Part shown: in pieces, positions 1-46,876 of the stretch
Numbering within the stretch: the first letter of the stretch is position 1
Layout: every line of letters begins with the position of its first letter
Assembly: GCA_030066655.1 (NCBI GenBank)
Contig: JASJBE010000068.1
Coordinates: 1-46,876 of the forward strand
Direction of reading: 5' to 3'
DNA length: 46,876 nucleotides
DNA from: Woeseiaceae bacterium
Lineage (GTDB): Bacteria > Pseudomonadota > Gammaproteobacteria > Steroidobacterales > Woeseiaceae
Translations under genes and position numbers: made by a program
Notes under the pieces: model-generated
Seen by the model: the letters and a program-made list of their open reading frames with translations, nothing else
The model's database searches: none
What the model was told of the DNA's origin: nothing

Positions 1-1
1 C

Positions 2-829
2 GTCAGGGAGCGATCGGCCAACCTCGAATTCAGTTTCGTGGACATGACGGACATCTCGGCGATAGAGGACGCGATCACCGATAAGACCCGCATGATCTGG
101 CTGGAAACGCCGTCCAATCCGACGCTCAAGCTCGTGGACCTTGCCGCAGTCTTCGAACTGACGAAGGAGCGGGACATACTGCTCGTCGCCGACAACACGT
201 TCGCGACACCGTACATCCAGCGTCCGCTGGAGTTTGGCTTCGATATCGTCATGCACTCGGCGACCAAATTTCTCAACGGTCACTCTGACATGATCGGCGG
301 CGTTGCCGTCACGGCCGACGAGGGCCTTGCCGAGCGGCTGGCCTACCTGCAGAACTCGATTGGCGGGATTGGCGGTCCGTTCGACAGCTTTTTAGCGCTG
401 CGCGGCGTGAAGACGCTGGATGTGCGCATGGAGCGACACTGCAGCAACGCGATGACGATCGCGAAGTGGCTCAAAGGACAGGCGCTGGTCGACAGTGTCG
501 TGTATCCGGGACTGGCGTCACATCCGCAACACGAACTGGCGAGTAAGCAGATGAGCGCTTTCGGCGGTATCGTCACCTTCTACTTGAAGGGCGAGCTCGA
601 CAACGCCCGCCGGTTCCTCGAGCATTGCCATGTGTTTGCGCTCGCGGAAAGCCTCGGTGGCGTCGAGAGCCTGATCGAGCACCCGGCGATCATGACGCAC
701 GCATCCGTGCCCGAAGAGCGTCGCGCAGAACTCGGCATCTCGGATCAGTTGATTCGTTTGTCGGTCGGCATCGAGGCCGTCGAGGACCTGATTGCGGATC
801 TCGAAGGGGCGTTCGAGGCCGCCGGATAG
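2..829 (+). CDS. Cys/Met metabolism PLP-dependent enzyme (cystathionine gamma-synthase/lyase type), 5' truncated by window
   Basis: Fold-type I PLP enzyme of the trans-sulfuration family. The reading frame is open from base 2, so the N-terminal third of the protein lies outside the window and the first in-frame ATG at 38 is internal. Visible family marks are the PLP phosphate/aspartate region (VADNTFATPYIQRPLEFG), the Schiff-base lysine in SATKFLNGHSDMIGG, the FDSFLALRGVKTL segment, and the C-terminal SLGGVESLIEHP and RLSVGIE motifs. The SLGGVESL motif is typical of cystathionine gamma-synthase, gamma-lyase and O-succinylhomoserine sulfhydrylase alike, so the exact reaction (cysteine to homocysteine or the reverse) cannot be fixed from this part. 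The protein should be cytosolic and tetrameric. A membrane protein gene follows 28 bp downstream on the same strand. Confidence 0.9.
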   Translation, partial: VRERSANLEFSFVDMTDISAIEDAITDKTRMIWLETPSNPTLKLVDLAAVFELTKERDILLVADNTFATPYIQRPLEFGFDIVMHSATKFLNGHSDMIGGVAVTADEGLAERLAYLQNSIGGIGGPFDSFLALRGVKTLDVRMERHCSNAMTIAKWLKGQALVDSVVYPGLASHPQHELASKQMSAFGGIVTFYLKGELDNARRFLEHCHVFALAESLGGVESLIEHPAIMTHASVPEERRAELGISDQLIRLSVGIEAVEDLIADLEGAFEAAG

Positions 830-857
830 CCGTCAGGACATTCACTGGAGAACGATT

Positions 858-1352
858 TTGCCGGAAATAATCCCACTAGGTTGGTTCCACACCGTCACCG
901 GAATCGTGGCGCTTGTAAGCGGCGTCATCACGTTGTTCAAGTACAAGGAAATCTCATACCGCAACTTAAGTGGCGTGATCTACCTGGTCACGACATTGAT
1001 CACGGCCGCGACGGCGCTGATGATTTTTCAGCACGGCGGTTTCGGGGTCGCGCACGCGATGGGTGTCGCGGCGCTGATCGCGTTGGCGGTCGGCATGCTG
1101 GCAGAGGCTCGCAAGCTCTTCGGAAAATGGTCGCGGCACATACAGGCCTTCAGTTTCTCGGCCACGCTCCTTTTTCACTGCCTGCCCGCCGTCACGGATG
1201 GACTGTTACGGCTGCCGGTTGGCGATCCAATACTGACCTCGATCAATGATCCGATCATGCAGGCGAGTCACCTGGCGCTGTTTATCGCGTTCCTGATCGG
1301 CGTGGCGATCCAGCTGCGCTGGATTCAGCACCAGGCAAAAGCCAGTGCCTGA
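858..1352 (+). CDS. small four-helix membrane protein, DUF2306-like
   Basis: Predicted 164-residue integral membrane protein with four hydrophobic segments. I chose the TTG start at 858 because a GGAG ribosome site at 847-850 precedes it by 7 nt; the frame extends further upstream only into the preceding gene. The first helix carries a histidine (GWFHTVTG), followed by a polar loop (KYKEISYRNLSG), a second histidine-bearing loop (GGFGVAHAMG), a third (SATLLFHCLP) and a fourth (ASHLALF). This spacing of membrane histidines and an RxxSG loop resembles DUF2306 proteins, some of which may bind haem; that assignment is tentative. It probably shares a transcript with the PLP enzyme upstream. No function is established. 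Confidence 0.7.
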   Translation: MPEIIPLGWFHTVTGIVALVSGVITLFKYKEISYRNLSGVIYLVTTLITAATALMIFQHGGFGVAHAMGVAALIALAVGMLAEARKLFGKWSRHIQAFSFSATLLFHCLPAVTDGLLRLPVGDPILTSINDPIMQASHLALFIAFLIGVAIQLRWIQHQAKASA

Positions 1353-1384
1353 GGCCCGGCGTGAGCAATCGCCGGTAGCGAAGC

Positions 1385-1753
1385 TCAGGACGTCAGCCAG
1401 CTGACCGCCTCGTCCTCATCACGAAACACCATGACCGACATATTTTCGGACTCCCTGAAAACGCTGTGGATCCGGGAGACGCCAAAGGTCACGTCTTTCG
1501 AGGCAAGGATGGCGCCACGGCTATCGGGAATGTTTCTCGGCTTCGCTCCTTCGCCGAGATCAGTCAATTCGTCATACGTGAGATCGAGATCACAGTCGCG
1601 AATATCCCAGAGGCGACGGGGATGCAGAAACGTCCCGTCCTCGGTTATCGCGTCCAGCACCGTGATCACGTCCGCGTGACGCGCAACCCCACGCAGAGTT
1701 ACCCGGAGAAAACCCTCTGATGAATCCAGGTTGTAGCTGAAAGTATCGTCCAT
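1385..1753 (-). CDS. SpoIIAA/STAS-like small cytosolic protein
   Basis: A 122-residue soluble protein with the alternating strand-helix pattern of the SpoIIAA-like/STAS fold: a beta hairpin (GFLRVTLRGVA), a helix with ADVITVLDAI, a strand containing RLWDIRDCDLDL, a helix of about 15 residues, then ASKDVTFGVSRIHSVF and a C-terminal MSVMVFRDEDEAVSWL. Many proteobacterial proteins of this size and layout are annotated as STAS/SEC14-like with no known role. It has no signal peptide or membrane segment. The ATG at 1753 is the first start in the frame. It is convergent with the membrane protein gene, with 32 bp between stops. Function unknown. Confidence 0.7.
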   Translation of the reverse strand: MDDTFSYNLDSSEGFLRVTLRGVARHADVITVLDAITEDGTFLHPRRLWDIRDCDLDLTYDELTDLGEGAKPRNIPDSRGAILASKDVTFGVSRIHSVFRESENMSVMVFRDEDEAVSWLTS

Positions 1754-1993
1754 TGTGCACGCGGTACCCGGTCGATTCGCGGTTTAGAGGATTCGTGATG
1801 ACCGTTCGGCGCAAGGTATCACCGCTGCCGGGCGAATTCTTCGAGCGCTGTCACGTATTCGCAAAAGCTCCGAGTCTCGGCAAGAGATGTCAAAAAGGCA
1901 GCGGGAGCAGGGCAGTCATAACATTCACGCCTCGCCAGTTAAATGAGCGGCCCAGGCACCGCCCCTCCCGGACCTGGCGAATGCCTGCTGGTG
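1754..1993. other. intergenic stretch without a recognisable gene
   Basis: About 240 bp between the STAS-like gene start and the cytochrome gene end. Open frames cross it but show no family features and run antisense into the cytochrome gene. I see no strong hairpin or promoter that I would defend. Confidence 0.5.
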
Positions 1994-2458
1994 TCAGCGA
2001 ATACGGAAACTCGTGTGGCACGCGGCGCAGGCAGCGACGACGTCATGCAAAGCGACGTAGCTCCCGTTCAGGTCTCCGCTCGCGGCGACCGTTGCGAATC
2101 GGCTTGCCGCATCGTGCATGCCGTGCCCAATCTTCTTCATCTCTTTCGGCATGTATTTGCCCGGCCCCATTCCACGTCGAGTACCTTTGTGTTTTCCCAT
2201 GGAGCTCCTGCCCAGCCGCTCCTCGGCGACCTCGGCGGCTGTCGCAAGATCGTTGTCTGCGAGGTAACCCATGATCGAACTTAAGGCCATCAGGTGGTCG
2301 CGCATTTCCGCCCGCATCATGGCCTGCGTCTCGGCGGGCATTTCGACGAGTTCGCGATTGTCGGTTACGACACCGTCGGTCGCCGAGTCTCCTGCAAAGG
2401 AAAGACCGGCGCCGGCGAGGATCAGCGTGGCAATCAACAACGTCGCGTTTCGTTTCAT
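1994..2458 (-). CDS. cytochrome c'-family periplasmic haem protein
   Basis: A 154-residue protein with a Sec signal peptide (hydrophobic core from about residue 6, cleavage near LSFAGDS) and a single CxxCH haem motif, CAACH, placed eleven residues from the C-terminus followed by a basic tail. A C-terminal CxxCH after a four-helix bundle of about 130 residues is the hallmark of cytochrome c', a high-spin haem protein that binds NO or CO in the periplasm. A GAGG ribosome site lies 8 nt before the ATG at 2458. The gene starts 35 bp after the prfA stop on the same strand, so it sits where prmC would be expected and is probably read from the hemA-prfA transcript. Confidence 0.82.
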   Translation of the reverse strand: MKRNATLLIATLILAGAGLSFAGDSATDGVVTDNRELVEMPAETQAMMRAEMRDHLMALSSIMGYLADNDLATAAEVAEERLGRSSMGKHKGTRRGMGPGKYMPKEMKKIGHGMHDAASRFATVAASGDLNGSYVALHDVVAACAACHTSFRIR

Positions 2459-2493
2459 AGTCTTGGCCTCGAAGTTCAGTGCGCCCGCCAGCC

Positions 2494-3576
2494 TCAGTTC
2501 TCGAGCTCTGCCAGCCGGTCCGCCTGGTACTCGCTCTGCAGCGGGTCAATGACGGCCTCAATGCCACCCTCGAGAATTTCGTCCAGCTTATAAAGCGTCA
2601 GGTTGATCCGGTGGTCGGTGACTCGACCCTGCGGGTAATTATAAGTCCGTATGCGTTCCGAGCGATCGCCCGAGCCGACCAGCAGTTTGCGCTTTTCCGC
2701 CTGCTCGGTCTGCTGCGCACTCTGCTGTACGTCGATCAGACGCGCCTGCAGCAGCGACATCGCGCGTGCGCGATTCTTGTGCTGCGATCGCTCATCCTGG
2801 CATTCGACGACGATGCCGGTGGGCAGGTGAGTAAGCCGCACGGCCGAGTCCGTCTTATTGACGTGCTGGCCACCGGCGCCGGACGCGCGGTAGGTGTCGA
2901 CGCGTAGATCGGCCGTGTTGATTTCGACGGCTTCCAGCTCGTCGGGCTCGGGCAGCACGGCGACCGTGCACGCGGACGTGTGGATGCGTCCCTGCGACTC
3001 GGTGGCCGGCACGCGCTGCACCCGATGCGCGCCCGACTCGAACTTCAGTCGCGCATAGATGCCGCTGCCGGTGATCCGCGTGATGATTTCCTTGTAGCCA
3101 CCGTGCTCCCCGTCACGCGCACTCAAGACCTCGATCTGCCAGCGCATGCGCTCGGCGTACTTGGAGTACATGCGGAACAGGTCGCCAGCGAAAATCGCGG
3201 CCTCGTCACCGCCGGTGCCGGCGCGGATCTCCAGAAAGACGTTGCTGTTGTCGTACGGATCAGGCGGGATCAGCGATTTCTGCAAGTCGGTCAGCAGCGT
3301 CTCCTGCTCCGGCCGAAGTTTGCTGAGTTCGTCTTCCCCCATCTCACGGAGCTCGTCGTCGTCGCCGGAGGCCATCTCTTCGGCCTCCTCGATATCGCCC
3401 GACAATGTCTCGTAGCGCTTGAACAGCTGCACGACGGGTTCTACACGCGAGTATTCCTGCGACAGCTCACGAAACTTGTCCTGGTCGCTGATGATCTCGG
3501 GGTCTGCGAGCAGGCCCTCGAGTTCTTCGAAACGTTCGCAGACCGTCTCCAGCCGATTTCTGATCGAGTCCTTCAC
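2494..3576 (-). CDS. prfA: peptide chain release factor 1
   Basis: Class I release factor of 360 residues, the usual length for RF1, which recognises UAA and UAG in the ribosomal A site and triggers peptide release. The PAT tripeptide that reads the stop codon is present in [12 protein letters not shown], and the catalytic GGQ motif in [16 protein letters not shown], whose glutamine is the substrate of PrmC methylation. The acidic N-terminal coiled domain (residues about 1-110) is complete. The ATG overlaps the hemA stop by 4 bp (ATGA), so translation is coupled to hemA. prmC, the usual next gene, is absent here; a cytochrome c' gene follows instead. Confidence 0.98.
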
Positions 3577-4838
3577 TCGCCATCGCCGTCCTTGTCGATG
3601 CCGAACAAGGTCTGCGCCGACTTGATCAACGCCTCGTCGGAGGACTCCGCCGCCTCGCGCAGGCGGACGCTCGGGTTGTGCAGCAGCTTCTTCATAACGG
3701 CCGCCGTCGCGTACTCGACAATCTCGCCCTCGCTGACACCCTGGGCCAGGCGGCGTCTCGCCTGCAGCATGACTTCCTCGCGGATGCTCTCGGCGTGGTC
3801 TCTGAGTGACGTGATGATCGGCGCGACCTGCTTCGCGCGCTGCACCGACAGGTATCGCGCCAGCTCGTCGCCCAGAATCCGGTCCGCATCGATCGCCGCC
3901 TGCGCCCGGGCGCCGATACTCTCGGTGATCATGTTGTCGAGGTCATCGATCGTGAACAGGTAGACATCGTCCAGCTTGGACACGGACGGCTCGATGTCCC
4001 GCGGAACCGCGATGTCGACGGCCACGATAGGACGGCGTTTGCGCGCTTTCACCGCGGCCTTCATATCCGCCCGCGTCAGTATCGGCTCCGGGCTGGCGGT
4101 CGACGTAATCACGATGTCGGCTTCCGGCAGTGTTCCGCGAAGCTCGGACAGCGGCAGCGCGTAGCCATCGAACTCATGCGCCAGCGCACGCGCTCGCTCC
4201 AGGCTCCGATTCGCGACAAATAGCCGCCCGATATTCTTGGACCGCAGATGCCGCGCGACCAGTTCGACAGTAACGCCGGCGCCGATCAACAGTGCGGTAT
4301 GCTTCTCGAAGCCGGCAAAGAACTGCTTGGCCAGGTCGACGGCGGCATAGGCGACAGACACCGGGCTCGAGCCGATCTCGGTATCCGTCCTGACTTTCTT
4401 GGCGGCCGAGAAGCTGTGCTGGAACACCTGCGTCAGCGCAGAACCGGTTGTGCCCGCCGACTGGGCCTCACGATACGCATCCTTCAGCTGACCGAGTATC
4501 TGTGGTTCGCCGAGCACCATGGAATCCAGCCCGCAGGCTACCCGGAACAGGTGGCGGATGGCGTCATCGCCCTGCTTGCGGAACAAGGACTGCCTGACGA
4601 CGTCCCCCAGTCCGCGGCTGTCCGTGAGCCACGCCTGCAGACGATCGCTTCCGGCCTCGTCAGCAACGATATAGAACTCCGTTCGATTGCAGGTCGAGAG
4701 CAGCACCGCCTCTTCGACACCCTCGAGTTGTCGGACGTCCTTAAGAGCGGCGGGCAGCTCGTCGCCGGCGAATACAACTTGTTCGCGAACTTCGACAGGT
4801 GCCGTGTTATGGTTCAGACCGAGTATTTTCAGCGGCAT
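3573..4838 (-). CDS. hemA: glutamyl-tRNA reductase
   Basis: NADPH-dependent reductase that converts glutamyl-tRNA to glutamate-1-semialdehyde, the first committed step of C5 haem and sirohaem synthesis. The protein is 421 residues, normal for the family. The catalytic cysteine is in [11 protein letters not shown] (about residue 50), followed by the substrate-binding [16 protein letters not shown] motif, the Rossmann domain ([28 protein letters not shown]) and the C-terminal dimerisation helix. It is the first gene of a hemA-prfA unit and is divergent from the TPR gene at 4995, the same arrangement as in pseudomonads. The N-terminus [16 protein letters not shown] confirms the ATG at 4838. Confidence 0.98.
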
Positions 4839-4994
4839 ATCAGGTCTTTAGCAGGGTGCCGTCGGCGAACCTCAGGAATTCAGGAGTGCGTATCATAAGC
4901 GAACTGGCGACGCAGTTCCTTGTCAGTTAGTACGGCGCATCGAAAAGACACGCGGTCGACAAACCGCGATATCAGGATGATAGAACAACCCAAC

Positions 4995-6665
4995 ATGTCT
5001 ATAAATTTATCACGCTTGTGGCTGACTGGTTTTGTACTGGTCGCGGCAATCCTGGCCGGTCGGGCTGACGCTGCAGATCGCAGTGCCGACGAGTATATCG
5101 AAATGGCCCGCGAGGGTATGCAGGTTGGCGAGTATCTCGCCGCCGCGACCAACTTTCGAAAGGCGGCCGAGGCCGGCGACTCGGTCGATATCGCACAGCA
5201 GGCCACGCGAATTGCGTTCGGCTTCGGTTTCGACGACGAGGCGCTCAAAGCGGCCGAGCGCTGGCTGAAACTCGATAAGGACAGCGAGCAGGCCTTGCTT
5301 TATGTCGCGAGGCTGCAGCTCCGTGACGGGCGCAATCGCGCGTCGCGCCGCAGTTTCAAGCGTCTCTTGAAGCTCGACGACGGGCCGGCCGAGCAACGGC
5401 TGCTGTCGCTCGTGCAGGTGCTGGCCGACGAAGAACCTGAGCCGGCCTACGAGATCATGCAATACCTCGCCAAGCCTTATGGCGACTCGGCCTATGCGAA
5501 CTACGCCGTTGCCGTTATGGCCATGTCCGCCGACGATATGGAAGAGGCGCGCGATCGGGCGGCGCTCGCCGTCGAACAGGATCCCGACTGGCTCAAGGCC
5601 AAGTTGCTGTACGCGCGAGCACTGCTCTTGAACGGCAGCGCGGACGAAGCCATCGACTACACGGCGCGGATCATCGGCGACGACCCGGATCCGGATCCCG
5701 ACGCACGGCTCGAGCTGGCATTGATGATGATGTCCCTCGACCGAAACGATGATGCGCTCAGCCAGGTGAACCAGGTGATTCTAGAGCAGCCGTCGCGGGC
5801 CGACGCGCTGCGCCTGATGGCGATCATCAATTTTCGGCAGCAGAACCTGGACGCAGCGCAGGCCGATTTCGAGGACCTGCTTGCGACGCGACGCTACACG
5901 AACGATGCGTTGTACTACCTCGCGAGGATTGCGGACTTTCGTGGCGAGGTGGATTCGGCGATACGCTTTTACGCGGCCGTGAGCGGCGGCGGAAATGCCG
6001 TCATATCGCAACGCCGCGCCGCGGCGCTGCTGGCGTTCGAACGGGAAGAGCCCGACCAGGCTGTCGCGCTGCTCGATCGATTCACGTCCGACAACCCGGG
6101 CTACGCAATCGACATGGTATTGGCGAAGGGGCAGCTGCTGACGTCACTGGAGCGCTACGACGATGCGCTGGTTTACTACGATCGTTATGTGGAATTCAGG
6201 CCCGACGCCGAGGGCGGCATGCTCGGGCGCGCGGAATTGTTGCTGAGAATGGATCGCCTCGATGATTCGATCAGTCAGTATCGGGCGGCCGTAAAGAAGT
6301 TCCCGGAGAGTGCGACCTCGCTGAACGCGCTGGGCTACACGCTGGCCGACCGCACCGACAAGTACGTCGAGGCGGATAAGCTGATACGCAAGGCACTGGA
6401 ATACCGGCCGGACGATCCGGCCATCATCGACAGCATGGGCTGGGTGCTTTTCCGTCTCGGCGAAAACGAGGAAGCGCTGGTTTGGCTCGAGAAGGCCTAC
6501 GCAGGTTTTCCGGACCCCGAGGTAGCGGCACACATCGTTGAGGTGCTACACGCGCTGGATCGCCACGAAGAGGCGCTCGAGCGCCTCGTCAAGGCGGAAG
6601 AACGAGATCCTGAAAACTCACTGCTCGAAGATGTCCGTGAACGGCTCTACCCGGACGCTGAGTAG
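4995..6665 (+). CDS. exported tetratricopeptide repeat protein of the hemA-lolB locus
   Basis: A TPR solenoid protein of about 556 residues. An N-terminal hydrophobic segment ending RADAAD is a probable Sec signal, so the protein likely acts in the periplasm or at the outer membrane. Repeats of the A-x-x-x-x-x-x-x-Y/G-x-x-D/E-A type run throughout, with the clearest pairs near the C-terminus (LNALGYTLAD, IDSMGWVLFRLGENEEALVWLEKAY). The last repeats closely resemble those of the TPR protein encoded next to lolB in Pseudomonas. ATG codons at 4977 and 4995 are both possible; AGGA at 4974 is too close to the former and far from the latter, so the start is uncertain. It overlaps lolB by 35 bp. Confidence 0.9.
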   Translation: MSINLSRLWLTGFVLVAAILAGRADAADRSADEYIEMAREGMQVGEYLAAATNFRKAAEAGDSVDIAQQATRIAFGFGFDDEALKAAERWLKLDKDSEQALLYVARLQLRDGRNRASRRSFKRLLKLDDGPAEQRLLSLVQVLADEEPEPAYEIMQYLAKPYGDSAYANYAVAVMAMSADDMEEARDRAALAVEQDPDWLKAKLLYARALLLNGSADEAIDYTARIIGDDPDPDPDARLELALMMMSLDRNDDALSQVNQVILEQPSRADALRLMAIINFRQQNLDAAQADFEDLLATRRYTNDALYYLARIADFRGEVDSAIRFYAAVSGGGNAVISQRRAAALLAFEREEPDQAVALLDRFTSDNPGYAIDMVLAKGQLLTSLERYDDALVYYDRYVEFRPDAEGGMLGRAELLLRMDRLDDSISQYRAAVKKFPESATSLNALGYTLADRTDKYVEADKLIRKALEYRPDDPAIIDSMGWVLFRLGENEEALVWLEKAYAGFPDPEVAAHIVEVLHALDRHEEALERLVKAEERDPENSLLEDVRERLYPDAE

Positions 6666-7260
6666 GACTGCCTGGCTCGTCGCCGCGACAGCGCTGCTCG
6701 CCGGTTGCGCGACGACGCGTAAGGAGACGATCGAACTCCCGGACCTGACCGACTGGGCCGCACGCCAGGCCACGCTGGCCGCGAGCGAGCAGTGGTACCT
6801 GAAAGGCCGCATCGGTATCCGTACAGAAGACGACGGCTTCAATGCCAAGTTGCGCTGGACGCAGGACAGGCGGCGTTTCGATGCGCAGGTCAGCGGTCCT
6901 TTGGGCATCGGCAACGTCAAGCTCGAGGGTGACCAGCGTTCCGTGACGCTGACGGACAAGGACGGCGTCGAGACGCGTCTCGGCGATGCCGAGACGGAAC
7001 TCTACCTGCGCTACGGATGGACGATACCGGTCGGATCGTTGCCATTCTGGCTGCTGGGTATCCCGGACCCCGACCGCCCGGCCGAGACGGAGGTCGACGC
7101 ATCCGGCAAGCTGGTCCGCCTTGAACAGGGTGGCTGGGACGTTAGTTTCAATCGCTACCGCGACGGCGCCGGGCAGGAGCTTCCCGGCAGGATTACCGCC
7201 AGCAGCAGTACGACTCGCGTCCGCATCGTCATCGACGACTGGCGGTTTTTCGCCCAGTAG
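6631..7260 (+). CDS. lolB: outer membrane lipoprotein insertion factor LolB
   Basis: Lipoprotein of about 209 residues that accepts lipoproteins from LolA and inserts them into the outer membrane. A signal peptide ends in the lipobox LLAGC with Cys at about residue 25. The mature domain has family marks: WYLKGRIGIRTEDDGFNAKLRWTQ, then SGPLGIGNVKLEGD, LYLRYGWTIPVGSLPFWLLGIPDP (the exposed hydrophobic loop region) and the closing VRIVIDDWRF. The ATG at 6631 gives a proper signal peptide and lies inside the end of the TPR gene, suggesting translational coupling. In related genomes ispE follows directly; here the next genes are tRNA-Gln and prs, and no ispE frame is present. Confidence 0.95.
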   Translation: MSVNGSTRTLSRTAWLVAATALLAGCATTRKETIELPDLTDWAARQATLAASEQWYLKGRIGIRTEDDGFNAKLRWTQDRRRFDAQVSGPLGIGNVKLEGDQRSVTLTDKDGVETRLGDAETELYLRYGWTIPVGSLPFWLLGIPDPDRPAETEVDASGKLVRLEQGGWDVSFNRYRDGAGQELPGRITASSSTTRVRIVIDDWRFFAQ

Positions 7261-7281
7261 CGGAACCTTTCCGACATCGCG

Positions 7282-7310
7282 TTGACACCTCACAGAGCGA
7301 AACGCACAAT
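7282..7310 (+). promoter_or_regulatory. sigma70-type promoter of tRNA-Gln (and probably prs)
   Basis: A perfect -35 hexamer TTGACA at 7282-7287 is followed, after 17 bp, by CACAAT at 7305-7310. Transcription would start near 7317, giving a 30-nt leader before the tRNA. The tRNA-Met promoter in this window has the same form (TTGACA, 17 bp, GACAAT), which supports both. Confidence 0.65.
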
Positions 7311-7346
7311 TGCCGCTCACGCAGGTTGACAAGAACAATAACTAAT

Positions 7347-7421
7347 TGGGGCGTAGCCAAGTGGTAAGGCAACGGGTTTTGATCCCGTCATGCGCAGGTT
7401 CGAATCCTGCCGCCCCAGCCA
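7347..7421 (+). tRNA. tRNA-Gln (anticodon TTG)
   Basis: A 75-nt tRNA with encoded CCA. Acceptor TGGGGCG (7347-7353) pairs with CGCCCCA (7411-7417), discriminator G at 7418, CCA at 7419-7421. The anticodon stem ACGGG/CCCGT encloses loop TTTTGAT with anticodon TTG at 7379-7381. The T arm has the canonical GTTCGAATC loop region. It lies between lolB and prs as in other gammaproteobacteria and may be processed from a transcript continuing into prs 25 bp downstream. Confidence 0.97.
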
Positions 7422-7446
7422 ACAACGATTCAAGGGAGAAACGGGC

Positions 7447-8400
7447 GTGGAAATAGCATCGATGGCGGTATTCACCGGGAACGCCAACCCGGAACTCGCC
7501 CAGGCTATCGCTCGGACATTGATGATCCCGCTCGCCAGGGCGCATGTTGGCCGCTTCAGCGACGGTGAAATCACCGTAGAGATTCTCGAAAACGTCCGCG
7601 GCAGGGACGTATTCATCGTACAGCCGACGTGCCCGCCGTCATCCGACAACCTGATGGAGCTGCTCGTTATGGCGGACGCGGCCAAGCGAGCCTCCGCTGC
7701 CCGAATAACCGCGGTCATTCCGTACTTCGGTTTTGCGCGGCAGGACCGGCGACCGCGCGCGGCGCGCGTTCCCATCACGGCCAAGCTGGTCGCCCAGCTG
7801 ATCGAGGCTGCCGGTGTCGACCGCGTACTAACCGTCGATCTGCACGCTGACCAGATCCAGGGCTTTTTCGATATCGCCGTCGACAATGTCTACGCGTCGC
7901 CCATCCTGCTTGGCGACGTCTGGAAACAGAAGTTCGATGACATGGTTGTCGTGTCGCCGGATGTCGGCGGCGTGGTCCGCGCAAGAGCGCTGGCCAAGCG
8001 GCTCGACGACGCTGACCTGGTCATCATCGACAAGCGCCGTGACCGCGCCAACCAGTCTGAGGTCATGAACATCATCGGCGAAGTCGAAGGCAAGAATTGC
8101 GTCATGATCGATGACATGGTCGACACGGCCGGAACGCTTTGCCAGGCGGCAGCGGCGCTGAAAGACCGGGGCGCGACCAGCGTCAGTGCGTACATCACGC
8201 ATGCTGTCCTAAGCGGTCCCGCCGTCGGCCGCATCGCCAAGTCGGCCCTCGATGAGATTGTCGTGACCGATACGATCCCGCTGTCAAAGGACGCCAGGGC
8301 CTGCGACAAGATCCGGCAGCTCTCGACGGCGGAGCTCCTGGCAGAGACCATGCGCAGGATTAGCTACGAGGAATCCGTCTCGTCCCTATACGTAGACTGA
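7447..8400 (+). CDS. prs: ribose-phosphate pyrophosphokinase (PRPP synthetase)
   Basis: Class I PRPP synthetase of 317 residues, making phosphoribosyl pyrophosphate from ribose 5-phosphate and ATP for purine, pyrimidine, histidine, tryptophan and NAD synthesis. The catalytic flexible loop is [10 protein letters not shown], the ATP-binding segment [11 protein letters not shown], the metal-binding histidine segment [11 protein letters not shown], and the PRPP/ribose-phosphate loop [12 protein letters not shown]. The N-terminus [18 protein letters not shown] (formyl-Met from GTG) has the family's FTGNANPEL motif. The GTG at 7447 is chosen because AGGGAG precedes it by 7-8 nt; frames upstream run back into the tRNA. 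A hairpin begins at the stop codon. Confidence 0.98.
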
Positions 8401-8513
8401 ATCGCGTTCAGTCGGGCTGATACTTCGTTGAATTCGCTCGCGAATGCGTCACGTACTTGACGTACGCTCCTTGCAAACGCCTTCGCCTCGTCTCAGCCGC
8501 AACTGAACGCGAT
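8401..8513. repeat. 113-bp imperfect palindrome, possible MITE-like or REP-like element
   Basis: Perfect 12-bp terminal inverted repeats, ATCGCGTTCAGT at 8401-8412 and its complement at 8502-8513. Partial complementarity continues inward (CGGGCTGA against TCAGCCG) and reaches a central CGTAC/GTACG core around 8450-8463. The element abuts the prs stop codon, and its left end also forms a small hairpin with it (GACTGAA/TTCAGTC, 8395-8413). No gene fits here. Copies elsewhere in the genome would show whether it is a repeat family. Confidence 0.55.
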
Positions 8514-8541
8514 TGCCAATAGACCGCGATTGCCAATAGAC
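8508..8541. repeat. two tandem copies of a 17-bp repeat
   Basis: CGCGATTGCCAATAGAC occurs exactly twice in direct tandem, at 8508-8524 and 8525-8541. It overlaps the right terminal repeat of the palindromic element by 6 bp. No CRISPR character: there is no spacer. Confidence 0.85.
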
Positions 8542-8576
8542 AACGTGTTCTCTCCCAGGAATTCTCTGCGCGGCCC

Positions 8577-8629
8577 CGCGAATCAAGTGGTTGATTTCAC
8601 TGGCGATTCGCGCGGCGCTGCGCTATAGT
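8577..8629 (+). promoter_or_regulatory. stem-loop and -10 element upstream of rplY
   Basis: CGCGAATC (8577-8584) and GATTCGCG (8605-8612) form a perfect 8-bp inverted repeat. An inner AGTG/CACT pair (8586-8589, 8598-8601) extends it. A good -10 hexamer TATAGT lies at 8624-8629, about 88 bp before rplY, but no clear -35 sits 17 bp upstream, where the right arm of the palindrome lies. A regulator binding the palindrome could substitute for a -35; this is inference. Confidence 0.4.
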
Positions 8630-8717
8630 GCGCCACCTTGTCGGCGCCGGTCGCAGGCTTCGACGAGTGTTAGATCAAAATTTTCCAATCCAATCAATCA
8701 GTTAACGGAGTTCAGTC

Positions 8718-9392
8718 ATGGCTGAAGAATTCGACCTGATTGCGGACTACCGGGAAGACATGGGGAAAGGTGCGAGCCGCCGCCTGCGTCGCGAAGGATT
8801 AGTTCCTGCAATCATCTATGGCGCCGGCCGCCCGCCGCGCTCACTGACCTTTGATCACAACAAGGTCATCAAGCAGCTCGAAAGCGAGTCTTTTTATTCC
8901 AGCGTCCTGAACATCAAGGTCGGCGACAAGAGCCAGGCCGCGATTCTGAAGGACCTGCAGCGTCATCCGTCCAAGCGCCTCATCATGCACATGGACTTCC
9001 AGCGCATCGTTGAAGACGAAGAGATTCGCATGAACGTGCCGCTGCACGTCGTCGGTGAGGACACGGCTCCTGGCATCAAGATGCAGGGCGGTTCGCTCTC
9101 GCGTCTCATGACCGACGTCGAGGTCACGTGTCTGCCGAGGCATCTGCCGGAATACCTCGAGGTCGATGTCTCCGAGCTCGAGCTCGACCAGATGTTGAAT
9201 CTGTCGGACATCAAGCTGCCGGAGGGCGTGTCGATTCCCGAGCTGGCGCAGGGTCCGGAACACGATCACCCGATTGTGTCGATTCACGAGATCAAGGCCG
9301 CACCGGTTGAGGAAGAGATCGTCGACGAAGAGGGTGCTGAGGAAGCGCCGGAAGCGCCTGAGGCTTCTGAAGGCGAGTCCGACGAGAGCTAA
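8718..9392 (+). CDS. rplY: 50S ribosomal protein L25 (CTC family, long form)
   Basis: 5S rRNA-binding ribosomal protein L25 of 224 residues, the long form with an N-terminal L25 domain (GKGASRRLRREGLVPAIIYG, about residues 15-35) and the C-terminal TL5/CTC beta domain (VPLHVVGEDTAPGIKMQGG). The last 30 residues are a strongly acidic Glu/Ala tail (EEEIVDEEGAEEAPEAPEAS), common in long L25 proteins. It lies in the conserved order prs-rplY-pth-ychF. Start ATG at 8718 is preceded by a GGAG-type site (ACGGAG at 8705-8710). Confidence 0.97.
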   Translation: MAEEFDLIADYREDMGKGASRRLRREGLVPAIIYGAGRPPRSLTFDHNKVIKQLESESFYSSVLNIKVGDKSQAAILKDLQRHPSKRLIMHMDFQRIVEDEEIRMNVPLHVVGEDTAPGIKMQGGSLSRLMTDVEVTCLPRHLPEYLEVDVSELELDQMLNLSDIKLPEGVSIPELAQGPEHDHPIVSIHEIKAAPVEEEIVDEEGAEEAPEAPEASEGESDES

Positions 9393-9419
9393 TCGCGTCG
9401 CTGGGCGCGATAACGAGGA

Positions 9420-9473
9420 GACCGCAGCCGGTTTCGGGCAGGAGTACATCTGCACGAGCCGCCGCGGTCTTTT
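9420..9473 (+). terminator. possible branched terminator between rplY and pth
   Basis: GACCGC (9420-9425) pairs with GCGGTC (9464-9469), followed by a TTTTC run. The 38-nt loop contains a smaller GCAG/CTGC pairing. A short ATCGCG/CGCGAT hairpin (9392-9411) lies just before it. Weak as a simple terminator, but the T run favours partial termination before pth. Confidence 0.35.
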
Positions 9474-9494
9474 CATTTCAAGCAGGGCAGCTTT

Positions 9495-10076
9495 ATGAAC
9501 CTGACGATGATCGCCGGCCTCGGCAACCCCGGGGACAAATACGAGAAGACGCTGCACAATGCAGGCTTCTGGTTCGTCGACGAACTGGCACGGCGATACG
9601 GCGGGCACTTCAACTACGATAAGAAGTTCGATGCTGAGGTCTGTCGCGTCAGCATCGAGGGCACGGAAATCTGGCTGGCCAAGCCGCAGTCCTTCATGAA
9701 CATGAGCGGGCAGCCGATTCGCGCCTTGCTGGACTACTATCGAAACAACGTACGGGGGCTGCTCGTCGCACACGACGAGATCGACCTGCCGCCCGGTACC
9801 GTCCGCCTGAAGAAAGGGGGCGGTCACGGTGGTCACAACGGATTGCGAGACATCATCAGGCATTGCGGGAACGATTTCCTGCGTCTTCGACTCGGCGTCG
9901 GGCATCCCGGTGAAAAGGACAAGGTCGTGTCCTACGTGCTGAAGCGAGCGAGCGCGTCGTCGGAGGCGGCGATTCTCACAAACATCGACGAGGCGGCCGA
10001 CGTCATGCCGACGCTCGTTGACGAGGGCCTGAACGCAGCAATGAAAAAGCTGCATACGCGTGATAAGGAGCAGTAA
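9495..10076 (+). CDS. pth: peptidyl-tRNA hydrolase
   Basis: Cytosolic hydrolase of 193 residues that releases tRNA from prematurely dropped peptidyl-tRNA. The catalytic and substrate-binding residues are all in place: Asn in GLGNPGDKYEKTLHNAGF (N11) with the catalytic His at position 21, the QSFMNMSG motif, the HDEIDLPPGTVRLKKGGGHGGHNGLRDI segment, and RLRLGVGHPG. The gene follows rplY by about 100 bp and ychF starts 6 bp after its stop, so pth and ychF form one unit. Confidence 0.98.
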   Translation: MNLTMIAGLGNPGDKYEKTLHNAGFWFVDELARRYGGHFNYDKKFDAEVCRVSIEGTEIWLAKPQSFMNMSGQPIRALLDYYRNNVRGLLVAHDEIDLPPGTVRLKKGGGHGGHNGLRDIIRHCGNDFLRLRLGVGHPGEKDKVVSYVLKRASASSEAAILTNIDEAADVMPTLVDEGLNAAMKKLHTRDKEQ

Positions 10077-10082
10077 CCAAGC

Positions 10083-11174
10083 ATGGCCATTAAATGCGGA
10101 ATCGTCGGTCTGCCGAACGTCGGCAAGTCGACGTTGTTCAATGCGCTGACCGCGGCGGAGATCGCGGCGGAAAACTATCCCTTCTGCACGATCGAGCCGA
10201 ATGTCGGCGTCGTTCCCGTGCCGGATCCCCGGCTGACCGCGCTGTCGGATATCGTGAATCCGCAAAAGCTGATTCCGACGACCATGGAGTTTGTCGATAT
10301 CGCGGGTCTCGTCGCCGGTGCGTCGAAAGGCGAGGGGCTGGGTAATCAGTTCCTCGCGAACATTCGCGAGACGAACGCCATTACCCATGTCGTTCGTTGC
10401 TTCGAGGACGACGACGTCACGCACGTCGCCGGCGCTATCAACCCGGTCGACGACATCGAGACGATCAACACGGAGCTGGCGCTTGCCGACCTCGAATCCG
10501 TGGAGCGTCAGCTGGCCAAGGCCGAACGCAATGCGAAGACGGCGAAGAAGGAAGACATCTACATTCGCGACACGATCGCGCGGGTCAAGGCGCATCTCGA
10601 CGAGGGCAAGCCGGTCCGGTCACTGGATCTCGATGACAACGAGAACAAGGTGTTAAAGGAGCTGCACCTGATCACGGCCAAGCCCGTCATGTACGTGGCG
10701 AACGTCGACGAGGGCGGCTTCGAGAACAACCCTCACCTCGACGCGGTCAAGCAGTACGCAGAGGCCGAGGGTGCGGAGGTCGTCACAATCTGTGCCGCGA
10801 TCGAGGCTGAGATCGCGCAGCTCGACGATACAGACAAGCAGGAATTCCTCGACGACCTGGGGCTCGCGGAACCCGGACTTCACCGCGTGATCCGCACCGG
10901 TTACAAGCTGCTCGGATTGCAGACCTTCTTCACGGCCGGGCCCAAGGAAGTCCGTGCCTGGACGACGCGCGTGGGCGCTACGGCGCCGAATGCTGCGGGC
11001 GAGATCCACACCGATTTCGAAAAGGGCTTCATCCGTGCCGAAGTGATCGGCTACGACGACTACATCGCTGGCAATGGCGAGGCGGGCGCCAAGGAAGCGG
11101 GCCGACTGCGCCTCGAGGGTAAGGACTACATCGTCCACGAGGGCGACGTTATGCACTTCCGGTTCAACGTCTGA
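10083..11174 (+). CDS. ychF: redox-regulated ribosome-binding ATPase YchF (OBG-type)
   Basis: OBG-family P-loop protein of 363 residues that prefers ATP over GTP and binds ribosomes. The G1 loop is [16 protein letters not shown]2/G3 region [22 protein letters not shown], followed by a helical coiled-coil insert (about residues 130-200) and the C-terminal TGS domain ([22 protein letters not shown] to [18 protein letters not shown]). Length and domain order are standard. It follows pth by 6 bp. In P. aeruginosa, from memory, a tRNA-Met lies directly after ychF; here a DksA-like gene and three membrane protein genes lie between. Confidence 0.98.
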
Positions 11175-11188
11175 ACTCACCGTATCCT

Positions 11189-11524
11189 GTGGCAACGGAC
11201 TATCGACACGCGCTTCTCAGTCTTCGAGCCGAGCTTGAGGCGGTCGCCGAAACTGGCGACGAGTCGGCCGGCGTTGTCGAACTGGACCAGGCGCGCGTCG
11301 GCAGGCTGTCACGCATGGATGCGATGCAGGCCCAGGCGATGGCGGCTTCGGCAAAACGGCGTCGGGCTCAGAAGCTCAGACAGATCGAGGCGGCGCTGCG
11401 CCGTATCGACGACGAGGAATTCGGTTTCTGCCAGTCCTGCGACGAGCCCATCAACCCAAAGCGCCTCGATTTCGACCCGACCGCGCGTTTCTGTATCGAC
11501 TGCGCCAGTCAGCGAGAGAGCTGA
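11189..11524 (+). CDS. short DksA/TraR-type zinc finger protein
   Basis: A 111-residue protein with a basic helical N-terminal half and a C-terminal four-cysteine zinc finger: CQSC, then 17 residues, then CIDC. Proteins of this type bind the RNA polymerase secondary channel; DksA itself is about 150 residues, so this is a short DksA-like or TraR-like variant. The coiled-coil tip acidic pair used by DksA cannot be assigned with certainty, although a DQARVGRLSRMDAMQAQAM segment (about residues 31-50) resembles the DxxDxA region of the family. The GTG at 11189 is 14 bp after the ychF stop, suggesting co-transcription. Confidence 0.85.
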   Translation: MATDYRHALLSLRAELEAVAETGDESAGVVELDQARVGRLSRMDAMQAQAMAASAKRRRAQKLRQIEAALRRIDDEEFGFCQSCDEPINPKRLDFDPTARFCIDCASQRES

Positions 11525-11538
11525 ACGGTGGCCCGGCT

Positions 11539-12159
11539 CTAGCTTCTCGGCCTGGCGGCCGGGAGCGTCCAGTCGAACACGATGCTCAAGCCCCGCACCG
11601 TGAAGCCTGCGATGACAGCAACGCTCAGCGCGATCGTGCTGTCGATTCCGAAAAAGTCCAAGCCAACAAAGGTCACCGACGAGACGAAGGCCGCGGTCGC
11701 ATAGATCTCGCGGGTCAGGATCAGCGGGATCTCATTGCAGATGATGTCCCGAATCATGCCGCCGGTGACGGCCGAAGCGACGCCGAGCATGACGGCGACG
11801 ACGGCGCCGGTCTCGAACTCCAGGCAGATCCGTGTTGCCAGCGTCGCGAACAGCGCGAGGCCCATCGCATCCATCCAGATCAGCACCTGCTGGCGACCGC
11901 CGGGCCGATAGAAACTGAAGTAGACGATGACGGCAGCTGCAAGCGCAACCGCGACGTAGCGTACGTCGTCGATCCAGAAGACCGGGTGGCGGTCGAGTAT
12001 GACATCGCGCATCGTGCCGCCACCAACGGCCGGCACCAGCGCGAGCTCGAAGAAGCCAAAGATATCCATACCCTTGCGCGCTGCCGCCAATGCCCCGCTG
12101 ATCGCAAACGCCGCGGTGCCCAGCATCTCGAGAACGAACAGGAAGCCGATGTGTGTCAT
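11539..12159 (-). CDS. YicG/UPF0126 (TRIC-like) inner membrane protein
   Basis: A 206-residue inner membrane protein with seven predicted helices formed by two homologous halves. Each half carries the diagnostic glycine-kinked motif: GGGTMRDVILDRHPVFW in the first and GGMIRDIICNEIPLIL in the second. This is the UPF0126 family, which includes E. coli YicG and YadS and is structurally related to TRIC cation channels; other members have been linked to glycine transport. I start it at the ATG at 12159 because the upstream codons are low complexity and overlap the neighbouring gene's end. It lies 4 bp from the YdbT-like gene stop, so the three minus-strand genes probably form one operon. Confidence 0.9.
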   Translation of the reverse strand: MTHIGFLFVLEMLGTAAFAISGALAAARKGMDIFGFFELALVPAVGGGTMRDVILDRHPVFWIDDVRYVAVALAAAVIVYFSFYRPGGRQQVLIWMDAMGLALFATLATRICLEFETGAVVAVMLGVASAVTGGMIRDIICNEIPLILTREIYATAAFVSSVTFVGLDFFGIDSTIALSVAVIAGFTVRGLSIVFDWTLPAARPRS

Positions 12160-12163
12160 CGCA

Positions 12164-13687
12164 CTAGTGCCACGCTTTCCGGCTGGACTCGACCTTGTAC
12201 AGGATATAGTCGCGCAGCCGGTTGGCATCCGCTATCGGCATGAAGGGAATGCGCACCGACCCGGAAGCGAGGAAGATTTTCAGACCGGCCAGGTCCTTAC
12301 GCTCCTGCAGCCACGACTGAGTCACCGTGACGCGCTGGACTTTGCGAAACAGGAAGACCTGCAGGCTGTAGCCGATCAGGCCGGTGCGCCGAACCAGTGC
12401 ATCGTTATCATGGTAGTAACCGAATCGCCGCCAGTAGCGACGCGCGACCAGGAATACGAGGACCGGGATTATAAGTAACACGGCTGCGTATGGGCCGGCG
12501 GCAAATGTCGCGGGCGTGCCCAGAATGGCAAGTACCGGCAAGCTGATCATCAGCGTCCTCGAGACGACGTAGCGGCGCGAAATGTGGGCAAAGCTCTCGA
12601 ACTCCGGATTCAACGAGACGTTCGTTGCTTCCGGTGCGAAAACCTCCCGGCTGAATCGCTCGCCGAACTCCTGTGTGACGAGCGGGACTTTGAAGCTGTT
12701 GCTCTCCTTCTGATTGTCGCTGCTGCTCGCCTGCTGGGCGGACAGGCGGAAGCGACCGAACCAGCGAAGCACAATGCCTTGGGACATCTTGATGCGCTGA
12801 ACCTTACCGACATTCATCGACACCTGGTGCCGCGTCAGGAGCCCACCGACGGAGCGCAGCTTGGTGCCGTCGAGCGTCAGCACGAAGTTGTGATACCGCA
12901 GGACGGCCGCGCCGATGGAACCCAGCGCGAGGAGCAGCGCGATCGACAGGATGACGGCAAGCACGATCAGAGAGCCGCCGGCGTACCCGAATTCGGACAC
13001 GCGGTCGAATGCGGACTCGACGTAATTCGCAATGACGTTATTGGCCTTGTCACCAAGTTGCTCGAGGAACGGTCCGATGACCGCGAAAATGATCAGAGCG
13101 CGCCGGTCGGACAGGCCAATCTTGACCATGTCCGACCAGCCAAGTGTCAGCATGGGGGAGGCTTCGGGAACGCCGCCTTCCGCCTCCGGTTCGCTGTCAG
13201 TAGACATTGGCTTGCGTCGCCCGTCGATCCGTTCCTGCAGGTCTTCCGCGAATTCCGATGTGACGGCAGGCAGGAAGCCTTCACTCTCAGAAGAACCCGC
13301 CGTGTCGAAGCGGATGTTAACGAGGTTGAACCAGCGGTAGACGAAGTTCTGCTCGGTGTCGACGCCCTGGATGCGGTCGAATTTGATGTCGAGCTGCTTC
13401 TTCGTGAAGATCCCTTCGCGGATCAGGACGGAGTCCTCGCCGATCTTGAATCGGAAGAACAGGTAGCCGAGAACCGAGATAATTATCGAAAGGACAGCGG
13501 CCGCTGCGACGCCAACGAGCAGCTTGTCGAGAACCGACCCCTGGAAGGTCACGGCCACGGCAGCCAGAGGCGCCAGCGTCTGGAACGCGTTCTTGGTGAG
13601 GCCCTTCAGGAACCGGCCCAGGAAGAACAACACCGCCAGCGGCGACGTGCGCCGCCATCCGTCAGGAGTCTTCAATGCTTGATCCAA
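12164..13687 (-). CDS. YdbT-like membrane protein with bacterial PH (bPH2/DUF304) domains
   Basis: A 507-residue membrane protein with a repeated layout: paired transmembrane helices each followed by a beta-rich bPH2 domain. Three such domains are visible, at about residues 65-140 (VLIREGIFTKKQLDIKFDRIQGVD), 265-340 (NFVLTLDGTKLRSVGGLLTRHQ) and 415-495 (HDNDALVRRTGLIGYSLQVF). The SMNVGKVQRIKMSQGIVLRWF and FRKVQRVTVTQSWLQERKDLAG segments are typical of the family. The start is a TTG at 13687 that overlaps the upstream YdbS-like gene by 26 bp; a second TTG four codons in is also possible. YdbS/YdbT pairs are widespread; their function is unknown. Confidence 0.88.
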   Translation of the reverse strand: MDQALKTPDGWRRTSPLAVLFFLGRFLKGLTKNAFQTLAPLAAVAVTFQGSVLDKLLVGVAAAAVLSIIISVLGYLFFRFKIGEDSVLIREGIFTKKQLDIKFDRIQGVDTEQNFVYRWFNLVNIRFDTAGSSESEGFLPAVTSEFAEDLQERIDGRRKPMSTDSEPEAEGGVPEASPMLTLGWSDMVKIGLSDRRALIIFAVIGPFLEQLGDKANNVIANYVESAFDRVSEFGYAGGSLIVLAVILSIALLLALGSIGAAVLRYHNFVLTLDGTKLRSVGGLLTRHQVSMNVGKVQRIKMSQGIVLRWFGRFRLSAQQASSSDNQKESNSFKVPLVTQEFGERFSREVFAPEATNVSLNPEFESFAHISRRYVVSRTLMISLPVLAILGTPATFAAGPYAAVLLIIPVLVFLVARRYWRRFGYYHDNDALVRRTGLIGYSLQVFLFRKVQRVTVTQSWLQERKDLAGLKIFLASGSVRIPFMPIADANRLRDYILYKVESSRKAWH

Positions 13688-14189
13688 TACGCTTCAAGAT
13701 CATCGAGCGAAGACTCTCGGCGCGATCACGCTCCATGCCTGCGATATCCAGATCGCCCTTGGAACCGCCGGCCGTAAAGATCTGCAGGCTGGCCGTCTCG
13801 AACTGTCGGTCCAGCGGCCCCTGCTTGGTCTCAACGTGCTGGATCCTGTTGAACGGGATTGCGGTCAAGCGATTCACGACCAGTCCGGACTTGTACAGCA
13901 CGTCCTTATCCCTGACCGCGATGCCACGCTTCTTCACTGAGAGGTAGGGCCAGACCACGAGCGGGATCGTGATGCCGACGATAATCAGCAGGTGTAGCCA
14001 GGCCGGCAAGAACGTGACGTTCGGCATAAAGCGAAAGCCGACCGACCCTGCCGTGATGATGAAGACGAACAGCAGCTGCTGGATCACCAGCTGCAAAGCC
14101 AGCGAATCGTCCATAGGTTGCCAGCTGACGCTCTCGACGCGCGGCAAATCATCGAGGCTGATTTCGGGGTTCTCGAACATCGGGCTCAT
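13662..14189 (-). CDS. YdbS-like membrane protein with one bacterial PH domain
   Basis: About 175 residues: two transmembrane helices (LQLVIQQLLFVFIITAGSVGF and the following LHLLIIVGITIPLVVW region) and then one bPH2 domain (VKKRGIAVRDKDVLYKSGLVV to FNRIQHVETKQGPLDRQFETASLQIFTAGGS). The QHVE, GPLDR and TAGG motifs are characteristic of YdbS. ATG codons at 14189 and 14180 are both plausible; neither has a strong ribosome site. It heads the ydbS-ydbT-yicG-like operon, and its upstream region is shared with the tRNA-Met promoter on the other strand. Confidence 0.85.
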   Translation of the reverse strand: MSPMFENPEISLDDLPRVESVSWQPMDDSLALQLVIQQLLFVFIITAGSVGFRFMPNVTFLPAWLHLLIIVGITIPLVVWPYLSVKKRGIAVRDKDVLYKSGLVVNRLTAIPFNRIQHVETKQGPLDRQFETASLQIFTAGGSKGDLDIAGMERDRAESLRSMILKRIGSSIEDS

Positions 14190-14244
14190 CGTGTGCTGAA
14201 GACAGCGCATTATAGGAAAAAGTGAGCATTTTCCCCGTTTTTTC

Positions 14245-14273
14245 TTGACACTCGTGGTGCCCAAAAGGACAAT
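14245..14273 (+). promoter_or_regulatory. sigma70-type promoter of the tRNA-Met locus
   Basis: Perfect -35 TTGACA at 14245-14250, 17-bp spacer, -10 GACAAT at 14268-14273. It has the same form as the tRNA-Gln promoter. It lies upstream of the truncated tRNA copy, so a transcript would first pass through that remnant before reaching the intact tRNA. Confidence 0.65.
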
Positions 14274-14332
14274 CTGCGCCCCTCCACGCGTCGGTGGCAC
14301 AGGCCATTCTACGTGGACAAGACACAGATATC

Positions 14333-14384
14333 GGTGATGTAGCTCAGATGGTTAGAGCGGCGGACTCATAACCCGCAGGTCGGT
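14333..14384 (+). pseudogene. truncated tRNA-Met copy (5' 52 nt only)
   Basis: Bases 14333-14384 are identical to the first 52 nt of the intact tRNA-Met at 14475, including acceptor 5' strand, D arm, anticodon arm and variable loop. Identity stops exactly at the T arm, where the repeated 3'-end core starts in all other copies. A 9-bp remnant of the core (ATTCCACCC) lies at 14437-14445, inside a hairpin of GAATGGG with CCCATTC. This looks like the left junction of an insertion or of a 142-bp tandem duplication. Confidence 0.85.
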
Positions 14385-14474
14385 AAGTCATCCGAGCGGC
14401 GCGAAGCCCGCGACAGGCCGACCGAATGGGAGGCCCATTCCACCCTGACGGGTTGGGATTGAAAGACGAAATTT

Positions 14475-14551
14475 GGTGATGTAGCTCAGATGGTTAGAGC
14501 GGCGGACTCATAACCCGCAGGTCGGTGGTTCAATTCCACCCATCACCACCA
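14475..14551 (+). tRNA. tRNA-Met (anticodon CAT), integration target
   Basis: A 77-nt tRNA with encoded CCA. Acceptor GGTGATG (14475-14481) pairs with CATCACC (14541-14547); discriminator A, then CCA at 14549-14551. The anticodon loop is CTCATAA with CAT. The T stem GGTGG/CCACC encloses TTCAATT. The anticodon stem has an A-C opposition at its loop-closing pair (GCGGA against CCCGC). CAT could in principle also be tRNA-Ile2 (lysidine-modified); the overall sequence favours elongator Met. An intrinsic terminator follows 6 bp downstream. The 3' end is repeated five more times over the next 11 kb. Confidence 0.93.
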
Positions 14552-14557
14552 AACGCC

Positions 14558-14583
14558 AAGGGCGGCCCAAATGGGCCGCCCTT
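14558..14583 (+). terminator. intrinsic terminator after tRNA-Met
   Basis: An 11-bp perfect stem, AAGGGCGGCCC with GGGCCGCCCTT, around loop AAAT, followed by ATCGTTT. It ends the tRNA transcript. Confidence 0.85.
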
Positions 14584-14599
14584 ATCGTTTAGAGACGCT

Positions 14600-14610
14600 G
14601 GGTGGAATTG
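14600..14610 (-). repeat. inverted 11-bp copy of the tRNA 3'-end core
   Basis: GGGTGGAATTG is the exact reverse complement of CAATTCCACCC, the heart of the repeated core. It lies 17 bp after the tRNA terminator, in the gene-free first block. It could be chance (11 bp) or a recombinase-related inverted site. Confidence 0.4.
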
Positions 14611-14737
14611 TTACCGATGGTGCCTTCGATCAGCGTCAGTAGCAGCCCCGAAGCCAAGACTTGCTCTTTCGGTTATTGGGCTACCCTTCGGTCGATGTTC
14701 TTTTCACGGGCCGTTGCATCGTCTTGATCCCAAACTA

Positions 14738-14767
14738 GGTTCAATTCCACCCATCACCACCAAACGC
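14738..14767 (+). repeat. tRNA-Met 3'-end duplicate B (attachment-site copy)
   Basis: 30 bp identical to 14527-14556, covering the T loop, T stem 3' strand, acceptor 3' strand, CCA and six further bases (AAACGC). The identity extends past the tRNA itself, so the duplicated unit includes flanking sequence. A terminator follows. Confidence 0.9.
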
Positions 14768-14773
14768 TAGAAC

Positions 14774-14790
14774 GCGGCTCGCTGAGCCGC
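14774..14790 (+). terminator. hairpin after duplicate B
   Basis: GCGGCTC/GAGCCGC stem around loop GCT, followed by CTTCGTCGTTT. It is placed like the terminator after the intact tRNA but differs in sequence. Confidence 0.6.
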
Positions 14791-14838
14791 CTTCGTCGTT
14801 TGAAGGATGGTACGAACTCCCTTCCGTAGCATCCTCGT

Positions 14839-14869
14839 AGATTCTTGCTAGACTCATACTACGAATCTA
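14839..14869. promoter_or_regulatory. 7-bp inverted repeat upstream of the pilin gene
   Basis: TAGATTC (14839-14845) and GAATCTA (14863-14869) are perfect inverted repeats 17 bp apart, ending just before the G-rich ribosome site of the pilin gene. It may be an operator or a leader hairpin. Confidence 0.35.
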
Positions 14870-14889
14870 ACTCGAGGTGGGGGGGTACA

Positions 14890-15471
14890 GTGATCTTTAT
14901 TCCAAAATCTAAAAGCCAAAGCCGGCTCTCGAGATACAAGCGAAAGCAAAGTGGACTGACTCTTGTTGAGATAATTGTGATTCTGGTGCTCATCGCCATA
15001 ATGTTGGCGATTTCTGAGGGGTTGAAGTCTTGGTGGAACAAAAAACCACCTCCCTGGTACACGATAATTACACCTGTAAAGCAGGAGCCGACCTCAATCG
15101 TTATTACTAATGGCCCTCAGACCATAAATCCGGGCGTTGCTGCAACCTATACCGTTACAGTTACCTACCCGGCGCCAATTAACGCAACGAACGGCTTTGG
15201 CGTAATTGTGTCTATTTGGGAAGACGATCTTGGTGACGTGTTGCTGGATCGTCGTGTTCGAATTAGCGTTCCTGCAGGTGCGACATCCGGGTCTGCAACG
15301 TTTACGTTGACTTGTTTGGATCCGAATGGCGACGGAAGTTACACGATCAACGGTGACAACGGTTCCAATACCCTTGATGACACTTGGGAGATATTTGCGT
15401 ATGTGCCCGATCAGACAACGTCTGAAAGTAAAGAAGGACCAAACTACAACGTGTCTTGCGAGGAACCATGA
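14890..15471 (+). CDS. orphan type IV (pseudo)pilin-like protein with C-terminal beta domain
   Basis: Predicted 193-residue secreted protein. A basic 22-residue leader ends in SG, followed by LTLVEIIVILVLIAIMLAIS: this is the prepilin peptidase signature, cleavage after G22 with the conserved Glu at mature position 5. The hydrophobic helix gives way to a Ser/Thr-rich domain (residues about 55-190; VVITNGPQTINPGVAATYTVTVTYP-like strands) resembling a bacterial Ig-like or beta-sandwich fold with two late cysteines. The GTG at 14890 is chosen over the upstream ATG-like codons because a strong purine-rich site (GAGGTGGGGGGG, 14873-14884) precedes it. No other pilus gene is nearby, so it would rely on host machinery. 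It is AT-rich compared with the backbone, suggesting transfer. Confidence 0.8.
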   Translation: MIFIPKSKSQSRLSRYKRKQSGLTLVEIIVILVLIAIMLAISEGLKSWWNKKPPPWYTIITPVKQEPTSIVITNGPQTINPGVAATYTVTVTYPAPINATNGFGVIVSIWEDDLGDVLLDRRVRISVPAGATSGSATFTLTCLDPNGDGSYTINGDNGSNTLDDTWEIFAYVPDQTTSESKEGPNYNVSCEEP

Positions 15472-15615
15472 GTTAGCGGAACAAGACAGGTCTATGCCAC
15501 TGCAGCAAAACGGACCTGGACACCGGAAAAGGTTGGTATAGGTGGCTCAGTTAGTGCTCGTGATTCCAGGCGACCCGACGGGGTGAGATTCGACCTTGGG
15601 GAGAATCGAATCCAG

Positions 15616-15634
15616 TCCACCCATCACCCCCAAA
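15616..15634 (+). repeat. tRNA-Met 3'-end duplicate C (one mismatch)
   Basis: TCCACCCATCACCCCCAAA differs from the tRNA 3' end by a single A-to-C change. Sequence to its left (T-loop region) is diverged, so this is an older or different copy. A terminator follows at once. Confidence 0.75.
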
Positions 15635-15635
15635 A

Positions 15636-15660
15636 AAAGGGCGCCCTTGCGGCGCCCTTT
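15636..15660 (+). terminator. intrinsic terminator after duplicate C
   Basis: A 10-bp stem, AAAGGGCGCC with GGCGCCCTTT, around loop CTTGC, with T run on the plus strand and A run on the minus strand. It can end both the pilin transcript and the minus-strand ABM gene. Confidence 0.85.
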
Positions 15661-15687
15661 TGCGTTACTAATGTCGGTCCAAGGTCG

Positions 15688-16424
15688 TTACTTGATCGCA
15701 AGGATCGCGTAATTTCTGACATTGGCCACAACGCCGTCTTCCCAACCGCCGGCAACGAGCGTTGCCGATTGCTCTTTCAATAAACCAGCGACTTGCCCGG
15801 CGAAATGTGCCTCTCTGCCAGTCTCATCGGCGAAAATGTCGAAGATCGCAAAGTTGTCTTGGTCAAGCCGCAGTGCAACCCAGTAAAGCGTCTTTGGTTC
15901 GGTCTCCGCAACGACGGGACCCGCTGAAGTCAGAAGCTCTGCTAGAGCGTCCCCTTGGCCTTGCGCCGCCGTTATAGCGATGTACGTCGCTGTGGTTGCG
16001 TCGTATAAATCTACGGGCGCTTTTTCCGACAGCACCTCAGCATGGTTGACGTTTGCGACCACACCATCATCCCATCCGCCTTCGACCAGTTCCGGCGCAT
16101 TGGCCGCCAGGGCGCCGGCGACGGCGCCAGAGAAATGCGCGTCCCGTGCAGCCTCGTCCCGAAAGACATCAAAGATAGCGAGTTGTCTCTCTGAATCTCC
16201 CTGTAACGCGAACCACAGTTCGGTTCCGGTTCCGTTTCTTTAACGAGTGGAGCTGCGCCCGAAAGAAACTGCGCGAAATCTTCGGCCTTTTGAGATGCGG
16301 CGGTCATTGGAATGTAGCTAGCGAGTTTGTGTGTCATGGTTTCGTCCTGTGCTATCGCGGGTGTGGTTAGATTCAAGATGCTTAGTCCTACAAGCAGATG
16401 TGCGATGCTCTTTTCATAGTTCAC
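15688..16424 (-). pseudogene. exported protein with two antibiotic-biosynthesis-monooxygenase-like (ABM) domains, frameshifted
   Basis: Reads as two open frames (15688-16062 extended upstream, and 16011-16424) that together encode one protein. The N-terminal part has a signal peptide (LLVGLSILNLTTPAIAQ) and begins an ABM domain (KLASYIPMTAASQKAEDFAQFLSGAAPLVKETEP). At about 16219-16222 the frame must shift by one base; beyond it the other frame continues LWFALQGDSERQLAIFDVF and then EGGWDDGVVANVNHAEVLS. The second domain repeats the pattern (ETEPKTLYWVALRLD, FAIFDIFADETGREAHF). The two domains are clear duplicates, so the shift is a real mutation or a sequencing error. ABM domains are small ferredoxin-like folds of quinol monooxygenases and haem-degrading enzymes. 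It is divergent from a LysR gene. Confidence 0.8.
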
Positions 16425-16615
16425 CTCTATTGATATTTAGTGCGTGTTGGAATTACAAATCTGGCCTAAACCAGTACATGTCTACGTTGAGGCGACATTC
16501 TTCAGATTTCGCCTCAGATTCGCCAATACTATTTTTCTACCGTTCAATAGGTATAAACTATGAATAATCGAAGCCATAACACTTGGTCAAAAAGCAGCAA
16601 CGACGGAGACAACCG
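16425..16615. promoter_or_regulatory. divergent control region between ABM gene and LysR gene
   Basis: Contains an imperfect tandem repeat, CAGATTTCGCC (16503-16513) and CAGATTCGCC (16515-16524), and an AT-rich TATAAA at 16552-16557 suited to be a -10 for the LysR gene. Divergent LysR/target pairs usually share such an operator. Which repeat the regulator binds is inferred. Confidence 0.4.
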
Positions 16616-17482
16616 ATGGAAATGAATCAGGTGCGCTACTTCTTAGCGGTCTGTGAACATCGCAATTTCACGCACGCGGCTCGAGCCTCCTACGTCTCAC
16701 AGCCCTCGCTGACAGCCGCTATCAAGAAGTTAGAGGATGAATTCGGCGGGGCGCTGTTCCTGCGCGATAGGGCGGGGTGTCGGTTGACAGCATTGGGCGC
16801 ACTGGTGCGACCGCACATCGAAGCCGTGCAGCAACAGGCGCTTGAAGCAAAGGATGAAGCCGTACGCTATAACCGCCTCGAACGAGTTCCCTTATCCGTC
16901 GGGTTGGGCGAGACGATTGGCCAAAACCGGATAGCCAAGTCCGTCGAACGCTACCGCCGCAGGTATCCGGAGTCCGATATCGAGTTGATTGTCGACTCGC
17001 AGTCGTCGCTCCTTGAAGGCCTCCGTGAGGGCTCTTTGGATGTTGCCGTGACTTCGGCCGAAGTGAGTGACGAGCTTTATAGAGTCGACCCTATGTACAG
17101 CGAAGAGTACCGAGCGGTTGTGGCGGCCGACCACAAGCTTGGTAATCACTCTTCGGTTTCATTGGAAATGCTTGCCGATACGAGCATGCTGGATCGTCTG
17201 AACTGTGAAATGCGCGAATCGTTGTATCAGACGTGCGCTGAGAATGGACATAGCCTTTACGCGGCGTATCGGTCAAATCGCTTGGAGTGGTTGCTCGCGA
17301 TGGCGAGGCGAGGGTCGGGAGTCGTTGTCTTGCCGGATAGCTCGATTCCGGATGAGCCGAGCCTCGTTTCACTACCAATTGAGGGTCTCAAAATCAGCCG
17401 ACAGGTCGTCGCGGTTCGCTATAAACATCAGCCTTCGAGACCCGAAGTCGAGACTCTTGTAAGTGAAATGGCACGCCGCTAA
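16616..17482 (+). CDS. LysR-family transcriptional regulator
   Basis: A 288-residue LysR protein. The N-terminal winged helix is classic: MNQVRYFLAVCEHRNFTHAA, then SQPSLTAAIKKLEDEFGGALFLRD. The rest is the two-lobed effector domain (VPLSVGLGETIG to SLPIEGLKISRQVVAVRYK). The N-terminus resembles OxyR- or CatR-like members, but two redox cysteines in OxyR spacing are not evident (cysteines occur at LNCEMRESLYQTCAE). I chose the ATG at 16616, preceded by GGAG at 16604-16607; an in-frame ATG at 16622 is an alternative. The gene is divergent from the ABM gene, its most likely target. It lies in block C-D of the tRNA-anchored array. Confidence 0.92.
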   Translation: MEMNQVRYFLAVCEHRNFTHAARASYVSQPSLTAAIKKLEDEFGGALFLRDRAGCRLTALGALVRPHIEAVQQQALEAKDEAVRYNRLERVPLSVGLGETIGQNRIAKSVERYRRRYPESDIELIVDSQSSLLEGLREGSLDVAVTSAEVSDELYRVDPMYSEEYRAVVAADHKLGNHSSVSLEMLADTSMLDRLNCEMRESLYQTCAENGHSLYAAYRSNRLEWLLAMARRGSGVVVLPDSSIPDEPSLVSLPIEGLKISRQVVAVRYKHQPSRPEVETLVSEMARR

Positions 17483-17551
17483 AGCAAGTGGCCCTGTGAA
17501 GTTTGACCGAACTGGCGCTGTTTTGTTGAACATCCATCGAGTCGTAGACTA

Positions 17552-17721
17552 AGTCGCCCATAAGTCGGTCCCTTAGGGCGTATTTCCACTGGCATAAATG
17601 CCTCGACGAAACCCGAAGACAACTAGAAAATTGTTGAAAACAGGTATTTGGGTGAGACTTAGTTATTGGGAGGATATCCTGAGATGCTCCGAGAGCATTT
17701 CGATTCCACCCATCACCACCA
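17552..17721 (+). mobile_element. conserved non-coding element end D with tRNA 3'-end copy
   Basis: About 170 bp, from AGTCGCCCATAAGTCG to the tRNA-like core TTCGATTCCACCCATCACCA at 17699-17721, is homologous to 25146-25316, with conserved blocks throughout and almost equal length (170 against 171 bp). An AGGATATCCT palindrome lies about 50 bp before the core. The last 71 bases start GGTGA and end TCACC-ACCA, so both ends can pair like a tRNA acceptor stem. The open frame across it has mainly non-synonymous differences between the two copies, so I take it as non-coding. Confidence 0.7.
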
Positions 17722-17732
17722 CATTCAAATCC

Positions 17733-17754
17733 AGAGCCGTCCTAAGACGGCTCT
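17733..17754 (+). terminator. intrinsic terminator after duplicate D
   Basis: A 9-bp stem AGAGCCGTC/GACGGCTCT with loop CTAA, followed by TTTCTC. Confidence 0.8.
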
Positions 17755-18105
17755 TTTCTCTTCTGGAGACTGCTATACACACGTATTCGGGTGTCTAATG
17801 TCGTCTCCTGTCGTTCATTGACGTCCGCGGTCGGGCAGAGGCACCTATGGGGCAACTCGTGAGGTCCGAAGATAAGACAGGTCTGAGACAACGCGAGAAT
17901 GGTGTCATCTTCGTCTCTATGCTCTTTTGATCCCCAGGTAGTGAGCTATTTGGTTTGAAACACATGTTACAAAAACATCGCCAATAATGTGCTAATTGGG
18001 TGTTTTTTGTAGCCACTAAAAAGACATATAAAACATATACTTAAAGAAATGCGTGATATAAACAGCTGAATATCAATGTGATATCGTGTTAGCTTCCTGT
18101 GTCAT
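17755..18105. other. AT-rich intergenic region upstream of the Fic gene
   Basis: About 350 bp with no gene I recognise; small frames have no family features. The last 100 bp are strikingly AT-rich. GTGATAT occurs twice, near 18053 and 18077, within 60 bp of the Fic start, and may be an operator for autoregulation or a promoter component. This is inference. Confidence 0.4.
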
Positions 18106-19269
18106 ATGAAGTCTAATCACGATTTAAAGCTGGTTTCTCCCGCATTCGGTGACCCACTGACCGATACGATAATGCAGCTGCAACAGCTGTCTGGCCGTCG
18201 GCGTCTGCATGGAACGACAACTCCAGAGCTGTTCTTCGACCTGAAGTACATCTTTCAAATGATGGAGAGTCTGGGCTCATCTCGGATCGAGGGCAACCGC
18301 ACAACCATCGCGGACTTGGTGGACGCTCGAATAGAAAACCCCAGAACCAAAGACGAGAAGTTACACGAGATTAGCAATATTGATGCTGCTACTGAGTTTA
18401 TCGAGAGTGAGATTCGGCCTGGTGACGAGATAACTCATGCGCATGTCCGTGAGGCGCACAAGATCATCGTTGACGGACTGGCTTTGCCTCCCAAGGGCGA
18501 AGGAGATGCGACACCGGGCAGATATCGAGAGCAGGACGTTGCTATAGCCGGGGCGAAACACAGACCTCCTTCCTATCCGGATGTTCTTGGACTGATGGAC
18601 GAATTACTGAGCTTCCTCAACGACGGAGGAAATGACCAATTCGCCTTCATACGAGTAGCGCTGGTTCATCATCGATTTACCTGGATTCACCCATTTACCA
18701 ACGGAAACGGTCGAACGGTACGCCTGATTACCTACGCATCATTGATTCAGAAAGGATTCAATGTGGCCGATGGTCGGATAATTAATCCAGGTGCAGTATT
18801 TTTTTCGGACCGAGACACATACAACAATATGCTCGCAGCAGCTGACGCGGGAACAGAAGACGGGTTGCTCATGTGGTGCAGGTATGTGCTCGAAGGATTG
18901 TTACGTGAGTTTCAAAAGATTGACAGGCTTCTGGACATCGAAGATCTGAGAAAACAAGTACTGATTCCCGCCATTAAGCAATGCCGTAGACGCGGCGAAA
19001 TAGATGCGACAGATGAGCGCATCCTCTTGCTCGCAGCTGAAGAGCAAATAATCGCGGCCAGGGATGTCCACGCCCTGCTGAAAAAGACCTACCAGACGGC
19101 CCAGCGAAGAATGAGGAAGCTAAAGGACAGGAAGCTTCTCTGTAAGTCAGCGCATGAAAAACAGCATTACAGATTGGCGTTTGCGAATAACGCGTTGATG
19201 CGCTCCGTTGTTAGCGCACTTCAGTCTGAGGGGTTTTTCAAAGGATTAGATGAGTCCGATTTTCAGTAA
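18106..19269 (+). CDS. Fic-domain protein (class II, self-inhibited AMPylase type)
   Basis: A 387-residue protein. The catalytic Fic motif HPFTNGNGR is intact at residues 195-203, with the catalytic histidine at 195. The N-terminal inhibitory helix SSRIEGN (residues 58-64) matches the (S/T)xxxE(G/N) motif, whose glutamate blocks ATP in class II Fic enzymes; no separate antitoxin is needed. An LPPKGEGDATPGRYREQDV segment (flap region) precedes the core. The C-terminal 110 residues look like a winged helix (LLLAAEEQIIAARDVHALLKKTYQTAQRRMRKL), which suggests DNA binding. Fic enzymes transfer AMP or related groups to target proteins. It is AT-rich against the backbone and fills block D-E of the array alone. 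Confidence 0.93.
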   Translation: MKSNHDLKLVSPAFGDPLTDTIMQLQQLSGRRRLHGTTTPELFFDLKYIFQMMESLGSSRIEGNRTTIADLVDARIENPRTKDEKLHEISNIDAATEFIESEIRPGDEITHAHVREAHKIIVDGLALPPKGEGDATPGRYREQDVAIAGAKHRPPSYPDVLGLMDELLSFLNDGGNDQFAFIRVALVHHRFTWIHPFTNGNGRTVRLITYASLIQKGFNVADGRIINPGAVFFSDRDTYNNMLAAADAGTEDGLLMWCRYVLEGLLREFQKIDRLLDIEDLRKQVLIPAIKQCRRRGEIDATDERILLLAAEEQIIAARDVHALLKKTYQTAQRRMRKLKDRKLLCKSAHEKQHYRLAFANNALMRSVVSALQSEGFFKGLDESDFQ

Positions 19270-19361
19270 CTGTGACAATCCCCTAATGGGGGCAACTATC
19301 GGCAATTGTACAAATTGGATAATGGAGAATTATTCAATTTAATTAGTTGTCTATTAGTTGT

Positions 19362-19383
19362 ATTCCACCCATCGCCACCAAAC
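19362..19383 (+). repeat. tRNA-Met 3'-end duplicate E (CATCGCC allele)
   Basis: ATTCCACCCATCGCCACCAA has G instead of A in the acceptor strand (CATCGCC rather than CATCACC). The same allele is seen at 25293. The tRNA that gave rise to it would begin GGCGATG. Confidence 0.8.
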
Positions 19384-19389
19384 AAAACA

Positions 19390-19413
19390 AATAGGGCCCG
19401 TTGAGGCCCTATT
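19390..19413. terminator. bidirectional terminator after duplicate E
   Basis: A perfect 9-bp stem AATAGGGCC/GGCCCTATT with loop CGTTGA, flanked by A-rich sequence on the left and TCTCTT on the right. It lies 17 bp from the stop of the minus-strand ABC operon, so it can end transcripts from both sides. Confidence 0.75.
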
Positions 19414-19430
19414 CTCTTGACTGCTGTGAT

Positions 19431-20681
19431 TCAGGGTGAAAATTGCGGTAGATCTGCGAGCCGACCCGGGTCGAATGGGGCATCGCCAAAAAGCCCGGGG
19501 TAGTGGAAAGAACGAAGCTCGGCATGGAAGTCGCGCACCCTGCCTTCGTAGGCGAGCACAGACCCCATATCCGTTCCAGCCAGGTTCTGCAGCAGCCGCT
19601 CCAGCAGAGCCGGCGGCGCCGCTATCGCAAACAGCCCGGCCAGTCGATCGCGCTCAACTCGTCCCGCAGTGTAGGCTTGGGAGAGTTGTTCAGCTGTTTG
19701 ATCGCCCACTTGCTGGAAGGCGTAATACCATCCCCAATCGAATCCTTCACCGGTATGGGTATAACCCGTCCATTCAGGATGCCGCTCTGTAAAGGGCTCC
19801 ATCGTGTCCTCGACGGGCAAGTCCCAGGCATCGTTTACCGCCTCTCGCTGGGTCATGAGAATCTCTGCGCCAGTCGGAATCGGCACCATCACATCGATGA
19901 TGGCACGGCTACCGGCGGGCATTATCGTGCTTAGCAATACCCACACGCCAATGAGGCTGGCGAGAATCACCGGCGCGGAACGTTTCCAGCTTGCGAACCA
20001 CAGACATACCAGTGTCCAGAAGAGGATGTAGGCGACAACCAGAGCGACGGCGCCAATAAGCGTTGAGAAAGTGGTACCACTCAGGACGCCCGCAATAAGT
20101 AGCGGCGCGATGGAGGCAACCAGAATGCCGCCTGACCTGAGAAAAGCCCTTCGCCACCACAGTGATCCGCCACTAACGGCGGCTGCAACAAGCAAATTGA
20201 AGCGTCCTGCGCTGCGCTCACTGGCTTGCATATCATGCAAAAGGAAAATGAGAATCAGGGGCAGCACAAAGCCCGAAAGAAAGGCGAAATCGAAGCGGCC
20301 TATCAGTGCCAGTTCCGGATTGCCCGGGTCGTGCTCGTAAATCTGCCCCTCCAGCGCAAGCATACGCAGCCGGTGTTTCCACGAGGATGCGTCCCTCTGT
20401 CCCATCGCCGCGAAGGCGAAGTCCGATGGCGGGTCATAGGTTAGATGGAAGCTGTAGTAGGCTGCGCTGCCCCAATCACTTTGCTTAGTAAACTCGGCCA
20501 ACCGATCTTGCTGATCGGCGTTGACCAGAAACGCAATGCTCTCTCGTTGTTGCCGAACCTCGGCCATACCTGACCAGACTGCAAATGATGAGAAACCCAG
20601 AACGACCAGGGTCCAGACCACGAACGCGCGATCACGCAACATGAACCGGGTCTCGTGTTTGAGCGCATTGAAATTACTCAA
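19431..20681 (-). CDS. ABC-2 type exporter permease, DUF3526 type (second of pair)
   Basis: About 416 residues, six or seven transmembrane helices. A first helix near residue 25 (VVWTLVVLGFSSFAVW) is followed by a long periplasmic stretch of over 100 residues, then a cluster of five helices (LSGFVLPLILIFLLHD to SLIGVWVLLSTIMP) and a C-terminal soluble part. This layout, with a large external loop and the HDMQASERSAGRFNLL motif (coupling region), fits DUF3526 permeases. The start TTG at 20681 overlaps the upstream TGA by 4 bp (TTGA); the frame open further upstream has no start with family likeness. It is the last gene of the receptor-exporter operon. Confidence 0.82.
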   Translation of the reverse strand: MSNFNALKHETRFMLRDRAFVVWTLVVLGFSSFAVWSGMAEVRQQRESIAFLVNADQQDRLAEFTKQSDWGSAAYYSFHLTYDPPSDFAFAAMGQRDASSWKHRLRMLALEGQIYEHDPGNPELALIGRFDFAFLSGFVLPLILIFLLHDMQASERSAGRFNLLVAAAVSGGSLWWRRAFLRSGGILVASIAPLLIAGVLSGTTFSTLIGAVALVVAYILFWTLVCLWFASWKRSAPVILASLIGVWVLLSTIMPAGSRAIIDVMVPIPTGAEILMTQREAVNDAWDLPVEDTMEPFTERHPEWTGYTHTGEGFDWGWYYAFQQVGDQTAEQLSQAYTAGRVERDRLAGLFAIAAPPALLERLLQNLAGTDMGSVLAYEGRVRDFHAELRSFHYPGLFGDAPFDPGRLADLPQFSP

Positions 20682-22114
20682 AGCCTCAACCTCCCGCCGG
20701 TCCAGATCAGCATGCCGGATAGCACTGCCAGCCAGACCACAAGCATCCAAATAGACGAACCGGCACCTGCCAGGCGTACTGAAGCACTGGCGGGTTCGAG
20801 GTAGAACTCATCAAGGACCTGCCAGTTGGATGCATCGACACGCGCGCGCTCCCAGGATTCCTCGTCGCGATTGCGGTTGATGTCGTCAATATACGAAAGC
20901 TCTTCCGCATGCGTCCGGTTCAGTCCCTGCACGAATTCGAACCTCAATTCTTCAGCCTGCTGAAGGAAGCGGTGATAATGAACAAGGTCCGTGCCGGACA
21001 GTGAGCGAGACGCAAACGCAACGGCCAGCGCGGGCGTTAGCCACCCATGCTTGCCAAGCAGCTCGCCCTGGCGCATTTCTGCTTCCTGACGGCGTTCAGC
21101 ATAAACGTTCAGGGTCTTGGTCAGCTCCGCCTCAGCCATCTGCGCGAGGACGCCGCGTATGTTCACCTCCAGGTCTTCGACCCGATCCGCCCCATACTCT
21201 TCGAGCAGGCCCGCCTCCACGTTGTTATACACGGAGTCATCGACATCGTGCCCGTCACTCAGATCCCGAACCTCGGTCAGCATGGTGAGCTCCGTTTCAA
21301 TTTTTCCGGCAAGTGGCGTGGCATGGGACGAAACGTTGACAGCGACAGCTGGCAGCACAAGGGTCAATGCGAGCCAGATCGCTGCAAGCGTTGCAATAAC
21401 GGACGAGCGCTTTTCCAACACCGAGGAGATCAGTAGTGTCAGCGCGATCCAGATGGACAAATAGACAAGATAGACGCCGACAAGCGATATAGCGGCAAGC
21501 TGGCTTTCTCCGCTATTGAGCGAGACCAGGGCGCTGACGACGAGCGGCACTAGCAACAGCATAACGAACAAAAAGAGCGCCAGTTTCTTGCCTGCCAGGA
21601 GTATGCGACCGCTCAAGCCCTGCGCAAGCAAGGGCGCGAGTGCTCCCGCTTCCCGCTCTCGAGTCACTGCACCATGCCCGAGCACGATAATCAGCAGGGG
21701 TGCGAAGACCTGATAAATCAACGCCGGCGTCAACCAGGACAGGCCGCCGAGGTTGGCACTGCTCTCGGAAGCGGAAAACGTGGCTGAATTCTGGCGGTGG
21801 CCTTCTAGGAACATAGTTTGTCCCGTGACCGAATCCAGCCCCGGATCAAATATCGCCAGGGGCATGGGCGCCCGAAAGACATAGTGCCCATAGTGCACCA
21901 TACGGTGCGGGTGGCGATCAGGCTGAGATAGAAAGATCTGCTCTGAATCGGCCTGATAGTGCGCACGTTCGTGAGATTCTGCCTGCATACGCACGGCGGT
22001 CAGCAGACTTACGAAAATCAGGATGACGAGGAAGATCGCGACCACCGCAAGCGCCAGCTTCGAACGCAGCCAGTAGCGCCACTCGTCCGAGGCGATGATC
22101 AGTGTGGCCTTCAT
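20678..22114 (-). CDS. ABC-2 type exporter permease, DUF3526 type (first of pair)
   Basis: A 478-residue membrane protein paired with the next gene. N-terminal helix (LALAVVAIFLVILIFVSLL), long external loop rich in His and acidic residues, then five helices beginning with LTPALIYQVFAPLLIIVLG, the coupling motif HGAVTREREAGALAPLLAQGLSG, and a final helix (SIWMLVVWLAVLSGMLIWTG). The TREREAGTL-like motif contacts the ATPase in NosY/ABC-2 permeases. Translation starts at the ATG at 22114, overlapping the ATPase stop by 4 bp. With the other permease it should form a heterodimeric membrane channel. Substrate unknown; context points to an iron-chelator or small peptide. Confidence 0.85.
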   Translation of the reverse strand: MKATLIIASDEWRYWLRSKLALAVVAIFLVILIFVSLLTAVRMQAESHERAHYQADSEQIFLSQPDRHPHRMVHYGHYVFRAPMPLAIFDPGLDSVTGQTMFLEGHRQNSATFSASESSANLGGLSWLTPALIYQVFAPLLIIVLGHGAVTREREAGALAPLLAQGLSGRILLAGKKLALFLFVMLLLVPLVVSALVSLNSGESQLAAISLVGVYLVYLSIWIALTLLISSVLEKRSSVIATLAAIWLALTLVLPAVAVNVSSHATPLAGKIETELTMLTEVRDLSDGHDVDDSVYNNVEAGLLEEYGADRVEDLEVNIRGVLAQMAEAELTKTLNVYAERRQEAEMRQGELLGKHGWLTPALAVAFASRSLSGTDLVHYHRFLQQAEELRFEFVQGLNRTHAEELSYIDDINRNRDEESWERARVDASNWQVLDEFYLEPASASVRLAGAGSSIWMLVVWLAVLSGMLIWTGGRLRL

Positions 22115-22851
22115 GCGACTTGCTTATTCTTGCCTTCCCGATCCGAAAAAGCTCGGTGAACGGTTTCGGTCTTGATTCGGCCACCCTCGGGTGCAGAGAA
22201 CTCCCCGACGAGCTTGCCGTCGCGGAGCAAGCCAATCCGGTCAGCGACCTGGCACGCACCGTAGACATCATGCGTCACCATGAGGATAGTCTTGCCGAAA
22301 CCTGCAAGATCGCGAACGAGGTCATGAAACTCATCGATAGCACTGGGGTCGAGACCCGAGGTTGGCTCGTCAAGCAACAAGATGTCGGTATCCCTGAGAA
22401 TGGCCAGTGCGATTGCCACTTTCTGACGCATGCCTTTCGAATAGTCTCTGAGATTGCGCCCCCTCGATTCCGGGTTTAGAGAAACGCGATCAAGAGCAGA
22501 TTCGATGGCGGCTTCATCATCAGGCACCCCGGCGAGTTGCAGAAAATAGCGCAGATTCTCATAGGCATTCAGATGCTCATAAAGAGATGCCGATTCAGGG
22601 AGGTATGCGATTGCTTCGCGTGCCGCCTTGAGATGTTCGCCAACATCCAAACCGTTGACGGAAACACTGCCACCCGAAGGCGGCAGAAATCCGAGAAAAC
22701 TCAGCAATGTGGTCGACTTGCCCGCTCCGTTGCCGCCAAGAAGCGCGTAGACTTCGCTGCTGTGGACAATAAAGGAAACACTGCTCAGGACTTCCTTGCC
22801 CGAGCGGAATACTTGAAGCCGATCTGCTTGCAGTTGGGCAGAGCTATTCAC
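22111..22851 (-). CDS. ABC exporter ATP-binding protein
   Basis: A 246-residue ATPase of the ABC-2/NosF type. Walker A is GGNGAGKST, the Q-loop region follows FLGFLPPSGG, the signature is the YSKGM variant of LSGGQ usual in this subfamily, Walker B is ILLLDEPTSGLD, and the switch histidine lies in MVTHDV. The gene lies 20 bp (start 22851) downstream of the TonB receptor stop and overlaps the first permease by 4 bp, giving a tight receptor-ATPase-permease-permease operon. It would power export from the inner membrane. Confidence 0.95.
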   Translation of the reverse strand: MNSSAQLQADRLQVFRSGKEVLSSVSFIVHSSEVYALLGGNGAGKSTTLLSFLGFLPPSGGSVSVNGLDVGEHLKAAREAIAYLPESASLYEHLNAYENLRYFLQLAGVPDDEAAIESALDRVSLNPESRGRNLRDYSKGMRQKVAIALAILRDTDILLLDEPTSGLDPSAIDEFHDLVRDLAGFGKTILMVTHDVYGACQVADRIGLLRDGKLVGEFSAPEGGRIKTETVHRAFSDREGKNKQVA

Positions 22852-22870
22852 TTTTCTCTAAAAGCCTCGC

Positions 22871-24967
22871 TCAGAAGCGGATGTTGGCCGACACGCGGTA
22901 ACTGCGCGGTGTGCCCGGTTGTACCCAGACTTCAGCATACGAGTTGGTGTAATACTCTTCATCGAACAAGTTATGTACCTCAGCTGTTAGGCCTAGAGAC
23001 TCAGAGAAGTCATAGCTCGCAGCGACTCGCACCGTGGTGTAGCTCGGCAGCCTGAAGGTTGGATCGCCGAACTCGCCACTCCTGTCATCGACGTAAATCA
23101 GACCACCAATCAGCGTCAATTCTTTGCCAGCTAGTTGAGTCTGCTGGGCAAGTTGCAGGCTTAACTGGTTTTCAGGGACGTTCAGCAGATCTGATCCCGC
23201 AGGAATGAAGGCAAAAGAGATAAAGTCCGTGTAGTCGTTTTTGGTTTCAGCATCTACGTATGCATACGATAACCACATGCTAAGGGTGTCGGTGACGTTT
23301 CCTGTCAGATCAAACTCGAAACCCTGGCTTGCCGCTTTGCCTACCGCTGTGGGATTGAAATCCGCATCAAATGTCGCGATGTTGGAATGCTCAAGATCAA
23401 AGATCGGGAACGTACCCACCAGCGCACCGTCATTAAGCGCAAACTTTACTCCGATTTCCGTCGATTCTGCGATGTTGGGTTCCAAACCGTTCTCATCGGT
23501 GGCGCCTGAAAGCGGGCGGAAGTTTTCACCGTATGCCGCATAGATTGATAGTGTGTCTGTTGCCTTGTAAACGACACCAACCTGTGGGCTCACCTGGCTC
23601 TTAGAATAACGAGAGGTGCTGTCTGAAAGGCGATTATTGAGCCGTTGTTCATAATCATCAAAACGAGCGCCGAGCCGAATATCGAATTTCTCAGTCAGAC
23701 TAATCTGATCCTGAACGAAAAAACCGACGGACTCCTGCGTTTCCACTCGGTCGATTTGCGGTGCCAGTTCGAGGCCGGAAACCGGGGAGTTTCCATAGAC
23801 CGGGTTAAAAATATTTATGCTCTGATCGGTTGTTCTGTCTCGAAACGCGATCTGATCATTTTCAAATTCGTCAACATCGACACCTGCAATAATGCGATGC
23901 TCTATTCCGCCAACGTAGAAGCTTCCACTCAGCTCCGCCCGAAACACCTGGTAAGTCGCATCATAGTCTCGATCTCGGCTAAATCGACCGAAGTTTCCGT
24001 CGATATCCGGGGCGCCAAAACCATTCTCTGATGCCAGCCCATCGAGGGAGGTATCACGATAGTTGAAACCAACGAGGGCGCTCCAGTCGTCACTCAATTC
24101 ATGTTGGTACTCCAGCTGATGGCCGAGCACATCCGTGTCAATCGGACCATAACTGGGCTCGCCGAGGAAACGGCTCTCAGGGATCCGGCCTAGCTGGTCA
24201 TCGATGCCGATCACGCCGCGATCGAAAGGTGTTTCCTGAGCACTGTATTCCATTTCATAGATGAGTTGGCTTTCATTGCTGATTCGCCAGGCAAGCGATG
24301 GGCTGAACGCCAGCTTCTCGGTTTCTACAGTATCCCTAAAACTCTCAGCATCCTCATAAGCGCCAACAAGGCGAATTGCAACAGCATCGGACAAGGGGGC
24401 GGTGTAGTCAAAATCGGCACGGTAGGTACTAAAACTCCCTGCAGAGACCCTGAATTCTCCAGCCGTGTCAAAGGTGGGTCGCTTGGTTACCAGGTTCACG
24501 GTACCTCCAGGCTCACCGCGCCCAAACAAAGCGGCACGTGGGCCCTTTAGCACTTCAACGGATTCGATACCGGACAGGTCCCTGGAGCCGCCGAAACCGC
24601 GACCGGCGTTAAAGCCGTTCACGAGGTAATTACTCGGCAGGTTTTCATCGCCAACAAAACCACGAATCGCGAAGCTGTTCCAGAGACCACCGAAATTGTT
24701 CTGCCTGGCTACGGAAGCCGACAAATCCAGAGCCTGGACGAGGTCGATAGAACCCGCATTGCGTAAGGTTTCGGCATCGATCTTCAACTCGGCTTGCGGC
24801 GTTTCAAACAGATCGAATTCTCCCTGGTAGGCCTGCCGCGTGCCGACAACCGTAATGTTGTCAATGTCCGAGTTGTCTGCATCGGCAGATTGCGCTGAAA
24901 CGGGGTTAGCCCAAAGGACGATAGTCGAAGCGCCCACAATTAGCGGAACGCATAGTCTGTTGTTCAT
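22871..24967 (-). CDS. TonB-dependent siderophore-type outer membrane receptor
   Basis: About 698 residues. Sec signal peptide (LIVGASTIVLWANPVSAQ), then a TonB-box-like ITVVGTRQ, the plug domain (SIDLVQALDLSASVARQNN, IRGF, GIESVEVLKGPRAALFGRGEPGGTVNLVTKRP) and a 22-strand barrel ending in the C-terminal aromatic residue of RVSANIRF. GPRAALFGRGEPGGTVN is the signature of the ferrichrome/siderophore receptor class. The ATG at 24967 has AGGAG about 5 nt upstream; 12 further codons upstream are in frame but less likely. It leads an operon with an ABC-2 exporter, an unusual pairing of outer membrane import with inner membrane export genes. Confidence 0.93.
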   Translation of the reverse strand: MNNRLCVPLIVGASTIVLWANPVSAQSADADNSDIDNITVVGTRQAYQGEFDLFETPQAELKIDAETLRNAGSIDLVQALDLSASVARQNNFGGLWNSFAIRGFVGDENLPSNYLVNGFNAGRGFGGSRDLSGIESVEVLKGPRAALFGRGEPGGTVNLVTKRPTFDTAGEFRVSAGSFSTYRADFDYTAPLSDAVAIRLVGAYEDAESFRDTVETEKLAFSPSLAWRISNESQLIYEMEYSAQETPFDRGVIGIDDQLGRIPESRFLGEPSYGPIDTDVLGHQLEYQHELSDDWSALVGFNYRDTSLDGLASENGFGAPDIDGNFGRFSRDRDYDATYQVFRAELSGSFYVGGIEHRIIAGVDVDEFENDQIAFRDRTTDQSINIFNPVYGNSPVSGLELAPQIDRVETQESVGFFVQDQISLTEKFDIRLGARFDDYEQRLNNRLSDSTSRYSKSQVSPQVGVVYKATDTLSIYAAYGENFRPLSGATDENGLEPNIAESTEIGVKFALNDGALVGTFPIFDLEHSNIATFDADFNPTAVGKAASQGFEFDLTGNVTDTLSMWLSYAYVDAETKNDYTDFISFAFIPAGSDLLNVPENQLSLQLAQQTQLAGKELTLIGGLIYVDDRSGEFGDPTFRLPSYTTVRVAASYDFSESLGLTAEVHNLFDEEYYTNSYAEVWVQPGTPRSYRVSANIRF

Positions 24968-25084
24968 GAGAATCTCCTGACGGAATCGGCTTGGTAAAGA
25001 CAAGCGCCCAGACGGCTCTCTTCTGCCGCTACGGCTTGGCGAATCGACCTGCCGAATTGGCGGTCGCGAATGGAATAGAAGAAA

Positions 25085-25100
25085 CGATTAACGTTATAAC
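25085..25100 (-). promoter_or_regulatory. AT-rich palindrome upstream of the receptor operon
   Basis: GTTATAAC (25093-25100), inside a wider AT-rich stretch, about 125 bp before the receptor start. It could supply the -10 region of the minus-strand promoter. No classical Fur box is visible. Low certainty. Confidence 0.3.
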
Positions 25101-25145
25101 ATAACAGTGTAGTGCGGGAGAAGTTCCGAACTGCGGAATTGCCAC

Positions 25146-25316
25146 AGTCGCCCATAAGTCGTTCTCCTCGGGTGTTTTTCCACTGGCATTAACGCCTTGG
25201 TACGACGCGAAGATGAATAGAAAATCATTGAAAACAGATACTTGGGCGCGAGTTAGTCGATCGGAGGATTTCCTGAGTTATTGCTGGAGCGTTTCAATTC
25301 CACCCATCGCCACCAA
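25146..25316 (+). mobile_element. conserved non-coding element end F with tRNA 3'-end copy
   Basis: Homologous to the element end at 17552-17721 from AGTCGCCCATAAGTCG through CCACTGGCAT, TAGAAAAT, TTGAAAACAG and AGGATTTCCTGAG to the core TTCAATTCCACCCATCGCCA (25293-25316). The final 71 bases start GGCG and end CGCC-ACCA, so relative to copy D one acceptor-like pair has changed from T-A to C-G. This is the rightmost tRNA 3'-end copy, thus the outer boundary of the array. Only a weak hairpin follows it, unlike the other copies. Confidence 0.7.
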
Positions 25317-25419
25317 CCCAGGAAAAGGCTCCGGTCGTGCAGCCATTTCCATTCAAGCAAGAAAGATCAATCCGCGCTGCACGTACGCGCTATACATTGG
25401 TGCCAGGCCATCGCCAATT

Positions 25420-27483
25420 TCAGAATTGGCCAGACAAGGTTAGAACGACCTCCAGGCCGCTGCGCCGCGTACGATCTTCGACGAACCGAATCAGTTCCGT
25501 GGCACGGCTTCCCACATACACGGCCCTCGATCTCTGCCTCGGCTCATCCAGGACGTTGTTGGCATCCAGCCGCAATCGTGTTTTTTCGCTGAATGCCAGT
25601 GCTGCGAAGACCGATACTTCCACGTAGTCGAAGTCCTTCTCGAGCTCGTCGAAGCCAAAGAAGAACTCGCTTGTTCGATGGCGTAGCTTGACTCCATAGT
25701 CGATACCAATCGAGCTTATTGCCTGTCGGTATTCGAGGTCGACTCTGAAATCCCGCTCGTTCGACAATCGGCGTTCGCCAAGCGTGACGGGATCGGTGAC
25801 CTTCGATTTCTGTGCGCGCAAGTCGAAGTCCAGGTAGGCGTTCTGCCACGGCAGGAATGATAGTGGTGTCGTCCCATTCATCGTGAAGCCAAACACGCTC
25901 GCACTGCCAATATTACCCGGAACTTCGGAGTTGTCTGTCAGCGGGAGCAGATCCTGAACATCGGTTATGCGCTCGCCGAAAATACCCGTTCGAATAGATC
26001 TGTCGTTGCCGATTCGCCTCTCGTACTCGGCAGACAGTCGCCATCTCTGATCGGGCTCGAGATCTGGATTGCCGAACTCGAATTCATCGTCATCGAAATC
26101 GTTGGAACTTACGAAATCGGCGAAATTCAGCTGGCCAACAGTCTGCTCCAGTCGAACGCGCCATTGCGTATCGTTCGCCGTATCGATTGTCAGGGCCAGC
26201 CGAGGTTTTACGAATACAAACTGGCGCGTCTTCTCCACATCGCCATCCTGAGAGATCTCGGATGCCTCGATGGTCAAGCGAGAATCAAGCCGCACTCGAT
26301 CAGCGATGGGCATCGAAAAAGAGACGAACCCCTCGACACGCCGTTCGTCTACACGTGTATTGGCGCCAGGAGTGTCAATCGGTACCTCACCATTCCCATC
26401 GTCTTCAAATAACGACAACGTGTTGTCTACAAAGGTCTCACCGTACTCCAGGCCGTAGCGAGTCAAACTGTCGTTTTCTGCTCTGTGATCGATCGACACT
26501 GCCAGTATCGTCTCCCCGGTTGCTCGATCCGTTTCTGATCTGTCTGAAAGCCCCTCGGGCTCCAGCACACGGGTGGATGACTCACGAAACTCCTCCCGAT
26601 CAACCAGCAAGAGCGCGCGTACGCTTGATGACCTGGAGGCCGAGTATTCAAACTGGGTCGATACTTCGAAGCGGTCATAAGGAACCACGTCTGATCGAGT
26701 CTGCACAGTTCGTGAGTCCTGCGTTGATGTGCGTTCCGAGCGTTCCATCGAACGTTCGGTACCGGATCGCGACTCGCCGTTGATACCAAGGACGCCGCCA
26801 AACACGTCCGAGAACTTGGCCGATGCGAAAACTGTCGTATAGCGGTCACGTGAAGTCTGATTTTCCGTTCGCTGTTCGACAGTCTGCGCACCTGTGTTGA
26901 CGAGTTCGGGTCCTTCGGACCCAGCACGTAGGTTGCCAGCCTGTAATCCCAGGTTGAAGCTCGACGAATCGAAGACGCGCAGGGCGGACATTGATACTTC
27001 GCTGGAGGAATGTCCCAGTCTGTTGGAGGCGCCCAGCAACTCGTATGTAATCGTCCGTCGGTCCGGTGATTCAATCAGCACTACATCGAGAATCGACGTG
27101 TGAGTCGTGCTGCCGAGCAACTCTACCGAACCACTCGCGAGAGCGACGTGGCGGACTGCGGATGCCGGAATTTGAGACAGGATCTCCGTCAGGCTTCGGC
27201 TCTTCGCTACCGGTCTCTCGCCGTTGAGCAAGACGTTCCCCGCGGTTGCCTCGAAACCGCGGACCGAGCGTCCCTCATCCAGCACGAATCCGGGCACGTT
27301 GAGAACAATATCTAATGCCGAGACTACGTTGAACTTGTCAAAATACGGTCGGTTGAACTGCAGCGAGTCCTGCGAGTCTTCATGTTCCACGGGCGCTTGA
27401 TCAGCGAGACTGGCCTGGGCGCCCAGCAACAATAGGCAACCCAGTGCAATCCACTTCTTCCTGTCTGCTGTGGCTTTGTTCAT
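25420..27483 (-). CDS. TonB-dependent receptor-like outer membrane protein with plug domain
   Basis: About 687 residues. Signal peptide (WIALGCLLLLGAQASLAD), a compact plug domain (VVSALDIVLNVPGFVLDEGRS, VRGFEATAGNVLLNGERPV, ILSQIPASAVRHVALASG) and a long barrel with alternating amphipathic strands ending LTLSGQF, the terminal aromatic typical of BAM substrates. No clear TonB box is seen. The plug resembles the uncharacterised receptors common in Caulobacter and sphingomonads. The start at 27483 gives the best signal peptide; a GTG at 27513 is possible. It is divergent from the membrane-bound regulator at 27706. Its stop lies about 100 bp beyond the last tRNA 3'-end copy, so it is probably resident chromosome rather than cargo. 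Confidence 0.85.
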   Translation of the reverse strand: MNKATADRKKWIALGCLLLLGAQASLADQAPVEHEDSQDSLQFNRPYFDKFNVVSALDIVLNVPGFVLDEGRSVRGFEATAGNVLLNGERPVAKSRSLTEILSQIPASAVRHVALASGSVELLGSTTHTSILDVVLIESPDRRTITYELLGASNRLGHSSSEVSMSALRVFDSSSFNLGLQAGNLRAGSEGPELVNTGAQTVEQRTENQTSRDRYTTVFASAKFSDVFGGVLGINGESRSGTERSMERSERTSTQDSRTVQTRSDVVPYDRFEVSTQFEYSASRSSSVRALLLVDREEFRESSTRVLEPEGLSDRSETDRATGETILAVSIDHRAENDSLTRYGLEYGETFVDNTLSLFEDDGNGEVPIDTPGANTRVDERRVEGFVSFSMPIADRVRLDSRLTIEASEISQDGDVEKTRQFVFVKPRLALTIDTANDTQWRVRLEQTVGQLNFADFVSSNDFDDDEFEFGNPDLEPDQRWRLSAEYERRIGNDRSIRTGIFGERITDVQDLLPLTDNSEVPGNIGSASVFGFTMNGTTPLSFLPWQNAYLDFDLRAQKSKVTDPVTLGERRLSNERDFRVDLEYRQAISSIGIDYGVKLRHRTSEFFFGFDELEKDFDYVEVSVFAALAFSEKTRLRLDANNVLDEPRQRSRAVYVGSRATELIRFVEDRTRRSGLEVVLTLSGQF

Positions 27484-27705
27484 GGCAAGCCATTTTTTCG
27501 GCTGCACGGGCACCGCTCAACGAACTTTCGCTGAATTCTCCTGACATCTTTCTAACATCAACGGCTTACGCTCGATGTCGATTAGAATTCACTTGAAGGT
27601 GGTGTGAGGTTTCGGCTAGTTTGACTTCTGGTGGGTTGCCGGCAAGCAATACGGAGTCCGGGTTTTGTTCAAGAGTCTCGCCAGTCGTGAGCAGGAGCAT
27701 TGGAA

Positions 27706-28389
27706 ATGCCAGTGAAGCCTCGGTTTCTTCAGATCGGCGATATGCAATTCAACCCGGCGGACTGGACGTTAAGCCGGTCGGGTAAACGGCTCCCGCTGAC
27801 ACGACAGTCCGGCCAGTTGCTCGGTTATCTCATAGAGAACCGCGACAGAACCGTACCAAGAGACGAGCTGATAGAGCGGTTCTGGTCGCTCGATAGTATT
27901 GGTGCCGACGATCGTCTGAACACCTGCGTTCGCAGAATTCGGTCGGTTATCGATGCAAATGCCAGCACCGACTCATTGATCGAGACGAGGCCCCGAGTTG
28001 GGTACCAATTTGTTGGCGATGTCGTGGAACCCTTCAGCCGTTCTGAACGCACGCCGAAAGCAACGGGCAACCTTAAGTGGTGGATCGGTGGTGCACTCGG
28101 GTCGACGGCCGTCGTCGCCGTGGTCTCCGTGATCGTCAGCGGGTGGCCATCGCCTCCGGCGGCAACGAGCGGGTCGGTTTATCGCAATGACGGCTATCGA
28201 CTGGACAAATCGGGCACATTGAAATCAAGTTGCGATTTCGAGTTCGAAGGCGGCCCGGGTTGGTGTGACATCAAGGGTGAAGGCATTGTGACGTTCTCGT
28301 ATCGGGACCGGTTCCTGCTTCGAGTGGAAGTCACGCCCACGAGGGACGTACGCTGCGAGCTTGGCGATGGCGAGGTCTCCTGCAGCTAA
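27706..28389 (+). CDS. CadC/ToxR-type membrane-anchored transcriptional regulator with small periplasmic domain
   Basis: About 227 residues. An OmpR/PhoB-type winged helix occupies residues 1-105 (FNPADWTLSRSGKRLPLTRQ, then LLGYLIENRDRTVPRDELIE and ETRPRVGYQFVG). A single transmembrane helix follows (WWIGGALGSTAVVAVVSVIVS, about residues 125-145), then a periplasmic domain of only about 75 residues containing four cysteines (SSCDFEF, GWCDI, VRCEL, VSCS). This is the ToxR/CadC layout with an unusually short sensor. The ATG at 27706 lies 8 nt after AGGAG; a TTG two codons earlier is less well placed. It is divergent from the receptor-like gene, its probable target. The four-cysteine domain suggests two disulfides and perhaps redox sensing (inference). 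Confidence 0.88.
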   Translation: MPVKPRFLQIGDMQFNPADWTLSRSGKRLPLTRQSGQLLGYLIENRDRTVPRDELIERFWSLDSIGADDRLNTCVRRIRSVIDANASTDSLIETRPRVGYQFVGDVVEPFSRSERTPKATGNLKWWIGGALGSTAVVAVVSVIVSGWPSPPAATSGSVYRNDGYRLDKSGTLKSSCDFEFEGGPGWCDIKGEGIVTFSYRDRFLLRVEVTPTRDVRCELGDGEVSCS

Positions 28390-28411
28390 GAAACGGGTTT
28401 TCAGCCGGCGG

Positions 28412-29233
28412 TCACTGAAGTCGCTCCTGATGTGCATCGCCGAGTTCGACAATCGCCTTGTTCTCAAGAATCGATTTGTTCGGGTACGCAGCGCCACGGG
28501 CGCTAACCTCCAGCATTGACCGACCAATCGACTCCGCCGCGACTGCCATCTTGATAGGGCTGAGAATGGCATAGCCAATGCGATGTCCGATGTGTGCCTC
28601 CGATTCGGTGGGCAGGATGACCGCCGGACGATACGAGATCACTCGCAGGTTGGCGTCGGCCGCCAGGTTCGCAAGTTCGCTTTCAGCAAGCGCTTTCTCA
28701 CGAGCCCACATCATTCGCGAATTGGCTTTCGCACCACTGCCGCTGACGTAGTGAAATGAAGCACCGTCCTGACTGCCGACGCTTAGCCAGGCAGTCACGA
28801 ATCGTAAGGGATAGTCCCGGTGAATCTCGCGGTAGGTCTCCTCGTCCATCCCCACCGCGCTCAGCCCGATGGCCCAGAACACGGCATCGATATCGGCGAG
28901 CTCGTCGAGAATCGCCGAGTAATCCGAATAGTCCTTGTGGATCACCATCTTGACCTTGCCGGACGCAACGCCTGCCTCAATCCGTGGCGAAGGTCGCCGC
29001 GTAAAGACACGCACTGTATCGACGCTGGGGTCGTTGATCGCTGCCTTCAGCAGGCCGTCACCGATCGTTCCGGTGGCGCCGAAGATGGCGACTGTGCGAT
29101 GGCGGTCAGTGTTGAAATCCTGCACCGTCATGGATACCTCGTTGCCGCTGTTGATGATCAGCAGTGCAACATAAAAGACTAGTGTCGCAACGGTGATCGC
29201 GCCGGAAATCCGCTTAAACATCCTCTTCGCCAA
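28412..29233 (-). CDS. NAD(P)-binding Rossmann protein (NmrA/atypical SDR type) with N-terminal membrane anchor
   Basis: A 273-residue atypical short-chain dehydrogenase/epimerase-like protein. A basic N-terminus and one hydrophobic helix (AITVATLVFYVALLIINSG, about residues 12-30) precede the Rossmann motif AIFGATGTIGDGLL (GxxGxxG) at about residue 50. Later segments VFWAIGLSAVGM, FHYVSGSGA and VISYRPAVILP match the HTATIP2/NmrA-like group, which often lack the catalytic Tyr-Lys pair; none is clear here. The TTG at 29233 has GAGG 8 nt upstream; an ATG four codons later is an alternative. The charge pattern suggests N-in topology, which would place the Rossmann domain in the periplasm; this is odd and needs a topology test. 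Confidence 0.8.
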   Translation of the reverse strand: MAKRMFKRISGAITVATLVFYVALLIINSGNEVSMTVQDFNTDRHRTVAIFGATGTIGDGLLKAAINDPSVDTVRVFTRRPSPRIEAGVASGKVKMVIHKDYSDYSAILDELADIDAVFWAIGLSAVGMDEETYREIHRDYPLRFVTAWLSVGSQDGASFHYVSGSGAKANSRMMWAREKALAESELANLAADANLRVISYRPAVILPTESEAHIGHRIGYAILSPIKMAVAAESIGRSMLEVSARGAAYPNKSILENKAIVELGDAHQERLQ

Positions 29234-29287
29234 AAGCCAAACCTCAGGTCATTCGGCGTGAGCATACCCGACTCCGCTTCGAGGAAG

Positions 29288-30508
29288 CTATGGCGCGGCA
29301 TTGAGCCGTGTTCGAACCTTAACCTCGCCATGCAGGGTCCGGTGGACAGGGCAGCGGTCCGCGATCTCGACCATGCGTTCCCGCTGCTCTTCGGTGAGGT
29401 CGCCCTCCAGTGTGAGTACGCGTCGAAACTCGTCGACCTTTCCGGATGTCGTCTCGCAGTCTTCGCAATCAGCGGCGTGGATCTTGTCATGCGTGACTGT
29501 GACCGAGGCCGAGCGCAAGTCCAGTTTCTTGTGCCGCGCGTACATGCCCAGTGTCATCGTGGTGCACGACGCCAGTGATGCTGCGAGCAGGTCGTACGGC
29601 GTCGGACCCAGGTTCGTACCGCCGACAGAACTCGGCTCGTCGCCGACCAGGTGGTGCGGCCCGGCCTGAATATCCGTCCTGAAGCCGGGAAATTCGGTGC
29701 GAGCAACGACTTCGCCCTCGGCGGCCTGGCTCTTCTCGTCGCTATCACGCCTCTGAAGGTAGCGCGACGCCCAGGCCGCGATGACCGATCCGACATAGCT
29801 CGAGTCTTCCTCCCGGCTCAGCAGGTGGTCGGCCTGGTCGAGGCTTACGAAACTCTTGGGGTGCTTGGCGGCCGCGAAAAGCATGCTGGCGTTTTCCAGC
29901 TCCACGGTCTCGTCCAGCGGAGCGTGCAGGATCATCACGGCTTTCCTGAGGCTGCCCAGTGACTCCGGCATCGGGTGGGACTCGAGATCGTCCAGGAACT
30001 GCTTCTTGATCGTGAACGGACGCCCACCCAGTTTCACCTCTGCGATACCCTCGGCCTGCAGCGTCTCCCTGGCAGGTTCCAGTAGCTTGGCGACGTGCAC
30101 CGGTTCCGCCGGCGAGCCGATGCTGGCAACCGCTACAGCGGAGGGAACGCTATGCGCGGCCTGCAAGACGGCGGTACCGCCAAGCGAATGCCCGATTAGC
30201 AACGACGGCGCTTCGTACTCGGCGTCAAGAAAGCGTACCGCTGCCAGCAGGTCTGTGACGTTGCTTGAGAAACTCGTATCGGCAAACTCACCTTCGCTTT
30301 GCCCAAGCCCTGTGAAGTCGAACCGAAGCACCGCGAATCCAGCCTCCGTCAACGCTCGGCTGATGTTGGTCGCCGCGTGCAGGTTCTTGGAGCATGTGAA
30401 GCAATGGGCAAACAAGGCGAATGCCTGCGGTTCGCCGGTCGGCATGTCGATGATGCCGGCGAGCGAGTCGCCGGCATCGTTTTCAAACTTAACGTTGATT
30501 TTTCGCAC
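29288..30508 (-). CDS. alpha/beta hydrolase-OsmC fusion protein
   Basis: A 406-residue two-domain protein. Residues 1-255 are an alpha/beta hydrolase with nucleophile Ser108 in GHSLGG, the oxyanion segment FAHCFTCSK and a C-terminal histidine in LDQADHLLS. Residues about 265-406 are an OsmC-like peroxiredoxin domain with its two reactive cysteines in ASLASCTTMTL and ADRCPVHRTL. OsmC/Ohr proteins reduce organic hydroperoxides; the hydrolase may release acyl or ester peroxides. This fusion is known in proteobacteria. The GTG at 30508 has GGAG about 10 nt upstream. It follows grxC on the same strand by 130 bp, so a shared transcript is likely. Cytosolic. Confidence 0.93.
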   Translation of the reverse strand: MRKINVKFENDAGDSLAGIIDMPTGEPQAFALFAHCFTCSKNLHAATNISRALTEAGFAVLRFDFTGLGQSEGEFADTSFSSNVTDLLAAVRFLDAEYEAPSLLIGHSLGGTAVLQAAHSVPSAVAVASIGSPAEPVHVAKLLEPARETLQAEGIAEVKLGGRPFTIKKQFLDDLESHPMPESLGSLRKAVMILHAPLDETVELENASMLFAAAKHPKSFVSLDQADHLLSREEDSSYVGSVIAAWASRYLQRRDSDEKSQAAEGEVVARTEFPGFRTDIQAGPHHLVGDEPSSVGGTNLGPTPYDLLAASLASCTTMTLGMYARHKKLDLRSASVTVTHDKIHAADCEDCETTSGKVDEFRRVLTLEGDLTEEQRERMVEIADRCPVHRTLHGEVKVRTRLNAAP

Positions 30509-30638
30509 TATCGGATTCTCCGTGGCAGTTGGGGACGCTCGTTACCGTTCGCGGCTGAGCGCACGATCCGGTAACGATATCGCTACGGCCAGCAAGACTG
30601 CGTCTTCTTCCAAGACTAACAAGTTGAAGAGACTTCGT

Positions 30639-30905
30639 TTACGCCGCGACCGAGGCTCCGAAAAGGCGATCGAATTCGCCGCTCTGATCCAGCGCAACCA
30701 GGTCGTCGCTGCCACCGATGTGCTGCTCGCCTACGAAGATCTGCGGCACAGTCCGCCGTTGTGAACGCTCCTTCATCTCTGACTGGAGTGCTTCGTCATA
30801 GGTGACGTCGATCTCGTCGTAAGCGATGCCCTTGCGATCCAGCAAGGCCTTGGCGCGCGTGCAGTACGGACAATAGTTCTTGGTGTAGATCGTTACGTTG
30901 GTCAT
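30639..30905 (-). CDS. grxC: glutaredoxin 3
   Basis: An 88-residue dithiol glutaredoxin. The active site is CPYC (residues 12-15, NYCPYCTRAK), followed by the glutathione-binding TVPQIFVGEQHIGGSDDL (cis-Pro and GG motifs). Length and motifs are those of GrxC, which reduces protein and glutathione disulfides. It is encoded upstream of the hydrolase-OsmC gene and divergent from an AraC-family regulator, so these three genes look like one redox-response module. Confidence 0.97.
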   Translation of the reverse strand: MTNVTIYTKNYCPYCTRAKALLDRKGIAYDEIDVTYDEALQSEMKERSQRRTVPQIFVGEQHIGGSDDLVALDQSGEFDRLFGASVAA

Positions 30906-30972
30906 GGTCTGTCTCCGTTGTTTCAGGTTGTCGTAACGATAAGTCAGTGAGAGGATACTTTCGATATCTAAA

Positions 30973-31030
30973 GGTATTTATTATTGGTATTGATCGTCTA
31001 TACTAGACAGCTCACGTAGACGATAGGTAT
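30973..31030. promoter_or_regulatory. divergent control region between grxC and the AraC-family gene
   Basis: GGTATT occurs at 30973 and again 13 bp later at 30986, and GGTAT once more at 31026. A good -10 hexamer TATACT lies at 30999-31004 for the rightward gene, without a clear -35. Direct repeats about one helical turn apart suit binding by an AraC-family protein, probably the one encoded here. Confidence 0.4.
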
Positions 31031-31034
31031 CCAA

Positions 31035-31883
31035 ATGGAAGTACTCAGTGACATCCTGCGTGCGATGCGGGTCGAAGGCAGCGTGTACTTCTGCGACAAG
31101 CTGGAGGCCCCATGGCGTAAGGACTTCACGGAGACGACCGATGCTTCTTTTCACATGATCCGGCGCGGTGAGTGCTGGGCCAGTGTCAATGACAACGTCA
31201 CTTACCTGGGTCCGGGTGATCTCATCTTCCTGGCGCCAGGGGTCGACCACGTGCTGACCAGTGACGCGCCGGCCGGCGATCAGGTTTCGGCTGCGGCCGG
31301 GACGATGCTGTTGTGCGGCTACTGCAGCTTTGCGGCGGACACATTTATGCCGCTTGCTGACATCTTTCCGCAGCAGACCATCATCCGCGCGGAAGAGCTG
31401 GACCGTCACGTTTGGCTCAAGGGCATGCTCGACCAATTGAGTTCTGAGTACTTGTCCGAGGCGCCTGGCTCGGAGCTCGTCGTCAACAAGCTGACCGAAG
31501 TCGTGCTGATCGAGCTCGTCCGCATCAACTTCTGCCGCGAACAGGACAACCCGTTCCTGCTCGCGCTCAACGACGACTCTGTGTCCAAAGCGCTGACCCT
31601 GATTCACGCGCAGCCGCAGCAATCGTGGACGCTGGAGTCACTTGCGAGCGAGGTGGCCTTGTCGCGGGCTGCCTTCGCCAAGCGCTTTACTTCGCTGGTT
31701 GGCCAGTCGATGTACCAGTACCTCACCGCCGTGCGCATGGAGCGCGCGCGCGAGTTCTTGTCGACAACGCAGCTACCTGTCTACGAGGTAGCGAGTCGAA
31801 GTGGATACGAATCCGAGCTGGCATTCAAACGCGTCTTCAAGAAGTACACGGGCGAGACGCCAAACCAGTACAGGAAGCGATGA
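31035..31883 (+). CDS. AraC-family transcriptional regulator with cupin sensor domain
   Basis: A 282-residue regulator. The N-terminal half is the AraC-type cupin domain (FHMIRRGECWASVNDNVTYLGPGDLIFLAPGVDHVL). The C-terminal 100 residues hold two helix-turn-helix motifs: WTLESLASEVALSRAAFAKRF, and then YEVASRSGYESELAFKRVFKKYTGETPNQYRKR. This is the cupin_6 subgroup, often found beside genes for detoxifying or redox enzymes. ATG at 31035 has an AGG site 7 nt upstream. It is divergent from grxC and the hydrolase-OsmC gene, which it probably controls. Confidence 0.93.
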   Translation: MEVLSDILRAMRVEGSVYFCDKLEAPWRKDFTETTDASFHMIRRGECWASVNDNVTYLGPGDLIFLAPGVDHVLTSDAPAGDQVSAAAGTMLLCGYCSFAADTFMPLADIFPQQTIIRAEELDRHVWLKGMLDQLSSEYLSEAPGSELVVNKLTEVVLIELVRINFCREQDNPFLLALNDDSVSKALTLIHAQPQQSWTLESLASEVALSRAAFAKRFTSLVGQSMYQYLTAVRMERAREFLSTTQLPVYEVASRSGYESELAFKRVFKKYTGETPNQYRKR

Positions 31884-32022
31884 GACCATGCATCTGCGGC
31901 GAGGTTGCGGCAGCAAACTCATCGCGACGTTCTGCTATGTCGACGCAAATAATCGCGCCTGCTAAAGTGACGCGTCGTTGCACATGTAACGCTCAATAAA
32001 TCAAAACAAGAAGGGGGACGTC
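31884..32022. other. intergenic region before the propeller protein gene
   Basis: 139 bp without a gene. It ends in a strong ribosome site (AGGGGG, about 32012-32017) six bases before the ATG at 32023. No clear promoter hexamers that I would defend. Confidence 0.4.
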
Positions 32023-35000
32023 ATGCGCCGGTACCTTATTGCTCTGTTCACACTCACAGTCTTCGCACCGATGGCCATCGCCGAGGACGATGCCGATTCG
32101 GAGCCGGGGTTCAATGAGTCGACGTTCAAAGGCCTGGAGTTCCGGAGCATCGGCCCGGCGTTCATGTCCGGGCGAATCTCCGATCTAGCGATTCATCCTG
32201 AGAATCGGAGCGTCTGGTATGTCGCCGTCGGAAGCGGCGGTGTCTGGAAGACCGAGAATCGCGGCACGACCTGGACGCCGCTTTTTGACGACGAGGACTC
32301 GTATTCCATCGGCAGCCTGGCCATCGATCCAAACGATCCGGATACGATCTGGGTCGGTACGGGCGAGAACATCAGCGGTCGCCACGCGGGTTACGGCGAC
32401 GGCCTGTACCGCAGTCGTGACGGCGGTCAGAACTGGGAAAAAATGGGTCTCGAGGCATCCGAGCGCATTGGCATGATTCTCATAGACCCGAGCGATTCGA
32501 ACACGATGTTCGTCGCGGCGCAGGGTCCCCTCTGGTCCGGCGGTGGCGAACGTGGCCTGTTCAAGTCGACCGACGGCGGCGAGAACTGGCGCAAGGTGCT
32601 CGGCGACGGGCTCGGAAACACCGCCGACGACGATCGGTACACCGGTGTTTCCGAAGTTCACATGGATCCCCGCAATCCCGACGTGCTGTATGCGGTGTCC
32701 TGGCAACGGCTGCGCAGCGTCGCTGTCCTGCTGGATGGCGGACCCGGGACGGGTATTCACAAATCCGAAGACGGCGGAGAGACCTGGCGCGAACTGACCG
32801 AAGGCCTGCCGGAGGGGATCAAAGGGAAGACCGGCCTCGCCATCAGCCCGATTGACCCGGACGTTATCTATGCCACCATCGAGGAGACCAATCGCAAGGG
32901 CGGTTTCTGGCGTTCAGCCGACGGCGGTGAGACGTGGGAGAAGAAAAACGACTACCTCTCGAGCGGCACGGGTCCGCACTACTACCAGGAACTGTTTGCG
33001 TCCCCCCACCATTTCGATCGTGTCTACCAGATGGACGTGCACCTGCACGTCACGAAGAACGGCGGAGACGATTTCGAACGGCTCAGGCATGAAACCAAGC
33101 ACGTCGACCATCACGCGATGGCCTTCGACCCCGACGACGAGAATTACCTGCTCGTTGGGACCGACGGCGGCATCTATGAGAGCTTCGACCAGGGCAAGAC
33201 ATGGCGCTACATCCATAACCTGCCGATCACGCAGTTCTACAAGGTGGCCGTGGACTACGACACCCCGTTCTACAACGTCTACGGCGGCACACAGGACAAC
33301 AACAGCCAGGGCGGTCCATCGCGAACGAAGGACTTCGCAGGCATCAGGAACAGCGACTGGTTTGTCACCCTGGGCGGCGACGGCCATCAGTCGGCTGTCG
33401 ATCCAAACAATCCCGACATCATCTACGCGCAGTGGCAGCAGGGTAACCTGACGCGATTCGATCGCCGTACCGGCGAAAATGTCTATATCCGGCCACAGGC
33501 AGCCGAGGGCGACCCACCCGAGCGCTACAACTGGGACGCGCCGATCCTGATCAGTCCGCACGATTCGAAGACCATTTTCGTTGCGACGCAGCGGATGTGG
33601 CGCAGTGACGACTACGGCGATACGTGGAGCGCTATCTCCGGCGACCTGACGCGCAACGAGAATCGCACGCGCCTGCCCATCATGGGCCGAACATGGAGCT
33701 ACGACTCGCCCTGGGACCTGTACGCGATGTCGATGTTCAACACGATCGTCAACGTGTCACAGTCGCCGCTCGATCCGGAACTGATCTACGCGGGCACCGA
33801 CGATGGCCTGATCCAGATCACCGAAGATGGCGGACAAAACTGGCGTCGCGTGGATCGGCTGCCCGGCGTACCGGATCGTTTCTTCGTCAATGACATCAAA
33901 GCCGACCTGCATGACCCGGACACGGTCTATGTCGTCGTCGATGACCACAAGAACGGTGATTTTTCACCTTACATCCTGAAAAGCGAGAATCGCGGCCGCA
34001 GCTGGAAGAGTATTTCAAGCAACCTGCCGGAGCGGCATATCCTCTGGCGCGTCGTGCAGGACCATGTGAACCCCGGCCTGATGTTTGTCGGATCGGAGTT
34101 CGGCGTGTTCTTCACGGTCGATGGTGGCGGTGCGTGGACCAAGCTGAAGGGCGGGTTGCCGAACATCCCGTTCAGGGACCTGGTCATCCAGACACGAGAG
34201 AACGACCTGGTCGGTGCGACCTTCGGTCGAAGCTTCTACGTACTCGATGACTACACGCCGTTGCGGAGCATCACGCAGTCTGTACTTGCAGAAGGCGAGG
34301 TGTTGTTCCCGGTGCGTGATGCGCCCTGGTATCAACCGAAACGCCTGCTCGGCTGCAGCAAGCCGACGTGCAAGGCCAGCCAGGGCGACAGCTACTACGT
34401 GGCGCCCAATCCTCCGTTCGGCGCCGTGTTTAATTACTACGTCGCCGACGGCATGAAGACCAGTAGAGCCGCCCGCCAGGAAGCGGAAAAAGACGCCATC
34501 GATGAAAACGAAAACGTCCGCTTCCCGGATTGGGACGTCATCCTGGAAGAAGAACGCGAAGACGAGCCTGCAATTGTCTTCATCGTGCGTGACGCTGCCG
34601 GTGACGTCGTTCGCCAGATCGAGGCGTCCGCAGACGCGGGCTTCAATCGCGTCGCATGGAATCTCCGTTATCCGCCACTGCAGCCGTGGAGCGCCGAAGA
34701 ATCGACGTCATACACGGACGACGACGGTGTGCTCGTCGCGCCCGGGACTTACAGCGTGAGCATGGCCAGGCGTGTCGACGGCGCGCTGTCGGACACGGGT
34801 GAGTCGCAGGAGTTCGAAGTCGTGTCCATTCGCGAAGAGCCTGTTCTACCAGGCAGTTCGCAGGAGCAGCGCGTCATTTTCGAGAGCGGACTGGATGAAC
34901 TGGTCCGCGCCTCCCGGGGCACCGTTGCCTCGATCGACGAGATCGTAATCGAGCTCGATGCCGTCAAGGACACGCTCGAGCGTTCGGTGGACGATGGCTC

Positions 35001-35322
35001 ACTGTACGAGATTGCGACCTCTATCCAGCAACGCTTGAAGGAGTCGCGTGATCGCCTGAGCAACAACCCACAGCGCTCGATCTATAACGACATCGGCGAG
35101 ATGACGGTGACAGCGCGCCTGTTCCACGCGCGCTACTCGGCTACGGCGCAGACCTACGGTCCGACGCCTGAGCAACGCAAGTCGTATCGCATTGCACGGG
35201 ATCTTTACGCCGACGTCGTCGAAACGCTTGCGACGCTGGTTGACGAGGAGTACGCGGCATTGAAACGGGCCATGGACGTTGCCGGCGTCCCTTGGACACC
35301 CGGCCGAGGCGTTCAGCGTTAG
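32023..35322 (+). CDS. exported sortilin/BNR-repeat beta-propeller protein (VPS10-like glycosidase-fold)
   Basis: A 1,099-residue secreted protein with a signal peptide (LIALFTLTVFAPMAIAE). Residues about 30-730 are a multi-bladed propeller: Asp-box/BNR-type repeats such as SGGVWKTENRGTTW, LYRSRDGGQNW, LFKSTDGGENW, IHKSEDGGETW, GFWRSADGGETW, IYESFDQGKTW, MWRSDDYGDTW and LIQITEDGGQNW. Each marks a blade. A beta domain with FlgD/fibronectin-like features follows (EPAIVFIVRDAAGDVVRQIEASADAGFNRVAWNLRYPPLQPW), then a helical C-terminus. Proteins of this build are widespread in marine bacteria and annotated as sortilin-like or glycosyl hydrolase; no catalytic residues can be assigned. A hairpin terminator lies 62 bp after the stop. 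Confidence 0.92.
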   Translation: MRRYLIALFTLTVFAPMAIAEDDADSEPGFNESTFKGLEFRSIGPAFMSGRISDLAIHPENRSVWYVAVGSGGVWKTENRGTTWTPLFDDEDSYSIGSLAIDPNDPDTIWVGTGENISGRHAGYGDGLYRSRDGGQNWEKMGLEASERIGMILIDPSDSNTMFVAAQGPLWSGGGERGLFKSTDGGENWRKVLGDGLGNTADDDRYTGVSEVHMDPRNPDVLYAVSWQRLRSVAVLLDGGPGTGIHKSEDGGETWRELTEGLPEGIKGKTGLAISPIDPDVIYATIEETNRKGGFWRSADGGETWEKKNDYLSSGTGPHYYQELFASPHHFDRVYQMDVHLHVTKNGGDDFERLRHETKHVDHHAMAFDPDDENYLLVGTDGGIYESFDQGKTWRYIHNLPITQFYKVAVDYDTPFYNVYGGTQDNNSQGGPSRTKDFAGIRNSDWFVTLGGDGHQSAVDPNNPDIIYAQWQQGNLTRFDRRTGENVYIRPQAAEGDPPERYNWDAPILISPHDSKTIFVATQRMWRSDDYGDTWSAISGDLTRNENRTRLPIMGRTWSYDSPWDLYAMSMFNTIVNVSQSPLDPELIYAGTDDGLIQITEDGGQNWRRVDRLPGVPDRFFVNDIKADLHDPDTVYVVVDDHKNGDFSPYILKSENRGRSWKSISSNLPERHILWRVVQDHVNPGLMFVGSEFGVFFTVDGGGAWTKLKGGLPNIPFRDLVIQTRENDLVGATFGRSFYVLDDYTPLRSITQSVLAEGEVLFPVRDAPWYQPKRLLGCSKPTCKASQGDSYYVAPNPPFGAVFNYYVADGMKTSRAARQEAEKDAIDENENVRFPDWDVILEEEREDEPAIVFIVRDAAGDVVRQIEASADAGFNRVAWNLRYPPLQPWSAEESTSYTDDDGVLVAPGTYSVSMARRVDGALSDTGESQEFEVVSIREEPVLPGSSQEQRVIFESGLDELVRASRGTVASIDEIVIELDAVKDTLERSVDDGSLYEIATSIQQRLKESRDRLSNNPQRSIYNDIGEMTVTARLFHARYSATAQTYGPTPEQRKSYRIARDLYADVVETLATLVDEEYAALKRAMDVAGVPWTPGRGVQR

Positions 35323-35384
35323 GTAGTCGCATATCCAGGCGGGGCGGCGGCAGGCAGGATTGCCAACCACCATCGGTTGACCGG

Positions 35385-35403
35385 GGCCGCTCAGGGAGCG
35401 GCC
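35385..35403. terminator. hairpin between convergent propeller and HEAT genes
   Basis: GGCCGCTC/GAGCGGCC stem with loop AGG, immediately next to the stop of the minus-strand gene. The T run on either side is short, so termination strength is uncertain. Confidence 0.5.
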
Positions 35404-36024
35404 TTAGTCCCCGGAGGCTCGCAACGCGTCTATCAGCTGATCCACCTGCTCATCGGAGAGCGGTTGTTCGGAATAGGGCGGCACTGCGTCGCTGTTGGAC
35501 AGCAGTCCGGCGATCGCTTCGAGTGCGTCTGCTCGAAGCTCCGGATCAGGGCTCTGCAACACCTCTCGTAATTCGGTGATGGCATCGGCACTGCCTTCTG
35601 AAGCGTAGGCGCCCAACGTGCCGATCATCTGTACGCGCTCGTCGCCAGCATAGTTGGCCGCCAATAAGGACGCTTCCCTGGTACGCTGTTGTCGCCTCTC
35701 TTCGTCCTGTAGATCCTGCGCGCTCGAGTGACGGACAGACTCCATATTGTCGATGATCAGCAATTCGTCCTCTGAGTCCGGAAGCGGCGTATCGTCAAAG
35801 ATCAGTTCGTCGTCGAAAGCGTCGGCTTGGGGAGGTTCTTCTGTGACGCGGGGCGACTCCAGGGGTGTTTCTATAGTGTCAGCAGGGTCATGGACAACCC
35901 GCGGCTCGTAGGTCGCGTCGGCTGTCTCAGCCGCCCGCTGCGACGAGGAAACGTACAAGTAGGCAAGTGACAGAGCAAAGGCTGCGGTGCCAGCACCCAG
36001 TAACAGTGTCTTATGCCGGATCAT
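35404..36024 (-). CDS. membrane-anchored acidic protein with HEAT-type repeats
   Basis: About 206 residues. One N-terminal transmembrane helix (LLLGAGTAAFALSLAYLYVSS), a long acidic, proline-rich linker (residues about 30-100: ADAFDDELIFDDTPLPDSEDE), then a helical C-terminal part with HEAT-like pairs (MIGTLGAYASEGSADAITEL, ELRADALEAIAGLLS). It is probably anchored in the inner membrane with the repeat domain outside. The ATG at 36024 (MIRHKTLLLG) is preferred to the upstream in-frame codons, which are not hydrophobic. No function can be assigned. It follows PhoX on the same strand but is separated by a strong terminator. Confidence 0.75.
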   Translation of the reverse strand: MIRHKTLLLGAGTAAFALSLAYLYVSSSQRAAETADATYEPRVVHDPADTIETPLESPRVTEEPPQADAFDDELIFDDTPLPDSEDELLIIDNMESVRHSSAQDLQDEERRQQRTREASLLAANYAGDERVQMIGTLGAYASEGSADAITELREVLQSPDPELRADALEAIAGLLSNSDAVPPYSEQPLSDEQVDQLIDALRASGD

Positions 36025-36062
36025 TCGCGAGAGTGTCCCGTACTCCGTATTTACAGGCAAGA

Positions 36063-36088
36063 AAGGCAGGGTCCGAGGACCCTGCCTT
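36063..36088 (-). terminator. intrinsic terminator of the phoX-like gene
   Basis: AAGGCAGGGTCC and GGACCCTGCCTT form a near-perfect hairpin, about 11 bp of stem around CGAG, followed on the minus strand by TCTTGCC. Confidence 0.8.
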
Positions 36089-36114
36089 CTTTGCGTAGCA
36101 GCGATGCAATCAGA

Positions 36115-38280
36115 TTATCGACCGATCTTTCTACCGCGCAGGTGGCGTACCGCGATGAGGCTCGGCTTCGAGATCTGGGTTTCGCCGACCGGCCACCGCG
36201 GCAGTGGCGTACCGTCCGGCTCCTTGGGTTCAAACGCCGAACCGGGGTCGCCGGACCGCGGGTCGTGCGGATGCTGAGGCGCACAGAAGAACGTCCTCTG
36301 GTCGCCGGAGAACTCGGGTCCGCAAATCTCGCACCCAGGTACTCCTGACAGGAACTGCCGGAGAACACCCCGATCACGGCCGGCGACGGGCACTGCAAAG
36401 ACGCCGTCATTCTGGCCGAATCCGACCCCGTCACTGAAGAACTGGCCGTCGGTCGAGATCCAGAGGTTGCCGTCGTCATCCCAGACAATATTGTCGACGT
36501 CGGAGATTGGGCTGACGCCGGCAGCGAGGGCCTCTTCGTTGCTCAGTTCACCGTACTTCGTATCTTGCTCATTATTCGGCAGCGCAGGGTTGCCGCACTT
36601 GACGAAAATATCCCAGGTAAACGTCGTCGCCGCGAAGTCGTCGTCATCCTCGAACAGCTCGACAAGATGTCCGTGCTGGTTGTTGATACGGGGATTGGCT
36701 TCGTTGGGCTCGGTGCGCCGGCTGTTGTTGGTCAGTGTAATAATCACGCGACCGTCCACCGGGCTGACTTCTACATCTTCAGGTCGGTCCATCGGTGTCG
36801 CCATGAGTGCATCGGCGGCGCCGCGGGTGTTGATCAGGACTTCGGCCTGTGAACTGAAGCCGGCTGTCATGAGCAACGGCCCGGAAACCGGGTCGTCAAT
36901 ATCGAGCGGCAGCCACTTTCCAATACCTCTGTCGTCTTCGGGTGTATCGCCGACGTTGAACTGGGCAACGTACAGCGTGCCCTCGTCGAGCAAGTCGCCG
37001 TTGGCCAGCCGGCTTCCGGCGTGATACCGGCCCTTTGACACGAACTTGTAGACATACTCGAAGCGCGCGTCATCACCCGAGTAGACGGCGACCTGTCCCG
37101 ATTTCGCAATCGCAACAGAGGCGCCTTCGTGCTTGAACCGCCCCATGGCCGTACGCTTCATCGGCACGCTGTCCGGGTTGTACATGTCTATTTCGACAAT
37201 GTAGCCGAAGCGGTTGTACTCGCGCGGGTTCTTGGACAGGTCGAAACGCGGGTCGGTCTCTTCCCAACGGCGACCCGACGCGCCACCTCGGCCGGGGACC
37301 CGCGCACTGAGCGCCTTGCTCTCGGCATCCGGATTGTCGTCGTTGTTGCCGAAGTACTGGTCGAAATTCTCTTCGCAGGTGAGCACCGTTCCCCAAGGCG
37401 TACGTCCGCCGGCGCAGTTGTTGAACATGCCATCGACCATCGTACCCGTCGGGTCAGCCGCGGTTCGCAGCAGTTCGTGACCACGGAGCGGACCGCGAAT
37501 CTCGATAGGGGTCGTGCCAGTGATACGACGGTTGAAGGGCGAATTGCGCACGAACCGCGTCTTGCCGTTGCGCCGTTTCTTGACCTCGATCACCGACAGG
37601 CCATGGTTCTCGATCTCGATCCGGCGCTGCTTCGCCTGTTCGGCTGAGTTGCCCGGAAGATTACCCACATAATCGCGGAACATCTGCCTGCCCGTGGTGT
37701 ATTCGTGGTTGATCGCCATCAGCGCGTATTTGCTGGAACGTTGTTGCAGGCCCGGCAGGAAAAGGCCTAGGAAGAACTCCTGGATGGGCCGGAGTCGGCC
37801 GTGGCGACGAATGGTATTTCGTACCCAGTGAGGCAGCGGGTACCACAACACCAGGTCGTTGTTGAAGCCGAATTGCCTGGCCGCGTCTTCCGGCGTCTGA
37901 TGATCCACATCAAATTCCGGCATGCCGGGGAACAGCGGATCGCCCCAGCGTATGACGACGTTATAGTCGTAGCCCAGCGGTACGACGATGTCGGCATTAT
38001 TCCCTGGTGGTACCGTTTTGAACGTTAGCCGGTTGCCCGGGTCCCGACGACGATAGCGATAACTACCGTCAGCATGAGCCGGCTCCACAAGCGCCGGAGT
38101 AACTGTAAATGCCGCGCCCGCAACGGCGGCGCCTGTAAGGAACGCACGGCGTTCCATTTTTCGGTTCATTACGTGCTGAATGTACTCGCCCTGACACTCG
38201 TCGAGAGAGCGTTCAGGGCACTCCCATTCTTCGTCCGATTGCTGGACGGGTGTGACTGCGTCTTCTTGCCTTGCCGCCAT
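36115..38280 (-). CDS. PhoX-family (DUF839) Tat-exported protein
   Basis: A 721-residue protein with a Tat signal: ERRAFLTGAAVAGAAF (about residues 43-58) ending at PAHADG. An N-terminal extension of about 40 residues precedes the twin arginine. The mature part is a PhoX/DUF839 propeller, recognisable from FTVTPALVEP, FNNDLVLWYPL, ALMAINHEYT, NNCAGGRTPWGTVLTCEENFDQYFG, RFGYIVEIDM, VYSGDDARFEYVYKFVS and RTFFCAPQHP. PhoX is a calcium-iron alkaline phosphatase of the periplasm; NHE and CEEN carry likely metal ligands. I keep the ATG at 38280, which has AGGAG upstream; the ATG at 38169 (MNRKMERRAF) is an alternative that would give a normal-length signal. The substrate of this branch is not certain. 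Confidence 0.92.
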   Translation of the reverse strand: MAARQEDAVTPVQQSDEEWECPERSLDECQGEYIQHVMNRKMERRAFLTGAAVAGAAFTVTPALVEPAHADGSYRYRRRDPGNRLTFKTVPPGNNADIVVPLGYDYNVVIRWGDPLFPGMPEFDVDHQTPEDAARQFGFNNDLVLWYPLPHWVRNTIRRHGRLRPIQEFFLGLFLPGLQQRSSKYALMAINHEYTTGRQMFRDYVGNLPGNSAEQAKQRRIEIENHGLSVIEVKKRRNGKTRFVRNSPFNRRITGTTPIEIRGPLRGHELLRTAADPTGTMVDGMFNNCAGGRTPWGTVLTCEENFDQYFGNNDDNPDAESKALSARVPGRGGASGRRWEETDPRFDLSKNPREYNRFGYIVEIDMYNPDSVPMKRTAMGRFKHEGASVAIAKSGQVAVYSGDDARFEYVYKFVSKGRYHAGSRLANGDLLDEGTLYVAQFNVGDTPEDDRGIGKWLPLDIDDPVSGPLLMTAGFSSQAEVLINTRGAADALMATPMDRPEDVEVSPVDGRVIITLTNNSRRTEPNEANPRINNQHGHLVELFEDDDDFAATTFTWDIFVKCGNPALPNNEQDTKYGELSNEEALAAGVSPISDVDNIVWDDDGNLWISTDGQFFSDGVGFGQNDGVFAVPVAGRDRGVLRQFLSGVPGCEICGPEFSGDQRTFFCAPQHPHDPRSGDPGSAFEPKEPDGTPLPRWPVGETQISKPSLIAVRHLRGRKIGR

Positions 38281-38583
38281 GCTATTCTCTCCTGGCTATT
38301 GGCCTCCTCTCCGGGCCGGCACTATGTCGGTCGCCGCTTTTTTTTATAGGAGGCAGATTTAGTTAGGAAGGATAGAAGTGGCTCAAGACACACTCATGAC
38401 ACTGGGTTTTCGAGAACGTTAAGAGAAAATGATGGGAAGGTTTCGATCCCGCCATGACCGGTCGGCTGCCCGTCAGGCGTACTGACTTATTCGCTTGCGG
38501 GGCGAGTCGCCCGCTGTTCTATTTGCTACGCGTTTGTCGATTGGCAGGCCAGCAGCGCCAACGGTGACGCGTCGCCAAATCGC
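38281..38583. other. intergenic region without a recognised gene
   Basis: About 300 bp between phoX and the quinone reductase gene. It holds a poly-T run near 38338-38345 and a short stretch, TTTCGATCCCGCCATGACC near 38441, that recalls a tRNA T-arm and 3' strand but has no matching 5' strand and no CCA. No other structure that I would defend. Confidence 0.4.
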
Positions 38584-39576
38584 CTAGGTACCGACAGTCA
38601 CAACCACTCGGCCGCTCACCTTGCGTTCTTCGACCATCTCATGCGCCTCGGCGATTTCGTCCAAGGGAACCAACGCTCCGATCTCATAGCCTGGCCATTC
38701 GCCTTCGAGCGCCGTATTCAACGCTTGTGCGGCAGAAATCTTCGCTTCAACAGGGAAGTCGTCACTGCCAAGAAAATGCAGGCTTACATTCTTGAAGACC
38801 AGTGGCCAGAAGGGAATTGTTGGGGCTGGGGTGCTGGTGGCGTAGGCGGACATCGAGCCTCCCTGCTTTAGCAGTTGCTCGTCAATATCGATGTTCGCAT
38901 GGAAGGCCACTTCGACAATGTGATCGACCCCGTCTGGCGCATACGACTGTATTTCCTGAACGACTTGATCCGGTGCCAGGCCCTTGGTAACGACGACATG
39001 CTGCGCGCCGGCGGCCATCGCGGTGTCCGAATCGGCGGATGCGCGGACGGTCGACACGACGGTCGCGCCTGCGAGTCTCGCAAGGCCAATCGCACATTGA
39101 CCGACAGCACCGGCTCCGCCCTGGACGAGGACCACTTGATCCTCCACGGGTCCGGCGACATGGACGGCGCGATGCGCTGTAATGCCAGGAATTCCGAGGC
39201 AGCTACCCTGCTCGAAAGAAACACCATCTGGCAGACGTACCGCCTGGTATGCCGGAACCACGACATACTCGGCCGCGGTGCCGAACGGGCGATAGCTTTG
39301 CGCGCCGAAACACCAGGCGCGTTCTCCGATGCGAGCTTCGTCGACGCCGGCACCAACCTGGTCGATCACGCCGGCGCCATCGCTGTGCGGGATGACCAGC
39401 GGGAAGGGCATGCCGGTACCGAACTGGTCGGTGCGCTTCTTGACGTCGCCGGGATTGACGCCCGAGGCGCGCACAGCAATTCGGACTTCGCCTGGCCCGG
39501 GCTCCGGCGTTGGACGCTCGCCTACCTGCAGGACCTCCGACGGTGCGCCTTGCGACTCATACCAGGCCGCTTTCAT
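38584..39576 (-). CDS. NADPH:quinone reductase-like MDR family oxidoreductase
   Basis: A 330-residue zinc-independent medium-chain reductase. The N-terminal catalytic domain begins with MKAAWYESQGAPSEVLQVGE, with ASGVNPGDVKKRTD and FPLVIPHSDGAGVIDQVG. The NADP-binding motif is VLVQGGAGAVGQCAIGLA. The C-terminus is LDEIAEAHEMVEERKVSGRVVVTV. No zinc-binding cysteines are seen, as in QOR proteins. It would reduce quinones or enones in the cytosol. It lies 43 bp after the F420-reductase-like gene stop on the same strand, so the two may be co-transcribed. Confidence 0.93.
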   Translation of the reverse strand: MKAAWYESQGAPSEVLQVGERPTPEPGPGEVRIAVRASGVNPGDVKKRTDQFGTGMPFPLVIPHSDGAGVIDQVGAGVDEARIGERAWCFGAQSYRPFGTAAEYVVVPAYQAVRLPDGVSFEQGSCLGIPGITAHRAVHVAGPVEDQVVLVQGGAGAVGQCAIGLARLAGATVVSTVRASADSDTAMAAGAQHVVVTKGLAPDQVVQEIQSYAPDGVDHIVEVAFHANIDIDEQLLKQGGSMSAYATSTPAPTIPFWPLVFKNVSLHFLGSDDFPVEAKISAAQALNTALEGEWPGYEIGALVPLDEIAEAHEMVEERKVSGRVVVTVGT

Positions 39577-39619
39577 AGATCGCTTGCCGGATTTCGGCGG
39601 ACAAGGGCTCTGTCAATCG

Positions 39620-40306
39620 TCATTCGTTAACCACTCGCAAGTGCAACTCGAAATGCGGCCGACCTGCGATGCGGTTGTTCAGCAGTAGAACCGTCATGCC
39701 TTCGACCCAGCGTGCGTTGTCGATATCGCCAACGTCGATCGGGTGAAGATCCATGGCGCTGACGATTTCCGCCACTTTCTCCTTCGCTTCAGCACTGTCG
39801 CCAACCAGTGGAATGGAGATATCGCCGCCGGGCTCGATCATCTGCCGCCAGTTGAGCGTGCTGAACGCTTTGACAACAAAGGCGTCCGGAGCCGCGTCCT
39901 GGATGATGCGACCGTTGGACGTCGATACGCCGTGGCCGATCTCCGTGCTCCAATCCCCTGTCAACGGGTTTGTCGGGTCTATGATGATCTTCCCGGACAG
40001 ATCGCCGAGGCCGCGCACGATCTCCTCGACCATCAGACCGGGGACGGCCAGCACGACAATATCTGCGCCTGTGGCCGCGTCCTTCGGCAGCTTGGCCGCG
40101 GCGTTACCCGGAGTCTTCGCGATGAGGTCTTTAACTTTTTGGCTGTCCGGGTTCCGCGAGCCGTAGACGATGTCATGGCCCTGGGCCGCAAACTCGGGTC
40201 CCAGGGCACTGCCGACCTGGCCGGTGCCGATTACGGCTATCGTGTCGGCGATGGCGATTGAGCCAGCAGAAATCAGCATCAGGACGCAAGTTAGAAGAGC
40301 TTTCAC
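39620..40306 (-). CDS. NADP-binding Rossmann protein (F420-dependent reductase-like) with signal peptide
   Basis: About 228 residues. The first 20 residues look like a cleavable Sec signal (ALLTCVLMLISAGSIAIAD), directly followed by the dinucleotide-binding strand IAVIGTGQVGSALG. The middle has ADIVVLAVPGLMVEEIVRG, IIIDPTNPLTGDW and FVVKAFSTLNW, marks of the F420-dependent NADP reductase-like family (ProC/6PGDH-like fold). The GTG at 40306 is chosen because AGGAG precedes it by about 7 nt; upstream in-frame codons look non-coding. Export of such a cofactor-binding fold is uncommon. F420 itself is not implied: many family members in proteobacteria do not use it. Confidence 0.82.
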   Translation of the reverse strand: MKALLTCVLMLISAGSIAIADTIAVIGTGQVGSALGPEFAAQGHDIVYGSRNPDSQKVKDLIAKTPGNAAAKLPKDAATGADIVVLAVPGLMVEEIVRGLGDLSGKIIIDPTNPLTGDWSTEIGHGVSTSNGRIIQDAAPDAFVVKAFSTLNWRQMIEPGGDISIPLVGDSAEAKEKVAEIVSAMDLHPIDVGDIDNARWVEGMTVLLLNNRIAGRPHFELHLRVVNE

Positions 40307-40385
40307 AGGCGATCTCCTTCGAAATGATGGAGTTGCAGGATATCCTGATGCACCGTTGGACGGAATCGATACCGCCGAAAACAAA

Positions 40386-40411
40386 GAGGGCACCCCTCGC
40401 GGGGTGCCCTC
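40386..40411 (-). terminator. intrinsic terminator of the TonB receptor gene
   Basis: An 11-bp stem GAGGGCACCCC/GGGGTGCCCTC around TCGC; on the minus strand it is followed by TTTGTTTTC. Clear rho-independent terminator, 24 bp past the receptor stop. Confidence 0.9.
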
Positions 40412-40434
40412 GGGCTTAGCGAAAGCGCTCTGTC

Positions 40435-42936
40435 TTACTCGTACGTGTACCTGAATCGAACCCCGATGGACCGCGGCGGCAGGACGTTGGCCCGGAACGA
40501 GCGAACGTTGGCGCCGTTGATCGTCTGGTTGCTCAGCTCCGTGCTGGACACGCTGGACTCCGAGTACTCGTCGAACAGGTTGTCAACGTAGCCGGTCACC
40601 GACCAGGTGTCGGTCACGTAGCCAACGTTCAGCGCGGCGCGCCCGTAGCTGTCGAGCTTCAGGCTGGTGCCGCGACCGCCGGTCCGGGACAGTACATCGT
40701 CCTGCCACGCGTAGCCGCCGTCGATGACGATCGAGTTGCCGCTGCTGAGCTCCATCGAGTAGCTGCCAAACAACGAGAACTGCGTCTCCGGTGAGCCCGG
40801 CAGGCGGTCACCCGACTCGCCGTCCTCGAACGCCGTGCCGAAGCCCGGCGGCGTGATCGTGCGAATCAGTGACGGTACACCTTCGGATAGCTCCGCCTTC
40901 GTGTAGCTGAAGCTGCCGCGCAGCTGGAACTGGTCGTTGACACTCCAGGTGCCGGCCAGATCAAAACCGCTGGTTTCGGCGGCGCCGGCGTTCACCGTGA
41001 TCGGCGTGTTGGCGTTGACCGTTGCCGTGGCCACCTGCGGATCCTTCCAGTCGATGTAGAAAATCGAACCGTTCAGGATCAGGTCGCCGTCCAGCCACGT
41101 TGTTTTGGCGCCGATCTCGAAGTTATCGACCGTGTCCGGGATGTACTCGCGTTCGTTGATGACTGCGATGTCACCCGGGTTCGGACCGAACTGCTGTCCC
41201 GGCGCGAGCAGGCACAGCGACTGGTTGCCCGGCACGAACACGTCGGGGCAGGGCTCACCCGGGTTGGACGCGCCTACGCGGTAACCCTGGCTGAACGTGA
41301 AGTACACCAGGTTGCCGCTGTCGAACGTGTACGACGCATTGAACTTGAACAGGTCGCCATCGAATTTCTGGTTACGTTCCAGCGTCAGGTTATTGTCGAT
41401 CTCGCTCAGCGGGTACGGATTGAAGTCCGCCGGCGTTGTGAAGTACGGGAAGTCGGTCGTACTGGCGTCGTCGAACGTGTATTCATACAGCCGCAAGCCG
41501 AAAGTCACACTCAGCTGGTCCGTAAGGTCGTAGCCGATCTCACCGAAGAGTGCGGTTTCGGTCAGCTCGGTGCGATCCGCGGAGAAGTACTCGAGATCGT
41601 TCAGGTCCTGGCGGAAGCTCGGGCCGACGAAGGCACCGTAACCCGGCGTGAACTCGGACGACAGCCCTCGGAACTCGTTCTTGTTGTAGAACGCGCCAAC
41701 GATCCAGTTCAACGGTCCGTCGCTCGTGGATACGAGTCGCAGTTCCTGGTTCAGCGTCTCGACTTCCTCGTCTTCGAACGTGAAGGCCGTGAACGTCGGG
41801 AACAGCTCGTAGCTGTACTCGAGCGTGATCAGCAGGTCCGTCTGGTCACGCTGACCGGCCTCTTCAACACCACCGATGCCGGTCGCCGAGGTAAGCTCGG
41901 CGAAGCCGAGGTCCGCGGTGATCTCGAGTGCCAGCAGGCTGCTGTCGCGATCATTGGGTTCGGGAACGCGATACGGGGATTCGTATTCGCCCGCCGGGAC
42001 CGTGCCGCGCTGGCCGGACACATTTCGGCCACCGTGCTTGGTGTTCTGGAAATAGTAGGTCAGCGTCGCGTCGACAGCGTCGATCGGCATCCAGCGAAGC
42101 GCGAAGCGACCGGACAGGGCTTCCTCGGTGTTCGCATCTTCAATCGGCGCGAGGTTTGCGCTGACGGCCGCAGAGTCTGAGAAATCGGGATCCGGATCCG
42201 ATACGCCCGGATCCTGCACGGCGAACGCGTAGTCGATGAAGCCCTGGTCGTCGAGCCGATCGACGGACGCGCGCAGCGCGAAGGTTTCCGAGATCGGCAG
42301 GTTGACGGTAAAGCCAAAGTCCGTGCTGACGCCGTCGCCCTCGGCATACGTGTAAGTATCTGCGCGTGCTTCGAAGATCGTGCCGTCGAAATCGGGTTTC
42401 TTCGGGATGTAACGAATCGCGCCGCCCATCGTGCCCGCGCCATACAACGTGCCCTGAGGGCCGAGCAGCACTTCAACGCGCTCGAGGTCGTTCAGGCGAA
42501 GGTCGACGTATAGCGGAATCTCGCCAATGTAGGTGGCGACGGTGCCGCCGCCGTTTTCCTGGCCGAATGAATTCGATATCGGTTCCGCATTCAGGCCGCG
42601 CACGACGATGCGGTTACCGTCACGGCCGCCCTGGTCGACGATGTTCAGTCCCGGCACGTAGCTGGCCAGTTCGGACAGGTCACCGAAGCCCTGCTGCTCG
42701 ATTGCGTCACCGCCAACGGCCGAGATATTCACCGGGATGTCCTGGATCGACTCGGCGCGGCGTGTTGCGGTCACGACGATCTCTTCGACCGCCGCGGCGT
42801 GTACCTCGCTTGCCACCGTGGCGCTGCATGCCAAGGCCACGCCCAGTGACAGGGCGCTTCGTTTGAACGGGCTGCCATGCGTATAGCCGTCACGAGGGGT
42901 ATCGATTCGCCTTTTCAGGCGACTGTGATTGTTCAT
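40435..42936 (-). CDS. TonB-dependent receptor
   Basis: An 833-residue outer membrane receptor. Signal region FKRSALSLGVALACSATVASEVHAA, TonB box-like EEIVVTATRRAESIQDIPVNISAV, plug domain with LASYVPGLNIVDQGG, RIVVRGL, ERVEVLLGPQGTLYGAGTMGGAIRYIPKKP, then the barrel ending RSIGVRFRYTYE. It is of the large IROMP/CirA-like class frequent in marine gammaproteobacteria for uptake of glycans, aromatic compounds or chelates. The frame stays open for about 470 codons upstream, but that part is antisense to the sulfotransferase gene. The ATG at 42936 has an AGGAAG site 8 nt upstream. It is divergent from a TPR-sulfotransferase and a DUF6445 gene, a neighbourhood that recurs around this receptor class. 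Confidence 0.93.
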   Translation of the reverse strand: MNNHSRLKRRIDTPRDGYTHGSPFKRSALSLGVALACSATVASEVHAAAVEEIVVTATRRAESIQDIPVNISAVGGDAIEQQGFGDLSELASYVPGLNIVDQGGRDGNRIVVRGLNAEPISNSFGQENGGGTVATYIGEIPLYVDLRLNDLERVEVLLGPQGTLYGAGTMGGAIRYIPKKPDFDGTIFEARADTYTYAEGDGVSTDFGFTVNLPISETFALRASVDRLDDQGFIDYAFAVQDPGVSDPDPDFSDSAAVSANLAPIEDANTEEALSGRFALRWMPIDAVDATLTYYFQNTKHGGRNVSGQRGTVPAGEYESPYRVPEPNDRDSSLLALEITADLGFAELTSATGIGGVEEAGQRDQTDLLITLEYSYELFPTFTAFTFEDEEVETLNQELRLVSTSDGPLNWIVGAFYNKNEFRGLSSEFTPGYGAFVGPSFRQDLNDLEYFSADRTELTETALFGEIGYDLTDQLSVTFGLRLYEYTFDDASTTDFPYFTTPADFNPYPLSEIDNNLTLERNQKFDGDLFKFNASYTFDSGNLVYFTFSQGYRVGASNPGEPCPDVFVPGNQSLCLLAPGQQFGPNPGDIAVINEREYIPDTVDNFEIGAKTTWLDGDLILNGSIFYIDWKDPQVATATVNANTPITVNAGAAETSGFDLAGTWSVNDQFQLRGSFSYTKAELSEGVPSLIRTITPPGFGTAFEDGESGDRLPGSPETQFSLFGSYSMELSSGNSIVIDGGYAWQDDVLSRTGGRGTSLKLDSYGRAALNVGYVTDTWSVTGYVDNLFDEYSESSVSSTELSNQTINGANVRSFRANVLPPRSIGVRFRYTYE

Positions 42937-42983
42937 GGTTCTATCTTCCTGCGTAAGATTTCTGGGGGAGTCCGTACTAAGTG

Positions 42984-43033
42984 TTGTACGTGTACCACAA
43001 TACTCGCCGTACGCTAACAGTTTCTTTAGAAAC
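42984..43033. promoter_or_regulatory. palindromes in the receptor/sulfotransferase divergent region
   Basis: GTTTCT and AGAAAC flank TT at 43020-43033, a compact perfect palindrome. A near-palindrome TTGTACGTGTACCACAA lies at 42984-43000. Both lie in the 129-bp gap between the divergent starts and could bind a regulator of either gene. Confidence 0.4.
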
Positions 43034-43065
43034 CTAACGGCGCTTGAGACGGCGCTGCGCTTCGG

Positions 43066-44640
43066 ATGACAATACGCGCGATGGACAAATCTCTCAGAAA
43101 AGGCCTGGCTGATATCTCGGCCGGCCGCTACCAATCGGTGCACGCCGACGCGATCGAAATGATCCGCGCAAACCTTAGCGATCCCGCCGCATATTACTTG
43201 CTGGCAAGGGTCGCGTTCGATCATCGCAACTTTCACAAGGCGGGCGAGCTGTTCGAAAAAGCGTGCCTTCTCGAGCCTGAGGATCCGCTGTATCTCGCCG
43301 GTCAGGCGGAATTCCTGGTCACGGTCGGGCGGCAGGCAGAGGCGCTGAAGCTGGCTGACGCTGCCGCCGAAATGCGCATACAAGACGCCTTCACGGCAGA
43401 CACGATAGGTGTTGTTTTTTCGCGAACGGGGTTTCACGAGAAGGCCGTTGCGCTGTACAGACGAGCCGTCGAGCTCGATCCCGCACCCGCTAACTTTCAC
43501 TACAACCTGGGCGCCGCACTGCAGTTTGCCGGGGAGTTCGCAGCGGCGGAGGCCGCGTACAGGTCGACGATTGAACGCGAGCCCGATTCGTACCGGGCGT
43601 ACTCGGCCCTGGTCAGCCTGTCCAAACAAACCCTGAAAAACAACCACCTGGACAAGCTCGCGGCGCTGTTCGACTCGAACAAGGACGATGCGGACAAGGC
43701 GCTGCACATCGGGCATGCAATCGCCAAGACGCTCGAAGATCTCGGCAGGTTCGAAGAGAGCTTCGACTGGCTCGTGCGGGCCAAGCGCGGCAAGCGCGAC
43801 GCAATCGCTTACCAGCCCGAGACGGACAAAGCCCTTTTTGCTCAAGCTTTGGAGACTGCGAGCAGGGCGCCGGGCAGCGTGTCGGAGTGTTCCGATGCAT
43901 CGCCGATTTTCATTGTCGGGCTGCCGCGCACCGGTACGACGCTGGTCGATCGTATCTTGTCGAGTCACCCGGACGTTGTCTCCGCCGGCGAGCTGAATAC
44001 TTTCGCCGGCCTGATCAAGGCACAGGCGGGCACCTCTTCGAATCTCGTGCTCGACCCCGAGACGCTGCGCGAGGTTGCTGACGCCGACCTGGCTGCGATC
44101 GGCAGGGCCTACATCGAAGACACGTCGAGACTGGCACGCGGCGCCGTCCGCTTCACCGACAAGATGCCTCTCAACTTCTTCTACGTCTCGCTCATTCACC
44201 GCGCGCTGCCGAACGCGCGCATCGTCGCGCTGCGCAGAGACCCGATGGACAGCTGCCTGTCGAACTTTCGCCAGTTGTTCGCCACCGGCTTCTCCTACTA
44301 CAACTACTCGCTGGATATCGACGACACCGGAGAATATTACCGGGGGTTCGATCAACTGATGTCCGTGTGGCGAGCGAGCCTACCTGCATCACGTTTCCTT
44401 GAAATCCGTTACGAGGACATCGTGTTCGATCAGGAGCAGCAGACGCGACGACTACTGGAATTCTGCGATCTCTCGTGGAACGACGCCTGCCTGCGCTTTC
44501 ATGAGAACGATGCGCCGGTCGCGACCGCGAGTTCGGTGCAGGTCCGGCAGCCGCTGTATTCGGGTTCGATCGGCCGATGGAAAAAATACGGTGATCGGTT
44601 GAGCGGTCTCACGCGCAGGCTCGGCGAGCTGGTGGACTGA
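43066..44640 (+). CDS. TPR-sulfotransferase fusion protein
   Basis: A 524-residue protein. Residues 1-240 hold about five tetratricopeptide repeats (AAYYLLARVAFDHRNFHKAGELFEKACLLEP, NFHYNLGAALQFAGEFAAAEAAYR). Residues 280-524 are a sulfotransferase domain: PAPS 5'-phosphosulfate loop GLPRTGTT (285-292), the DKMPLNFFYVSLIHRALPNARIVALRRDPMDSCLSNFRQLF segment with the 3'-phosphate-binding Arg/Ser, and IRYEDIVFDQ. It would transfer sulfate from PAPS to a protein, glycan or small molecule. ATG codons at 43066 and 43081 are both possible. It precedes the DUF6445 gene by 82 bp. Confidence 0.93.
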   Translation: MTIRAMDKSLRKGLADISAGRYQSVHADAIEMIRANLSDPAAYYLLARVAFDHRNFHKAGELFEKACLLEPEDPLYLAGQAEFLVTVGRQAEALKLADAAAEMRIQDAFTADTIGVVFSRTGFHEKAVALYRRAVELDPAPANFHYNLGAALQFAGEFAAAEAAYRSTIEREPDSYRAYSALVSLSKQTLKNNHLDKLAALFDSNKDDADKALHIGHAIAKTLEDLGRFEESFDWLVRAKRGKRDAIAYQPETDKALFAQALETASRAPGSVSECSDASPIFIVGLPRTGTTLVDRILSSHPDVVSAGELNTFAGLIKAQAGTSSNLVLDPETLREVADADLAAIGRAYIEDTSRLARGAVRFTDKMPLNFFYVSLIHRALPNARIVALRRDPMDSCLSNFRQLFATGFSYYNYSLDIDDTGEYYRGFDQLMSVWRASLPASRFLEIRYEDIVFDQEQQTRRLLEFCDLSWNDACLRFHENDAPVATASSVQVRQPLYSGSIGRWKKYGDRLSGLTRRLGELVD

Positions 44641-44722
44641 CCGATCTCGTCTCGCTGTCGGGATTTCGCAGCATCGGTCTTTGTGCGATGCTGCGAGCCT
44701 TTGAAACCAGCACAGGGCCGGG

Positions 44723-45403
44723 ATGCCGAAGGTCAGTGTCAGCTTAAAGGGCGACGAGCAGCAGCCGGTCGTCATCATCGATGACTTCTTCCCGGAACCG
44801 GACAGGCTGCTGGAGGATGCAGCCGCACGCGAGTATTCGCAGATAGGGCCTTACTACCCGGGTATACGTTCGGCGGTGCCGGACTGGTACGCAGCTTTCG
44901 TGCTCAAAAGCCTGAAAGCCGTCTTCTCGAGAGTCTTCGCCTACCCGTCCGAGCCGGCGTTCGAGGAAGGGATGTTCTCGATTGCGACAACGCCGCCCGA
45001 AGATCTGATGCCGATTCAGCTGTTTCCCCATTACGACGGCGTGGATCCCGACAAACTGGCGGTGCTGCACTATCTGTGCGGGTCCGAGATGGGGGGCACG
45101 TCTTTTTACCGGCATCGATCAACCGGATTCGAGACGGTAACGGCAGATCGCTTCGAGACGTTTAAGGATACGCTGGAGTCAGAGATTCGAGACAGCGGCA
45201 TGCCGAAGCCACGCTACATCGGTGAGAGCACCGAGCTGTTCGAAAAGATCGATCACTGCGAGGCAAGGTTCAATCGACTGGTGATCTATCGTGGTATGAA
45301 CCTGCACTCGGCCGATATTCACAACGATGTCGAATTGTCGTCCGACCCATCGACGGGCCGCCTGACGGTCAATACGTTCCTCGTGCGGGCGGGCAACGGG
45401 TAA
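44723..45403 (+). CDS. DUF6445 family protein (2-oxoglutarate/Fe(II) oxygenase-like)
   Basis: A 226-residue soluble protein. It begins VSVSLKGDEQQPVVIIDDFFPEPDRLLEDAA, typical of this family. Possible Fe(II)-ligand motif HYDGVDPDK (His-x-Asp), followed by LAVLHYLCGSEMGGTSFYRHR, then FNRLVIYRGMNLHSADI, whose histidine would be the third ligand. DUF6445 members often occur beside TonB receptors, tryptophan halogenase-like and SapC-like genes; their reaction is unknown. It follows the sulfotransferase gene on the same strand and ends at a strong bidirectional terminator. Confidence 0.85.
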   Translation: MPKVSVSLKGDEQQPVVIIDDFFPEPDRLLEDAAAREYSQIGPYYPGIRSAVPDWYAAFVLKSLKAVFSRVFAYPSEPAFEEGMFSIATTPPEDLMPIQLFPHYDGVDPDKLAVLHYLCGSEMGGTSFYRHRSTGFETVTADRFETFKDTLESEIRDSGMPKPRYIGESTELFEKIDHCEARFNRLVIYRGMNLHSADIHNDVELSSDPSTGRLTVNTFLVRAGNG

Positions 45404-45419
45404 AACTCAAGCGCAAAAA

Positions 45420-45445
45420 AGACACCCCGCCGAAGCGGGGTGTCT
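45420..45445. terminator. bidirectional intrinsic terminator
   Basis: A perfect 11-bp stem AGACACCCCGC/GCGGGGTGTCT around CGAA, with AAAAAA at the left side. It lies between the convergent stops of the DUF6445 and DUF4397 genes and serves mainly the minus strand. Confidence 0.9.
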
Positions 45446-45467
45446 CTTGAACGGCTTGATGCGACGT

Positions 45468-46826
45468 TTAGTCTGCGAACAGCGTCACGCCGAACGCATC
45501 CGAGCCCTGGGCAGGGTCGCGAGCGATTACCGTCACGACGTCACCGTTGGAGAGCGCGGGGAGAGCAGCCGGACCGATCGCGATCGTTTCGGTGCCTGCC
45601 AGCGTGACGATAGCGTCGTACGTGCCCGCCGGAACTGCAGCGAAGCCGGAGCTCTCTGCGTAGTCCAGGTTGGCGATCGCCGGACCGCCAGACAGGTCGG
45701 TCGAACCCGGAGCGACGAGGTAGACGTCAACGGCCGGCGCCGTGGATGCGCCGTGGAACACGCGGACCTTCGAATACAGCGCGATCGAGCGCGTGTCTTC
45801 CGTCAGCTGAGACGCGTTCAGGTCGTCGTTCAGGAGCGTGCCGCGAGCGACGACGGTGTTGACCGTGCCGGTAGCGAATTCGAGGTCGACCGGACCGATA
45901 GCCACGCCGGCCGGGTACTGGCCCTCGAGGGCGACTTCGATCGGGTAGGTTCCGCCCGGAACTTCGATCGTATCGCTGGCGCCCTGCTCGAACGTCAGGT
46001 TCGGGATAGCGACGGCACCACCAGCGGCGATGTCGACAGCCGGTACGTCCGTTGCGTTATGCACGGCGCGGACGACAGCCGGCGTGCTCACGTCGACGAT
46101 TTCGACCGAGCCAGCCGACGTCAGGACCGTCAGGCTGATCGGTGAGTTGCCGCCGGTCGTGTTGGGGACCGCAGCGACGAGCAGGCGCGTTGCCGTCAGG
46201 CTGACCGGACCGGAGTCGAAGATAGCGACGGTCGGTGCAGATTCGAGCGCTGCGCGAATCTGGTATTCGCCTGCCGGCACTTCGACCGGGCCGAGCGTAC
46301 CGCCGAAGTCGAACTGGCCGACCGGCGCGCTGGCGGCGAGGTCTGCACCAACAGCCGTCGCGTAGACAACGACTTCTTCGCCGACGCCGGGTACGGCGTG
46401 CAGTACGGAAATCTCAGCATTGCCCAGAGCGATGTTGCTGTCCGGCTGCGTGAATACGTTCGCGTCGATTTCAGCCGCGTTGCCGACAGCAGAGATCGTC
46501 GTGATCGTGCCGGCGTCGAACGTCAGGCCGACGGGACCGATCACGACTGCGTCGTCACCCGGCAGCTGGGCGCTGACGGCGATCTGGTACTCGACACCCG
46601 GGTCGAGCTCAACCAGGCCAGAGCCCTGCTTGTAGTCGAAATCGGGAATGGCGATTGCATCGTTGACGAGGATGTCCACCGGCGGAGCATCAGCGGATGC
46701 GTGCAGCACCTGGATGAATGCGGTCGGATCTTCTGTCGAAACCGTCGGCGGCGGCGGATCGTCTGAATCGCAAGCTGCCAGTACAAAAAGGCTTGCCACA
46801 ACGGCAAACAGTTTATTGAATTTCAT
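45468..46826 (-). CDS. DUF4397 repeat lipoprotein
   Basis: A 452-residue lipoprotein. The lipobox is VLAACDSDD (Cys at about residue 19), followed by a proline-rich linker. The rest consists of four DUF4397-type beta domains that repeat a clear pattern: AFIQVLHASADAPPVDILVN, AEISVLHAVPGVGEEVVVYA, AVVRAVHNATDVPAVDIAAG and KVRVFHGASTAPAVDVYLVA, each with a later VPAGTY/DPGVEY turn. DUF4397 domains occur in surface or cell-envelope proteins of unknown role. The ATG at 46826 gives the lipoprotein signal; the residues further upstream in frame do not. The strong Asp/Pro/Val composition suits a surface-exposed structural protein. Confidence 0.92.
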   Translation of the reverse strand: MKFNKLFAVVASLFVLAACDSDDPPPPTVSTEDPTAFIQVLHASADAPPVDILVNDAIAIPDFDYKQGSGLVELDPGVEYQIAVSAQLPGDDAVVIGPVGLTFDAGTITTISAVGNAAEIDANVFTQPDSNIALGNAEISVLHAVPGVGEEVVVYATAVGADLAASAPVGQFDFGGTLGPVEVPAGEYQIRAALESAPTVAIFDSGPVSLTATRLLVAAVPNTTGGNSPISLTVLTSAGSVEIVDVSTPAVVRAVHNATDVPAVDIAAGGAVAIPNLTFEQGASDTIEVPGGTYPIEVALEGQYPAGVAIGPVDLEFATGTVNTVVARGTLLNDDLNASQLTEDTRSIALYSKVRVFHGASTAPAVDVYLVAPGSTDLSGGPAIANLDYAESSGFAAVPAGTYDAIVTLAGTETIAIGPAALPALSNGDVVTVIARDPAQGSDAFGVTLFAD

Positions 46827-46876
46827 GGGAACCCCAGGGTGATGTTGAGAACGAGCGCTATTCTTGTTCAACGCAC

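Follow-up and report, generated by a model that had tools for sequence, protein, structure and literature searches.

Two blocks of DNA in the window, the whole stretch of 46,876 nucleotides analysed here, close with a related sequence of 170 bp that ends like a tRNA, and the question raised is whether this sequence works as a structured RNA derived from a tRNA or as the end of a mobile element. The initial annotation had described the sequence at two block ends, each finishing in a tRNA core, and this was confirmed: positions 17552-17721 form a gap-free alignment of 170 bp with positions 25146-25315, at 77–78% identity, and in a search of the 3.61-Mb host genome the copies match each other with an E-value of 2.8e-32. 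Both close with the 23-base 3' core of tRNA-Met, with one mismatch each, and the repeat is composed of a 147-bp arm followed by this core. The limits given for copy 1 were right and those for copy 2 needed one change, from an end at 25316 to 25315. The letters GGTGA...TCACC and GGCG...CGCC, 71 bases apart from start to end, were also found as described. The 170 bp are very probably an attachment end, on the integrase side, of elements that target the 3' end of tRNA-Met(CAT), kept on cassettes that lack an integrase. This reading, drawn from sequence comparison, follows from the relatedness of the repeat to integrase leaders in other genomes, from its sharp limits and from the row of tRNA 3' ends in which it stands, as well as from the scan of the window proteins, which gave no integrase. 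On this reading the feature belongs to the common equipment of mobile DNA, with no tRNA-like RNA hidden in it.

The cassette array behind tRNA-Met

The features of the locus, in positions of the window, are listed below.

14333..14384, plus strand: 52 bases identical to the 5' part of tRNA-Met, upstream of the intact tRNA gene
14475..14551, plus strand: intact tRNA-Met(CAT), probable integration target (ARAGORN; Rfam tRNA, 71.2 bits)
14552..14762, plus strand: cassette C1, 211 bp, with an exact copy of the 23-base tRNA 3' end at its end and no ORF of at least 80 aa wholly inside
14763..15632, plus strand: cassette C2, 870 bp, with a 208-aa ORF carrying an N_methyl (pilin) motif, ending in a degenerate tRNA 3' end
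15532-15632: relative of the hairpin modules at the end of cassette C2 (37.5 bits)
15633..17721, plus strand: cassette C3, 2089 bp, with a LysR regulator and two short ORFs, then the 170-bp end
15688-16424, minus strand: the two short ORFs of cassette C3
16583-17482, plus strand: the LysR regulator of cassette C3
17552..17721, plus strand: copy 1 of the 170-bp repeat, putative attachment end of integrase type, ending cassette C3
17559-17561, minus strand: probable former integrase start codon of copy 1 (CAT), counted from the sequence
17699-17721, plus strand: tRNA core of copy 1
17722..19380, plus strand: cassette C4, 1659 bp, with a terminator-like hairpin at its start and a Fic protein, closed by a copy of the tRNA 3' end that lacks the 170-bp arm
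18106-19269, plus strand: the Fic protein of cassette C4
19381..25315, plus strand: cassette C5, 5935 bp, ending in the 170-bp repeat; its cargo (two DUF3526 membrane proteins, an ABC ATPase and a TonB-dependent receptor) lies entirely on the minus strand
25146..25315, plus strand: copy 2 of the 170-bp repeat, putative attachment end of integrase type, ending cassette C5
25153-25155, minus strand: probable former integrase start codon of copy 2 (CAT), counted from the sequence
25293-25315, plus strand: tRNA core of copy 2

Five extra tRNA-Met 3' ends follow the intact gene in the same orientation, ending at 14762, 15632, 17721, 19380 and 25315, with 0, 4, 1, 3 and 1 mismatches in 23 bases, respectively, which gives six tRNA 3' ends in line when that of the gene itself is counted. 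The copies split the array (14552-25315) into five cassettes of low G+C content (0.545, 0.499, 0.532, 0.477 and 0.549 for C1–C5, respectively); the flanks have values of 0.603 (8000-14332) and 0.608 (31938-46876). The row of tRNA 3' ends and the low G+C content of the cassettes fit stepwise integration. As expected for an attachment end, the 170-bp repeat finishes in the 3' part of the target tRNA, and an intact tRNA stands at the other end of the insertion. The arm is missing from cassettes C1, C2 and C4, which have only the tRNA core at their ends. The last 19 bases of copy 1 are shared with the tRNA, and copy 2 has one mismatch over those bases. In both copies the distance between the presumed former start codon (CAT on the plus strand) and the core is 137 bp. 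The 170-bp block is sharply bounded, with similarity between the two copies dropping to 15–30% just past the outer end and to 23% right after the CCA. The host genome contains the repeat twice, among seven matches in total. Of the other five, all short, four cover tRNA 3' ends within the window, that of the intact gene among them, and one lies elsewhere.

A Pfam scan of the 20 window proteins, eight of which lie in the array, found no recombinase or integrase, and no conjugation or mobilization genes were found among the same 20 proteins. Similarly, no relatives of the leader-linked integrase described below were found in the host genome (91% complete, 167 contigs), where the only Phage_integrase matches were XerD and XerC. 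By eye, a G+C-rich inverted repeat lies within about 50 bp after the CCA at the start of each cassette. A pattern scan marked two of these five as terminator-like (17733-17754 and 19389-19414, the other strand), and the terminator-like sites recognised by the scan showed no excess over shuffled sequences (12 versus a mean of 11.1).

No clean empty site was found for the whole array; in the near relative G044, the tRNA-Met locus regains homology only at window position 31938. The 6.6 kb past the last tRNA 3' end (25316-31937) have no match at that locus, and the first 2.3 kb past the array (25316-27600) had no matches in the other 106 family genomes (1 of 107, the window's own). This stretch is possibly a sixth insertion with its end lost. 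Upstream of the intact gene, the 5' tRNA-Met copy is followed, by eye, by what look like remains of hairpins and part of the tRNA 3' end (14333-14450), and this feature has a diverged counterpart in G044. The Fic protein of cassette C4 matches SoFic of PADLOC (E-value of 4e-49), with a score far below the NCBIfam cut-off for SoFic. A non-coding module of 208–211 bp between two tRNA 3' ends was observed in four genomes (window 14552-14762, L032 4835-5043, L084 1289-1498 and L086 1160-1367), of which the window and G044 are clearly alike, G102 and G028 being judged by eye. It is perhaps a bare attachment site without cargo.

Integrase leaders in related genomes

When 99 related genomes were searched with the 170-bp repeat, G055 was the only one with long matches outside the window, the remaining matches being short and mostly confined to the tRNA 3' end. 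Genome G055 carries one copy at a cassette end (83% identity) and another, which is partial (76%) and lies directly 5' of a gene for a 376-aa tyrosine integrase. The core of the cassette-end copy is identical to G055's own tRNA, and the integrase-side arm has no recognisable core after it, an intact core being found 2.1 kb further on, at the end of the next stretch. Relatives of this integrase were found in three of 149 genomes, G055 included. The other two are G068, which belongs to a different family of the order (64% identity), and G033, from the same genus (46%). In both, the gene reads away from an exact tRNA-Met core, with 137 and 139 bp, respectively, between start codon and core. The leader and core of G068 align without gaps to the repeat, with identities of 70.7% to the G055 end and 66.9% to window copy 2 (BLAST) and of 63% to window copy 1 (multiple alignment). 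The leader of G033 is poorly alignable (49–56%) and scores weakly against the sequence model (23.5 bits). Thus, sequence homologous to the repeat adjoins an integrase gene in G055, a genome of the same genus, and in G068, and the same layout with weak similarity is seen in G033.

The outer limit of the repeat was compared in the three integrase-less copies, the two of the window and that of G055. The position of the start codon reads ATG, ATG and TTG, respectively, and similarity ends about 7–10 bases beyond it, with 85–90% identity in the first 20 bases inside the edge versus 13–30% outside; past the CCA the identity is 23–40%. A purine-rich, ribosome-binding-like stretch is kept in two of the three copies and is poor in window copy 1 (by eye). 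The initial annotation had suggested a conserved element end bound by a recombinase, of which the element end is upheld, being homologous to integrase-adjacent sequence in relatives, and the role of a recombinase remains putative. It had also named an intact integrase matching the sequence at its 3' coding end as evidence against its proposal; an intact integrase does come close to this, with the match at the 5' end of the gene and the region upstream.

The 170-bp end is uncommon: the sequence model of the arm matched four of 107 family genomes, with the copy in G022 decayed and that in G033 weak; in this and other searches over more than 40 genomes the filters were stricter and weak copies can be missed. 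The G022 match was considered as a chance similarity, and since its reverse strand lines up with both arm and core (seven mismatches in 23) it was treated, with some uncertainty, as a decayed copy. The same genome bears on the history of the cargo. The C5 cargo adjoins the decayed arm there, 33 kb behind the tRNA-Met of G022 (82% DNA identity over 5.6 kb), so that shared descent instead of movement is possible for C5. The C3 cargo lies on another contig than the tRNA-Met of G022 (78%), its homology stops at the gene ends before the arm, and no arm was detected beside it by BLAST, which indicates that cargo and end can occur separately. Genes found elsewhere in the genome of a relative, here the LysR regulator and its adjoining gene, can therefore sit between such ends.

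All three proteins were assigned to integrases by PHROGs (G055, G068 and G033, E-values of 9e-27 to 5e-30), and that of G055, the one of the three run through Pfam, was assigned likewise. A GKFR box was observed in all three (L029 13649-14779, L045 8895-10028 and L047 1552-2709), in which G replaces the first H of the HxxR box usual in tyrosine recombinases. A four-row integrase model matched four of 396 genomes of the order (three being G055, G068 and G033) and one of 369 genomes of the class, in overlapping draws. The two new integrases found in this way also lie near sequence resembling the 3' ends of other tRNAs, as judged by pattern match in short loci without a full predicted tRNA. For two of the integrases a GTDB contig bears a name, in one case that of Proteobacteria bacterium UBA1844 (contig DDIS01000040.1) and in the other that of Gammaproteobacteria isolate 7_bin.79. 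A search of viral contigs with the integrase gave only two short matches of 38%, and a sequence search for relatives of solved structure gave nine matches at E-values up to 1, the sole recombinase being XerA (E-value of 0.3). The island of G055 also contains a primase-helicase gene and a weak HTH_17 match, like elements of the phage-satellite type. At the same tRNA-Met, G046 (L033 4705 to L034 2601) has a 17.9-kb element with a different integrase beside the tRNA; its domains are PF13356 and PF00589, the P4-type combination.

Present function of the ends and likeness to known systems

If the 170 bp are an attachment end, the outer edge would hold the first few bases and the start codon of a former integrase gene, on the minus strand and reading away from the core, the middle would be the integrase leader, probably with the promoter and with binding sites of the arm type, and strand exchange would take place in the 23-base tRNA core at the inner edge. 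An autonomous relative, such as the element of G055 or of G068, could supply the integrase in trans; this enzyme would bind the leader as an arm and exchange strands in the core, and new cassettes would enter next to the tRNA, with older ones pushed away. Cassettes C3 and C5 would then be integrase-less relatives, cis-mobilizable or satellite-like, inserted successively, and would have kept the 170-bp end because a supplied integrase must bind it. With no relative of the integrase found in the host genome, the chances that the window cassettes were moved in trans appear about even. Counting against the attachment-end reading as a whole are this missing relative, the rarity of the end among family genomes, the armless cassettes C1, C2 and C4, the poorly kept ribosome-binding-like stretch of copy 1 and, for C5, its cargo beside the decayed arm of G022. 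For an integrase-less cassette, the arm indicates which integrase family may move it, and cargo without a recombinase of its own can be given a candidate mover in this way.

The main alternative agrees on the identity of the sequence and differs on its present function: the integrase-less cassettes could be dead remnants, with the integrase deleted after integration and the 170 bp alike by descent and no longer used. This is a real though lesser possibility. The missing helper in the host genome is in its favour, decay does occur, as in the integrase-side arm of G055 without a recognisable core and in the decayed arm and core of G022, and most of the ribosome-binding-like stretch is gone from window copy 1 (by eye). 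However, the three integrase-less copies have unrelated neighbours and share the same outer limit, about 7–10 bases past the old start codon, and their cores are close to exact (one mismatch per window copy, and that of G055 equal to its own tRNA), neither of which would be expected from random deletion and decay. A stronger proposal, that arm and core form a standard portable cassette end to which unrelated cargo was joined at the old integrase start codon, and that an integrase absent from the host stacks such cassettes behind tRNA-Met in trans, in the manner of an integron with tRNA ends replacing attC, is considered unlikely. A duplication or gene conversion inside the array, which would make copy 2 a derivative and the two ends uninformative on two elements, is very improbable; the copies do lie in one array in the same orientation, but they are 77% alike, less than each is to the G055 end (83% and 86%), which a duplication within the array would not lead one to expect.

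Tandem islands behind RNA genes, some without an integration module, are already in print (PMC3146451, PMC5704250), as the accessible parts of these sources describe. The CIMEs of a review are elements that have lost their integration genes, kept their attachment ends and become stacked in tandem behind one target gene (PMC5704250, in the part available). The window cassettes resemble them in being flanked by attachment sites without integration genes, as found for the 20 window proteins and in the genome search. The CIMEs in the available part of that review derive from conjugative or mobilizable elements, whereas the array has no such genes among the 20 proteins scanned (PMC5704250). Also unlike them, as far as that text extends, the kept end in the window still includes what appears to be an integrase leader and start codon; accretion in the window is putative (PMC5704250). 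In Dehalococcoides, several islands at ssrA stand in tandem, and the 3' end of the RNA gene recurs between them as short direct repeats; 15 islands have no integration module, which the authors suggest might be cis-mobilizable (PMC3146451, from the portion at hand). The recombinase there is a serine recombinase and the target the tmRNA gene, whereas the window involves a tyrosine recombinase family and tRNA-Met (same source).

Tycheposons, according to the accessible text on them, carry cargo behind tRNA-Met together with a tyrosine recombinase, and additive flexible islands carry cargo behind repeats of the tRNA 3' end (PMC10872708). The window is like both in layout, but the tyrosine recombinase gene of its own that marks a tycheposon was found neither among the scanned window proteins nor in the genome, which gave only XerD and XerC (PMC10872708, same portion). 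CALINs are comparable as cargo arrays split by recombination sites with a recombinase supplied elsewhere (PMC11389934, in the part available). They and integrons differ from the window in that its sites are tRNA 3' ends with an integrase-leader arm, and no conserved fold such as that of attC was recognised by shuffle z-scores and the alignment fold (PMC11389934). Among the publications listed on integrase-less tandem cassettes at RNA genes, judged by title and start of abstract with few subscription papers covered, none describes the arm.

Folding of the repeat and of neighbouring hairpin modules

The proposal that the 170 bp are a tRNA-derived structured RNA, or a recombination site folded as a single strand and selected for pairing, started from a compensatory change in the end pairs of the two window copies, and the initial annotation had named further copies with paired changes in the acceptor-like stem as what would support it. 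One both-sided change does exist between the window copies, and it does not extend to a pattern. Over six copies (G033 and the integrase-side copy of G055 having gaps at the first two pairs), 61.5% of the cells of the five proposed end pairs are paired versus 59.0% after shuffling, and there is one both-sided change in total, in window copy 2, a number that 164 of 500 shuffles also attained. In the third complete integrase-less copy (L029:16916-17084), GGCGC stands opposite TCACC, with pairs 3 and 5 broken. The palindrome AGGATATCCT is kept in two of five aligned copies.

Folding gave a similar result. For window copy 1, none of 200 shuffles folds as well as the last 71 nt (z of -4.0), and the 170 nt have a z of -2.1, which would favour a structure, but the last 71 nt of window copy 2, G055 and G068 fold hardly or no better than shuffled sequence (z of +0.7, +0.3 and -0.9, respectively), and the 170 nt of window copy 2 have a z of +1.3. 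We ascribe the good fold of window copy 1 alone to chance or to a hairpin private to that copy. In the fold common to five copies the covariation term is positive (+2.24), which speaks against a shared structure, and both-sided changes occur in four of 31 pairs. No conserved fold was thus found in the repeat by shuffle z-scores and the five-copy alignment fold, and neither pairing acceptor and T stems nor covarying stems, the marks of a tRNA or tRNA-like RNA, were found by ARAGORN, Rfam, covariation and folding. The structured-RNA reading, largely refuted by covariation equal to shuffling, has a negligible probability.

Hairpin-rich modules between tRNA genes and copies of their 3' ends occur in many family genomes and are distinct from the 170-bp repeat, though nearby. 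A covariance model built from eight modules matched 87 of 107 family genomes at E-values up to 0.001, with up to 17 matches per genome; these E-values are rough, and chance or plain tRNA ends may account for the weakest matches, several tRNAs scoring near 18 bits. From the 30 loci returned, 22 were examined: in six, a tRNA (Met, Val or Ser) precedes a module whose end repeats the 3' end of that same tRNA (exact over 18 bases in five), 10 have no tRNA in the fetched stretch, some being cut by contig ends, and six have a tRNA and no downstream copy. Nine loci with such or other short modules contain no Rfam family above threshold other than tRNA. The modules and the related tRNA-Met copies are located as follows.

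Window 15532-15632; L083, L084, L085, L087, L035, L038, L060, L105, L108, L109, L115 and L118: hairpin modules, mostly of about 145–180 bp
L039 7090-7215, L053 7371-7500, L052 3755-3880, L106 19-148 and L113 60-190: tRNA-Met copies with a hairpin array of about 70 bases in the T loop

At least five of 38 model matches start as tRNA-Met and pass into hairpins inside the T loop (by eye), and an intact tRNA-Met comes next in L039, L053, L052 and L106, with L053 and L052 judged from the same places seen as L100 and L107. In 25 of 36 modules all 7 bp of one stem are paired, and 10 different 5' arms occur among them; pairing was 15% with the arm of another module and 8% with shuffled arms. The RNAalifold structure of the model, made from a poor alignment, has a both-sided change in one of 19 pairs and a covariation term of +0.3, so that the case for a module fold rests on the stem count. 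The window member (15532-15632) is divergent and folds no better than shuffles (z of +0.8).

A tRNA-linked repeat (TLR) directly follows an RNA gene, and 18–19 bp of its 3' end match the 3' end of that gene without a mismatch (PMC8144298, in the part available). The hairpin modules are like the TLRs of E. coli, as presented in that part, in having this defining copy (PMC8144298). In the 170-bp repeat, the part outside the tRNA end is accounted for by the probable integrase leader. A near-identical hairpin module of 239 bp was observed twice in one array (L031 5971-6209 and 6878-7116), with a 668-bp cassette between the two.
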